A DNA stretch of 37,639 nt, taken from NCBI GenBank assembly GCA_003551905.1, contig PUNT01000038.1, positions 1 to 37,639 on the forward strand, written 5' to 3'. This DNA comes from Halanaerobiales bacterium. Lineage in GTDB: Bacteria > Bacillota > Halanaerobiia > B1SED10-174. Below are positions 1 through 37,639 of this stretch, piece after piece. Position 1 is the first letter of the stretch, and each line of letters begins with the position of its first letter. The notes under the pieces are model-generated. The model saw nothing but the letters and a program-made list of their open reading frames with translations, was not told the DNA's origin and ran no database searches. The position numbers were made by a program, and so were the translations under genes.

Positions 1-2
1 AG

Positions 3-131
3 TTTCCTTCATGTGAGGATTGTGATCTCAAGGATTATTGTGAGTATCCGGCTCAGAATGAAGATTGCTGGGGAGCCAATCCTTCCTGTGCTGACTGTCT
101 CTGGGCCCAGGATATAATTCGTTGCCCTTAG
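3..131 (+). CDS. C-terminal end of a cysteine-rich protein, probably a radical-SAM/SPASM maturase (partial)
   Basis: The window opens inside a reading frame that runs to a TAG at 129-131. The 42 visible residues contain six cysteines (CEDC, CEYP, EDCWG, PSCADCLW, IIRCP), a spacing typical of the auxiliary Fe-S cluster (SPASM-type) tail of radical-SAM maturases. From memory, the ending resembles the maturases that accompany tungsten-containing aldehyde ferredoxin oxidoreductases. The next gene is a ThiF/MoeB-type enzyme whose SD site overlaps this stop codon, so the two are probably one operon, which fits a molybdenum or tungsten pterin cofactor role. The radical-SAM core CxxxCxxC lies outside the window, so the family assignment is an inference from the tail and neighbour only. 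Confidence 0.55.
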   Translation, partial: FPSCEDCDLKDYCEYPAQNEDCWGANPSCADCLWAQDIIRCP

Positions 132-144
132 GAGGAGAGTTTTT

Positions 145-822
145 GTGGATTTTTTCCAACGTCACCGTATTATGTTTGACAGTAGAGAAATGGAGAAATT
201 GCGTAAAGCAACTGTATATGTAGCCGGAGCAGGTGGCTTGGGTAGTCATCAGGCCCTGGAACTACAGAGAATTGGAGTAAGAAAGATCTATATAACTGAT
301 ATTGACCGGGTGGAAAAGACCAATCTCAACCGGCAGATCCTCTATGGAGTTGAGGATATTGGCAAACAAAAAGTAGAGCAAGCAGTCAGTTTTTTGCAAA
401 GATTTGGCCTGGCAACAGAAATTGTCCCAAGAAATGATAGGGTGGATCTCGATCTGAAGATTCCTGAGGATGTTGATGTTGTCCTGGATGCCCTGGACAG
501 TTTCCCGGCCCGATTTGCCCTGGAAGAGGCAGCAAGAAAGAAAGGGGTGCCCATGATTCATGGGGCAGTTCATTCCTGGTATGGACAGCTAACAACCATT
601 TTGCCCGGACAGGGTGTTTCCCTTAAAGACATATTCCCACAAGAGACTCCTGAAGAAGAAATTCCAGCGTTTTCGCCAGTAGTTGCTATAGTTGCTTCTC
701 TGCAGGTCCTGGAGGCAGTGAAATTTATTACAGGACAGGATGAACTTTTGCAGAACAAACTCCTCATGATTGACCTGAAAGAATATAGCATGGATATTGT
801 GGAAATAAAGGATGATTCTTAA
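145..822 (+). CDS. ThiF/MoeB/HesA-family adenylyltransferase without cysteines
   Basis: The 225-residue protein has the E1-like Rossmann fold: the nucleotide-binding motif GAGGLGS at about residues 29-35, then DxD and NLNRQ (about residues 52-62), and DALDSFPAR near residue 117, as in MoeB, ThiF and HesA. These enzymes adenylate the C-terminal Gly-Gly of a small ubiquitin-like sulfur carrier such as MoaD or ThiS. It is shorter than MoeB and contains no cysteine at all, so it has neither the zinc-binding CxxC pairs nor a catalytic cysteine; it could adenylate but not form a thioester intermediate. The GTG start follows AGGAGG at about 130-135, and that SD overlaps the stop of the upstream cysteine-rich gene. 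The partner carrier is not in the window. A role in molybdopterin or tungstopterin assembly is inferred from context. Confidence 0.8.
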   Translation: MDFFQRHRIMFDSREMEKLRKATVYVAGAGGLGSHQALELQRIGVRKIYITDIDRVEKTNLNRQILYGVEDIGKQKVEQAVSFLQRFGLATEIVPRNDRVDLDLKIPEDVDVVLDALDSFPARFALEEAARKKGVPMIHGAVHSWYGQLTTILPGQGVSLKDIFPQETPEEEIPAFSPVVAIVASLQVLEAVKFITGQDELLQNKLLMIDLKEYSMDIVEIKDDS

Positions 823-844
823 GTTAGGAGATAGGTGAAGGAAT

Positions 845-2062
845 ATGCAAAAAAGCAATGAAGAGGTAAGATCAAAAAAGGGAGTTCTGGAGATCTTTAC
901 CCTGGGCTCTTTCAGTGTAAAGGTGGGTAACAGGCTCATATCAGAAGACCGGAGCAAAAAGATGTGGAAGCTTTTCAAGTATCTCATCACTCAGAAAAAT
1001 GTTGTCAGTCATCCGGAGGCAATTTTGGAGACACTCTGGCCTGATCAAAGGGTAAAAAACCCCCAGAACACATTGAAGAATCATATTTACCGCCTGCGCA
1101 ATATTCTGGAGCAGGAAAGTGGCGATATTCTGGATGGTGATGATTATTTTCTGGCCAGAGGCGGTTCCTATGTTTTCAACTGGAACAGCAATTACTGGCT
1201 GGATGCAGAGGAATTTGAGAATTTAAGCCAGGAGGGGAAAAATATATTTCCTGAAGATCCAGTTCAAGCCAGGGAGAAGTACAGGGCTGCCCTGGCTCTT
1301 TATCAAGGAGATTATTTGTCTGAACTTCCCTATGAAGACTGGCTGTTACCTGTGCGTAAATTTTATCGAGACCTTTATCATAAAACCATTCTGGAACTGG
1401 GTATTGTTCTGAAAGAAGAGAAGGATTTTGCTGGTGTAGAAGAGCTCCTGGAGGAAGTTTTACAGTATGAGGTATTTGAAGAAGACCTTCATGCTCTTTT
1501 CATAGAAGCTCTCATTGAGCAGAAAAAGAATGCCAGGGCTAAAGCTCATTATGATTATGTTATGAATCTTTTTCTGCAGGAACTGGGTGTAAGGCCCGGG
1601 CCTGAACTCAGTAGTATATTTGCAAACATTGAAAAAAAAATCTTTCCTGTGGAAGATCTGGGCATTATCCAGGAAAGTTTAGGTATAAGAAAGGAGGCTG
1701 AAGGCTCTTATTACTGTGATCCTGACTTTTTTCAGCGGCTGTGCCGATTGGAGGAAAGGCGGGTTAAACGCAGCCGGGAAACCATTTTTCTCATCTCCCT
1801 GTCACTGGTTCAGGGGGATGGGCTAACTCCTGAAAAGCCCACCCTGGAAGCAGGGGCAGAGCTCTTGAGAAGTATTCTGAGAAAAACCCTCCGGCGCGGT
1901 GATGTTTTTTGCCGCTGGAGTGATGCCCAGTTCCTGGTGCTCCTTTTAGGAATTGGAGAAGAAAATGTTAGCACCATTGTAGAAAGAATTGAAGATAGAT
2001 TTTTTGCAGAGAGCACATTTGGAGATTTATTCTTGCAGGCTACTCACCGGTTGCTGTCTTGA
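845..2062 (+). CDS. SARP/BTAD-type transcriptional regulator with a degenerate GGDEF-like C-terminal domain
   Basis: The protein has 405 residues. Residues about 15-110 form an OmpR/SARP-type winged helix (LEIFTLGSFSVKVG; RLRNILEQ), and residues about 120-265 form a bacterial transcriptional activation domain of TPR-like helices ending in QELGVRPGPEL. Residues about 290-400 resemble a GGDEF domain: LRRGDVFCRWSDAQF aligns with the RxxDxxxRxGGDEF signature. The GGDEF position reads SDAQF (359-363), so diguanylate cyclase activity is not expected, but R350 and D353 keep the RxxD pattern used as the c-di-GMP inhibitory site in true cyclases. The gene starts 22 bp after the ThiF-like gene and ends at a bidirectional terminator facing the surface-protein locus. 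Regulation of that locus by this protein is an inference. Confidence 0.75.
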   Translation: MQKSNEEVRSKKGVLEIFTLGSFSVKVGNRLISEDRSKKMWKLFKYLITQKNVVSHPEAILETLWPDQRVKNPQNTLKNHIYRLRNILEQESGDILDGDDYFLARGGSYVFNWNSNYWLDAEEFENLSQEGKNIFPEDPVQAREKYRAALALYQGDYLSELPYEDWLLPVRKFYRDLYHKTILELGIVLKEEKDFAGVEELLEEVLQYEVFEEDLHALFIEALIEQKKNARAKAHYDYVMNLFLQELGVRPGPELSSIFANIEKKIFPVEDLGIIQESLGIRKEAEGSYYCDPDFFQRLCRLEERRVKRSRETIFLISLSLVQGDGLTPEKPTLEAGAELLRSILRKTLRRGDVFCRWSDAQFLVLLLGIGEENVSTIVERIEDRFFAESTFGDLFLQATHRLLS

Positions 2063-2091
2063 TCGCTTGATTTAAGAGATCTTTAATATAT

Positions 2092-2120
2092 AGAAAGGCC
2101 CCGGTAACCGGGGCCTTTCT
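2092..2120. terminator. Near-perfect palindrome, bidirectional terminator between convergent genes
   Basis: A 14-bp inverted repeat (AGAAAGGCCCCGGT / ACCGGGGCCTTTCT) around a single A separates the regulator gene on the + strand from the secreted-protein gene on the - strand. Each arm ends in a short T-rich stretch rather than a long U tract, so it can serve both directions but may be less efficient than a classic terminator. Confidence 0.75.
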
Positions 2121-2203
2121 GTATATTCTGGACCTTCCACAAATTTTTGGACTGAGAGGAGAAAACAGCCTCTTGGCAATATTTCCTGCTATAGATCAGT
2201 TAA

Positions 2204-2644
2204 TTACAGGGATGATAGAAGAAAGCTCATGTCCAGATGGTAAGTTCCTGCATTTAGAGCTGAGGAAGCTGGTATGTAAGCTTGGATTATTATGGTGTGT
2301 TTACCGGCTTTACCCCTGATGAGAACGGTCTCATCATAATCTCTTTCCCCTGGAAAACTTATTTGGGGCTGCAATCCGCCGGGCAGTCTTTGAGCCTGGA
2401 CTTCAAGCTGCCAGGGAGCATTGCTGGTTATTTCTAGGACATATGCTTCAGCAATTTGCAAGGTGTCTCCCTGATAGTTAAAGACAGCATTGCTTCTCAA
2501 AAGTTTAGATGACTGCATTACAGGTATGGTTGCTGTTACATCTAATGTATTCTGGGCCAGGTTGTTAGCTGAAGTGGGGAGGATGGTTATTGTTACGGTG
2601 ATCAGCAGGAGAAGAATCAAGGTGATTCTGCAATTCCGTCTCAC
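2204..2644 (-). CDS. Secreted beta-rich protein under a c-di-GMP-I riboswitch
   Basis: The 146-residue product starts with a clear signal peptide (RRNCRITLILLLLITVTIT, cleavage near SAN) and continues as a beta-rich domain without further membrane segments. Its beginning (NTLDVTATIPVM) and end (NAGTYHLDMSFLLSSL) follow the pattern of the + strand secreted proteins at 3176, 4165 and 4892, whose last strand is also a GTY/GDY turn followed by alternating hydrophobic residues. This is how the last strand of spore-coat-U or Csu-type pilins looks, but overall identity is low, so the family is not certain. The GTG start is preceded by GAGAGGAG. Upstream on the same strand lie a G9 tract, a terminator and a class I c-di-GMP aptamer, so expression is probably set by c-di-GMP. 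It is transcribed opposite to the rest of the locus. Confidence 0.75.
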   Translation of the reverse strand: MRRNCRITLILLLLITVTITILPTSANNLAQNTLDVTATIPVMQSSKLLRSNAVFNYQGDTLQIAEAYVLEITSNAPWQLEVQAQRLPGGLQPQISFPGERDYDETVLIRGKAGKHTIIIQAYIPASSALNAGTYHLDMSFLLSSL

Positions 2645-2671
2645 AGCTGTTCACTCCTCTCAGATTGGATT

Positions 2672-2680
2672 CCCCCCCCC
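2672..2680 (-). repeat. Homopolymeric tract of nine G in the 5' leader (C9 on + strand)
   Basis: Nine consecutive C on the + strand, read as G9 in the mRNA leader, lie between the riboswitch terminator and the Shine-Dalgarno site of the secreted-protein gene ending at 2644. Such tracts are prone to slipped-strand changes in length. Confidence 0.8.
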
Positions 2681-2685
2681 TTCTG

Positions 2686-2723
2686 AAAAAAGTTAACGGC
2701 CCTTCCCGATATGGGTGGACCGT
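2686..2723 (-). terminator. Riboswitch expression-platform terminator
   Basis: On the - strand ACGGTCC (2723-2717) pairs with GGGCCGT (2702-2696) with one G-U pair, followed by TAAC and six T (2691-2686). It lies directly downstream of the c-di-GMP-I aptamer. Its loop and 3' arm overlap CTTCCCGATA (2702-2711, + strand), which is the exact complement of a segment at 2817-2826 on the other side of the aptamer, so aptamer closure and terminator formation should compete. Confidence 0.65.
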
Positions 2724-2737
2724 AAAGAAATAAAATA

Positions 2738-2826
2738 CTTCTTTCGGTAGCCCTGCCACCATAGCTATTGCCTTAGGTCGTGGCTTTGCGTCCCTGCTTT
2801 TCAACAGGTTTGCCTTTATCGGGAAG
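2738..2826 (-). ncRNA. Cyclic di-GMP-I (GEMM-I) riboswitch aptamer
   Basis: Read on the - strand, the segment carries the GEMM hallmarks in order: AAAGGCAAACC, a P1b hairpin closed by a GAAA tetraloop (CCTGTTGAAAAGCAGG), GGACGCAAAGCC, then CCTAAGG, and GGTGGCAGGGCTACCG. The match to the class I consensus is close throughout. A perfect 10-bp complement (TATCGGGAAG at 2817-2826 and CTTCCCGATA at 2702-2711 on the + strand) flanks the aptamer. It controls the secreted-protein gene at 2204-2644. If ligand binding stabilises this closing helix, the overlapping terminator is disrupted and the switch is ON with c-di-GMP; the direction is an inference. Confidence 0.92.
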
Positions 2827-2850
2827 TACAGTTATTCTATTGTTAAATAA

Positions 2851-2879
2851 ATAATATCATATTTTATCAGTAAATGCAA
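2851..2879 (-). promoter_or_regulatory. SigA-type promoter for the GEMM riboswitch transcript
   Basis: On the - strand TTGCAT (2879-2874) and TATTAT (2856-2851) are separated by 17 bp, putting the start point near 2844, just upstream of the aptamer. Between this promoter and the + strand promoter at 3116 (about 2880-3115) the sequence is AT-rich and I see no gene or recognisable element. Confidence 0.6.
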
Positions 2880-3115
2880 CCCTAAAAACAACAAAATCAC
2901 TGATTTTTTTAATTTTTTGACCGAAATGTGACCAGCATTAGACCTCTGTAAGACCAGTAAATGCTAAAAATAGACAGAGTTTGGGAGAAAAGAACAGAGA
3001 AATGTCCTGATGGAGAGTTAAATATAATTAGATGCAATAGACAGTAGTAAACGTTTTTTGATTCTCTAAAATTTTTATCATATTATTTGTAGGTCTCCAG
3101 AGGGGTCAATTTTTC

Positions 3116-3144
3116 TTGTATTCCTGATATTGAGAATATATAGT
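3116..3144 (+). promoter_or_regulatory. SigA-type promoter for the + strand secreted-protein genes
   Basis: TTGTAT (3116-3121) and TATAGT (3139-3144) are separated by 17 bp. The predicted start point near 3151 leaves only about 25 nt of leader before the first gene, with no room for a riboswitch on this transcript's first cistron. Confidence 0.5.
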
Positions 3145-3175
3145 GATTTTTTGAAATTATCTTGTATGCGAGTTG

Positions 3176-4042
3176 ATGGTAATGCTGAAGCTTAAATCTT
3201 TGAAGAATATATGCTGTATTCTAAGTTTTTTGTTCATCAGTCTTTTAATTTTTCCTCAAATTGCCCGGGCTCAGACAGGACAGCCACTTTTTTTAAGAAA
3301 ACCAGGCGGGCTGCAATTCACCATTGAATCCACCAGTAATGAAGTTGAGTTATCCTGGCATCAACAAACAGAAGAAGAGGATAAGGTTGATATATATTAT
3401 ATGGCTGAAGGTGACTTCACCGCTGAGAATGGCAACAGCATTCCAAAAGAGAAAATGATAGCTCATACACCTTACCAAGGGGGATTGTCCCTGGATGATT
3501 GGGTTTTATTCATGAGTGAGGAGGAAGAAGAAGGAGTGACTGTTCTCCTGGAATTGGATGACAGTGTTTGGGGTAGTTATCCGCCAGGAACTTATGAGGG
3601 CAAATTGATTTCCAATGTAGGGGGACCCGGGCAGAGAATCAATATCACCATAGAAATGGAATGGGATATGGTCCTTATAGTTTTTCCCCAGGAGCTGCAA
3701 ATAGATGCTGATAGCGGGCCGGGTTTTTACCCTGCCCGGCAGAATGTGACAATACAGGTTATTGCCAACAATGAAGACTGGGTTCTCATGATATCTGCTG
3801 GAGAGTTCGTACTGGCAGGTAACCCAGAAGAGACCCCTCCTCTCAGGAAAGAAGATCTATTCCTGAGCTTTGCAGAAGAAGGCCCCTACAAGAGTCTGGA
3901 ACAACCTGTGGAGATTTTTGGCAGTGAACACGGTTCTGAAGTTGAACTTGAGCTTTATTTCTGGTCCCAAACAAACTGGGGTTACAGAGCAGGTACCTAT
4001 GAGGGTTGTATCTATATTGATCTTTTAGAGGACAGCTTATAG
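3176..4042 (+). CDS. Secreted protein with two related beta-sandwich-like halves
   Basis: About 288 residues. A signal peptide spans roughly residues 1-33 (KNICCILSFLFISLLIF, cleavage near ARAQ). The mature part falls into two halves that end alike: PPGTYEGKLISNV near the middle and RAGTYEGCIYIDLL at the C-terminus, and each half has an N-terminal strand pattern (FTIESTSNEVELSW; VTIQVIANNEDWVLMI). This suggests an internal duplication of one beta-sandwich domain of the type seen in the neighbouring secreted proteins. The start is uncertain: TTG 3173, ATG 3176 and ATG 3182 are in frame and none has a strong SD, so translation may be weak. The gene is followed by the first class II c-di-GMP aptamer. 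It is probably a surface or matrix protein; no catalytic motif is visible. Confidence 0.7.
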   Translation: MVMLKLKSLKNICCILSFLFISLLIFPQIARAQTGQPLFLRKPGGLQFTIESTSNEVELSWHQQTEEEDKVDIYYMAEGDFTAENGNSIPKEKMIAHTPYQGGLSLDDWVLFMSEEEEEGVTVLLELDDSVWGSYPPGTYEGKLISNVGGPGQRINITIEMEWDMVLIVFPQELQIDADSGPGFYPARQNVTIQVIANNEDWVLMISAGEFVLAGNPEETPPLRKEDLFLSFAEEGPYKSLEQPVEIFGSEHGSEVELELYFWSQTNWGYRAGTYEGCIYIDLLEDSL

Positions 4043-4049
4043 CAATAGA

Positions 4050-4140
4050 CATTTCCTCATTGGAGACGATGATCTGCTGACTTTTAACTGGTCACCAATG
4101 AGTTGGCAGTGAGTCAGGGTGAAACCGACCGGTAGGAATG
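4050..4140 (+). ncRNA. Cyclic di-GMP-II riboswitch, copy 1, with SD-sequestering platform
   Basis: From memory of the Clostridium acetobutylicum class II aptamer, the core elements match in order: GGAGACGATGAT (reference GGAAACAAUGAU), TTTTAACTGGTCACC (reference UUUAAAUUGGGCAC), and GGTGAAACCGACC (reference GUGCAACCGACC). CTGACT (4076-4081 region) can pair with AGTCAG for the pseudoknot, and CATTTCCT closes with AGGAATG. TCCTCATTGG (4054-4063) is also complementary, with one G-U pair, to CCAATGGGGA at 4145-4154, which contains the Shine-Dalgarno site of the next gene. The two pairings exclude each other, so ligand binding should expose the SD: a translational ON switch. Confidence 0.8.
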
Positions 4141-4164
4141 TGAACCAATGGGGAGGTTTACAGA

Positions 4165-4668
4165 ATGAAGCAACTACTTATATTTTTTTTGATGTTTGCT
4201 CTGTTATTAGGAATAACCTACAGGGTAGAATCCATTAATAGCGAAGAATTATTGCTTTACATAGATATATATCCTTATGCGGAAATCGAGGTAATAGATA
4301 ATATTTTCATGGATGTTGATTTTGCTGCTGGATTTACTGTTGAGAGAAAAGCGCAGATTGACTACAGGGCTAATTGTAATGTGCAAATAATGGTGGAATC
4401 CCAGGGTTTTGATAATGCCCTGGACCAGATGGTAACCTACCGGCTTTCCAGGGATGGGCAGGACTGGGAAAATCCGGATGCTAGTTTGAAGCCCGGTCAA
4501 TCATTACCGGGAGCCCTGCACTTTTATTACGAAGATGGCCCTAAAGGAGAATTCTTGCTGGCAGCATTTCTTATAGCAGATGATGTGGGAGGGGAAAGCC
4601 CCTGGTTCTTAGTCGAAGCAGATGAATATCAGGACACTATTACCCTGACCATATCTTCTCTAGAATAA
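4165..4668 (+). CDS. Small secreted beta-rich protein, riboswitch-controlled paralogue 1
   Basis: The 167-residue product begins with a signal peptide (KQLLIFFLMFALLLGI) and otherwise lacks membrane segments. The pattern LYIDIYPYAEIEV, a central IDYRANCNVQIMVESQGFD and the C-terminal strand YQDTITLTISSLE are shared with the protein encoded at 4892-5443 (YAANFDMNITAESVGFD; YTDEITLTIEAQD), so the two are paralogues. The closing strand pattern resembles spore-coat-U/Csu-type or similar pilin subunits, but no family can be claimed firmly. GGGGAGG at 4150-4156 lies 8 nt before the ATG and is part of the segment that can be masked by the class II c-di-GMP riboswitch. The product is acidic. It is a candidate structural subunit of a surface fibre or matrix. 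Confidence 0.75.
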   Translation: MKQLLIFFLMFALLLGITYRVESINSEELLLYIDIYPYAEIEVIDNIFMDVDFAAGFTVERKAQIDYRANCNVQIMVESQGFDNALDQMVTYRLSRDGQDWENPDASLKPGQSLPGALHFYYEDGPKGEFLLAAFLIADDVGGESPWFLVEADEYQDTITLTISSLE

Positions 4669-4773
4669 AAAAATGTCTGATCCTGAAGATTGTTCGGAGG
4701 GAGGTAATAAGAAACAGATAAATACTTTAATCCGTAATTAAGGAAAACTAACATAGGTTATTAAAATTTTTCC

Positions 4774-4860
4774 TCCTTCATTGGAGGCCAGGAACTGCCA
4801 TCCTCTAACTGGTCACCAACAGGGTGGCAGGGAGCCAGTGGTGAAACCGACCATGAAGGA
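4774..4860 (+). ncRNA. Cyclic di-GMP-II riboswitch, copy 2, with SD-sequestering platform
   Basis: This second copy shares AACTGGTCACCAA and GTGAAACCGACC with copy 1 and with the class II consensus. TCCTTCAT (4774-4781) closes with ATGAAGGA (4853-4860), and CTGCCA can pair with TGGCAG inside the aptamer for the pseudoknot. CCTCCTTCATTGG (4772-4784) is complementary, with one bulged T, to CCAATGAGGAGG at 4871-4882, which is the Shine-Dalgarno site of the gene starting at 4892. The platform is therefore the same as in copy 1 although the sequences differ, which is good evidence for function. Prediction: c-di-GMP turns translation on. The stretch 4669-4770 before it holds no gene that I can recognise. 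Confidence 0.8.
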
Positions 4861-4891
4861 AAGTTAAAAACCAATGAGGAGGTTAACTGAA

Positions 4892-5443
4892 ATGAAAAAA
4901 TTAGGTGTTATAGTTCTTACTTTGTTAATAGTAGCTGGTTTGGCTTTGGTTGTTGCTTCTGATGAAAATAATGAAAGCTATGCTTCTGATACTCTGAATG
5001 TAATTATCGATATTCCAAAACATGCTATTCTGGTTTTTACTCAAGACAACCTGCAAATAACCCTGGATACTGATGACTTTCCCGAAGGCATTGAAGAGGG
5101 TTTTGATGATATTGAGTCTGACTCAGTGCCGGTCAATTATGCAGCCAATTTCGACATGAATATTACTGCTGAGTCGGTAGGGTTTGATGGAGGTTCAGAG
5201 CACATATTAGATGATATGGTAGTTTATCAGTATTGTAAGGACGGAGATTTTGATGAGGACCTTGATGGTTCTTCTTTTAATGCCAGTACTGCTCCTGCTG
5301 AGCCAATATACTCTCCTGAGCGAGGAGGAGGCACTTTTTACTTGAGGGCATTAATAAGTTCAGCCAACGAAGATGCTTGGCATGCAGTTGCCGCCGGAGA
5401 TTACACAGATGAAATTACTCTAACCATAGAAGCTCAAGATTAG
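4892..5443 (+). CDS. Small secreted acidic beta-rich protein, riboswitch-controlled paralogue 2
   Basis: I place the start at ATG 4892, 9 nt after AGGAGG (4877-4882), rather than at the in-frame ATG 4874 that lies within the SD region. The 183-residue protein has a signal peptide (KKLGVIVLTLLIVAGLALV) and a very acidic mature part rich in D and E. It is related to the protein at 4165-4668: same central motif (NYAANFDMNITAESVGFD) and same C-terminal strand (AGDYTDEITLTIEAQD). The strand LNVIIDIPKHAIL near the mature N-terminus parallels LDVTATIPVM of the - strand gene at 2204. The SD is controlled by the second class II c-di-GMP riboswitch. Candidate structural subunit; no enzymatic motif is seen. 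Confidence 0.75.
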   Translation: MKKLGVIVLTLLIVAGLALVVASDENNESYASDTLNVIIDIPKHAILVFTQDNLQITLDTDDFPEGIEEGFDDIESDSVPVNYAANFDMNITAESVGFDGGSEHILDDMVVYQYCKDGDFDEDLDGSSFNASTAPAEPIYSPERGGGTFYLRALISSANEDAWHAVAAGDYTDEITLTIEAQD

Positions 5444-5484
5444 AATTTCTTTTGTGTAAATTATTTTTTAAGAAAGTTAATGGT

Positions 5485-5564
5485 GGTAAGATACAGAGGA
5501 TTTATTCCTCTTACCTGTCTACTGAGTTTAATGCAGGGAGAGTTCTGGTAAAGAGTTCTCCCTG
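5485..5564 (+). other. Two hairpins in the leader of the chaperone-like gene
   Basis: GGTAAG (5485-5490) pairs with CTTACC (5510-5515) around a GAGG/CCTC inner stem, and CAGGGAGA (5534-5541) pairs with TCTCCCTG (5557-5564). Neither is followed by a T tract, so these are not ordinary terminators. I cannot match them to a known riboswitch. They may process or stabilise the mRNA between the subunit genes and the assembly genes. Confidence 0.4.
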
Positions 5565-5611
5565 TAATGCAATTCTGGAAAGACTGCTGTTTTAATGGAG
5601 AAGGTGGTTGG

Positions 5612-7123
5612 ATGGCAAAGAGATTTCTGTTATATTCCCTGTTATTACTGGCAATTCTTCTGACATATCCCCAGGAATGCTATGCTCTTGGGGTTCGTCC
5701 CCTGGTTATTGACCTGGATCTGGAACCGGGTGATAGAGCTACCTTTGAGCTGGAGCTTACCCCTGGAGAACAAGGTCGGACAGTGAAACTGGGTTTATTT
5801 GAACCAAGACAGCTCCTTACCGGTGGTTTGGAATACCGGCAGGCAACTCCCCAAGAGTATTACCCAATTGGCTGGCTGGACCTGCCGGAAGAGGTTACAG
5901 TACCGCCTGGGGAGAATGTTACAGTGGAGTGCCAGGTAAGGGTTCCCTATGATGCCTTCGGTTCCAACACTGTGATCATCATGGTTGAGCCCGGGGTTGA
6001 AGATGCTGAAACCGGTATTGTTTTCCGGGTCAGGTATGCTGTGCGAGTTAATATCAATGTTCCAAGACCGGGCTTAAGAGCCCAGATAGATATTGAGGAT
6101 TTTTTCCTGGAATCAGATGAAGAAGGCAGGCCTCAGGTGGTAGCCCATGTGAAAAATCCTTCCCCCCTCCACTACAATACCACTGCTGAGGTTACCATAA
6201 GAGATGAGAACCGGCGGCTGGTGGAAAGGGTGGCAATGAATTCCCAGGCTGGCTGGCAGGCTGGCCGGGGAACAAGCAGAATTTATGCTGGTGCAGAGGT
6301 GGTCTTGTTGGGGGAAGTAACTGAATATCTGGCGCCCGGGGAATATGATCTCCGTCTCTTTATAAATTTTGCTGATGGCAGGCAGTCCATTAGTTCTAGC
6401 AGAGTTAGTGTGGAGGAAGGGCAGTTTGTGCAGCCCCGGGAATATTTACGTTTTTCACCGCAAGTCGTTGAGGATAGTTTGCGGCCAGGAGCTTCTTTAA
6501 CTCAAGCCTTGCAGCTGGAGAACCGAAGTGGAGATCCTGTATTTGTGGAGATTAGAACCCAAAAAATTGAGCAGGAATATCCCCATTGTGTTTTTGATTC
6601 TTTTGGTATTGAATTCCGTGGAGGGCGTGATTTTGAGCTGGCACCTAACCGATCAACAAGGACAGTTTTAATCAGCCGTTCTCCCCGGAATATAGAGGTG
6701 GGGGGCTATTATGGCTACCTCAATATAGATGTTTTCTCTAAGGAAAGGGAGCTTCTGGAAACCCATCAGATTCCCTTCAGCATTACTGTGGGTGAAGTGG
6801 AGGAGTATGAAGGGGCAATCAGGAGTGTTGAGTACGATTATTTTACAGAAGAATATCTCTTTAGTGTTTATTTGCTGAATAAAAGTAAAGTCCACATGGT
6901 ACCCACTGGAGTGCTTTATCTCATAGATGAGGACGGAGATGTGGTAAGGTCAATGAGACTGGATATGCAGGAAGGGCAGTTGAACATACTTCCCCAGAAG
7001 GGAGCTATACTCACAGGAACTGCCCGAGATTTAGAACCGGGTGATTATACAGCGAGAATTGTAATAAATTATGAGAATCAGGAAGTAACATCTGCAGAAA
7101 TACCTTTAAATATTAAGCCATGA
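5612..7123 (+). CDS. Exported, internally duplicated protein resembling a periplasmic pilus chaperone
   Basis: I prefer ATG 5612 (SD GGAGAAGG, then a clean signal peptide ending CYA at residue 24) over the in-frame ATG 5567, which overlaps the right arm of a hairpin. The 503-residue protein consists of two repeats. Residues about 26-150 and 278-395 each resemble the N-terminal Ig-like domain of PapD-type chaperones (VRPLVIDLDLEPGD; LRFSPQVVEDSLRPGA), with a Pro-Gly-rich turn and terminal strand (FRVRYAVRVNINVP; HQIPFSITVGEV). Residues about 157-268 and 401-500 are a second repeated domain, each ending in PGEYDLRLFINF or PGDYTARIVINY. Next comes a secretin gene, with no usher. A role in folding or guiding the secreted subunits is inferred. 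Distant alternatives are other Ig-like exported proteins such as DUF916-type scaffolds. Confidence 0.65.
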   Translation: MAKRFLLYSLLLLAILLTYPQECYALGVRPLVIDLDLEPGDRATFELELTPGEQGRTVKLGLFEPRQLLTGGLEYRQATPQEYYPIGWLDLPEEVTVPPGENVTVECQVRVPYDAFGSNTVIIMVEPGVEDAETGIVFRVRYAVRVNINVPRPGLRAQIDIEDFFLESDEEGRPQVVAHVKNPSPLHYNTTAEVTIRDENRRLVERVAMNSQAGWQAGRGTSRIYAGAEVVLLGEVTEYLAPGEYDLRLFINFADGRQSISSSRVSVEEGQFVQPREYLRFSPQVVEDSLRPGASLTQALQLENRSGDPVFVEIRTQKIEQEYPHCVFDSFGIEFRGGRDFELAPNRSTRTVLISRSPRNIEVGGYYGYLNIDVFSKERELLETHQIPFSITVGEVEEYEGAIRSVEYDYFTEEYLFSVYLLNKSKVHMVPTGVLYLIDEDGDVVRSMRLDMQEGQLNILPQKGAILTGTARDLEPGDYTARIVINYENQEVTSAEIPLNIKP

Positions 7124-7136
7124 AAGGGGCATAAGG

Positions 7137-8303
7137 ATGCGAATTACTGGTATAGGGTTGTTGGTTTTCCTGCTTTTAGTGAGTTTGCCTGTTATGGCTG
7201 AGGAAGAAGAGCTCCTGGTTTCTACCCTGTTTTTTGAAACGGATATCAGAGAAGCCCTGGATGAGCTGGCCATGCAGACCGGTGTCAACATTATTTTTGA
7301 TGATTCTGTCCGGGGAACGGTGACTCTGGATCTGGAGGATGTGCCCCTGGAAAGGGCCCTGCGCATGGTACTCATCAGTGGCGGATATTCCTTCCGGAAA
7401 ATTGAAGACTTTTACCTGGTAGGCTTGCCGGATCCTCGCAGTCCAGCTTTTCAATCACTTTCTGAGACAGAGACTATAAAGCTGGAGTATTTAAGCACCC
7501 AGCATGCCATGGAACTAACCCCATCTTTCTATGAAGATTTTCTCAAAGTGAGCCATGATCAGAACATGATTACCATTACTGCGCCTTTAGAGATTATAGA
7601 AAGTTTCAAGGAACATCTGCAGAAAATAGATGTTCGCCCTCGTCAGCTGCAGATAAAGGTTCTGGCAACAGAGATATCAAAAGGAGCCCTGCAGGAATTA
7701 GGGACCAGTGTTCTGGAGTATTCTTTTGAGGCCGGGCAGGAGGTTAAGGATGATTGGCTTACCAGTTTCGGCATGGAGCTGGGAAAGATTACCCTGGAAA
7801 CCGATGTTTTTGGAAAACTCCTGACCGATTTACATATGCTGGAGGGGGAGGAAAGGGCAGAAATAACTGCAGATCCCTGGGTAGTGGTAGCTGACCGGCA
7901 GCAGGTAGATCTCTTCGTTGGTGAAGAACAGATTATTATCCTTGAACCTGAAGGAGCCCCGGCCCGTATTGAACGGGTGAATGTGGGGGTGCTTCTAAAC
8001 ATAGTGCCGGAAATATTAAATGACGAGGAAATACGCCTTGCAATATCGCCGGAGATCAGTCATCTCAGGGGTGAAGAGCCCAAGGGGCTGAGCATCAGAA
8101 GAAGCGAACTTTCTACCACTGTTTATGCCAGAGATGGACAAACCCTGGTTCTGAGCGGCATTACTATTGAGGAAAAACTGGAGCAAGCCAGGGGTTTTCC
8201 TGTTCTCAGGAATATTCCAATTCTGCGCTGGATATTTGGCCTGGAGGAAGAAACGGTGGTAAAAAGAGAACTCCTTCTTTTCATTACCCCGGAAATTATC
8301 TGA
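7137..8303 (+). CDS. Short secretin (GspD/PilQ-type outer-membrane channel)
   Basis: The 388-residue protein has a signal peptide (ITGIGLLVFLLLVSLPVMA), an STN-like domain at about residues 30-80 (IREALDELAMQTGVNIIFDD, then VTLDLEDVPLERAL), a short N1-like domain at about 105-155, and a secretin core to the end. Core hallmarks are visible: VGVLLNIVPEI, VYARDGQTLVLSGI, the lip motif PVLRNIPILRWIFG, and a final strand ELLLFITPEII. Secretins form large ring channels in outer membranes in type II/III secretion, type IV pili and competence. This one is shorter than GspD or PilQ, and no ATPase, pseudopilin or inner-membrane component is present in the window. The ATG sits 13 bp after the chaperone-like gene, so they are co-transcribed. 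Confidence 0.85.
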   Translation: MRITGIGLLVFLLLVSLPVMAEEEELLVSTLFFETDIREALDELAMQTGVNIIFDDSVRGTVTLDLEDVPLERALRMVLISGGYSFRKIEDFYLVGLPDPRSPAFQSLSETETIKLEYLSTQHAMELTPSFYEDFLKVSHDQNMITITAPLEIIESFKEHLQKIDVRPRQLQIKVLATEISKGALQELGTSVLEYSFEAGQEVKDDWLTSFGMELGKITLETDVFGKLLTDLHMLEGEERAEITADPWVVVADRQQVDLFVGEEQIIILEPEGAPARIERVNVGVLLNIVPEILNDEEIRLAISPEISHLRGEEPKGLSIRRSELSTTVYARDGQTLVLSGITIEEKLEQARGFPVLRNIPILRWIFGLEEETVVKRELLLFITPEII

Positions 8304-8313
8304 GGAGGAAATT

Positions 8314-9594
8314 ATGAAACAAAAAGCGGTATTCTTCCTTATTACTGGAGCTTTACTCATGGCAGCGTTGTTTCCGGGACAGGTTGAAGGTGCTCTTCAT
8401 CTAACTCCCCTGCCTCATGTAGAAGGTGAAGAGGTTGAGCCTGCACATCTAGATTCCCTGCTCATTGCCTATAGCCTTAAAATAGTAGAACTCACAGATT
8501 ATTACCACAACATCTTTGGCCTGGAAAGGTTAGAAGTTAGCTATCCAGATCATCCCGGCAGCCTGGCCATTTTATATGACACAGAACTGGGAGAGCTCAT
8601 GGCTAGGGTTCCTTATGCCAGCCTTGTTATGAGAGTTCAAGAAAAGCTGGATAGGGAGAGTTACCTGTCATCTCCCTGGATAGTTTGTGCTCCTGGACAG
8701 GTTGCAAAAATGGGTGTTATTCATGAAGATATTGGCTCGGATAAGCCCGGGCCAGGGTTGGAAGTATTATTTGATCCTGAAAGAATAGATGAGGATAGAG
8801 GTAGTGTGCTTACCCATATTGAGCTTACTGACCATGGGACCGCAGCAAAACTAAGCACTCAGCTGTGGTTAACTGAACAACCTCAACCACTGGCAGTGGT
8901 AACAGTTAAAGATAAGGATTATCAAAGAGGTTTTACCCGGGAGAGGAGAGTTAAAGAGCGGTACTTTGCAGTTTATGGTGCTGCAAAATTTTTGCATCAG
9001 CTCCCTCAGGATAAAACATTTGCCATTGCCGGTCTGGATAACATGGCAGAACTTTTCTGGCCGGAGCCGAAAAGGGAACTGGATAGCATGTTCATTATAA
9101 CACTCCCCCTCGCTGGCCAGGAGGATTATCTGGATCTTTTTCTATCAGCCTGGGTGACAGAAGAAAATCTTTTAAGTGTTGTTGTGCAGAATATCAATCC
9201 TGGTTTTGAAATTGGATTTGAACAGAGAATAATGTCCGGTGATCTACGTTTTGGTTTGCGTTTAATTCACTTTGGTCCGGATGATCCTTTTATAGGATTT
9301 GGTTTCAGTGATGACACAGAGCCTATAAATAATGTTCATCTGTATGCTGGACTTTATCCCCTTATGTATTCTTGTAAAAGAGGGAAAATGTCTGCACCAT
9401 ACTGGTGGGCTGGCAGTCTTTTAAAGCATGAGGGTTTTATGCTGGAATTTAGTTATTCTTCAGCTGGAGATTATCAGAACTTCATGGGGCGTACTGGTTA
9501 TGAACTGGCTGATAATTTCCTGCCAGTGCTGGAATATCGTACCAATCTTGAGGGGAGATGGAGCGTTAATATGGGTTTCAAGAAGGAATTTTAG
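8314..9594 (+). CDS. Exported protein with a beta-barrel-like C-terminal half ending in Phe
   Basis: The 426-residue protein starts 10 bp after the secretin stop, with AGGAGG 5 nt upstream of the ATG, and has a signal peptide (KQKAVFFLITGALLMAALF, cleavage near VEGA). Residues about 30-260 look globular. From about residue 265 on there are repeated amphipathic strands (LFLSAWVT; LLSVVVQNI; FEIGFEQRI; LRFGLRLIHFG; VHLYAGLY; FMLEFSYSS), and the last strand RWSVNMGFKKEF alternates hydrophobic residues and ends in Phe. That terminal signature is the one recognised by the BAM machinery in outer-membrane barrels. I do not recognise a family. It could be the outer-membrane partner or pilotin-like component of the secretin. 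The barrel assignment is an inference from pattern alone. Confidence 0.6.
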   Translation: MKQKAVFFLITGALLMAALFPGQVEGALHLTPLPHVEGEEVEPAHLDSLLIAYSLKIVELTDYYHNIFGLERLEVSYPDHPGSLAILYDTELGELMARVPYASLVMRVQEKLDRESYLSSPWIVCAPGQVAKMGVIHEDIGSDKPGPGLEVLFDPERIDEDRGSVLTHIELTDHGTAAKLSTQLWLTEQPQPLAVVTVKDKDYQRGFTRERRVKERYFAVYGAAKFLHQLPQDKTFAIAGLDNMAELFWPEPKRELDSMFIITLPLAGQEDYLDLFLSAWVTEENLLSVVVQNINPGFEIGFEQRIMSGDLRFGLRLIHFGPDDPFIGFGFSDDTEPINNVHLYAGLYPLMYSCKRGKMSAPYWWAGSLLKHEGFMLEFSYSSAGDYQNFMGRTGYELADNFLPVLEYRTNLEGRWSVNMGFKKEF

Positions 9595-9661
9595 AATAAA
9601 TGTCATATCTCACTTATCAGAAACATACACCTGTACAGGTTATTTTTGTAAGTTTTCCAGT

Positions 9662-9688
9662 AAAAAGTTCTCATATGCAGGACTTTTT
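9662..9688 (+). terminator. Rho-independent terminator after the surface/secretion operon
   Basis: AAAAAGTTCT and AGGACTTTTT form a 10-bp stem (one U-G pair) around CATATGC, ending in T5. It closes the transcript of the secretin operon before the divIC-like gene. Confidence 0.7.
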
Positions 9689-9745
9689 GTGAGTTTGTAG
9701 AAGTACAAATAACCGCTACTGCTGAAATCAGGGGGGTTCAGGGAG

Positions 9746-10018
9746 ATGGGTAAAAAGCACAGGATAGTTCTCATTATATGCTTAATATTTTTTCTATATC
9801 TTTCCTATCAGTATGCCGGTAGTTTTACCTATTACCTGGACATGCAGTGTGAACTGGAAAATCTGGAGGAAAAACAGGCTGATTTAATAGAGGAAAAGCA
9901 AATGCTGGAAGAAATGCTGACCAGGGTAGACAGCCAGGAATATATAGAGAAAATAGCCAGAGAAGAACTGGGGCTGGTAAAGGAGGGTGAAGTGCTGCTC
10001 ATATTCATTGATGATTGA
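9746..10018 (+). CDS. divIC: FtsB/DivIC-family septum formation protein
   Basis: The 90-residue protein has one N-terminal membrane span (IVLIICLIFFLYLSYQYAG, about residues 6-24) followed by a coiled coil (LENLEEKQADLIEEKQMLEEML) and the family ending YIEKIAREELGLVKEGEVLL. DivIC/FtsB forms a complex with FtsL and DivIB/FtsQ that activates septal peptidoglycan synthesis at the division site. Position directly before an S1-domain gene, in a block leading to spoIIE, tilS and ftsH, matches the usual Clostridia order for divIC. The ATG follows a GGGAG motif closely. Confidence 0.85.
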   Translation: MGKKHRIVLIICLIFFLYLSYQYAGSFTYYLDMQCELENLEEKQADLIEEKQMLEEMLTRVDSQEYIEKIAREELGLVKEGEVLLIFIDD

Positions 10019-10023
10019 TTTGA

Positions 10024-10052
10024 TTGACAGCAGATGCCTGGTTGGGTATAAT
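10024..10052 (+). promoter_or_regulatory. Consensus SigA promoter for the S1-domain gene
   Basis: TTGACA (10024-10029) and TATAAT (10047-10052) match the SigA consensus perfectly with a 17-bp spacer, starting 6 bp after the divIC stop. This is the strongest promoter match in the window and should give a leader of about 50 nt that contains a small CGGG/CCCG hairpin. Confidence 0.88.
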
Positions 10053-10109
10053 TAGAGGACGGGAGATCCCGAAATTTATTACCATAACAGAGGAGGAGTT
10101 TTGTTAGTT

Positions 10110-10487
10110 ATGTCAATTGAGGTAGGCAGCGTCGTCGAAGGCGTTGTTACCGGCATCACTGATTTTGGAGCCTTCGTCGAGCTGGAAAAAGGAAAAACAG
10201 GCCTGGTACACATTTCTGAAGTAGCGCATACTTACGTTAAAGATGTGAATAAACACCTTAAAGTTGATGAAAAGGTTAAAGTTAAAGTCATATCCGTAGG
10301 TACAGATGGGAAAATAGGTTTGTCCATAAAACAGCTGCAAACACCGCCAAAGAAACGCACAAAGCAGGAAAGCCTATCTTTTGAAGATAAATTGGCCCGA
10401 TTCTTCAAAGAAAGCGACGAAAAATTGCAGGAACTCAATAACGATGGACGTCAGAATAGTAAAAAGAGGAATGCCGAAAAACGCTAA
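10110..10487 (+). CDS. yabR: S1-domain RNA-binding protein (YabR-like)
   Basis: A single S1 OB-fold fills residues about 1-72 (VGSVVEGVVTGITDFGAFVEL; GLVHISEVAH; VKVKVISVGTDGKIGLSIK) and is followed by a basic, low-complexity tail of about 50 residues ending KKRNAEKR. The family, YabR and its relatives, binds RNA and probably associates with ribosomes or mRNA; its exact role is unsettled. I choose ATG 10110, which gives the family's usual MSIEVGSVVEG start; the in-frame TTG 10101 lies too close to AGGAGGAG (10091-10098). The gene stands alone between a strong promoter and a strong terminator, so it is probably an abundant monocistronic product. Confidence 0.88.
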   Translation: MSIEVGSVVEGVVTGITDFGAFVELEKGKTGLVHISEVAHTYVKDVNKHLKVDEKVKVKVISVGTDGKIGLSIKQLQTPPKKRTKQESLSFEDKLARFFKESDEKLQELNNDGRQNSKKRNAEKR

Positions 10488-10492
10488 TCCCT

Positions 10493-10516
10493 AAACACCC
10501 CCTGAGGGGTGTTTTT
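10493..10516 (+). terminator. Rho-independent terminator of the S1-domain gene
   Basis: AACACCCC and GGGGTGTT pair around CTGA and run into T5. The SD of the next gene starts 5 nt downstream, so the following gene depends on read-through or on a promoter I did not find. Confidence 0.88.
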
Positions 10517-10530
10517 CATTGGGGAGGTTG

Positions 10531-11055
10531 ATGAGAATAGAGCATTTGAGGAATGTGGTGAGTTTTCAACTGGGAAGACCTGCTGTGGGAGAATTTACTG
10601 TGTTGAGATTCTGCCATTATGGGTATCCTCTGGCAATCCTCAACAAACCTTTCCCTGAAGGCTGGGATGGGCCAGTTTTTACCACCTGCTGGTGGCTCAC
10701 CTGTCCCCTGCTGCAAAAGGATATTCAGCGACTGGAGGGAGCTAGCTATCTAAAAAAAATGGCAGGACTGCTTCCAGAAAAACAGGAGGAATATTATCGT
10801 AAAAAAGCAAGGGAAAAACGTCTTCAGCTTTTGAGTCCTTGGGAGATAAGGTTTTTGCAGGAACAGAAACCCCATATACTCCGTGATTTCTTATGCCGGG
10901 GAATTGCTGGTGAAGAAAATCCTGGCCTTAAATGCTTGCATGCCCACTATGCTTTTTATCTCATGTTTCCAGAATATAAACTGGGTAGGGAGATTGATAA
11001 GATCCTGCCGGGCCGGCTGGAAAGAAGATGTGGTGGGAGATGCCGACTGGGGTAG
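10531..11055 (+). CDS. DUF501-family protein
   Basis: The 174-residue product has the landmarks of DUF501: RPAVGEFTVLRFCHYGYP near the N-terminus, TTCWWLTCPLLQKDIQRLEG, and the C-terminal GIAGEENPGLKCLHAHYAFYL with its conserved Cys and two His. Function is unknown; the conserved Cys/His residues suggest metal binding or catalysis. From memory, in Actinobacteria the family lies beside the FtsB-like septum gene and a Ppx/GppA phosphatase, and the same FtsB-like neighbour is present here two genes upstream. ATG 10531 follows GGGGAGG (10521-10527) at short spacing; the in-frame TTG 10519 overlaps the SD and is unlikely. Confidence 0.8.
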   Translation: MRIEHLRNVVSFQLGRPAVGEFTVLRFCHYGYPLAILNKPFPEGWDGPVFTTCWWLTCPLLQKDIQRLEGASYLKKMAGLLPEKQEEYYRKKAREKRLQLLSPWEIRFLQEQKPHILRDFLCRGIAGEENPGLKCLHAHYAFYLMFPEYKLGREIDKILPGRLERRCGGRCRLG

Positions 11056-11080
11056 TTTTCTTTATATTTACCTGTGGGTA

Positions 11081-11109
11081 TTGACCCACCCCTGCATTTA
11101 TAATATAAT
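11081..11109 (+). promoter_or_regulatory. SigA promoter for tRNA-Met
   Basis: TTGACC (11081-11086) and TATAAT (11104-11109) with a 17-bp spacer. The predicted start near 11116 precedes the tRNA by about 36 nt, and the leader begins directly with the hairpin at 11117-11134. Confidence 0.75.
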
Positions 11110-11116
11110 ATGTATG

Positions 11117-11134
11117 CAGCAGCCAGTGCTGCTG
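11117..11134 (+). other. Hairpin in the tRNA-Met leader, terminator-like
   Basis: CAGCAGC and GCTGCTG form a 7-bp stem with the loop CAGT, followed after TCTAAA by six T. It may end transcription coming from the DUF501 gene, or it may be the 5' end of the tRNA precursor. The T run is displaced by six bases, so termination is probably partial. Confidence 0.5.
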
Positions 11135-11151
11135 TCTAAATTTTTTAAGGT

Positions 11152-11228
11152 GGCGGTGTAGCTCAGGTGGCGAGAGCATGCGGTTCATACCCGCAGTGTC
11201 CGGGGTTCGAATCCCTGCACCGCCACCA
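11152..11228 (+). tRNA. tRNA-Met (anticodon CAT), elongator type
   Basis: The 77-nt gene folds as a cloverleaf: acceptor stem GGCGGTG/CACCGCC, D arm with GCTC/GAGC, anticodon stem TGCGG/CCGCA with loop TTCATAC (anticodon CAT), T arm with GGTTCGAAT, discriminator A and an encoded CCA. The paired first base and the acceptor sequence match elongator tRNA-Met of Bacillus and relatives rather than initiator tRNA. A lysidine-modified isoleucine tRNA also has CAT but usually a different acceptor stem. Confidence 0.93.
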
Positions 11229-11237
11229 ATACGATTT

Positions 11238-11262
11238 AAAGAGGTATAGCCTCTTTTTTTTT
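11238..11262 (+). terminator. Rho-independent terminator of tRNA-Met
   Basis: AAAGAGG and CCTCTTT pair around TATAG and continue into a run of about ten T, ten bases after the CCA end. Confidence 0.9.
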
Positions 11263-11324
11263 TATAAACCTCTCCCCAATTACCAGCAAATGTATTATAA
11301 TGGGATTATATGGGAGGGGTGATG

Positions 11325-13577
11325 ATGGAATACCGAAAGATTTTCAGTGGAATATTGAGTGCTATCCTTGCAGTTTTGGCGTGGTTTATTGCCTTTTTCC
11401 TCAGCGGAGGTGTATTGTTCAGGGAAATACCGCTGGCTCTGGCACCGGCTATAAGCCCCTTTATCCTGGAGAAGAAGGAATTGAAATGGTTTTCCCTGCT
11501 ATTAACCATGTGGTTGGGGGCTCTCTGGGGTTTTCAGGCTGGACCAGTTCTTTACAGTTACCTGCTGATATTTTTATTCTCCTTGGCTCTACGATTTATC
11601 CTGCCCCCGGAAAAAAGAACTAGCTGGCAGGTGTTCATGGGATATACTGGACTTCTCCTGTTGCAGCGGTTGTTTTTTTTCATTATTAATTATGATTTAT
11701 CCCCCCGAATTTTTTCTGCCTTTCTGGAGGCAGGTCTTTTTCTCCTCTTTTATGTTGCTGCTGGAGAATTATTTAGAAAAAGGAATCTAATTTCCTATCT
11801 GCCATTTTTTCTACTTTTTCTGGGGATTTTGAATTTACCTCCATCTCCCTGGGGTGTACTTATGCCCACCCTGGTGGTGCTAGTAGCAACTCAAACAGCT
11901 GGTCTGACTTCAGGAATAGTTGTGGGAGCTGCACATGGAGTTTTACGGTCCCTGGTAATGGGGTTTCCCTCCTATGAAATGGGTTTTCTTCCTGTTCTGG
12001 CCATGATGTCTTTTTTTTCCCGGAAGTATATTCCCCACGCTCTTTTCCCATCTCTCATACTCACAACTCTTCTCTTTTCCAGTTTTATGGAGTTTACTCA
12101 TCCTTCAACTTATATACAGCTGGCCGGCGGAGTGGCCTTCTGCGGGTTGCTTTCCACCTTGTTTCCGGCCGGGGAAGAGGTTAAAGGTATGGAAGAGGAT
12201 CCGAACTTTCCCCGGGTGCTGGAGAAGAAACTGGATGATCTTTCCGCAGTATTTGGAATTGTTGCCAGGACTTTTCGGGAAAATAATGCAGGAGAAAAGG
12301 GTTTCTGGGATTCATTCATGGGAGAGTTTCTGCAGACAGTTTCCCAGGGAGTGTGCCACAAGTGTCCTAAACATGACCGGTGCTGGGATGAAAAATATGG
12401 CAGCACCTATAATTCCTTTTATAAAATTTTTCACAGCTTACCCCAGGGGAAAATAATGAATATGGATGATGTTAACCGGTTCATGGATTTTCCCTGTATT
12501 GATTTGCATCGCCTTTATCCGGTTCTGAAACAGGGTTTGGATACATATCGCCTTCACAATTTCTGGCAGCGGGAGATTCAGGAGCAGCAGGATTTACTTT
12601 CCCAGCAACTGGAGGAGATGGGACTGGTTATTAAAAGGTTTGGCAGGGAAGTTTTCCAGAGTCATGAGGATGGAAGAAAAAAAGAAGCTGTTCTCAGTAA
12701 AAAGCTGCAGGAGGAAGGATTCAGAATTTTAAAACTTCAATGCAATGAGGGCGATAGCAGGAATCATATTTTTTTACAGATGCAACCCTGTGGTGGTGAG
12801 AGCAGGTGTTTGACCCACCTCCTGTCTGCATTGAGGCGGGAGCTGGGCTACAATCTTTCAATGCACGTGAAGAGATGCGGTTTTGTTACTCATAAGAAGT
12901 GCCAGCTTTACATTGCTCCCCGGCGCCTCTACCGGGTGGAGGTTGGTATTGCAGCAATTTCCAGCTCAGAAAGCGGAGTTTCCGGGGATCGCTTTGCTTT
13001 TCAGGAATTGAAGGGAGGGCAGTTTGCTGTAGTCCTTAGTGATGGAATGGGTACTGGTTATGAAGCGGCCAAATGCAGTGAAGCTGCCATCAATCTTCTG
13101 GAAATAATATTGCAGTCAGGATTCAGCCATGAACTGGCTGTTAAGACTGTAAACACAGCCTTGAACTTGAAAACTGGCGGAGATAGCTATGCTACCATAG
13201 ATATGGCTCTATTTGATCCCTTTAGCGGCCGGACAATTTTTATTAAGTACGGGGCAGCTCCCACTTTTATCAGGCACCGGCGGGAATGTGTTATCCTGGA
13301 AGGCAACTCGCCTCCTGTTGGTGTCTTGAGGGAGGTTACACCTACCACCAGGGAATTTTTCCTGGGAAAGGATGATATGCTCATTATCATGAGTGATGGG
13401 GCTCTGGCCACAGGAGATAGAGCGGAAGAACGGTTGGAACGAGAGATGCTTTCCAAGACCCTGCCTGCAGGGGCTCAGGAGAAAGCTGAGTTTTTTCTGT
13501 CCCTAATGAAAGGCAGCCGGCAGGAAACGCCGGATGATATAACCATCCTCCTTTTGCAGATTGCAGGGAGGACCTGA
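11325..13577 (+). CDS. spoIIE: Stage II sporulation protein E (PP2C-type serine phosphatase)
   Basis: About 750 residues. The first 300 hold roughly ten membrane spans. A central part contains the Cys-rich motif CHKCPKHDRC seen in SpoIIE, and the C-terminal 210 residues form a PP2C phosphatase with metal-binding aspartates in VVLSDGMGTGYEA, IIMSDGA and TPDDITILLL. SpoIIE sits at the polar septum and dephosphorylates the anti-anti-sigma factor SpoIIAA, which activates SigF in the forespore. ATG 11325 is chosen because GGGAGGGG (11312-11319) precedes it at normal spacing; the ATG at 11310 lies upstream of that SD. Slightly shorter than the Bacillus protein. Its presence indicates a spore former. 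The usual neighbour tilS follows 46 bp later. Confidence 0.93.
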   Translation: MEYRKIFSGILSAILAVLAWFIAFFLSGGVLFREIPLALAPAISPFILEKKELKWFSLLLTMWLGALWGFQAGPVLYSYLLIFLFSLALRFILPPEKRTSWQVFMGYTGLLLLQRLFFFIINYDLSPRIFSAFLEAGLFLLFYVAAGELFRKRNLISYLPFFLLFLGILNLPPSPWGVLMPTLVVLVATQTAGLTSGIVVGAAHGVLRSLVMGFPSYEMGFLPVLAMMSFFSRKYIPHALFPSLILTTLLFSSFMEFTHPSTYIQLAGGVAFCGLLSTLFPAGEEVKGMEEDPNFPRVLEKKLDDLSAVFGIVARTFRENNAGEKGFWDSFMGEFLQTVSQGVCHKCPKHDRCWDEKYGSTYNSFYKIFHSLPQGKIMNMDDVNRFMDFPCIDLHRLYPVLKQGLDTYRLHNFWQREIQEQQDLLSQQLEEMGLVIKRFGREVFQSHEDGRKKEAVLSKKLQEEGFRILKLQCNEGDSRNHIFLQMQPCGGESRCLTHLLSALRRELGYNLSMHVKRCGFVTHKKCQLYIAPRRLYRVEVGIAAISSSESGVSGDRFAFQELKGGQFAVVLSDGMGTGYEAAKCSEAAINLLEIILQSGFSHELAVKTVNTALNLKTGGDSYATIDMALFDPFSGRTIFIKYGAAPTFIRHRRECVILEGNSPPVGVLREVTPTTREFFLGKDDMLIIMSDGALATGDRAEERLEREMLSKTLPAGAQEKAEFFLSLMKGSRQETPDDITILLLQIAGRT

Positions 13578-13623
13578 AGAGTATATGTGGAATTATTAAC
13601 GTATTTCCGGAAAAAAGGATGGC

Positions 13624-15030
13624 ATGGATATGGATATCCTGTGCAGGGTTAAATCTACCATAGAAGAATATAAACTTCTGCATAAAGGTGACCGGGTTCT
13701 CCTGAGCCTTTCCGGTGGCCCTGATTCTCTGGTTCTCTTTCATATTTTGCAGCGCTTGCAGGAGGAGCTGGATCTTACCCTGGAAGTTTTTCACCTGGAT
13801 CATAGTTTACGCCCAGAATCTGTTTTTGAGGCTGAAGAGGTTTCTGAGCTGGTTAAATCCTGGGGATTTCGTTGCCACTGCCGGAAAGAAGATGTGGCAG
13901 AACTTCACCGGCAGAGAGGTGGTTCCCTGCAGGAAGTGGCCCGTCAGGTGCGGATGGAATGGCTGGCGAAAATAGCCCGGCAACGGAACATGCAGAGGAT
14001 TGCTATTGGACATCATGCTGATGATCAGGTGGAGACATTTCTTCTCAACCTTCTACGGGGGAGCGGCATGGTTGGCCTGGGGGGTATCCCCTACCGTGGA
14101 CCGGGCTCCTTTATCCGCCCCCTCCTGGGTATATGGCGGGAGGAGATTGAAGAATACTGCCGGGCACAAAATCTATCACCTCTATATGATCCTACTAACC
14201 TCGAACCCAAGTACCGGCGGAATGAAATCAGGCTTGAACTTATCCCCTTTATGGAAAAATACAACCCACGATTGAAGGAAGGCATATGGCGGACAGCGAA
14301 ACTTCTTCAGGAGGAGGATCTTTTTCTCCAGAAACTCAGCAGAAATAATATGATGCAAATTGTTAGGGAAAAGGAGAAAGATTTTATAGATCTGGATCTG
14401 GCTGCATTAAAAGAAATGCCCCGGGTTATAGGGCGTCGGGTACTCATGATGGTATGCAAAGAGCTGGCCCCGAATACATCTTTTTACAACCATCACCTGC
14501 AGAGGGCCTTTGAACTGGTCCAGAAGGCCAGCACCGGCAAAACTCTCACCCTACCAGGTTCCCTGAATATGAGAAAAGGCTTTAAAGTGGTTAGGGTTTC
14601 AACTTCCCCTCATGCTGGCATGGTCAGCTACAGCTACAAATTGTCGGTGCCGGGTGAAATTCTCATAACTGAGTCAGGGGTCCTCCTGCGGGCTGAAGTT
14701 GTTCATGGTGAGGAGCTACCCCGGACCCCCAATAGAGTTTTTATTGATGGAGATATGGTGGGTCCTTACCTGGAGGTTCGCAACCGCCGGGAAGGTGACC
14801 GTTTTCATCCCCTGGGGGCAAAAGGCAGCAAAAAACTCAAGGATTTTTTTATTGATAGCAAAATTGAGAAGCAAAAACGAGATATTGTGCCCCTGGTAGT
14901 TGCACCTGAAGGAAAAATTATCTGGGTTGTGGGAATTCGTTTAAGTCATGAGTATAGAGTTAAGGACAGCACTACCAGGATGGTGGCTTTGCATTTGGAA
15001 AATCTGAAGGAGGATAATTTAAATGAATGA
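13624..15030 (+). CDS. tilS: tRNA(Ile)-lysidine synthetase
   Basis: The 468-residue protein carries the PP-loop SGGPDS at about residues 30-35, HLDHSLRPES, and GHHADDQVETFLLNLLRGSG, all signatures of TilS. The enzyme uses ATP and lysine to convert C34 of the CAT-anticodon tRNA-Ile into lysidine so that it reads AUA codons. A linker and a C-terminal substrate-binding domain (EVRNRREGDRFHPLGAKGSK, about residues 385-405) are present, so the protein is the full-length type. It overlaps hpt by 8 bp, and both lie between spoIIE and ftsH as in most Firmicutes. An alternative in-frame ATG is at 13630. Confidence 0.95.
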   Translation: MDMDILCRVKSTIEEYKLLHKGDRVLLSLSGGPDSLVLFHILQRLQEELDLTLEVFHLDHSLRPESVFEAEEVSELVKSWGFRCHCRKEDVAELHRQRGGSLQEVARQVRMEWLAKIARQRNMQRIAIGHHADDQVETFLLNLLRGSGMVGLGGIPYRGPGSFIRPLLGIWREEIEEYCRAQNLSPLYDPTNLEPKYRRNEIRLELIPFMEKYNPRLKEGIWRTAKLLQEEDLFLQKLSRNNMMQIVREKEKDFIDLDLAALKEMPRVIGRRVLMMVCKELAPNTSFYNHHLQRAFELVQKASTGKTLTLPGSLNMRKGFKVVRVSTSPHAGMVSYSYKLSVPGEILITESGVLLRAEVVHGEELPRTPNRVFIDGDMVGPYLEVRNRREGDRFHPLGAKGSKKLKDFFIDSKIEKQKRDIVPLVVAPEGKIIWVVGIRLSHEYRVKDSTTRMVALHLENLKEDNLNE

Positions 15031-15571
15031 GTTAGACCATCAACTGGAAAAAATCCTCATTACTGAAGATGAAATAAAAAAGAAGGTTCAGGAACTGGCT
15101 GACGAAATTGATACTGCGTTCCCTCCTGGCGAAGAAATCATCATGATCTGCATACTCAGGGGGGCAGTAGTTTTCATGGCGGACCTGGCCCGCTGTCTTG
15201 AACGTCAGGTTACATTTGATTTCATGGATGTATCCAGTTATGGCAGCGGTACTGTGACTTCTGGCGTGGTCAGGATTATTAAGGACCTGGAAGAGGATAT
15301 TTCCGGCAAGAATGTTCTTATTGTTGAGGATATTATAGATACTGGCTTGACACTTAAATATGTTGTGAAGGTTCTGAAGACCCGGAAACCGGCTCGCCTC
15401 AAAGTAGTTACCCTTTTGGATAAACCGGAGCGTCGGGTTACAGAATTCAAGGCTGATTTCAATGGGTTTGCTATACCGGACATGTTTGTGGTTGGATATG
15501 GTCTGGATTATGCCCAAAAATACCGGAACCTTCCCTATATTGCCGTGTTAAAAGCCAGTGTTTATAGTTAA
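15023..15571 (+). CDS. hpt: Hypoxanthine phosphoribosyltransferase
   Basis: The 182-residue product has the PRPP-binding motif VLIVEDIIDTGLT and the family motifs CILRGAVVFMADLAR, DFMDVSSYGSGT and VVGYGLDYAQKYRNLPYI. It salvages hypoxanthine (and guanine) with PRPP to form IMP or GMP in the cytoplasm. Length is normal. The ATG lies inside the 3' end of tilS with an SD in the tilS sequence (AAGGAGGA), indicating translational coupling. Confidence 0.95.
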   Translation: MNELDHQLEKILITEDEIKKKVQELADEIDTAFPPGEEIIMICILRGAVVFMADLARCLERQVTFDFMDVSSYGSGTVTSGVVRIIKDLEEDISGKNVLIVEDIIDTGLTLKYVVKVLKTRKPARLKVVTLLDKPERRVTEFKADFNGFAIPDMFVVGYGLDYAQKYRNLPYIAVLKASVYS

Positions 15572-15590
15572 TTTATCAGGTCTAGGGTAT

Positions 15591-15619
15591 TTGCCTATTA
15601 ACCACAAATATGGTATAAT
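15591..15619 (+). promoter_or_regulatory. SigA promoter with extended -10 for ftsH
   Basis: TTGCCT (15591-15596) and TATAAT (15614-15619) with a 17-bp spacer, and TGG directly before the -10 hexamer (extended -10). It lies 20 bp after hpt, so ftsH has its own promoter in addition to any read-through. Confidence 0.8.
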
Positions 15620-15655
15620 ACCTTCCGTATAACTTTTCTGAAGGGAGGATGACTT

Positions 15656-17563
15656 TTGAACAATTTTTCTCGAAATATCGGTATCTACATGATAATAATT
15701 ATTATTTCCATCCTCCTGGCCCAGTATTTCATGCAGCCAGAAGCACCTGTTGAAGAACTAACCTACAGTGAATTTTTACGCAAGATTGAGCGGGAAGAGA
15801 TCTCCAGCGTAAAGATAATAGGAGAAAATAAAATTGAAGGAATCTTTGATGAACAGGCCTTTGAAATTGCTGTTCCTCAGGCGGTAATGCCTGATGTTAT
15901 CAGCCGCCTGGAAGCCAAAGGGGTTGAAATTGAGACGGAAGCAGAGGCTGGAACTCCCTGGTGGCTGGGGTTTGTTGGCTACCTCATTCCCACCATAATT
16001 ATCTTTGCAGTACTCATTTTCTTCATGCAACGTATGCAGGGCGGAGGAAATAAGGTGCTGTCATTCGGTAAGAGCAAAGCCCGCATGCATGAAGGCAAGA
16101 AGAAAATTAACTTCGATGATGTAGCTGGTTATGAAGAGGTTAAAGAAGAGCTAAATGAAATTGCTGAGTTTCTCCGGCGGCCACAGCAGTTTTCTGCTAT
16201 TGGTGCCAAGATACCAAAAGGGGTTCTCCTGGTAGGTCCGCCGGGGACGGGAAAAACCCTCCTGGCAAGGGCTGTGGCTGGTGAAGCTGGAGTTCCCTTT
16301 TTCATAATTTCCGGATCAGATTTTGTAGAAATGTTTGTTGGAGTTGGTGCTTCCCGGGTTCGAGATCTATTCGAGCAGGGCAAAAAGAGTGCTCCCTGCA
16401 TAATATTCGTGGATGAGCTGGATGCTGTAGGGCGGCAACGTGGAGCCGGACTCGGTGGAGGTCATGATGAAAGAGAACAGACCCTCAATCAGCTGCTGGT
16501 GGAAATGGATGGTTTTGAGGCCAATGAAGGAATTATAGTTCTGGCAGCAACCAACCGGCCGGATGTGCTTGATCCTGCCCTGCTTCGTCCGGGACGATTT
16601 GACCGTCAGATAACAGTTGACATGCCTGATTATCTGGGTCGCAAGGGTATTCTGGAGGTTCATGTTCGTAAGAAACCAATTGAAGAAGAAGTAGACCTGG
16701 GAATTCTGGCCAAGAGGACGCCGGGTTTTACCGGCGCAGATATTGAAAATTTAGCCAATGAAGCTGCCATACTTGCAGTAAGGCGGCATAAAGACAAAAT
16801 AGGCATGCGAGAGTTTGATGATGCAATTGACCGGGTAATAGCTGGGCCGGAGAAGAAGAAACGGGTCATAAGCGATAAGGATAAGAATATAGTAGCTTAT
16901 CATGAGACTGGGCATGCCCTCATGGGAGAGCTTCTAAAGCATGCAGATCGTACCCACAAGGTATCCATTGTGCCCCGGGGGAGGGCTGGTGGCTTTACCA
17001 TACCCTTGCCAGAGGAGGATAAGAAGTTTCTCACCAGGACTGAACTAATAGATAAGATCACAGCGCTCCTGGGAGGGAGGGCTTCTGAGGCCCTCTTCCT
17101 TTCCGATATAAGTACTGGTGCCCATGACGACCTGGAACGATCTACCAAAATAGCCAGGGCCATGGTTACCGAATTTGGCATGAGCGAAAAATTGGGCCCT
17201 TTGACCCTGGGTCATAAGAATGGAGAACAGGTATTCCTGGGTAGAGATATTTCCCGGGACCGCAATTACAGTGAGGATGTGGCAGCAACTATAGACAAGG
17301 AAATTAGAGATATTATTGAAGTTTGCTATAACAGGGCTACTAAACTCCTGGAAGAAAACAGGGAAATAGTTGAGAGAATTGTTCAAGCTCTCAAGGAACG
17401 GGAAACCCTTGATTCTGATGATTTGCAAGCCTTGATTAAAGGAGAACCGCTCATGGACCTGGAGGAAAAAGTCCGGGAAAAGGAAAAGAAACTGCTGGAA
17501 AGTCGTGAAAGAAAGCAGGAGGAGAAAGAAGAAGACGAAGTTTATTCAAGCAAAAGCGAATAG
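15656..17563 (+). CDS. ftsH: ATP-dependent membrane zinc metalloprotease FtsH
   Basis: The 635-residue protein has a membrane span at about 8-24, an extracytoplasmic segment, and a second span at about 102-125. The AAA+ module follows, with Walker A GPPGTGKT (194-201), Walker [12 protein letters not shown] (about 249-259) and the SRH region [20 protein letters not shown]. The zinc site is HETGH (416-420). FtsH degrades misfolded membrane proteins and short-lived regulators. Translation starts at TTG 15656, 7 nt after AAGGGAGG; the ATG at 15649 is out of frame. The C-terminal 60 residues are highly charged. The transcript ends at the terminator at 17569. Confidence 0.97.
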
Positions 17564-17568
17564 CATAC

Positions 17569-17600
17569 GGGGGAGAGGGATAACCTCTCCCCCTCTTTTT
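17569..17600 (+). terminator. Strong rho-independent terminator after ftsH
   Basis: GGGGGAGAGG (17569-17578) and CCTCTCCCCC (17584-17593) form a 10-bp stem around GATAA followed by TCTTTTT. It stands only about 35 bp before the preferred hutH start. Confidence 0.9.
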
Positions 17601-17635
17601 ATTGATCTACCATGATAAAGAGAGGTGGAGATTTT

Positions 17636-19159
17636 TTGCTCAGAATTGATGGGAAAAACCTTAGCCTTGAAGATGTAGTTATGGTGGCAAAGGATAGGAA
17701 GAAAGTTGCCCTGGAAAAACCCGCTGCAGAAAAGATTGCCCAAAACCGGTTTTACCTGGAAGAACAGATGAAAAATGGTGAAACTATCTATGGAATCAAT
17801 ACAGGCTTTGGCCATCTCAGCCGGGTTACTATTTCTCCGTGTGAGCTGGAAACACTGCAGCAGAAACTGGTCTATAGCCATTCCGTAGGATACGGGGAGG
17901 ATCTTGATGAAGAAACAGTAAGGGCAGTTATGCTGCTCCGGGCCAATGCCCTGGCCCAGGGGTTTTCCGGTGTGCGGATTCAGGTTGTGGAAAAATTGCT
18001 GGATTTTTTAAACCATGGCATACATCCCCGTGTTCCTTCCCGGGGTTCAGTTGGAGCCAGTGGAGATTTGGTTCCCCTGGCCCATGTGGCTCTGGCTTTA
18101 ACCGGTAATGGCCAGGTTTATTATCAAGGAAAATTGGTTGATACAAAAGAAGCACTGAAAAAGGAAAATTTAATGCCTCTCCAGCTCATGGCCAAGGAAG
18201 GATTAGCATTAGTTAATGGTACCCAGGTAATGACAGCTCTGGGGCTTATAGCTGTCCATGAAGGCCTGAAGATTTTACGCCAGGCTGATTGCATTGCAGC
18301 CCTATCCATGGAAGCCTTAAGGGGGCTAAGAGACCCTTTTCATCCATTGATTCAAAAGGTTCGTCCCCATCCTGGACAGAAAAAGGTTGCAGAGAATATT
18401 CTTACCCTCATGGAGGGTAGTGAGAACCTGGAGGGGAACTGCAATGATAAGGTGCAGGATGGTTATTCGCTGCGCTGTATTCCCCAGATTCATGGAGCTT
18501 CCCGGGATGTTTTGGAATATGTTCTGGATCTCTTGATCAGGGAAGCCAATTCTGCTACAGATAATCCCCTCATTTTCCACGAAGAAGACAGGATTATCTC
18601 TGGGGGAAATTTTCATGGTCAGCCCCTGGCCCTGGCACTGGATTACCTGGGGATGGCCATGTCCGAGATTGGCAATGTTAGTGAAAGAAGGTTGGAACGG
18701 TTGATCAATCCTGCCCTCAGCGGTGGACTGCCTCCTTTTCTGGTAAATAAGAGTGGCTTGAACTCCGGTTACATGGTACTCCAGTACACTGCAGCATCTC
18801 TGGTTTCAGAGAATAAGGTGCTGGCTGGACCGGCCAGTATAGATTCCATACCTACCTCAGCCAGTCAGGAGGATCATGTCAGCATGGGTTCAGTGTCAGC
18901 ATTGAAACTTAAAAATATCAACAGCAACCTCCTGGGCATTCTTGCTGGAGAAGCTCTCTGTGCAGTGCAGGGAATAGATATGGCTGGACTGGAGCGAATG
19001 GGTCGGGGAACCCGATTGCTGCATTCTTTTTTGAGGGAGAAGGTGCCTTTTCTAGAGGAGGATCGGACTTTGTATGGGGAACTGGAACTGGTATCCTCAT
19101 TGCTAAAAGAAGGAGCTCTTTTGAGGGTTTTACAGGATGGAGAATGTTTTCTGCTTTAA
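17636..19159 (+). CDS. hutH: Histidine ammonia-lyase
   Basis: The product of about 507 residues deaminates L-histidine to urocanate. The segment GSVGASGDLVPLAHVAL contains the Ala-Ser-Gly triad that cyclises to the MIO cofactor; YSHSVGYG has the Ser-His typical of histidine rather than aromatic lyases; IPTSASQEDHVSMG and FHGQPLALALD are further family motifs. I favour TTG 17636, which follows AGAGGTGGAG at 5 nt and gives the family N-terminus LRIDGKNLSLEDV; an in-frame ATG at 17612 has no SD and lies 12 nt from the terminator. The genes for the rest of the pathway follow. I see no promoter between the ftsH terminator and this start, so expression may rely on regulated read-through. Confidence 0.94.
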   Translation: MLRIDGKNLSLEDVVMVAKDRKKVALEKPAAEKIAQNRFYLEEQMKNGETIYGINTGFGHLSRVTISPCELETLQQKLVYSHSVGYGEDLDEETVRAVMLLRANALAQGFSGVRIQVVEKLLDFLNHGIHPRVPSRGSVGASGDLVPLAHVALALTGNGQVYYQGKLVDTKEALKKENLMPLQLMAKEGLALVNGTQVMTALGLIAVHEGLKILRQADCIAALSMEALRGLRDPFHPLIQKVRPHPGQKKVAENILTLMEGSENLEGNCNDKVQDGYSLRCIPQIHGASRDVLEYVLDLLIREANSATDNPLIFHEEDRIISGGNFHGQPLALALDYLGMAMSEIGNVSERRLERLINPALSGGLPPFLVNKSGLNSGYMVLQYTAASLVSENKVLAGPASIDSIPTSASQEDHVSMGSVSALKLKNINSNLLGILAGEALCAVQGIDMAGLERMGRGTRLLHSFLREKVPFLEEDRTLYGELELVSSLLKEGALLRVLQDGECFLL

Positions 19160-19273
19160 ATGGTTTTTTGAAGGAAAAGGAGGTTGTTATAGCGAAACTT
19201 CCATGTGTAGGTTTTCTGTTTGATGCTTTGGTTTCAATATTTTTTATGATTTTATATTCTGGAGGGGGTTTCT

Positions 19274-20923
19274 TTGAAACTGTATAAAGCCCCAAGGGGC
19301 AAAGAGATTTCCTGCAAGGGGTGGCAGCAGGAGGCAGCCATGCGCATGCTTCTCAACAACCTGGACCCGGAAGTAGCTGAGAAACCTGAAGAACTGGTAG
19401 TTTACGGAGGACGGGGAAAAGCAGCCAGGGATTTTGCTGCCCTGGAAGCCATCATAAAGGCATTGAAAGAATTGGCTGACGATGAAACCTTATTAATACA
19501 GTCCGGTAAGCCGGTGGGAATTTTTCGGACCCATGAAATGGCTCCCCGGGTGCTTTTAGCCAACTCCCTTCTGGTGCCGGCCTGGGCTACCTGGGAGCAC
19601 TTCTGGGAACTGGAGAAAAAAGGCCTTATCATGTACGGCCAGATGACAGCTGGCAGCTGGATCTATATAGGCACTCAGGGTATTCTCCAGGGAACATATG
19701 AAACTTTTGCCCAAGCTGCTACCCAGCATTTTGGCGGTTCCCTCAAGGGGAAAATTGTTCTCAGTGCAGGACTTGGAGGCATGGGAGGGGCCCAACCCCT
19801 GGCCATTACCATGAATGGAGGGGTTGCCCTTGTAGTGGAGGTTGACAGGGAGAGAATAAAAAGGCGCCTGGAAACCGGTTATTGTGATTTGATGTCAGAG
19901 AATCTGGAGGAAGCAATTAAGCTGGCTGGCGATGCTGCAGCAAAAGGAGAGCCTCTTTCCATTGGTCTTCAGGATAATGCTGCCCGGGTTTATCCGGAAC
20001 TCTTGAAAAGAAATTTCATTCCGCATATTGTTACTGATCAAACTTCTGCCCATGATGTTCTAAACGGTTATATACCTCTGGGATATAATGTGGAGGAGGC
20101 TGCTGAATTGAGGCAGAGATCTCCAGAAGAATACCTGGAGAAAGCACTGGATTCTATTAAAGATCATGTAGAAGCTATGCTGAGTATGCAAAATCAGGGA
20201 GCCTTAGTATTTGATTATGGCAATAATATCAGGGAGCAGGCTAAGAACAGAGGAGTGGAGAATGCCTTTGATTTTCCTGGATTTGTTCCTGCTTTCATTC
20301 GCCCCTTATTTTGCGAAGGAAAGGGGCCTTTCCGCTGGGTGGCCCTTTCAGGAGATGCAGAAGACATAGAGAAAATTGATGACCGAATACTGGAAATATT
20401 CCCTGAGGATGAACGTTTAGTCCGCTGGATAAAGAACGCCCGGGAAAAGGTGAGTTTTCAAGGCTTACCGTCCCGTATCTGCTGGTTGGGGTATGGGGAC
20501 AGGGCCCGACTTGGCCTGGAGATGAATCGCATGGTGGCCAGTGGTGAGCTTAAGGCTCCCATAGTTATTGGTCGAGACCATCTGGATTCTGGCTCAGTGG
20601 CTTCCCCCAATCGAGAAACAGAAAGTATGAAGGATGGTAGCGATGCTATTGCTGACTGGCCCATACTCAATGCTCTCCTGAACACAGCAGCTGGGGCTTC
20701 CTGGGTTAGTGTTCACCATGGTGGAGGGGTAGGCATTGGTTACTCTCTCCATGCTGGCATGGTGGTGGTTGCTGATGGCACGGCCCTGGCAGAGAAAAAG
20801 CTGGAGAGGGTTTTAACCAGCGACCCGGGTACTGGAATTATGAGGCATGCTGATGCCGGCTATGATAAAGCCTTAGAGACAGCCAGGAAGAAAGGAATAA
20901 AAATACCCATGGAGGAGGGATAA
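19274..20923 (+). CDS. hutU: Urocanate hydratase (urocanase)
   Basis: The 549-residue protein converts urocanate to 4-imidazolone-5-propionate using tightly bound NAD+ as electrophile. Visible landmarks are the N-terminal [37 protein letters not shown], the Rossmann glycine motif [12 protein letters not shown], and [18 protein letters not shown] with the active-site cysteine region. Length is normal. Translation starts at TTG 19274, 5 nt after GGAGGGGG. The 114-bp gap after hutH (19160-19273) contains no gene, and I see no terminator there. It is followed 2 bp later by ftcD. Confidence 0.97.
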
Positions 20924-20925
20924 GT

Positions 20926-21825
20926 ATGCGTAAAGTCCTGGAATGTGTACCAAACATTAGTGAGGGTCGCCGCAAAGAAGTGGTTGAAGAAGTAATTCAA
21001 GCTGTTCGTTCAGTAGAGGGAATTCGTCTCCTGGACTATTCTTCTGATGCCAGTCACAACCGCTCGGTGATTACCTTCGTTGGCGAAGTTGAGCCGGTCA
21101 AGGAAGCAGCGTTCAAACTGGTGGAGAAGGCTGGTCAACTTATAGATATGGAACAGCATAAAGGGGAACATCCCCGGATGGGAGCTACTGACGTTCTTCC
21201 TTTTATTCCCATCAGCAACATGGAGATGGATGAGTGTATAGAAATAGCCCGGGAGATGGGCAAGAGGATAGGGGAAGAGCTGAATATTCCTGTATACCTT
21301 TACGGGGAAGCAGCTCAGATGCCAGAAAGGAAAAACCTGTCCCGAATAAGAAAAGGGCAGTATGAAAAACTAAAAGAGCTCATCAGTACAGAGAGGCTTC
21401 CTGACTTTGGCCCTCAGGAGATGCCTGGAACTGGAGCTACTGCAGTTGGAGCCCGGATGCCCCTGGTTGCCTACAATATCAATCTGGACACTTCGCAAAA
21501 GGAGATAGCCGACAAAATAGCCCGGGTAATTAGGGCCAGTGGTGGTGGCTTCAAAAATGTTAAAGCCATGGGTGTTTTTCTGGAAGACCGGGGGCAGGCC
21601 CAGGTGTCCATGAATCTTGAAAATTATGAGAAGACTCCCATATTTAGAGTATTTGAAGTAGTGAAGAGGGAAGCACAGAGGTATGGTGTAAATATTGTGG
21701 GCAGTGAAATTGTTGGACTGGTGCCACAAAAAGCCCTGGTTGATGCCGCAGATTTTTACCTGCAGCTGGAAGATTTTCAGGATGATCAGATACTGGAAAC
21801 CCGGGTATTCATGGGGGAGGATTAG
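20926..21825 (+). CDS. ftcD: Glutamate formimidoyltransferase
   Basis: The 299-residue protein matches the transferase half of animal FTCD: ECVPNISEGRR at the N-terminus, YSSDASHNRSVITFVG, and the catalytic KGEHPRMGATDVLPFIP. It moves the formimino group of N-formimino-glutamate to tetrahydrofolate, giving glutamate and 5-formimino-THF. The presence of this enzyme, with no hutG or hutF seen, defines the folate branch of histidine degradation. The cyclodeaminase half is a separate gene here (fchA, two genes on). It begins 2 bp after hutU and its TAG touches the hutI ATG. Confidence 0.95.
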   Translation: MRKVLECVPNISEGRRKEVVEEVIQAVRSVEGIRLLDYSSDASHNRSVITFVGEVEPVKEAAFKLVEKAGQLIDMEQHKGEHPRMGATDVLPFIPISNMEMDECIEIAREMGKRIGEELNIPVYLYGEAAQMPERKNLSRIRKGQYEKLKELISTERLPDFGPQEMPGTGATAVGARMPLVAYNINLDTSQKEIADKIARVIRASGGGFKNVKAMGVFLEDRGQAQVSMNLENYEKTPIFRVFEVVKREAQRYGVNIVGSEIVGLVPQKALVDAADFYLQLEDFQDDQILETRVFMGED

Positions 21826-23109
21826 ATGCCTGGGAATGTAGATCTTCTCCTCACAGCTGGCAATGTGATTACAGCTGGCGGGTTCAAAAAAGAAGCAGCC
21901 CGGGGAGAAGCCATGAGAAAACTGGAAATTATTGAGGATGGAGCTGTAGCTGTGAGGGGGGAAAAAATCATAGAGGTGGGCCCCCGGGAGAAAGTGTTGG
22001 AAAAGATTGCAAAAGAAACAGCTCATACCTTCATCCATGCCCCGGGCATGACTCTGACCCCTGGCTTTGTGGACCCTCATACTCACTCCGTTTTCGGTGG
22101 TTTTAGGGAGGATGAATTTGCCCTGCGGATTTCCGGTATCCCCTATATGGAAATACTAAAAGAAGGTGGCGGTATACTGGAAACTGTCCGGGCTACAAGG
22201 AAAACCTCAAAAGATGAGCTTCTGGAAAAGAGCCGCAAGGTCTTGGACCGGATACTTTTAAATGGTACCACAACAGTTGAAATTAAGAGCGGGTATGGTT
22301 TGGACCTGGAAAATGAAGTGAAGATGCTAGAGGTCATAGATCAATTGCAGAAGGAGCATCCTGTGGATATAATTCCCACCTTCCTGGGTGCCCATGCCTT
22401 GCCTGAAGAATATGCTGGCCGGAGTGATGATTTTATTGATTACATGAAAGATGAAGTTCTGCCATATGTTGCTGAAAGAAAACTGGCCCGGTTTTGCGAT
22501 GTTTTTTGCGAAGAAGGAGTTTTCTCCGTAGAGCAGTCCCGGCGCCTCTTGAGAAAAGCTAAAGAGCTGGGACTTGAAATCAGGTTTCATGCTGATGAGA
22601 TGGTTTCCCTGGGTGGAGCTGAACTGGCTGCAGAACTGGGGGCTGCATCTGCTGATCATCTCCTGGAGATTTCCCTGGCAGGGATGGAAAAGATGGCGAC
22701 AGCTGATGTAACAGCAACTCTGCTTCCTGCCACACCCTTTACCCTCATGAAAGACAAATATGCTCCGGCCCGGGAAATGATAGATCGGCATGTGCCTCTG
22801 GCCCTGGCTTCTGATTTCAATCCGGGAAGCTGTCCCACCCATTCCATCCCCTTGATTATGACCCTGGCCTGTCTGAAGATGAAGATGACTCCTGAAGAAG
22901 CTTTCATAGCTGTAACCATTAATGCTGCTCATAGCCTGGGTCTGGGAGAAGATGTGGGAAGTATTGAACCGGGCAAGCAAGCAGACCTGGTTCTCTTTGA
23001 TGTACCCAATCACCGTTTTATTCCCTATTATTACGGGATAAATCTGGTGGATACTGTGGTTAAAAAGGGTAAGATAATTGTGGAAAAAGGTTGTTTCAAG
23101 GAGGGATAG
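21826..23109 (+). CDS. hutI: Imidazolonepropionase
   Basis: The 427-residue amidohydrolase opens the ring of imidazolonepropionate to N-formimino-glutamate, the substrate of the preceding ftcD product. Metal-ligand motifs are DPHTHSVFGG (about residues 83-92), RFHADE, SADHLLE and the late aspartate in LASDFNPGS. The amidohydrolase-type beta-sandwich halves are at both ends (NVDLLLTAGNVIT; GSIEPGKQADLVLFD). The ATG follows the ftcD stop directly and its SD lies in the ftcD 3' end (GGGGGAGG), so translation is coupled. Confidence 0.95.
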   Translation: MPGNVDLLLTAGNVITAGGFKKEAARGEAMRKLEIIEDGAVAVRGEKIIEVGPREKVLEKIAKETAHTFIHAPGMTLTPGFVDPHTHSVFGGFREDEFALRISGIPYMEILKEGGGILETVRATRKTSKDELLEKSRKVLDRILLNGTTTVEIKSGYGLDLENEVKMLEVIDQLQKEHPVDIIPTFLGAHALPEEYAGRSDDFIDYMKDEVLPYVAERKLARFCDVFCEEGVFSVEQSRRLLRKAKELGLEIRFHADEMVSLGGAELAAELGAASADHLLEISLAGMEKMATADVTATLLPATPFTLMKDKYAPAREMIDRHVPLALASDFNPGSCPTHSIPLIMTLACLKMKMTPEEAFIAVTINAAHSLGLGEDVGSIEPGKQADLVLFDVPNHRFIPYYYGINLVDTVVKKGKIIVEKGCFKEG

Positions 23110-23110
23110 G

Positions 23111-23725
23111 ATGCTGGATAAAAATATGAAGGAATTTTTGGCTGATCTGGCAGCACCTAAACCAACCCCTGGCGGTGGGAGTGTAGCAGCTCTGGCCGGG
23201 GCCCTGGCTGGAGCCCTGACAGGCATGGTAAGTGGGTTATCCCAGAAAAAAGCCGGGGAATCACAAAAAAAGTTCAGGGAGGTGGAAGAAAAAGCCTGTG
23301 TTCTCAGGGAAGAACTCTGTGAGCTCATAGAAAAAGATTCTCAAGCTTTCAAAGCTGTCATGGAGGCTTTCCGTCTTCCCAAGGAAACCGAGGAAGAAAA
23401 AGAACAGAGAAAGAAGAGACTTCAGGAAGTATTCAAAGGAGCTGCCAGTGTTCCCATGGAGGTTATGGAAAAGTGTATTGAGGTTATGGAGCTGGCCTCT
23501 ACTGGAGTTAAGGAGGGCAATCCTAACTGCATCACAGATGGAGGTGTTGCGGTGCTCCTGGCCCATGCTGGTTTGCAGGGAGCAGCCATGAATGTGCGCA
23601 TAAACCTTTCAAGCATCAAAGATGATAGATTTTGTGATGATGCCCGGAAGAAGAGCGCTGAATTGCTGGCGAGAGGAAATTCAATAAAACAAGAAGTGGA
23701 GGCAATACTGGAGGAGAATATTTAA
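23111..23725 (+). CDS. fchA: Formimidoyl-THF cyclodeaminase
   Basis: I start at ATG 23111, 7 nt after AAGGAGGG, and not at the in-frame GTG 23078 inside hutI. The 204-residue, largely helical protein has the family motif PTPGGGSVAALAGALAGALTGMV and the later NPNCITDGGVAVLLAHAGLQGA. It converts 5-formimino-THF to 5,10-methenyl-THF and ammonia. In animals this is the C-terminal half of FTCD; here the two halves are separate, with hutI between them. The product feeds the C1-folate pool used by the next gene, fhs. Confidence 0.93.
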   Translation: MLDKNMKEFLADLAAPKPTPGGGSVAALAGALAGALTGMVSGLSQKKAGESQKKFREVEEKACVLREELCELIEKDSQAFKAVMEAFRLPKETEEEKEQRKKRLQEVFKGAASVPMEVMEKCIEVMELASTGVKEGNPNCITDGGVAVLLAHAGLQGAAMNVRINLSSIKDDRFCDDARKKSAELLARGNSIKQEVEAILEENI

Positions 23726-23754
23726 GTTGTCTCCAGATAAGGGAGGAAATGTAG

Positions 23755-25422
23755 ATGAAATCTGATATTCAAATTGCTCAGGAAGCTAAAATGGAACATA
23801 TTCACAAGATTGCCGCTCAAGTAGGACTGGAACCGGAAGATCTGGAACTTTACGGTGATTATAAGGCTAAAGTTAAACTGGAGGTTCTGGAAAAGTACAA
23901 AGATACACCTGACGCTAAGCTGGTTTTGGTAACCGCCATTACACCGACTCCCGCTGGTGAAGGTAAATCTACAACATCGGTAGGTCTTGGCCAGGCGTTA
24001 AATCAGATGGGCCATAAAACCGCAATAGCCTTGCGGGAACCTTCCCTTGGTCCCTGTTTTGGCATCAAGGGCGGTGCCGCTGGTGGTGGTTATGCCCAGG
24101 TGGTGCCCATGGAGGATATCAATCTGCACTTTACCGGTGATATACATGCCATGAGTACTGCCCATAATCTTTTGGCTGCTGCCCTGGATAATCACATCAA
24201 GCAGGGCAATGAGCTGGGTATTGATCCTACCCGGATCACCTATAAACGGGCTATGGATATGAATGAAAGAGCTCTGCGCCAGATAATTGTTGGCCTGGGT
24301 GGAACTGCCAACGGGTTGCCCCGGGAAGATGGGTTCATGATTACTGTGGCTTCGGAGATTATGGCAATTCTCTGCCTGTCAACAGATCTAAAAGATCTGA
24401 AGGAACGTTTGGGCAGAATTGTCATTGGCCATACATTTGACCGCAAGCCTGTTACTGCCAGGGATCTAAAGGTTCATGGGGCCATGGCTGCCCTGCTCAA
24501 GGATGCCATCAAGCCCAACCTGGTACAAACCCTGGAAAATAATCCAGCCTTTGTCCATGGTGGACCTTTTGCTAACATAGCCCACGGTTGCAACAGCATC
24601 ATGGCCACCCGAATGGCTATGAAGCTTTCTGATATTGCCATCACAGAAGCAGGTTTTGGTGCTGATCTGGGAGCGGAGAAATTCCTGGATATCAAGTGTC
24701 GTTTTGGAGGCCTTAAGCCTAATGCGGTGGTGCTTGTTGCTACAGCCAGGGCCCTGAAGATGCATGGTGGATTGGGTGTGAAGGAACTCAAGGAAGAGAA
24801 TGTAGAGGCCCTGGAAAAAGGCCTGGAAAACCTGGAGAAGCATATTGAGAATATGCAGAGCTATGGTTTGCCCCTGGTGGTTGCACTAAACCGTTTCCCC
24901 CACGATACAGATGCTGAACTGCAGGCAATCCATGATAGGTGCAAGAAGCTGGGTGTGGAAGTGGCTCATTCCAATGTCTGGGCTGAAGGAGGCAAAGGGG
25001 GAATAGAGCTGGGAGAAGCAGTTCTCCGGGCTATGGAGCAGGAAAACAACTTTAAATTCCTCTATGATGTTGAAGAACCCATTAAAGATAAACTGGAAAA
25101 GATCGCAACTCGTATCTATGGTGCAGATGGTGTAGACTATCTGCGAGGTGTGGACAGGAAGATAAAAAACCTGGAAGAGCAGGGTTATGGTAACATGCCT
25201 ATATGCGTAGCCAAGACGCAAGCCTCCCTTTCTGATGATCCCAAACTTGTAGGCAGGCCTCGTAATTTCCGGGTATCGGTTCGGGATATTACCGTTTCAG
25301 CTGGAGCAGGGTTCCTGGTAGCTCTGGCCGGTGATATTATGACCATGCCTGGACTGCCCAAACGGCCTGCTGCTGAAGGCATTGATATTGACGAGAAAGG
25401 AAAAATTACCGGGCTTTTCTAG
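23755..25422 (+). CDS. fhs: Formate--tetrahydrofolate ligase
   Basis: The 555-residue protein has the phosphate-binding loop [18 protein letters not shown] (about residues 65-82), [23 protein letters not shown] and the C-terminal [20 protein letters not shown]. It interconverts formate, ATP and THF with 10-formyl-THF. In acetogens it works in the formate-fixing direction; at the end of a histidine-degradation operon it could run in reverse and yield formate plus ATP. That direction is an inference and requires methenyl-THF cyclohydrolase (FolD), which is not in the window. SD GGGAGGAAA precedes the ATG; the transcript ends at the terminator at 25432. Confidence 0.97.
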
Positions 25423-25431
25423 GAAAAGATG

Positions 25432-25461
25432 AAAAAGAGGGTCTCAAATGGCCCTCTTTTT
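25432..25461 (+). terminator. Rho-independent terminator of the hut-fhs operon
   Basis: AAAAAGAGGG (25432-25441) and CCCTCTTTTT (25452-25461) form a 10-bp stem. The A-rich left arm and T-rich right arm are typical. Confidence 0.88.
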
Positions 25462-25546
25462 ATGTACCTGAAAAACTATAGATAAAGATGGCAATAGTTT
25501 TTTGAGAGAATTATAATGTAATCGAACCAAACTAAACCTTAAACAC

Positions 25547-25575
25547 TTGTCAGGTGTGATAAAAAGTGTTATCAT
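25547..25575 (+). promoter_or_regulatory. SigA promoter of the pantothenate operon
   Basis: TTGTCA (25547-25552) and TATCAT (25570-25575) with a 17-bp spacer; start point near 25582. The stretch 25462-25546 holds nothing I recognise. Confidence 0.7.
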
Positions 25576-25673
25576 AAGTATGCGGTTGGTATCAAGTTGA
25601 ACCATACCGGATACTTTATTGTTAGGTGTATTCGCTTGGATCCCTGGCGACCGAGACGAAAGGAGGAGATTTT
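25576..25673 (+). promoter_or_regulatory. Structured 5' leader of the pantothenate operon
   Basis: About 90 nt lie between the predicted start point and the upstream ORF. AAGTAT (25576-25581) can pair with ATACTT, and GGTAT with ATACC inside it, forming an interrupted hairpin at or near the 5' end. No T-box motif and no known riboswitch core is visible. A conserved 'pan' RNA motif has been reported before pantothenate genes in several phyla; I cannot recall its consensus well enough to claim a match. Confidence 0.4.
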
Positions 25674-25745
25674 ATGGATTATGATGCCTTCAGCCTCAAG
25701 AGTGGCAGGCATCTTTATTTTTTTAGGTGGAGGGAGCTGGTATGA
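25674..25745 (+). CDS. Short upstream ORF (23 codons) translationally coupled to the pan operon
   Basis: ATG 25674 is preceded by an excellent SD (AGGAGGAG, 25661-25668) at 5 nt. The ORF encodes a 23-residue aromatic and basic peptide (begins MDYDAF, contains RHLYFFRW). Its TGA overlaps the ATG of the next gene as ATGA, in a different frame. A strong SD, short length and stop-start overlap point to a leader peptide or coupling device rather than a structural protein. I see no run of codons for one pathway amino acid. It was too short for a routine ORF list. Confidence 0.5.
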   Translation: MDYDAFSLKSGRHLYFFRWRELV

Positions 25746-26614
25746 GTGGGGCAGGCATTTTTGTTATTGGGCCTGGAAGGATAGGGAAAGCTCTGGCCTA
25801 TCTTCTTAATGAAGCCGGCTATGAGCTACTGGGAGCTGCAGTTAGGTCAGATACCAATCCAAGAGACGAAGAGGGACTGAGTATTTTCCCGCTGGTCACA
25901 GAATTTCCCGGCAAAATAATAAAGAAGGCTGACATTATACTGATAACTACCCCGGATGATCAAATGGAGAGTGTCTGCCGGGAGCTTTTTATTGGCCAGC
26001 TCATATCAGAAGGGGCGGTCCTGATTCATACCAGCGGTTATCATTCCTCTTCTATATTGAATAAAGGTCCTGGTAATTATCATGTTCTATCAATGCATCC
26101 CCTCCAGTCTGTTCCCGACTGGAAAGCAGGTCTGGAAGCTTTGCCTCAGGCGAAATTTTTTCTGGAGGGGGATGAAAAAGGACTGCAGGCTGGCAAGGAA
26201 CTGGTGGAAAGTATCGGGGCTTCCTGGGTTGTGATTCAAGAAGAAAAAAAGAAATTGTACCATGCCGCTGCTGTTATTTTTAGCAACTATTTAACAGGTC
26301 TGGTGAACCTGGGATTGTCAGTTTATAAGCGGGCTGGGATCGATGATGAAGAAGGCCTGGAGGCTGCCCTTCCACTCATGGAGGGAACACTGGAAAACAT
26401 CAAAGATTTGGGTCCGGCAGGAGCGTTGACCGGACCCATAGCCAGAGGCGATGTGGGAACGGTTCTGGGGCATCTGGAGGCGTTGAGGGAACATGGAGTA
26501 GAATTACTCCCTTATTATATAGTTCTGGGTCAGCTAACCCTGGATTTGGCCAGGGAAAAAGGCCTTGCAGAGGGGAAATATCAGGAACTGAAAAAAATAC
26601 TACAGGAGGGCTGA
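25742..26614 (+). CDS. Rossmann-like / DUF2520 protein, candidate ketopantoate reductase
   Basis: The 290-residue protein has an N-terminal NAD(P)-binding fold (IFVIGPGRIGKALAYLL, residues about 5-22) and a C-terminal helical domain of the DUF2520 type: YHAAAVIFSNYLTGLVNLG and the conserved LTGPIARGDVGTV. It precedes panB, panC and panD, and no panE or ilvC is in the window, so it is a good candidate for the missing ketopantoate reductase step (ketopantoate to pantoate). From memory, a non-orthologous reductase called PanG has been described in Francisella and some Firmicutes; whether this protein is PanG needs alignment. ATG 25742 (SD GGAGGGAG) is preferred to GTG 25727. It overlaps the upstream ORF by 4 bp. 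Confidence 0.8.
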   Translation: MSGAGIFVIGPGRIGKALAYLLNEAGYELLGAAVRSDTNPRDEEGLSIFPLVTEFPGKIIKKADIILITTPDDQMESVCRELFIGQLISEGAVLIHTSGYHSSSILNKGPGNYHVLSMHPLQSVPDWKAGLEALPQAKFFLEGDEKGLQAGKELVESIGASWVVIQEEKKKLYHAAAVIFSNYLTGLVNLGLSVYKRAGIDDEEGLEAALPLMEGTLENIKDLGPAGALTGPIARGDVGTVLGHLEALREHGVELLPYYIVLGQLTLDLAREKGLAEGKYQELKKILQEG

Positions 26615-26617
26615 GAA

Positions 26618-27460
26618 ATGGCAGAAAGGGAGAAGGTAAGGATTACCCACCTGAAAAAGATGAAGGAACAGGGCCAGAAGATAACCATGCTCACAGCCTA
26701 TGATTATCCCACGGCTCGCCTGGAAGATGAAGCCGGTATAGATATAATGCTGGTAGGAGATTCTCTAGGCATGGTGGTTCTTGGATATGAGGATACGGTA
26801 CCGGTAACCATGGAAGATATGATCCACCACACAAAGGCCGTGGCCAGGGGTACAGAAAGAGCCCTGGTAGTTGGTGACATGCCTTTCATGTCATTTCAGG
26901 TTAGTGTGGAAGATACTATGAAAAATGCCGGCCGGCTTCTCAAGGAGGGGATGGCTCAGGCTGTGAAGCTGGAGGGTGGTGAGGAAGTGTTGCCTCAAAC
27001 CCGGGCTCTGGTTAAAGCAGGAATTCCGGTAATGGGGCACTTAGGTTTAACTCCCCAATCGGTTAATCAACTGGGTGGTTTTAAAGTTCAGGGTAAAGAA
27101 GTTGCAGAGGCAAAAAAACTAATAGATGATGCCCGGCTCCTGGAAGAAGCAGGGATCTTCTCTCTGGTTTTAGAATGTATTCCCGCTCCCCTGGCTCGGG
27201 AAATTACTTCTGAACTTAAAGTTCCCACTATTGGTATTGGAGCCGGCCCTGACTGTGATGGACAGGTCCTGGTAGTTCATGATATGCTGGGTATGTATCA
27301 AAGGTTTGTCCCTCGCTTTGTTCGCAGGTACGGAGAAATAGGTGAATCCATGAAAGAGGCTTTTCAGCGCTACATGGAAGATGTTCGCAATGGTAAATTT
27401 CCGGCTGAGAGTGAAAGTTTTTCCATGGATGAGGAAACAATAAAAAAACTGTTCAGTTGA
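26618..27460 (+). CDS. panB: 3-methyl-2-oxobutanoate hydroxymethyltransferase
   Basis: The 280-residue TIM-barrel enzyme makes ketopantoate from ketoisovalerate and 5,10-methylene-THF. Landmarks are MLTAYDYPTARL, the metal and substrate site VGDSLGMVVLGYEDT, VVGDMPFMSF, KLEGG and HLGLTPQSVNQLGGFKVQG. The first committed step of pantothenate synthesis. SD AGGAGGG lies at the end of the upstream gene, which ends 3 bp before the ATG. Confidence 0.97.
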   Translation: MAEREKVRITHLKKMKEQGQKITMLTAYDYPTARLEDEAGIDIMLVGDSLGMVVLGYEDTVPVTMEDMIHHTKAVARGTERALVVGDMPFMSFQVSVEDTMKNAGRLLKEGMAQAVKLEGGEEVLPQTRALVKAGIPVMGHLGLTPQSVNQLGGFKVQGKEVAEAKKLIDDARLLEEAGIFSLVLECIPAPLAREITSELKVPTIGIGAGPDCDGQVLVVHDMLGMYQRFVPRFVRRYGEIGESMKEAFQRYMEDVRNGKFPAESESFSMDEETIKKLFS

Positions 27461-27474
27461 TGCAGGAGGCAGAA

Positions 27475-28320
27475 ATGAAAGTTCTTAAAAATATTGAAGA
27501 AACCAGAGAAGAAATTATTCAGGTTAAGAAGATAGGCCAGCGTGTGGGATTTGTTCCTACCATGGGGTATTTGCACAAAGGACACCTGTCCCTTGTAGAA
27601 AAAGCAGTTAAAGAAAATGATTATGTGGCGGTTAGCGTTTTTGTGAATCCCACCCAATTTGGCCCGGATGAAGACTATGATCGTTATCCCCGGGCTATAA
27701 AAAGAGATGAAAAACTTCTGCGGAAAAGGGGTGTGGATCTACTTTTCTATCCTCATGTACAGGAGATGTATCCTGCTGATTACTGTACCTATGTGCAGGT
27801 TGAAGAACTCACGGAAACTTTATGTGGGGCATCCCGTCCTGGACATTTCCAGGGAGTAACTACAATCGTTAACAAACTTTTTAATATAGTTGGCCCGGAC
27901 CGGGCTTATTTTGGCCAGAAGGATGGTCAGCAGTTCCTGATTATAGAGAAGATGATAAAGGATTTGAACATGGGAGTGAAAGTTGTTCCCTGCCCAACTG
28001 TCAGAGAAGAAGATGGGCTGGCCCTGAGTTCTCGAAACAAATACCTTGATTCCAGGGAAAGAAGGGCAGCAACCATACTCTATAGAACTTTGCAGATGGT
28101 GAAAGAGAGAATTGATAGTGGAGAGAGGGATGGGTTAAAGATTAAAAAGGCAATGGAAGATATGGTAGCCAGGGAAAAGCTGGCCAGACTTGATTACGCT
28201 GCCATAGTGGACCGGAGGAACCTCAAACAGGTGGAAAAAGTTAAAGGGCCTATGATGGCAGCCCTGGCAGTTTTTATTGGAGATACCAGGCTAATTGACA
28301 ATATATGGCTGGAGGTGTAA
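27475..28320 (+). CDS. panC: Pantothenate synthetase
   Basis: The 281-residue enzyme joins pantoate and beta-alanine with ATP. It shows PTMGYLHKGHLSLV (HxGH nucleotidyltransferase signature), FVNPTQFGPDEDYDRYPR, FGQKDGQQ and the KMSKS-like LSSRNKYL. The start is ATG 27475, 5 nt after AGGAGG (27464-27469); the in-frame TTG 27457 lies upstream of that SD. Four bases before the stop of panB the upstream frame still runs, so SD and panB stop are interleaved, indicating tight coupling. Confidence 0.96.
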   Translation: MKVLKNIEETREEIIQVKKIGQRVGFVPTMGYLHKGHLSLVEKAVKENDYVAVSVFVNPTQFGPDEDYDRYPRAIKRDEKLLRKRGVDLLFYPHVQEMYPADYCTYVQVEELTETLCGASRPGHFQGVTTIVNKLFNIVGPDRAYFGQKDGQQFLIIEKMIKDLNMGVKVVPCPTVREEDGLALSSRNKYLDSRERRAATILYRTLQMVKERIDSGERDGLKIKKAMEDMVAREKLARLDYAAIVDRRNLKQVEKVKGPMMAALAVFIGDTRLIDNIWLEV

Positions 28321-28323
28321 GGC

Positions 28324-28686
28324 ATGATGAGAGAAATGATGAAATCAAAAATTCACCGGGCCCGGGTTACAGAGGCCAACCTCAATTATATAGGTAGTAT
28401 TACAGTAGATGCGGAGCTCATGGAAGAAGCGGATCTTCTTCCTCATGAAAAGGTGCAGGTTTTGAACATGAACAATGGGGTCCGCTTTGAAACCTATGTG
28501 ATAAAGGGGAAGAGAAAATCAGGGACTATCTGTATTAATGGAGCTGCAGCCAGACTGGTGCAGGTAGGAGATGAAGTCATAATAATTTCATACGCTTTAT
28601 TGAATGATTCTGAACTTAAAGATTATAAACCCCGGGTAATTTTCGTTGATGAAAATAACCGGAGCGATCCCAGGGAGGAGTTTTGA
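28324..28686 (+). CDS. panD: Aspartate 1-decarboxylase proenzyme
   Basis: The 120-residue proenzyme makes beta-alanine for PanC. With the ATG at 28324 the self-cleavage site NYIGSITVD places Gly24-Ser25 exactly where it is in the E. coli enzyme; Ser25 becomes the catalytic pyruvoyl group. [20 protein letters not shown] is the other family motif. SD GGAGG lies 8 nt upstream, 4 bp after the panC stop. The stop codon overlaps the -35 box of the next promoter. Confidence 0.96.
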
Positions 28687-28711
28687 CTTTAGGGGAGAAT
28701 AGAAATACAAT
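28683..28711 (+). promoter_or_regulatory. SigA promoter of the NAD operon
   Basis: TTGACT (28683-28688) and TACAAT (28706-28711) with a 17-bp spacer, overlapping the panD stop codon. Predicted start point near 28718. Confidence 0.78.
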
Positions 28712-28717
28712 AACCAT

Positions 28718-28736
28718 ATTACTAGACAGTTGTAAT
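28718..28736 (+). promoter_or_regulatory. Inverted repeat at the NAD operon start point, possible operator
   Basis: ATTAC and GTAAT are arranged as an inverted repeat with a 9-bp spacer (TAGACAGTT), starting at the predicted transcription start and ending just before AGGAGG. The position suits a repressor site. I cannot match it with confidence to the NiaR or NrtR consensus. Confidence 0.35.
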
Positions 28737-28750
28737 TAGGAGGTAAAAAA

Positions 28751-29659
28751 TTGGAACAATACCAACTTAATGCAGAAGTCGAAACACTCAAAAAGCAACG
28801 AAATGCCATTATACTGGCCCACAATTATCAGATAGAGGAAATTCAGAATATTGCAGATTTTACCGGTGATTCCTTCGCCCTGGCCCAAAAGGCTGCCGAG
28901 GTAGAGGAACCGGTAATTATTTTTTGCGGTGTGCACTTTATGGCTGAAAGTGCCAAAATTCTAGCCCCGGAGAAGACGGTAATATTACCGGTAAAGGAGG
29001 CTGGGTGTCCTCTGGCTGATATGGTTGATGCAGAAGGGGTCAGAAAGATGAAGAAAGAGTACCCCAATGCCGCTGTGGTGGCCTATGTTAATACATCTGC
29101 TTCTGTGAAAGCGGAAGTGGACATTTGCTGTACTTCTTCAAATGCAGTGCAGGTAGTGGAATCTCTTCCCAACCAACAGATAATTTTTTTGCCAGATAAA
29201 AATCTGGGGCAATATATTGCTTCCCAAACAGATAAGGAAATAATAATTTGGGAGGGGTACTGTATAACCCATCACCGGGTTAGTGTTGAAGAACTGGATA
29301 AGGTGCGAGCAGCTAACCCAGGGGCATTGGTAGCGGTTCATCCTGAATGTCAACCGGAAATTGTGGCAAAAGCAGATTATGTTGGAGGGACATCAGGCAT
29401 AGCGAGGTTCGCCAGGGAAACAAAAGCAAAAACCATTATAATAGGGACTGAAATGGGAATGTTGCACCCCTTGCGCAAAGAGAATCCCGATAAAGCTTTT
29501 TACCTTCTATCACCGCACCTAATATGTCCTGACATGAAGAAAATCAACCTGATTCGGGTGCTAGAGTCTCTAAAGAATATGGAACCTAGAATAGAGGTTC
29601 CAGAAGGTATTGCCAGAAGAGCTAAAAAATCCCTTGAGAGAATGCTGGAAATTAAGTAG
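28751..29659 (+). CDS. nadA: Quinolinate synthase A
   Basis: The 302-residue enzyme condenses iminoaspartate (from NadB) with dihydroxyacetone phosphate to quinolinate. Three cysteines, C86 (EAGCPLAD), C171 (EGYC) and C259 (HLICPDM), are at the spacing of the [4Fe-4S] ligands of the NadA family. Other motifs: ILAHNYQ near the N-terminus and HPEC (C200). Translation starts at TTG 28751, 7 nt after AGGAGG. The oxygen-sensitive cluster fits an anaerobe. First gene of the nadA-nadB-nadC unit. Confidence 0.96.
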   Translation: MEQYQLNAEVETLKKQRNAIILAHNYQIEEIQNIADFTGDSFALAQKAAEVEEPVIIFCGVHFMAESAKILAPEKTVILPVKEAGCPLADMVDAEGVRKMKKEYPNAAVVAYVNTSASVKAEVDICCTSSNAVQVVESLPNQQIIFLPDKNLGQYIASQTDKEIIIWEGYCITHHRVSVEELDKVRAANPGALVAVHPECQPEIVAKADYVGGTSGIARFARETKAKTIIIGTEMGMLHPLRKENPDKAFYLLSPHLICPDMKKINLIRVLESLKNMEPRIEVPEGIARRAKKSLERMLEIK

Positions 29660-29671
29660 GGGGTGTTTATA

Positions 29672-31297
29672 GTGAATTTTCCCAGGTACTTGAAATCCTA
29701 TGATCCCAAGGAGGTAGATATCAAGGAGGTAGACCTGGTTGTAGTTGGGAGCGGTCTGGCAGGGTTATATACAGCCTTAAAAGCAGGGGGACGAAGAATA
29801 GTTGTAATTACCAAGGAAAAGACAGAAGACAGTACCACCGGTTATGCACAGGGTGGAGTAGCTGCTGTACTCAGCGATGAAGATTCTCCCCAGCTTCACA
29901 TAAGGGATACACTGGCTGCAGGTGCGGATTTATGCTATGACGAAGCTGTAAAGACACTGGTGGAAGAAGGGCCCAGCAGGGTTCGGGAACTAATAGCGTT
30001 AGGAACAGATTTTGACCGGATTGAAGGAAACCTGGACCTGGGCTGGGAAGGTGCCCATAGCCAACCCCGGATACTCCATGCTCATGGGGATGCAACAGGG
30101 GAGGAGATCAGAAAAGCTCTGGTTCGGACCATACTGCACCTGGACTGGATTGATATTTATGAAGATACCTTCGCTTTGGACCTGGTAACCGGTCCCCAGG
30201 GTGAATGTGCCGGTGTTATAGCCTATGACCGTCCTCAGAAAAGGTTAACCTATTTTGCTTCTCCTGTTACTATCATTGCCAGCGGTGGTTGCGGTCAGGT
30301 TTATTCACAGACCAGCAATCCTGGGGTTTCTACTGGAGATGGTATGTCAATGGGTTACAGGGCGGGAGCAGCTCTTATGGATATGGAATTTTTCCAGTTT
30401 CACCCCACCACCTTATACAAACCGGGTGAACCTACCTTCTTAATTTCTGAAGCAGTTCGGGGAGAGGGAGGGGTTCTGCGGAATAAGAGCGGGCAGCGGT
30501 TTATGCTGGATTATCACCCTAACGCTGAGCTGGCCAGCAGGGATGTGGTTTCCCGGGCCATATTGACAGAAATGCGCAAAGACAATATGCCCCATGTCTG
30601 GCTGGATGTTACGCAGCTGGATTGTAAGTTTATCAAGCGAAGATTTCCCCGGATCTGTGAGAAGTGCAGTGAGTATGGTTATGATATCAGCAATGAACTC
30701 ATACCGGTAGTTCCTGCTGCTCATTATATTATTGGTGGTATTAAGACTGATATAAATGGTGCTACTTCCATGCCCGGCCTTTATTCCTGTGGTGAGGCAG
30801 CAGCAACAGGAGTTCATGGGGCTAACCGTCTGGCAAGCAATGCTCTCCTGGAGGGATTGGTATTTGGATGGCGCATTGCTCAGTTGCTGGCAGATAATGA
30901 TTTTCCCCGCCCCAAGGTGGAGGAAATGGAAAAGATGTTTTTGCAAGAGGAAAATTTGGGTGACGATGAAGAATTGATTAAGGTTCGGGAAAAGGTTCAA
31001 GAAATTATGATGGAAAAGGTGAGCATAGTCAGGGATCTCCGGGGATTACAAGAGGCTCTAAAGGAGATTGTTAAACTCAATGATTACCTTAACCGTTCCT
31101 ATTCAAAACCATCTAGCTGGGAAACTCAGAACATAATTGTTGTTGCTTATAGTATTATAAAAGCTGCTATCATGCGAGAAGAAAGCAGGGGCTGTCACTT
31201 CCGGACGGACTTCCCGGAGAAAAATCCTCTCTGGGAGAAGAAACACATAGTACTGGAAAAAGGGTTTGAGGAGGGCAAAATCATTGATCTTTCCTAA
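29672..31297 (+). CDS. nadB: L-aspartate oxidase
   Basis: About 541 residues. The FAD-binding motif VVVGSGLAGLYTAL lies near the N-terminus, followed by TGYAQGGVAAVLS, HAHGDATG, FFQFHPTTLY and the late GLYSCGEAAATGVHGANRLASN. It oxidises aspartate to iminoaspartate for NadA; in anaerobes fumarate is the likely acceptor. I choose GTG 29672, 8 nt after the G-rich SD; GTG 29663 overlaps that SD. It begins 12 bp after nadA and overlaps nadC. Confidence 0.95.
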   Translation: MNFPRYLKSYDPKEVDIKEVDLVVVGSGLAGLYTALKAGGRRIVVITKEKTEDSTTGYAQGGVAAVLSDEDSPQLHIRDTLAAGADLCYDEAVKTLVEEGPSRVRELIALGTDFDRIEGNLDLGWEGAHSQPRILHAHGDATGEEIRKALVRTILHLDWIDIYEDTFALDLVTGPQGECAGVIAYDRPQKRLTYFASPVTIIASGGCGQVYSQTSNPGVSTGDGMSMGYRAGAALMDMEFFQFHPTTLYKPGEPTFLISEAVRGEGGVLRNKSGQRFMLDYHPNAELASRDVVSRAILTEMRKDNMPHVWLDVTQLDCKFIKRRFPRICEKCSEYGYDISNELIPVVPAAHYIIGGIKTDINGATSMPGLYSCGEAAATGVHGANRLASNALLEGLVFGWRIAQLLADNDFPRPKVEEMEKMFLQEENLGDDEELIKVREKVQEIMMEKVSIVRDLRGLQEALKEIVKLNDYLNRSYSKPSSWETQNIIVVAYSIIKAAIMREESRGCHFRTDFPEKNPLWEKKHIVLEKGFEEGKIIDLS

Positions 31298-32117
31298 TCC
31301 AGCCCTGGACTGTCTGTTGGAAATGGCCCTGGAGGAAGACATAGGATCTGGCGACATAACAACAGAAGCCATTATAGGAGAGGATATAACCTCCCAAGCT
31401 GTACTTTTAGTAAAGGAAGCTGGAGTTCTGGCTGGGTTGCCTGTTGCAAGAAGAGTGTTTGAACTCCTGGGTGGAATTAGCTGGGAAAGCTTTTATGAGG
31501 ACGGGGATGAAGTTCTGGAAGAGTCTCAGGTAGCCCGGATACATGGTCCGTCCCGGATTATTCTACAAGGGGAGAGGCTTGCCTTGAACTTTTTGCAGCG
31601 CCTTTCCGGTATTGCCAGTATGACCCGGCTCATGGTGAAGAAAGTTGAGCCTTATGGTGTTCGGGTAGTGGATACTCGAAAAACCACGCCCCTTCTCCGC
31701 AGGCTGGAAAAGTATGCTGTTATAAAGGGTGGGGGGGCAAATCACCGCTTTGGTCTCTATGATGCTGTTCTAATCAAGGATAATCATATACTTGCTGCTG
31801 GTAGCATCAGAAGGGCTTTATCCCTGGTGCAAAAGCGAGTAGGCCACATGGTAAAGATAGAAGTTGAAGCAAAAAACCTGGAGGAAGTGCAGGAAGCCCT
31901 GGCTGGGGGAGCCCACATAATTCTTCTGGATAATATGTCCACTTCTGATTTGTGGGAGGCGGTTAAACTTATCAATGGTAGAGCTCTTACTGAAGCCTCC
32001 GGTAATATCACTGCGGATAATATTGAAGCTGTAGCCCGGGCAGGGGTTGACTATATTTCAATGGGTTGCCTCACCCATTCAGTAAAAGCTCTGGATATAA
32101 GTCTTAACTTCTGCTAG
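31284..32117 (+). CDS. nadC: Nicotinate-nucleotide pyrophosphorylase (quinolinate phosphoribosyltransferase)
   Basis: About 277 residues. Motifs are EEDIGSGDITTEAI, RLALNFLQRLSGIAS, VVDTRKTTPLLR, KYAVIKGGGANHRFGLYDAVLIKDNH and the phosphate-site region VDYISMGCLTHS. It joins quinolinate and PRPP to nicotinate mononucleotide, completing the de novo route begun by NadB and NadA. I choose TTG 31284, 8 nt after GAGGAGGG; the in-frame TTG 31266 overlaps that SD. The start lies inside the 3' end of nadB, giving a 14-bp overlap. Confidence 0.96.
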   Translation: MIFPNPALDCLLEMALEEDIGSGDITTEAIIGEDITSQAVLLVKEAGVLAGLPVARRVFELLGGISWESFYEDGDEVLEESQVARIHGPSRIILQGERLALNFLQRLSGIASMTRLMVKKVEPYGVRVVDTRKTTPLLRRLEKYAVIKGGGANHRFGLYDAVLIKDNHILAAGSIRRALSLVQKRVGHMVKIEVEAKNLEEVQEALAGGAHIILLDNMSTSDLWEAVKLINGRALTEASGNITADNIEAVARAGVDYISMGCLTHSVKALDISLNFC

Positions 32118-32124
32118 AGGTGGA

Positions 32125-32865
32125 ATGATGAAAATAAAAGAGCTGGAAAAGATTTTGCCAGGAAGAGTTTACTATTTCCCGGAAATAGATTCAACCAGCA
32201 GTTGTTTGCGCAGGAAGTTGCTGGAGGGTATGGTTCCCCAGGGTTCCCTGGTGTTGAGTGATATGCAAACTGCAGGGCGAGGCAGAAAGGACCGCTTTTG
32301 GTATTCACCACCTGGTGGTCTTTATTTTTCTTTATACCTGCAGGCCAGGGGTGAATGGGCGTGGTCTGCGTTTTCACTGGTGACAGCAGGTGCGGTCATT
32401 AAAGGATTAAAGGAGCATTTTGATCTTTCCTTTTGTGTGAAGTGGCCTAATGATATTATGCTAGAAAAGAAGAAACTGGCTGGAATTCTATGTGAAAAAT
32501 ATGGCCAGGATATGATTTTAGGTTTGGGCCTCAACTTGTGGTCCCAGCCGGAAAATGAGGTTACAGATGCTATTTCTTTGAAAGAAGTGCTGGATTTTGC
32601 ACCTGGTAGGACATCTCTACTGCTTTCTATTATCAGAAATCTCCTGCAGGATTATCAGATCTTTTTGCAGGAGGGTTTCAGTTTTTTTCATAAAAAGCTG
32701 GAGCGCTTGTCCTACCTTAAAGGCAAAGCTGTCCATATTTCAGGAGAAAAAAAGAAAGGAAAGGTACTGGGTTATACCGGGGAGGGGGCTTTGCTCCTGG
32801 AGCTCATTGATGGTCAAAAGATGAGTTTTTACAGTGGCACTGTAAGAGTTATTGAGGGAGGTTGA
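32125..32865 (+). CDS. birA: Biotin--[acetyl-CoA-carboxylase] ligase, without DNA-binding domain
   Basis: The 246-residue protein has the biotin-protein ligase core: EIDSTSSCLRRKL, the adenylation loop AGRGRKDRFWYSPPGGLYFSL, KWPNDIMLEKKKLAGIL and LGLGLNLW, plus the C-terminal SH3-like domain. The N-terminal helix-turn-helix of the bifunctional BirA repressor is absent, so it is expected to ligate biotin but not to regulate transcription. The usual GRGRxGR loop reads GRGRKDR here. ATG 32125 or 32128 follows AGAGGTGG. Confidence 0.92.
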   Translation: MMKIKELEKILPGRVYYFPEIDSTSSCLRRKLLEGMVPQGSLVLSDMQTAGRGRKDRFWYSPPGGLYFSLYLQARGEWAWSAFSLVTAGAVIKGLKEHFDLSFCVKWPNDIMLEKKKLAGILCEKYGQDMILGLGLNLWSQPENEVTDAISLKEVLDFAPGRTSLLLSIIRNLLQDYQIFLQEGFSFFHKKLERLSYLKGKAVHISGEKKKGKVLGYTGEGALLLELIDGQKMSFYSGTVRVIEGG

Positions 32866-32869
32866 GGAA

Positions 32870-33646
32870 ATGTTTTTAGCCCTGGATGTAGGCAATACCA
32901 ATACCATGCTGGGGATTTACCGGGGAAAGAAACTCATAAGGCACTGGAGGGTCTCCACTGACCGCAAGAAGACTGCTGATGAATACGGTGTTCTCTTTGC
33001 TAATCTCTTCTGCAGTGCAGATTTGTCCCCTAATGAAATCAATAGCGTCATGGTTTCCAGTGTGGTGCCACCGGTCAATGGAGTTCTGGAGAGAGCAATA
33101 GAAACCTACATAGAAGTTCTTCCCCGTTTCGTGGGGCCAGGCATAAAAACCGGCTTGAATATCAAAGTTGATAACCCTCGGGAAGTGGGAGCAGATAGAA
33201 TTGTTAATGCTGTGGCAGTTTATAACATCTATGGTGGTCCGGCTATAATTTTGGATTTTGGCACAGCTACAACCTTCTGTGCGTTATCTGCTGAGGGGCA
33301 CTACTATGGAGGTGCCATTGCCCCCGGCCTGGAACTGGCGGTGGAGGCACTGGTTAATAAAGCTTCCCAGTTACCCCGGATCAAGATCAGAGAAACCCAA
33401 AAAGCCATTGGCGCTAATACGGTAGCAGCCATGGAGGCAGGAATCTATTTTGGCTTCATTGGCCAGGTCCGGGAACTTATTAAACGGATGAAAACTGAGC
33501 TGGGAGGTGACCCTAAAATCATTGCTACCGGTGGCCTGGCCGGTACCCTGGCAGGGGAAGCACTGGAATGTGTGGATCATGTCCATCATTACCTGACCTT
33601 GGAAGGTTTGAGGTTCCTGGAGGAGCTGAACAGTAATGAAAGATGA
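32870..33646 (+). CDS. coaX: Type III pantothenate kinase
   Basis: The 258-residue ASKHA-fold kinase phosphorylates pantothenate, the first step from pantothenate to CoA. Motifs are LALDVGNTNTMLGIY, NPREVGADRIVNA, ILDFGTATTF and GGAIAPGLELAVEAL. The start is ATG 32870, close to TTGAGGAA; the in-frame TTG 32852 lies before the SD GAGGGAGG. It sits four genes after the pantothenate genes, so CoA and NAD precursor genes are mixed in one block. It overlaps dusB by 11 bp. Confidence 0.95.
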   Translation: MFLALDVGNTNTMLGIYRGKKLIRHWRVSTDRKKTADEYGVLFANLFCSADLSPNEINSVMVSSVVPPVNGVLERAIETYIEVLPRFVGPGIKTGLNIKVDNPREVGADRIVNAVAVYNIYGGPAIILDFGTATTFCALSAEGHYYGGAIAPGLELAVEALVNKASQLPRIKIRETQKAIGANTVAAMEAGIYFGFIGQVRELIKRMKTELGGDPKIIATGGLAGTLAGEALECVDHVHHYLTLEGLRFLEELNSNER

Positions 33647-34583
33647 CGTGCCGGTTATGATGGCTCCCATGGCAGGGATCACTGATAGAGCATTTCGCAC
33701 AATAGTTAAGGAACATGGCGCTGATCTGGCTTTTACCCAGATGGTAAGCGCCAGGGGGCTTCTGGAGAACAACAGGCAGTCTTTTAAAATACTGGATCTG
33801 GAGGGGGAAAAACAGCCCCGGGCAGTGCAGCTTTTTGGCTCCTGCCCTCAGATAATGGGGGAAGCAGTTGCTCTTGTGGAAGCAAAGTATTCTCCGACAA
33901 ATATCAATTTAAATGCTGGGTGCCCAACCCCCAAAGTGGTAAAAGTAGGTATGGGAGCCGCTTTAATGCGAAATCCGCAACTTCTTGGCAAAATTGTTGC
34001 CAGCATGGCCAGACAGGTCAAGTGTCAGTTGAGTGTTAAGATACGCTCTGGATGGAGTGATAAAGAAATTAATGCCCTGGAGGTAGCCAGGAGATGTCAG
34101 GAGGCCGGCGCTCATATGCTCATAGTCCATGGCCGGACCCGGGAACAATTCTACCAGGGTAGGGCCCGGTGGAGCATTATTGCTGCTGTGAGAGAGGAGC
34201 TGGAGATACCTGTTATAGGTAATGGTGATATTTTTGCACCCCATGATGGGGTCAGGATGCTAAAAGAAACTGACTGCCAGGGAATTATGCTGGCCCGGGG
34301 AGCCCGGGGCAATCCCTGGTTGTTCACGGGGATAAAGAGGGTTCTTAAGGGAGAAGAACCGGTATTTCCCAGTTTGCAGGAGCGTTTTGAGGTCATTTTT
34401 CGCCATCTGGAATTGGCCTTTAAATTCAGTGAGGAGCATGTTGCTATAAAGGAGATGCGCAAGCATCTGTCCTGGTATATCAAAGGATTGCCAGATGCTA
34501 GAAGAGCCCGGGATCATATAATGAAGATTGAGGATTCACAGGAGCTAGTAGAATATTTGCAAGGTTATGCTGATGAATTTTAG
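33636..34583 (+). CDS. dusB: tRNA-dihydrouridine synthase
   Basis: The 315-residue FMN enzyme reduces specific uridines of tRNA to dihydrouridine. It shows MMAPMAGITDRAFR, TQMVSARGL, the catalytic cysteine in NLNAGCPTPKVVKVGMGAAL, KIRSGWS, VHGRTREQFYQG and GNGDIF. Its position after coaX is common in Clostridia. It overlaps coaX by 11 bp at the start and is followed 19 bp later by a phosphoesterase start. Confidence 0.95.
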   Translation: MKDDVPVMMAPMAGITDRAFRTIVKEHGADLAFTQMVSARGLLENNRQSFKILDLEGEKQPRAVQLFGSCPQIMGEAVALVEAKYSPTNINLNAGCPTPKVVKVGMGAALMRNPQLLGKIVASMARQVKCQLSVKIRSGWSDKEINALEVARRCQEAGAHMLIVHGRTREQFYQGRARWSIIAAVREELEIPVIGNGDIFAPHDGVRMLKETDCQGIMLARGARGNPWLFTGIKRVLKGEEPVFPSLQERFEVIFRHLELAFKFSEEHVAIKEMRKHLSWYIKGLPDARRARDHIMKIEDSQELVEYLQGYADEF

Positions 34584-34602
34584 AAGAAAGGGGTTGAAGG
34601 GG

Positions 34603-35100
34603 ATGGATAAAGTTCTAGCAGTAATATCTGATTTGCATGTGCCGGATATGTATAATGAGCTCCCCAGGGGTTTGATCAAGGAACTGGTTGGTGCTGATAC
34701 TATTATCTGCGCCGGCGATATAACCAGGCTGGAGGTGCTAAAAGAACTGGAAGAGGTTGCTCCGGTGGAAGCAGTTCATGGGAATAGATGCAGTGTACAG
34801 CTGCAGGAAAAATTGCCTGAATTTAAGAAACTTGATTTTTCGGGTTTAACAATTGGTGTAACCCATGGAACCGGCCCCTTCTTCAACCAGAAAAAGCGTA
34901 TGCTAAAAAGAGCAAGGAGAGAAGGATGTGCTATCATTGTCTATGGCCATTCCCACCGTCCCTCCCATCAGGAGATGGGAGAAGTGGTTCTTTTGAACCC
35001 CGGGAGTCCTACCTGTCCTTTAAAAGAAGCTCCCAGGAGTATGGCCAGGATCCATCTGGGAAAAAGGAGTTTTAAAACGGAAATTATCAATCTTGAATAG
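34603..35100 (+). CDS. YfcE/MJ0936-type metallophosphoesterase
   Basis: I start at ATG 34603 (SD GAAGGGG), giving 165 residues. The in-frame ATG 34567 lies inside dusB. Metal-binding motifs of the calcineurin-like superfamily are SDLHVP, CAGDIT, VHGNR (in place of GNcD), THGT and YGHSHRPS. Relatives hydrolyse phosphodiesters or small phosphate esters with Mn or Ni; the substrate here cannot be deduced. Last gene of the + strand block, facing the - strand pair across a shared terminator. Confidence 0.88.
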   Translation: MDKVLAVISDLHVPDMYNELPRGLIKELVGADTIICAGDITRLEVLKELEEVAPVEAVHGNRCSVQLQEKLPEFKKLDFSGLTIGVTHGTGPFFNQKKRMLKRARREGCAIIVYGHSHRPSHQEMGEVVLLNPGSPTCPLKEAPRSMARIHLGKRSFKTEIINLE

Positions 35101-35103
35101 AAA

Positions 35104-35126
35104 AGCCCCCTCAAAATGAGGGGGCT
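35104..35126. terminator. Bidirectional terminator between convergent genes
   Basis: AGCCCCCTC and GAGGGGGCT pair around AAAAT. On the - strand the stem is followed by CTTTTCT and on the + strand by AAATTA, so it is a better terminator for the - strand pair. Confidence 0.82.
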
Positions 35127-35153
35127 AAATTACTGCCTGAAATTCAAAAATTT

Positions 35154-36062
35154 TTATTTTTTCAGATCCACAACCCGGGGGGCATAGTTGAGTTCATCCA
35201 AAACCCTGTTATAATCTTCAGCAGTTATTTCTTTTGGATTTTTCTCCAGATAGGCCACCAGAATTGCCTCCATTACATTGGTGCCGAAAGAACGGTTATT
35301 GATTTCAGGTGTTGTGGTAATAAGAAGTTTTGCTCCCAGCTCTCTAAGCTTATTCACATCTTTGTCAGTAACCGTGTTGGTAATTACTATTTTGTCAACC
35401 AGTTTTTGGGGCATATATTTCTTAATGTAGTGGAAATCACCAGCTATAACATCACTGGCATCATAATAGCGGTTGTGGATAAAACGAGACTCATTATCCT
35501 GTGATGCTCCTACCGGGTAAACCAGGCGAAAGGGTAGGCGAGTTATAATGGGGGCTATGGTTGTTGCTGCCAGGCGTAACCCTCTCATGGTTTTTATGGG
35601 AAAGGGAAGGTTCAGGGCAAAGATGAGGTCACCGAAAAGGGTTGTGGCGCCAGTATCAATAAAAGCCTCAGCCATGCCGAATCTGTCTACAGCACATACA
35701 ACCAGGACTTTTTTGCTGGCAAAATTCAAACCCAGTTCCTGGTCAGCATATCTAATAGCCTTTTTCTCAAGAATATCCTTGAGGCCGTTGCCATCCACAA
35801 CAGGGGTCTTGTTTACATTTTTAATGAGTTTCAGGGCTTCCTTAAAATAATATTTCTTTCTACCAGCAGTAATGAAGAGACTAATTCCTCCCATGCCTAT
35901 AGCATCAGCTTTGCCATCCATCTCTTCGTAAAGGGCTTTGGTTTTTTTCAGGTCTCCATCTGTTCCCAGCCTTTCAATGAGAAATTCCTGTCCCAGGATT
36001 TCCTTGACCACCCTGTGGTTGCGACTGGAGGAGCCAAGACTTATGCTGACCACGTGTTTCAA
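35154..36062 (-). CDS. Conserved Clostridia protein of unknown function
   Basis: The 302-residue protein has no signal peptide or membrane span. Visible blocks are VSISLGSSSRNHRVV at the N-terminus, RLGTDGDLKK, AIGMGGISLFITAGRKKYYF, KTPVVDGNGLKDILE, DRFGMAEAFIDTGATTLFGDL and LLITTTPEINNRSFGTNVMEA. The GMGG and related glycine-rich turns suggest a nucleotide- or sugar-binding alpha/beta fold. From memory, homologues are labelled 'quinate 5-dehydrogenase' in some databases; I see nothing in the sequence that supports that and would not transfer it. Its ATG overlaps the stop of the upstream HTH regulator gene by 4 bp (ATGA), so the two are a functional pair. Confidence 0.75.
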   Translation of the reverse strand: MKHVVSISLGSSSRNHRVVKEILGQEFLIERLGTDGDLKKTKALYEEMDGKADAIGMGGISLFITAGRKKYYFKEALKLIKNVNKTPVVDGNGLKDILEKKAIRYADQELGLNFASKKVLVVCAVDRFGMAEAFIDTGATTLFGDLIFALNLPFPIKTMRGLRLAATTIAPIITRLPFRLVYPVGASQDNESRFIHNRYYDASDVIAGDFHYIKKYMPQKLVDKIVITNTVTDKDVNKLRELGAKLLITTTPEINNRSFGTNVMEAILVAYLEKNPKEITAEDYNRVLDELNYAPRVVDLKK

Positions 36063-36598
36063 GAATCATCCCTCCTCAACTTTATCTGCTCAACAACCTT
36101 CTGAAGTTCATCTATGTCCACAGTGATGTCTCTCTTTATTGGAGAGGTCCCCAGAGGAAAACCTATCACTTCTCCTTCAAATATGTTTTCAACGATGCCC
36201 AGACGCATGTCTGAACCCATGAAGATCAGCACGTCATATTCCTGTAATTCTCCTAGCAGGTGCAGGAGCTCATTGAATAAGGTGATACCGTCCTTTTCCC
36301 TGATAAAGGCCCATCGCTCTTCATCATTCATGACCATGGTAAAATCAATGCCCTGTTCTTCTGCCATACTTTGCACTTCCTCTTTATTGGCGATGGGAAA
36401 ACCGATCAGGGCAATGCGATTGCCTTTGCGAACCTGGCCTAAAGATTCCAGCCGGGAAATTAAACTTCTTTCCAGGCTGAGCTTTTCCGCTACTTCTTTC
36501 TGAGAATAGCCCTGGGCCCGCAGTTCAAATATGTGACCTATTATTTTTTGAATTTTTACCTGACTTATAAGCTTATCGCCGATGCGGATAAACTGCAC
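36059..36598 (-). CDS. Helix-turn-helix regulator paired with the unknown protein
   Basis: I choose the GTG at 36598, 8 nt after AAGAGGTGA, giving about 179 residues; the GTG at 36607 is part of that SD. Residues about 20-50 form a helix-turn-helix (LRAQGYSQKEVAEKLSLERSLISRLESLG). The remainder is an alpha/beta domain with IALIGFPIANKEEV, DFTMVMNDEERWAF and YDVLIFMGSDMRLGIVENIF, perhaps a ligand-sensing part. No characterised family comes to mind. A palindrome covers the predicted start point of its own promoter, which suggests autoregulation. It overlaps the downstream gene by 4 bp. Confidence 0.75.
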   Translation of the reverse strand: MQFIRIGDKLISQVKIQKIIGHIFELRAQGYSQKEVAEKLSLERSLISRLESLGQVRKGNRIALIGFPIANKEEVQSMAEEQGIDFTMVMNDEERWAFIREKDGITLFNELLHLLGELQEYDVLIFMGSDMRLGIVENIFEGEVIGFPLGTSPIKRDITVDIDELQKVVEQIKLRRDDS

Positions 36599-36620
36599 AA
36601 CTATCACCTCTTAGCAGGGT

Positions 36621-36637
36621 GTGCACAAAATGTGCTC
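36621..36637 (-). promoter_or_regulatory. Candidate operator: palindrome at the regulator's start point
   Basis: GTGCACA and TGTGCTC (read on +) form an inverted repeat with a 3-bp spacer, 6 of 7 positions symmetric. It begins at the transcription start predicted from the promoter at 36644-36672, where a bound repressor would block transcription. Confidence 0.5.
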
Positions 36638-36643
36638 AAAACA

Positions 36644-36672
36644 ATTATATCAGAATAGAAAGGGTTTAACAA
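36644..36672 (-). promoter_or_regulatory. SigA promoter of the - strand regulator pair
   Basis: On the - strand TTGTTA (36672-36667) and TATAAT (36649-36644) with a 17-bp spacer. Confidence 0.75.
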
Positions 36673-36805
36673 TAGTAAAAAAGATTGAGGAGTGTAGCTG
36701 AATCTCTGAGCTTAAATATTGACAGGGAGGAGCATACTGTGCTAAGCTCTTACCAGGTTTTAGGATATAAAGATTGCTCTTGAATATTCAGGGAGGGATT
36801 TTTCT

Positions 36806-36985
36806 ATGCTTCTGGATAGAAGAAACCTGCCAGGAGTTGTGGGAGGTATTGTTTTTGCCTTAGTCTGGCTGATCATATCAGGTTTTGAAAACTACCTGCA
36901 ATCAATTTTCGGTGGTCTGGTTTTTATGCTGACCTGGTTTGCTGTCAACTGGATTGTTTATAAATCGGAGAAAGGTAAAAGGTGA
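36806..36985 (+). CDS. Small two-span membrane protein (59 residues)
   Basis: The ATG follows AGGGAGGG at 8 nt. The peptide has an N-terminal basic segment (LLDRRN), two hydrophobic spans (GGIVFALVWLIISGF and IFGGLVFMLTWFAVNWIV) and a basic tail (SEKGKR). It is too short for routine ORF lists but has good SD spacing and a sensible topology. I recognise no family. The 120 bp before it (36673-36805) contain a TTGACA at 36719-36724 without a good -10 at normal distance, so its promoter is unclear. Confidence 0.55.
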   Translation: MLLDRRNLPGVVGGIVFALVWLIISGFENYLQSIFGGLVFMLTWFAVNWIVYKSEKGKR

Positions 36986-37101
36986 AAACCTTGTAGAAGT
37001 TTAGTGAGAGAGGACTTGTTTTTCACTGGAGAAACACCTTTGCACAATGAATCAATCTCCAATTGCTGACATTATAGAGGGTTCTTTGCTAAACTTTTTA
37101 T

Positions 37102-37149
37102 CAGGTGATGGGGCTCACCTGTAATCGCCATCGTGCTACTGGCTCCTGC
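37102..37149 (+). ncRNA. Fluoride (crcB-type) riboswitch-like aptamer
   Basis: The core AGGTGATGGGGCTCACCT matches the fluoride aptamer start (GGNGATGGNG..CNCC), and it is followed by GTAATCGCC and TGCTACTGGCTCCTGC, close to the consensus GCTGATGGCTCCTRC with changes in the GAT part. The final CTCCTGC is also the left arm of the terminator at 37143-37162, which is the usual expression platform: fluoride binding should prevent termination. No fluoride channel or exporter gene follows. The stretch 36986-37101 before it shows no gene. Confidence 0.72.
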
Positions 37150-37172
37150 TTGTAGGCAGGAGTTTGTTTATT
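37143..37172 (+). terminator. Terminator overlapping the fluoride-type aptamer
   Basis: CTCCTGC (37143-37149) pairs with GCAGGAG (37156-37162), followed by TTTGTTTATTT. The left arm is shared with the aptamer. Confidence 0.72.
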
Positions 37173-37199
37173 TATAGACAGAAGATTTGTAGTTAGGGA

Positions 37200-37358
37200 G
37201 TGACAATAATACAATCAGTGAAGGAAGATGTCAGGCAACGAATAAAGGAAGCGGAAGAATTATTTAGATGTTATAGGAAAACTAGCAGAAAACCGCGTCA
37301 GCTTGCGGCGCGGATGAATGCGTCACGCCATACATCCACACTCTTTCTATTTGCATAG
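37200..37358 (+). CDS. Possible small ORF or gene remnant after the fluoride-type riboswitch
   Basis: A 52-codon frame starts at GTG 37200 (or GTG 37218) and ends at TAG 37356. The peptide is basic and helical (SVKEDVRQRIKEAEELFRCY, then KTSRKPRQLAARMN). The SD is poorly placed. It does not resemble CrcB/Fluc, ClC-type channels, enolase or any other common fluoride-riboswitch target. The segment CGCGTCAGCTTGCGGCGCGG is more GC-rich than its surroundings, which hints at inserted DNA. It may be a remnant left by rearrangement. Confidence 0.2.
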   Translation: MTIIQSVKEDVRQRIKEAEELFRCYRKTSRKPRQLAARMNASRHTSTLFLFA

Positions 37359-37448
37359 ATAATTTACTATAGCAAAATATCTATATAGGGGGTGTGAAGA
37401 TTAAAAACATGAAAATTAATATGGCTATCAATTTAACTCCAAAACCCC

Positions 37449-37478
37449 TTGCCAACCAAACCCGCGTTCTGATATAAT
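37449..37478 (+). promoter_or_regulatory. SigA-type promoter before the transposase-like ORF
   Basis: TTGCCA (37449-37454) and TATAAT (37473-37478) with an 18-bp spacer. The region 37359-37448 otherwise shows no gene. Confidence 0.55.
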
Positions 37479-37513
37479 AAGGTTGCAGAACAAAAGTTTG
37501 GGAGGCGAGAACT

Positions 37514-37639
37514 ATGGTTCAACAACAAGATATCAATTGGTTGGAATTTCAACAGAAATTTTCAACCGAGGAAACATGTAGGTGCCACTTGATCTATTAT
37601 AACGACCGACGTAGACATGGAAGCCTGGGCAATACTTCA
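37514..37639 (+). mobile_element. Start of a transposase-like ORF, apparently a chimera of two IS families (partial)
   Basis: ATG 37514 follows GGAGGCGAG at 5 nt and the frame runs 42 codons to the window edge. The first part (INWLEFQQKFSTEETCRCHL) looks like the N-terminus of IS1595-type transposases, which normally continues into a zinc-ribbon. Here it continues directly into IYYNDRRRHGSLGNTS, which looks like the C-terminal end of an IS3-type integrase domain (YYNxxRxHxSLGxxSP). The join lies after codon 26, near base 37591. The most likely reading is an IS remnant created by insertion or deletion; no terminal repeats can be seen because the window ends. Confidence 0.55.

Follow-up and report, generated by a model that had tools for sequence, protein, structure and literature searches.

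A recurrent secretin gene cassette with a WxLIP-like partner protein and c-di-GMP riboswitches in outer-membrane-bearing Firmicutes

Genes of the locus

In this work, we have analysed a stretch of 37,639 nucleotides from a Halanaerobiales bacterium, here called the window, which carries the subunit-like genes pA to pD, the genes CHAP, SEC and BAR, three c-di-GMP riboswitches and a BTAD regulator. The ORFs of this cassette are present at the following coordinates, given with the basis of each assignment:

845..2062, plus strand: transcription regulator of the BTAD (SARP-like) type, its GGDEF part a degenerate remnant (Pfam; conserved neighbour)
2204..2644, minus strand: pA, subunit-like exported protein, 146 aa (signal-peptide-like start, beta-rich)
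2696..2723, minus strand: predicted intrinsic terminator downstream of the class I aptamer and ahead of pA (folding)
2743..2824, minus strand: c-di-GMP-I aptamer upstream of pA (Rfam RF01051, 75.2 bits)
3173..4042, plus strand: pB, larger subunit-like exported protein, 289 aa (family across loci)
4053..4138, plus strand: c-di-GMP-II-GAG riboswitch between pB and pC (Rfam RF03169, 44.6 bits)
4165..4668, plus strand: pC, subunit, 167 aa (profile relative of pD)
4774..4860, plus strand: c-di-GMP-II riboswitch ahead of the pD-CHAP-SEC-BAR run (Rfam RF01786, 63.8 bits)
4892..5443, plus strand: pD, subunit, 183 aa when translated from 4892, the likely start (4874 in the ORF list)
5567..7123, plus strand: CHAP, exported, a two-domain Ig-like, WxLIP-like module present twice (AlphaFold, hhalign)
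7137..8303, plus strand: SEC, short secretin (Pfam PF00263, PF07660, PF21305)
8314..9594, plus strand: BAR, secretin-like domain and predicted C-terminal 12-stranded outer-membrane barrel (AlphaFold, hhalign)

The four exported beta-rich proteins described in a first-pass annotation of this DNA are present as pA, pB, pC and pD. Their C-terminal motifs are AGTYHLDMSFLL in pA, EYQDTITLTISSLE in pC and GDYTDEITLTIEAQD in pD. No Pfam match was found for pA, and the strand has been corrected here, the gene and its riboswitch both lying on the minus strand. The pB family has 17 members in the loci searched and is conserved beside BAR or subunit genes. The start of pD is most likely 4892 and not 4874, because the Shine-Dalgarno sequence GAGGAGG occupies positions 4876-4882. 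In alignments inspected by eye, the subunits lack a type IV prepilin motif and their N-termini are ordinary Sec-type signals. Their apparent kinship to chaperone-usher pilins is weak: one subunit profile (A3) matched CsuE (6fjy) with E=1.6e-4 over the last strands, reaching both protein ends, while a second alignment (A7) gave only 0.02 for CsuE; the value for Caf1 was 0.07. A match to E. coli fimbrial subunits (E=6e-5) was due to the signal peptide alone and was gone once this was removed.

The protein CHAP, listed from 5567 and with a likely start at about 5612, consists of two tandem modules related to the WxLIP proteins of monoderm Firmicutes. It had been described as duplicated and chaperone-like. 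The duplication stands (hhalign E=1e-15 between halves D1-D2 and D3-D4), as does the Ig-like fold, since AlphaFold predicts successive Ig-like beta domains along the whole chain (pLDDT 90). What has to be given up is kinship with PapD: there is no PapD-family Pfam match in CHAP, and six E. coli chaperones compared by hhalign gave only E=0.19. WxLIP, in contrast, aligned with E=7e-7 over 209 columns, the two modules giving 7e-7 and 2.6e-5; WxLIP structures (9i1y/9i25) matched with TM scores of 0.55-0.60 by target, and some members of the CHAP family match Pfam WxLIP_HBD (9e-7). A search of CHAP by sequence against solved structures matched none. By eye, CHAP shows motifs reminiscent of the PapD family (NPSP, and RP just past the final strand of the first domain), but in view of the hhalign result we rejected membership of that family. 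We know of no folding-chaperone role for WxLIP proteins.

A secretin had been called at 7137-8303, and Pfam bears this out (PF00263, E=9e-34; STN PF07660, 1e-7; N0 PF21305, 5e-5). SEC is laid out as N0/STN, one N1-like stretch and the secretin domain, with no S domain. The next gene, noted earlier for a barrel-like end, does encode a predicted barrel of 12 strands (residues 259-425, pLDDT about 90), its fold closest to the KdgM/NanC 12-stranded porins (TM 0.67/0.59 by target length), from which it differs in being fused to a secretin-like domain (about residues 50-227). The earlier description is therefore revised: BAR is itself secretin-derived, a second secretin-family protein ending in a 12-stranded barrel. 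BAR and SEC aligned by hhalign with 5e-8 and 1.4e-8, the SEC profile recovered three long BARs (6e-35, 2e-26 and 1e-15) and no shuffled or unrelated sequences, and an STN domain is found in the BARs of loci L073 and L082. The short BARs, including that of the window, are tied to secretins only by profile-profile comparison (5e-8), and by sequence BAR gave only weak PilQ/InvG matches among solved structures.

The gene at 845-2062 had been read as a regulator with a GGDEF-like domain. A regulator it is (BTAD 1.3e-15, Trans_reg_C 1e-8), and this type of regulator adjoins many cassettes in other loci. Its GGDEF part survives as a remnant, which we call degenerate because the match is partial and below the cut-off (4e-4, residues 343-384) and WSDAQF stands at the signature position in place of an intact GG(D/E)EF site; a role as diguanylate cyclase was rejected on this ground.

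Riboswitches and predicted control by c-di-GMP

All three c-di-GMP riboswitches proposed for the window exceed the gathering cut-offs of the Rfam covariance models, as types I, II-GAG and II. From RNA folding, the class II-GAG riboswitch is predicted to be a translational ON switch for pC, whose Shine-Dalgarno sequence is unpaired with a probability of 0.26 in the free RNA versus 0.71 with P1 formed. The class II riboswitch at 4774-4860 is likewise a predicted translational ON switch for pD (0.06 versus 0.72), and only 1 of 60 shuffled aptamers masked the pD Shine-Dalgarno sequence equally well. For pA, folding of the class I riboswitch points to an OFF switch acting through the predicted terminator, the stem of which has a pair probability of 0 in the free RNA and of 0.83-1.0 once P1 is formed. 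The same polarity, class II ON and class I OFF, has been measured in C. difficile (PMC6200980). Thus, the proposal that the locus is switched on by c-di-GMP is only partly right: it agrees with the two class II predictions, for pC and pD, and fails for pA, which the class I switch is predicted to turn off.

Across the loci, 21 of the 22 riboswitches having a downstream gene lie directly 5' of a subunit gene, and a class I switch is found in this position also in L047 and L053. Folding did not reveal the masking of the Shine-Dalgarno sequence at some class II loci (L046, L059).

Recurrence of the cassette and its genomic company

Outside the window, 31 non-redundant loci (in Halanaerobiia, Limnochordia and related MAGs) carry the set of CHAP, SEC, BAR and subunit genes, and incomplete loci nearly all end at a contig boundary. 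The cassette is thus one conserved gene set; its homologues are not scattered, and content and close linkage are kept while gene order differs among lineages and the number of subunits varies. CHAP-SEC adjacency extends to more distant relatives (L110-L113, L122-L124, L127-L129), and in the four distant loci inspected (L113, L122, L124, L129) BAR gives way to a free-standing barrel-like protein (233-310 aa). In the class sample, 15 genomes encode a relative of SEC with 35% identity or more, and all 15 also have CHAP. CHAP and SEC distances run parallel (r=0.85, reached in 0 of 2000 permutations), a correlation explained in part by shared ancestry.

The host encodes the outer-membrane assembly protein Omp85. 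More widely, Omp85 is present in 45 of 49 CHAP-positive genomes versus 34 of 251 CHAP-negative ones (p=4e-27); the four CHAP-positive genomes that lack it have weak CHAP matches, and the two of these inspected are without SEC.

The absence of an usher and of the usual motor genes from the cluster had also been suggested, and both points are supported. The usher family PF00577 was found in 0 of 61 genomes, in a search whose E. coli control was positive. Barrel-like proteins of 856-1096 aa near two-Ig CHAP relatives (L055, L068, L125) were considered as ushers and rejected (hhalign 0.01-0.5, no Pfam Usher match). In the cassettes we saw neither an ATPase nor a platform protein, and no pseudopilin or prepilin motif either. 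The motor ATPase T2SSE is absent from the host assembly, which is weak evidence because that assembly is a fragmented MAG, 93.6% complete; in relatives it is present in 59 of 61, in every listed case either on a different contig or over 600 kb from the cassette. Nor do the genes form a standard locus for type IV pili or type II secretion.

Possible modes of assembly

Each part of the cassette comes from a known family, and the set as a whole matches no described system that we found; the open-access literature yielded neither such a system nor an account of orphan secretins. Chaperone-usher fimbriae, chiefly those of the archaic (Csu) type, resemble it in several features: the subunits are small and beta-rich, with AGxYxDTITVTV as their C-terminal strand; their Ig-like partner is periplasmic; the pore lies in the outer membrane; and there is no ATPase. 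They differ in that here a secretin would form the pore in place of the usher, CHAP falls outside the PapD sequence family, and subunit similarity is limited to the weak CsuE matches given above. The pIV secretin of filamentous phages exports phage together with an inner-membrane assembly ATPase, and no such ATPase lies in the cassette. Like SEC, pIV is short and of similar size (PDB 7ofh).

We propose, with somewhat more confidence than doubt, that the cassette is a dedicated, motor-independent, secretin-based system for surface assembly or export in outer-membrane-bearing Firmicutes. The subunits pA-pD would reach the periplasm by Sec and be bound and held there by CHAP. A ring of SEC would provide the outer-membrane pore in the place of an usher and without an ATPase, with beta-strand pairing between subunits powering the extension of a fibre or other surface complex away from the cell, and BAR may anchor, gate or complete the pore through its own 12-stranded barrel. 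At high c-di-GMP, the class II riboswitches would free the ribosome sites of pC and pD and the class I riboswitch would terminate pA, so that the surface structure would have a different subunit composition. The fuller version of this proposal we hold more tentatively, at a little under an even chance: a new outer-membrane pathway in which a secretin and a secretin-derived barrel replace the usher, subunits held by a WxLIP-like protein exit and polymerise motor-free, and riboswitches of opposite sign swap subunits.

A rather unlikely alternative, supported by the homology of CHAP with WxLIP in both modules and in fold, is a diderm WxL/WxLIP complex: a static surface assembly of CHAP with the subunits, for which SEC and BAR act as export pore and outer-membrane anchor, with no fibre polymerised. 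The WxL/WxLIP clusters of monoderm Firmicutes (DUF916/DUF3324) also place a homologous Ig-like partner beside small beta-rich surface subunits. In these systems the WxLIP partner remains in the surface complex, and CHAP could therefore stay too. WxL clusters likewise contain a single WxLIP together with partners of small and large size (PMC10599100), and an end pattern is common to subunits and WxL domains (AGxYxxTLTWTL / AGxYxxTITxTVS). Against this, we rejected the subunits as WxL proteins: the WxL domain PF13731 has 0 matches in the CHAP-bearing genomes among 300 sampled, and the hhalign match spans just the last 14 residues. Besides the non-WxL subunits, the cassette differs in that CHAP is a tandem of two modules and lacks a C-terminal TM anchor, in the added secretin and barrel, and in its diderm hosts; the multiple small subunits per locus suggest the building of a polymer.

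It is improbable that SEC supplies the host's type IV pilus or type II secretion machinery with a spare outer ring and has its neighbours as substrates. Like the outer-membrane secretins of those systems, SEC has an N0 and a secretin domain, its secretin domain is closest to GspD/PilQ (structure-matched), and nearly all relatives have the T2SSE ATPase. However, SEC is short and without S domain, does not come near the NCBIfam cut-offs of PilQ, GspD or SctC, and follows CHAP rather than T2SSE in its distribution; the same genomes encode separate, longer PilQ-type secretins, and motor, platform and pseudopilin genes are missing from the cassettes. Least probable is a loose surface or matrix locus of unrelated envelope genes clustered through joint c-di-GMP control, for although gene order is reshuffled across lineages and subunit number varies, CHAP, SEC and BAR are linked over many families, even at loci without a detected riboswitch.

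To our knowledge, all secretin systems need an inner-membrane motor and all motor-free fimbriae need an usher. If the motor-independent secretin system proposed here is real, a secretin system that is widespread and has neither would revise the presumed requirements of secretins, and the pathway would connect the WxL complexes of monoderms to fibre assembly in diderm Firmicutes. Since the partner protein is common to WxL complexes and the cassette, a direct comparison of both envelopes is possible. Outer-membrane-bearing Firmicutes figure in the debate on the evolution of one- and two-membrane cells (PMC5007114). Cultured hosts with the system are Halanaerobium saccharolyticum, H. kushneri and Halanaerobacter jeridensis.

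A conserved gene set around CHAP and SEC

We propose that the cassette, made up of the genes for CHAP (an exported tandem Ig-like protein), SEC (a secretin), BAR (a protein with a C-terminal barrel) and exported, beta-rich subunit-like proteins, serves to build or export a surface structure by way of the secretin, without a motor. We consider this the best-supported reading and judge it somewhat probable. The window carries the cassette as follows.

Gene layout of the locus
145-822, ThiF gene, one flank
845-2062, plus, regulator gene
2204-2644, minus, pA, subunit-like gene
3173-4042, plus, pB, subunit-like gene
4165-4668, plus, pC, subunit-like gene
likely 4892-5443, plus, pD, subunit-like gene
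5567-7123, plus, CHAP gene
7137-8303, plus, SEC gene
8314-9594, plus, BAR gene
divIC/S1/spoIIE, other flank

SEC and CHAP were searched across 61 relatives' genomes; SEC relatives with at least 35% identity were found in 15 genomes, and CHAP in all 15. Besides the window, gene maps of 27 loci, plus 38 loci of a species collection, yielded 31 non-redundant loci that hold CHAP, SEC, BAR and one or more subunits; the conservation of the set is secure. Incomplete loci are truncated by a contig end except for L065 (without BAR), L069 (without SEC) and L044. The latter is a second, paralogous cassette of the window's own genome (G000:C126, L044:655-10831; regulator, BAR, SEC, CHAP; SEC 47% identical). 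It adjoins an S8 subtilase, whose start resembles that of a lipoprotein, and two exported neighbours, 205 and 402 aa long, that are unlabelled. The named hosts belong to Halanaerobiia (Halanaerobium, Halanaerobacter, Halothermothrix MAGs) and Limnochordia, besides Firmicutes MAGs, with up to four copies per genome (G056).

In a wider phylum sample, 49 of 300 genomes had a CHAP-like protein, and a SEC-type secretin was clustered beside CHAP in 17 of 20 fetched loci. The distant CHAP-SEC clusters inspected have subunits of a different sequence type; in L113, L122, L124 and L129 these are 230-290 aa long, share a motif around CNKQ.W...ASVAQWI.W..S.T.WDWR..KPG.Y and have no Pfam model, and the third gene codes for a free protein of 233-310 aa, barrel-like as read from its sequence. 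Omp85, an outer-membrane mark, was present in 45 of the 49 CHAP-positive genomes versus 34 of 251 others (p=4e-27). CHAP matches were weak in all four CHAP-positive genomes without Omp85, and the two loci fetched from such genomes (L114, L126) have no secretin beside CHAP.

Proteins of the cassette

SEC is, as first annotated, a secretin: a short one, closest among proteins of known structure to GspD and PilQ, which scores far under the curated cut-offs for PilQ, GspD and SctC. The BAR of Limnochordia retains an STN domain, lost from the window BAR, and is matched by the SEC profile at up to 6e-35; the profile matches neither shuffled BARs nor other proteins of the cassette. Since residues 50-227 of the window BAR match the secretin domain (5e-8, profile comparison) and a 12-stranded barrel is predicted for residues 259-425, the locus encodes two secretin-family proteins, BAR having its own barrel.

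The subunits share Sec-type signals, an invariant mid-protein Asn and the end pattern AGxYxxTITxTVS. A first subunit alignment matched CsuE, which forms the tip of the archaic Csu pilus, at 1.6e-4; with a more diverse second alignment CsuE reached only 0.02, and Caf1 0.07. The match with CsuE extends to the very end of each protein, a lead that would fit a fold without its last strand, supplied by a neighbour.

The AlphaFold model of CHAP (pLDDT 90) is a run of Ig-like domains, and its top matches among solved structures are mostly generic multi-Ig proteins; the specific match is the WxL-interacting protein (WxLIP) of Enterococcus faecium, alone or WxL-bound (9i1y, 9i25; TM 0.55-0.60 by target length). 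WxLIP proteins from two Firmicutes genomes align with CHAP across both domains (7e-7), the two halves of CHAP are homologous (E=1e-15), and no such alignment holds for six PapD-type chaperones of E. coli (0.19), which makes CHAP a double WxLIP-like protein. The duplication noticed in the first-pass annotation thus stands, and by sequence CHAP does not belong with the PapD-type chaperones. PapD and WxLIP themselves match weakly (4e-4, probability 35%), and a chaperone role for CHAP is a functional guess. Separately, a two-Ig CHAP relative, a barrel-like protein of 856-1096 aa and subunit-like proteins occur together in L055:1-5226 (the L081 locus), L068:5779-10720 and L125:1992-5276, perhaps an unrecognised usher-like pathway with no sequence relation to E. 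coli ushers; the barrel-like proteins of L055 and L068 carry Cu_amine_oxidN1 and SdrD_B.

The WxLIP likeness bears on the main rival, a static surface complex of WxL type for which the secretin would serve as export pore; we consider this rather unlikely. Each cassette protein singly is a member or relative of a known family. By the defining tests for chaperone-usher, T4P/T2SS and WxL systems, the set departs from each of them in at least one feature, and no described system with this set turned up in the open-access literature.

No usher was found in the 61 genomes searched. The T2SSE ATPase was not found in G000, a fragmented MAG (14/14 control genomes positive), and is present in 59 of the 61 relatives' genomes, where, among the matches listed, it lies on contigs other than the cassette's or, in the one-contig genome G022, more than 600 kb off. 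What is firm is that no motor gene belongs to the cassette. On C26 (L001), G000 also encodes a 686-aa PilQ-like secretin that carries LysM repeats; that T2SSE is nevertheless missing from the assembly reflects either a gap in the assembly or the loss of the pilus motor.

Control by c-di-GMP

Three c-di-GMP riboswitches lie in the window: class I before pA, class II-GAG before pC and class II before pD. The last two sit between genes of a single plus-strand run, so that the yield of single subunits can be set. In folding, the Shine-Dalgarno of the class II switch at 4774 was unpaired at 0.06 in free RNA, where the aptamer's 5' strand masks it, and at 0.72 with P1 formed; the values for the GAG switch were 0.26 and 0.71. 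For class I, terminator probability rose from 0 in free RNA to 0.83-1.0 with P1 formed. These predicted signs agree with measurements in C. difficile, class I off and class II on (PMC6200980), so the proposal that the locus is switched on by c-di-GMP fits the prediction for class II and would be reversed for class I. Such masking was absent on folding the class II loci L046 and L059.

In related loci, 21 of 22 switches with a gene behind them directly precede a subunit gene. Nine searched loci (L089, L092, L094-L099, L101) have no c-di-GMP switch, and riboswitch control is thus common, not a defining part of the system. L059:9525-9703 holds c-di-GMP-II and c-di-GMP-II-GAG aptamers in tandem before one subunit gene, and in L093:440-1290 a SAM riboswitch comes after a c-di-GMP-I riboswitch, within a cassette or next to it. 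Elsewhere in the window, a histidine utilisation run (17612-25663; hutH, hutU, ftcD-like, hutI, cyclodeaminase-like) adjoins ftsH, and a pan motif RNA (25583-25663) lies upstream of panB/panC.

Follow-up and report, generated by a model that had tools for sequence, protein, structure and literature searches.

The locus examined here raises the question of why two unrelated classes of c-di-GMP riboswitch should lie side by side at a single set of secreted-protein genes, one class on each strand. It is found near one end of a 37,639 bp stretch of DNA from a Halanaerobiales bacterium [GenBank accession number PUNT01000038.1], referred to below as the window. The original prediction placed a class I aptamer on the - strand 1.3 kb from two class II switches on the + strand, and proposed that the two classes provide different ligand thresholds or different output levels for related secreted proteins. 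Searches with Rfam 15 covariance models at gathering thresholds recovered all three aptamers, and both classes are therefore present at one secreted-protein locus. The two class II elements lie on the + strand as proposed, but at distances of 1.23 and 1.95 kb, and one belongs to the class II-GAG subclass. The arrangement probably provides this Halanaerobiales-type bacterium with reciprocal responses to c-di-GMP at a locus for a surface fibre, the class I element being predicted to turn its gene OFF and the class II elements to turn theirs ON.

The class I (GEMM-I) aptamer core occupies positions 2743-2824 (- strand) and matches RF01051 over its full length (model positions 1-87; 75.2 bits, E 3.6e-13, gathering score 35 bits). 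By covariance model this is a c-di-GMP-I riboswitch, and it would be expected to bind the ligand and to control the gene downstream. In the RF01051 alignment, AAAGGCAAACC places a G at the position contacting the first base of the ligand, which predicts selectivity for c-di-GMP rather than cGAMP. This G corresponds to Vc2 G20. Synthesis of the ligand is possible in this organism, whose genome has 12 strong full-length GGDEF domains.

The 10 bp inverted repeat reported originally is exact (5′ arm tatcgggaag, 2817-2826; 3′ arm cttcccgata, 2702-2711), and its arms pair when the - strand leader is folded to minimum energy, this energy being 5.6 standard deviations below that of shuffled sequences. 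The overlapping terminator is also present. Its stem-loop (ACGGUCC-A-CCC/GGG-AA-GGGCCGU, 2696-2723, -15.1 kcal/mol) includes the 3′ arm of the repeat, with the U-run at 2686-2691. A scan for promoters on either strand gave sites no more common than in shuffled sequences.

The + strand genes form an apparent operon. The first (3173-4042), recognised from the homologous position in other loci, predicts a two-domain secreted protein of 289 aa. The class II-GAG aptamer (4053-4138; RF03169, 44.6 bits) and the class II aptamer (4774-4860; RF01786, 63.8 bits), both above gathering score, each precede a gene for a small, secreted, pilin-like subunit. The products of these genes, 167 aa (4165-4668) and 183 aa from the ATG used (4892-5443), are 36% identical, and their joint profile, A6, finds the CsuE pilin domain at E 5e-4 and gives a weak match to Caf1 (E 0.03-0.06). 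A structure prediction for a class II subunit was discarded because the model was too poor (pLDDT 41). An Ig-like protein of 503 aa (5612-7123), chaperone-like by position and with some relatives that match WxL-interacting-protein domains, is followed by a secretin (7137-8303; PF00263, E 9e-34) with STN and N0 domains, of a subfamily that is kept in homologous loci. The last gene (8314-9594) predicts a secreted protein of 426 aa, conserved in position with low similarity, which is probably an outer-membrane partner and may be a barrel.

The same gene set recurs in many relatives, often with class II aptamers. The putatively pilin-like subunits, with their match to CsuE, and the conserved Ig-like exported protein resemble components of chaperone-usher and curli loci. 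Unlike chaperone-usher loci, a secretin stands where the usher would be (5612-9594), an arrangement that is conserved across the class and would represent a putative assembly route; no usher match was found among the locus proteins scanned. The gene at 845-2062 encodes a transcriptional regulator of the BTAD type, whose C-terminal half domain is GGDEF-like but has WSDAQF in place of the GGDEF motif. Similar regulators adjoin fibre loci in L104, L127, L128 and L131, and the class I gene in L092.

The gene behind the class I element (2204-2644, - strand) encodes a secreted protein of 146 aa with no Pfam match, and its family has no model in Pfam or NCBIfam. A profile combining this protein with those under class I control in G018 and G040 was run against 59 related genomes of the class and revealed 13 clear family members, of which the window protein is a divergent one. 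A profile built without it still found the window gene as the sole match in its own genome (E 4.5e-6, 26.7 bits). The 13 members are distributed over five families of the class, and each is directly preceded, on its own strand, by a class I aptamer (RF01051 or RF03167), with two in tandem in G022 and G037. The family was thus never found without a class I switch in the 59 genomes, and this association gives an unnamed family a testable role. A further genome, G041, was left out of the count, as its class I leader persists and its genes look decayed. At this locus (L073, 4243-5071, - strand) both the class I and class II leaders are kept, but the gene for the class II subunit appears disrupted and a class I gene was not found.

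In four genomes, namely that of the window (G000), G018, G040 and G045, the switch of the family gene has a class II aptamer no more than 3.1 kb away. The G039 contig is interrupted between the class I and class II regions. G045 is Halanaerobium saccharolyticum MA284_T2 [NZ_SNWX01000018.1], order Halanaerobiales, where a curli operon (curlin repeats, CsgF and CsgG, as in known curli loci) has the class II switch ahead of it and the class I gene behind it. The pairing therefore occurs with two unrelated types of fibre, the secretin/pilin-like locus and curli. Each class is common, class I being found in 55/61 and class II in 43/61 of the genomes searched, and c-di-GMP riboswitches often precede genes for surface proteins. 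Furthermore, most Halanaerobium genomes carry the class I gene without a neighbouring class II fibre operon. On these grounds the two elements could be independent and have become neighbours by chance. However, a class II aptamer is within 3.1 kb of 4 of the 13 family genes, a closeness shared by about 2 of the remaining class I sites, some 180 in number (Fisher p about 2e-4, from approximate counts that are uncorrected for relatedness), and the paired loci represent three lineages and both fibre types, making chance placement unlikely. Two other arrangements were seen. A weak class I match (37.9 bits) lies beside the fibre locus of G011 with no gene behind it, and in G013 (L071, 6457-7041, + strand) class I and class II aptamers are about 400 nt apart on one strand, with no fibre locus.

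To assess the direction of the class I switch, progressively longer transcripts were folded, their length being measured from window position 2835. At 104-112 nt, the minimum-energy structure has the aptamer closed by a 7 bp P1 helix that pairs GUACUUC (2823-2829) with GAAGUAU (2735-2741), the antiterminator strand being still unmade. From 116 nt onward, P1 is replaced in the minimum-energy fold by an antiterminator hairpin, ACCGAAAGAAGUA-UUU-UAUUUCUUUACGGU (2719-2748; -10.6 kcal/mol alone), that consumes the 3′ strand of P1, the pocket-side CC and the 5′ arm of the terminator. From 132 nt, the 10 bp helix (2817-2826:2702-2711) covers the 3′ arm of the terminator. Both arms of the terminator are held in the resulting ligand-free read-through fold, at -55.0 kcal/mol compared with -43.0 kcal/mol for P1 plus terminator. 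Because the two folds are separated by 12 kcal/mol, the choice between them would be made during transcription, that is, under kinetic control. Forcing P1 raises the mean pairing probability of the terminator from 0.00 to 0.96 in the window leader, and from 0.17 to 0.94 in that of the f1 relative G005. When the 43 nt platform was shuffled 300 times, a terminator-like hairpin arose in 19 shuffles and the same switch behaviour in one.

These alternative structures predict that the class I leader is a transcriptional OFF switch. Binding of c-di-GMP while the leader is being transcribed would lock P1 (2823-2829:2735-2741) and thereby block both the antiterminator hairpin and the 10 bp closing helix, the latter because the 5′ arm of the repeat overlaps the 5′ strand of P1 at 2823-2826. 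The terminator would then form, and at high c-di-GMP the 146 aa protein would remain unmade. In the absence of ligand, the antiterminator hairpin and the 10 bp helix would hold the two terminator arms and allow read-through.

The label "closing", given to the repeat in the original prediction, suggests the reverse, an ON switch in which the ligand pre-organises the ends of the aptamer so that the 10 bp helix forms and termination is prevented. That helix could coexist with the aptamer core, as contact of its 5′ arm with the model is limited to the first eight positions, which are weakly conserved, and it belongs to the minimum-energy fold. However, the read-through fold as a whole is incompatible with P1, both through the overlap at 2823-2826 and because the antiterminator takes the 3′ strand of P1 together with the CC, and homologous class I leaders have the anatomy of OFF switches. 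An ON response of the class I element is considered very unlikely.

The OFF anatomy, seen in every lineage of the family, takes two forms among the homologues. In f1 (the window and G005) and f5 (G018, G039 and G040), the aptamer is followed by a terminator, with the U-run starting 43-51 nt downstream. In f2 (Halanaerobium), f7 and f8, 7-14 nt separate the end of the aptamer from the start codon, and the Shine-Dalgarno sequence itself serves as the 3′ strand of P1. The P1/Shine-Dalgarno sequences of these three (UAAAAGGAG, GGAGGUAA and GGAGGUG) are lineage-specific yet complementary to their partner strands. The tandem designs of G022 and G037 have both forms, a first aptamer with a terminator and a second over the Shine-Dalgarno; in L168 (8735-8989, - strand) and L167 (8585-8805, - strand), a two-level OFF response of one gene is predicted from this order. 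Both the terminator design and the occlusion design are predicted to be OFF. For f5, this reading is based on the overlap of P1 with the antiterminator and on transient folds, as the terminator in two of the three leaders is stable with or without P1 (the thermodynamic minimum without it). The sign thus appears to have been kept across lineages while the level of output has shifted from transcription (f1, f5) to translation (f2, f7, f8). Its retention through a change of platform points to a real need to silence the protein when fibres are made, and these leaders offer natural material for an evolutionary comparison of how riboswitches exchange one level of output for another.

Different output levels for the two classes had been proposed, and this holds within the window, where class I is coupled to a terminator and both class II elements face a Shine-Dalgarno sequence. 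In the class II-GAG leader, the Shine-Dalgarno region CCAATGGGGAGGT (4145-4157) is complementary over 13 bp to the 5′ strand of P1 (4051-4063). In the second leader, CCAATGAGG (4871-4879), which adjoins and overlaps the Shine-Dalgarno, is complementary over 9 bp to the P1 5′ strand at 4776-4784. Once the Shine-Dalgarno region has been transcribed, the minimum-energy fold changes from one containing P1 to one covering the Shine-Dalgarno, most clearly in the element at 4774. When P1 is forced in the two window leaders, the accessibility of the Shine-Dalgarno increases from 0.16 to 0.50 in one and from 0.18 to 0.58 in the other. The unpaired probability likewise increased on P1 formation in most of 15 class II leaders, with no computed rise in the elements of G000:C102, G018a and G019. 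Among homologues, the anti-Shine-Dalgarno pairing covaries, with CUCAUUGG:CCAAUGAG, CUCUUUGG:CCAAAGAG, CGUUGG:CCAACG, CUAAUUUG:CAAAUUAG and UUAUUGG:CCAAUAA all represented.

The class II elements therefore look like translational ON switches, with the P1 5′ strand also serving as an anti-Shine-Dalgarno that covaries with its target. On stabilisation of P1 by c-di-GMP in each aptamer, the Shine-Dalgarno would be freed from that strand and the two pilin-like subunits translated. Control of translation would suit an apparent operon, because the class II elements lie between its genes and a terminator at these sites would silence the downstream assembly genes too, which translational control should spare. 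Termination would be safe for the class I gene, which is divergent and forms a unit of its own. A further arrangement of class II elements was observed in L135 (6525-6703, - strand), where class II and class II-GAG aptamers are in direct tandem 4 nt apart with one subunit gene downstream.

The adjacent genes of this locus thus have opposite signs, predicted from structure, via two aptamer classes. The remaining alternative, preferred in the original prediction, is that both classes act in the same direction with different thresholds, so that fibre subunits are expressed in stages with rising c-di-GMP; this would agree with two aptamer classes on two platforms, presumably differing in affinity and kinetics, and with the distant similarity of the class I and class II proteins, but the predicted signs are opposite, and it is the sign and not the type of platform that is kept across lineages, leaving the threshold explanation highly improbable. 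The opposite sign was missed originally, and sign, rather than threshold, is likely to be the key point of the arrangement.

Reciprocal logic of this kind is already known from Clostridioides difficile, where zmpI (CD2830) is preceded by the class I riboswitch Cdi1_12 (OFF) and the adjoining CD2831 by the class II riboswitch Cdi2_3 (ON), and where the ZmpI protease releases the CD2831 adhesin at low c-di-GMP (PMC4591827, PMC3649979). The two loci are alike in that adjacent genes for secreted or surface proteins are repressed through class I and activated through class II (in the window, by prediction), and in that the class I gene is a separate unit. In C. difficile, however, the OFF gene encodes a protease that cuts the ON adhesin, whereas here it belongs to a small family without similarity to proteases. 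Here, moreover, an apparent operon contains the class II elements, which are predicted to act on translation, and their targets are pilin-like subunits or curli of diderm Halanaerobiales. That one C. difficile gene pair is the known case of a locus at which unrelated RNA classes read a single ligand in opposite senses, and the same logic is predicted here in a distant diderm lineage beside two different fibre systems. No description of such an opposed pair was found in the open-licence literature on Halanaerobium together with c-di-GMP or curli, or on both riboswitch classes together. What is new is the protein family and the predicted opposed pair in another lineage.

Individual switch designs also have counterparts. 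Cd1, from the C. difficile flgB leader, is a GEMM-I transcriptional OFF switch under kinetic control, and Vc2 is a translational OFF switch of the same class (PMC9262584). The window element resembles Cd1 in that the strand that stabilises the aptamer is shared with the antiterminator, the ligand would lead to the terminator, and control would be kinetic. It differs from Cd1 in that P1 is a clear 7 bp helix and in the second, 10 bp helix that also holds the 3′ arm of the terminator. Vc2 resembles the f2, f7 and f8 homologues, in which P1 is predicted to cover the Shine-Dalgarno, whereas the window element uses a terminator instead.

Possible roles for the class I protein are those of an alternative subunit of the fibre, its cap or its antagonist. 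Residues invariant in the family include a Q, an SN..W.L motif and G..G. The class I and class II proteins had been described as related secreted proteins. Both are secreted, and their relationship is tentative, the two profiles aligning over 102 columns with a probability of 66% when signal peptides are removed. The predicted structure of a Halanaerobium member (pLDDT 78.8) is mostly beta after the signal helix. A Foldseek search with this model returned nothing below E 0.001; pilin domains (PapG, PapA and Pyrobaculum pili) were found with high probability and low TM-scores, and are taken as a hint only. No protease family in Pfam or NCBIfam matched the window protein or its relatives above noise. 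The curli inhibitors CsgC and CsgH were considered as possible identities and rejected, as no sequence or fold support was seen. It is conceivable, though we would not presently favour it, that the family is a dedicated anti-fibre factor or a replacement subunit, produced solely at low c-di-GMP, that partners unrelated fibre machines, forming a general two-riboswitch toggle between this protein and the fibre subunits that arose separately from the C. difficile protease-adhesin pair.

Two further RNA elements were detected in this genome. A pan motif (RF01749, 50.1 bits) is located at 25583-25663 (+ strand) of the window, and a PYLIS_3 pyrrolysine insertion element (mttB, 49 bits) is located elsewhere in the same genome (L069, 976-1075, + strand).
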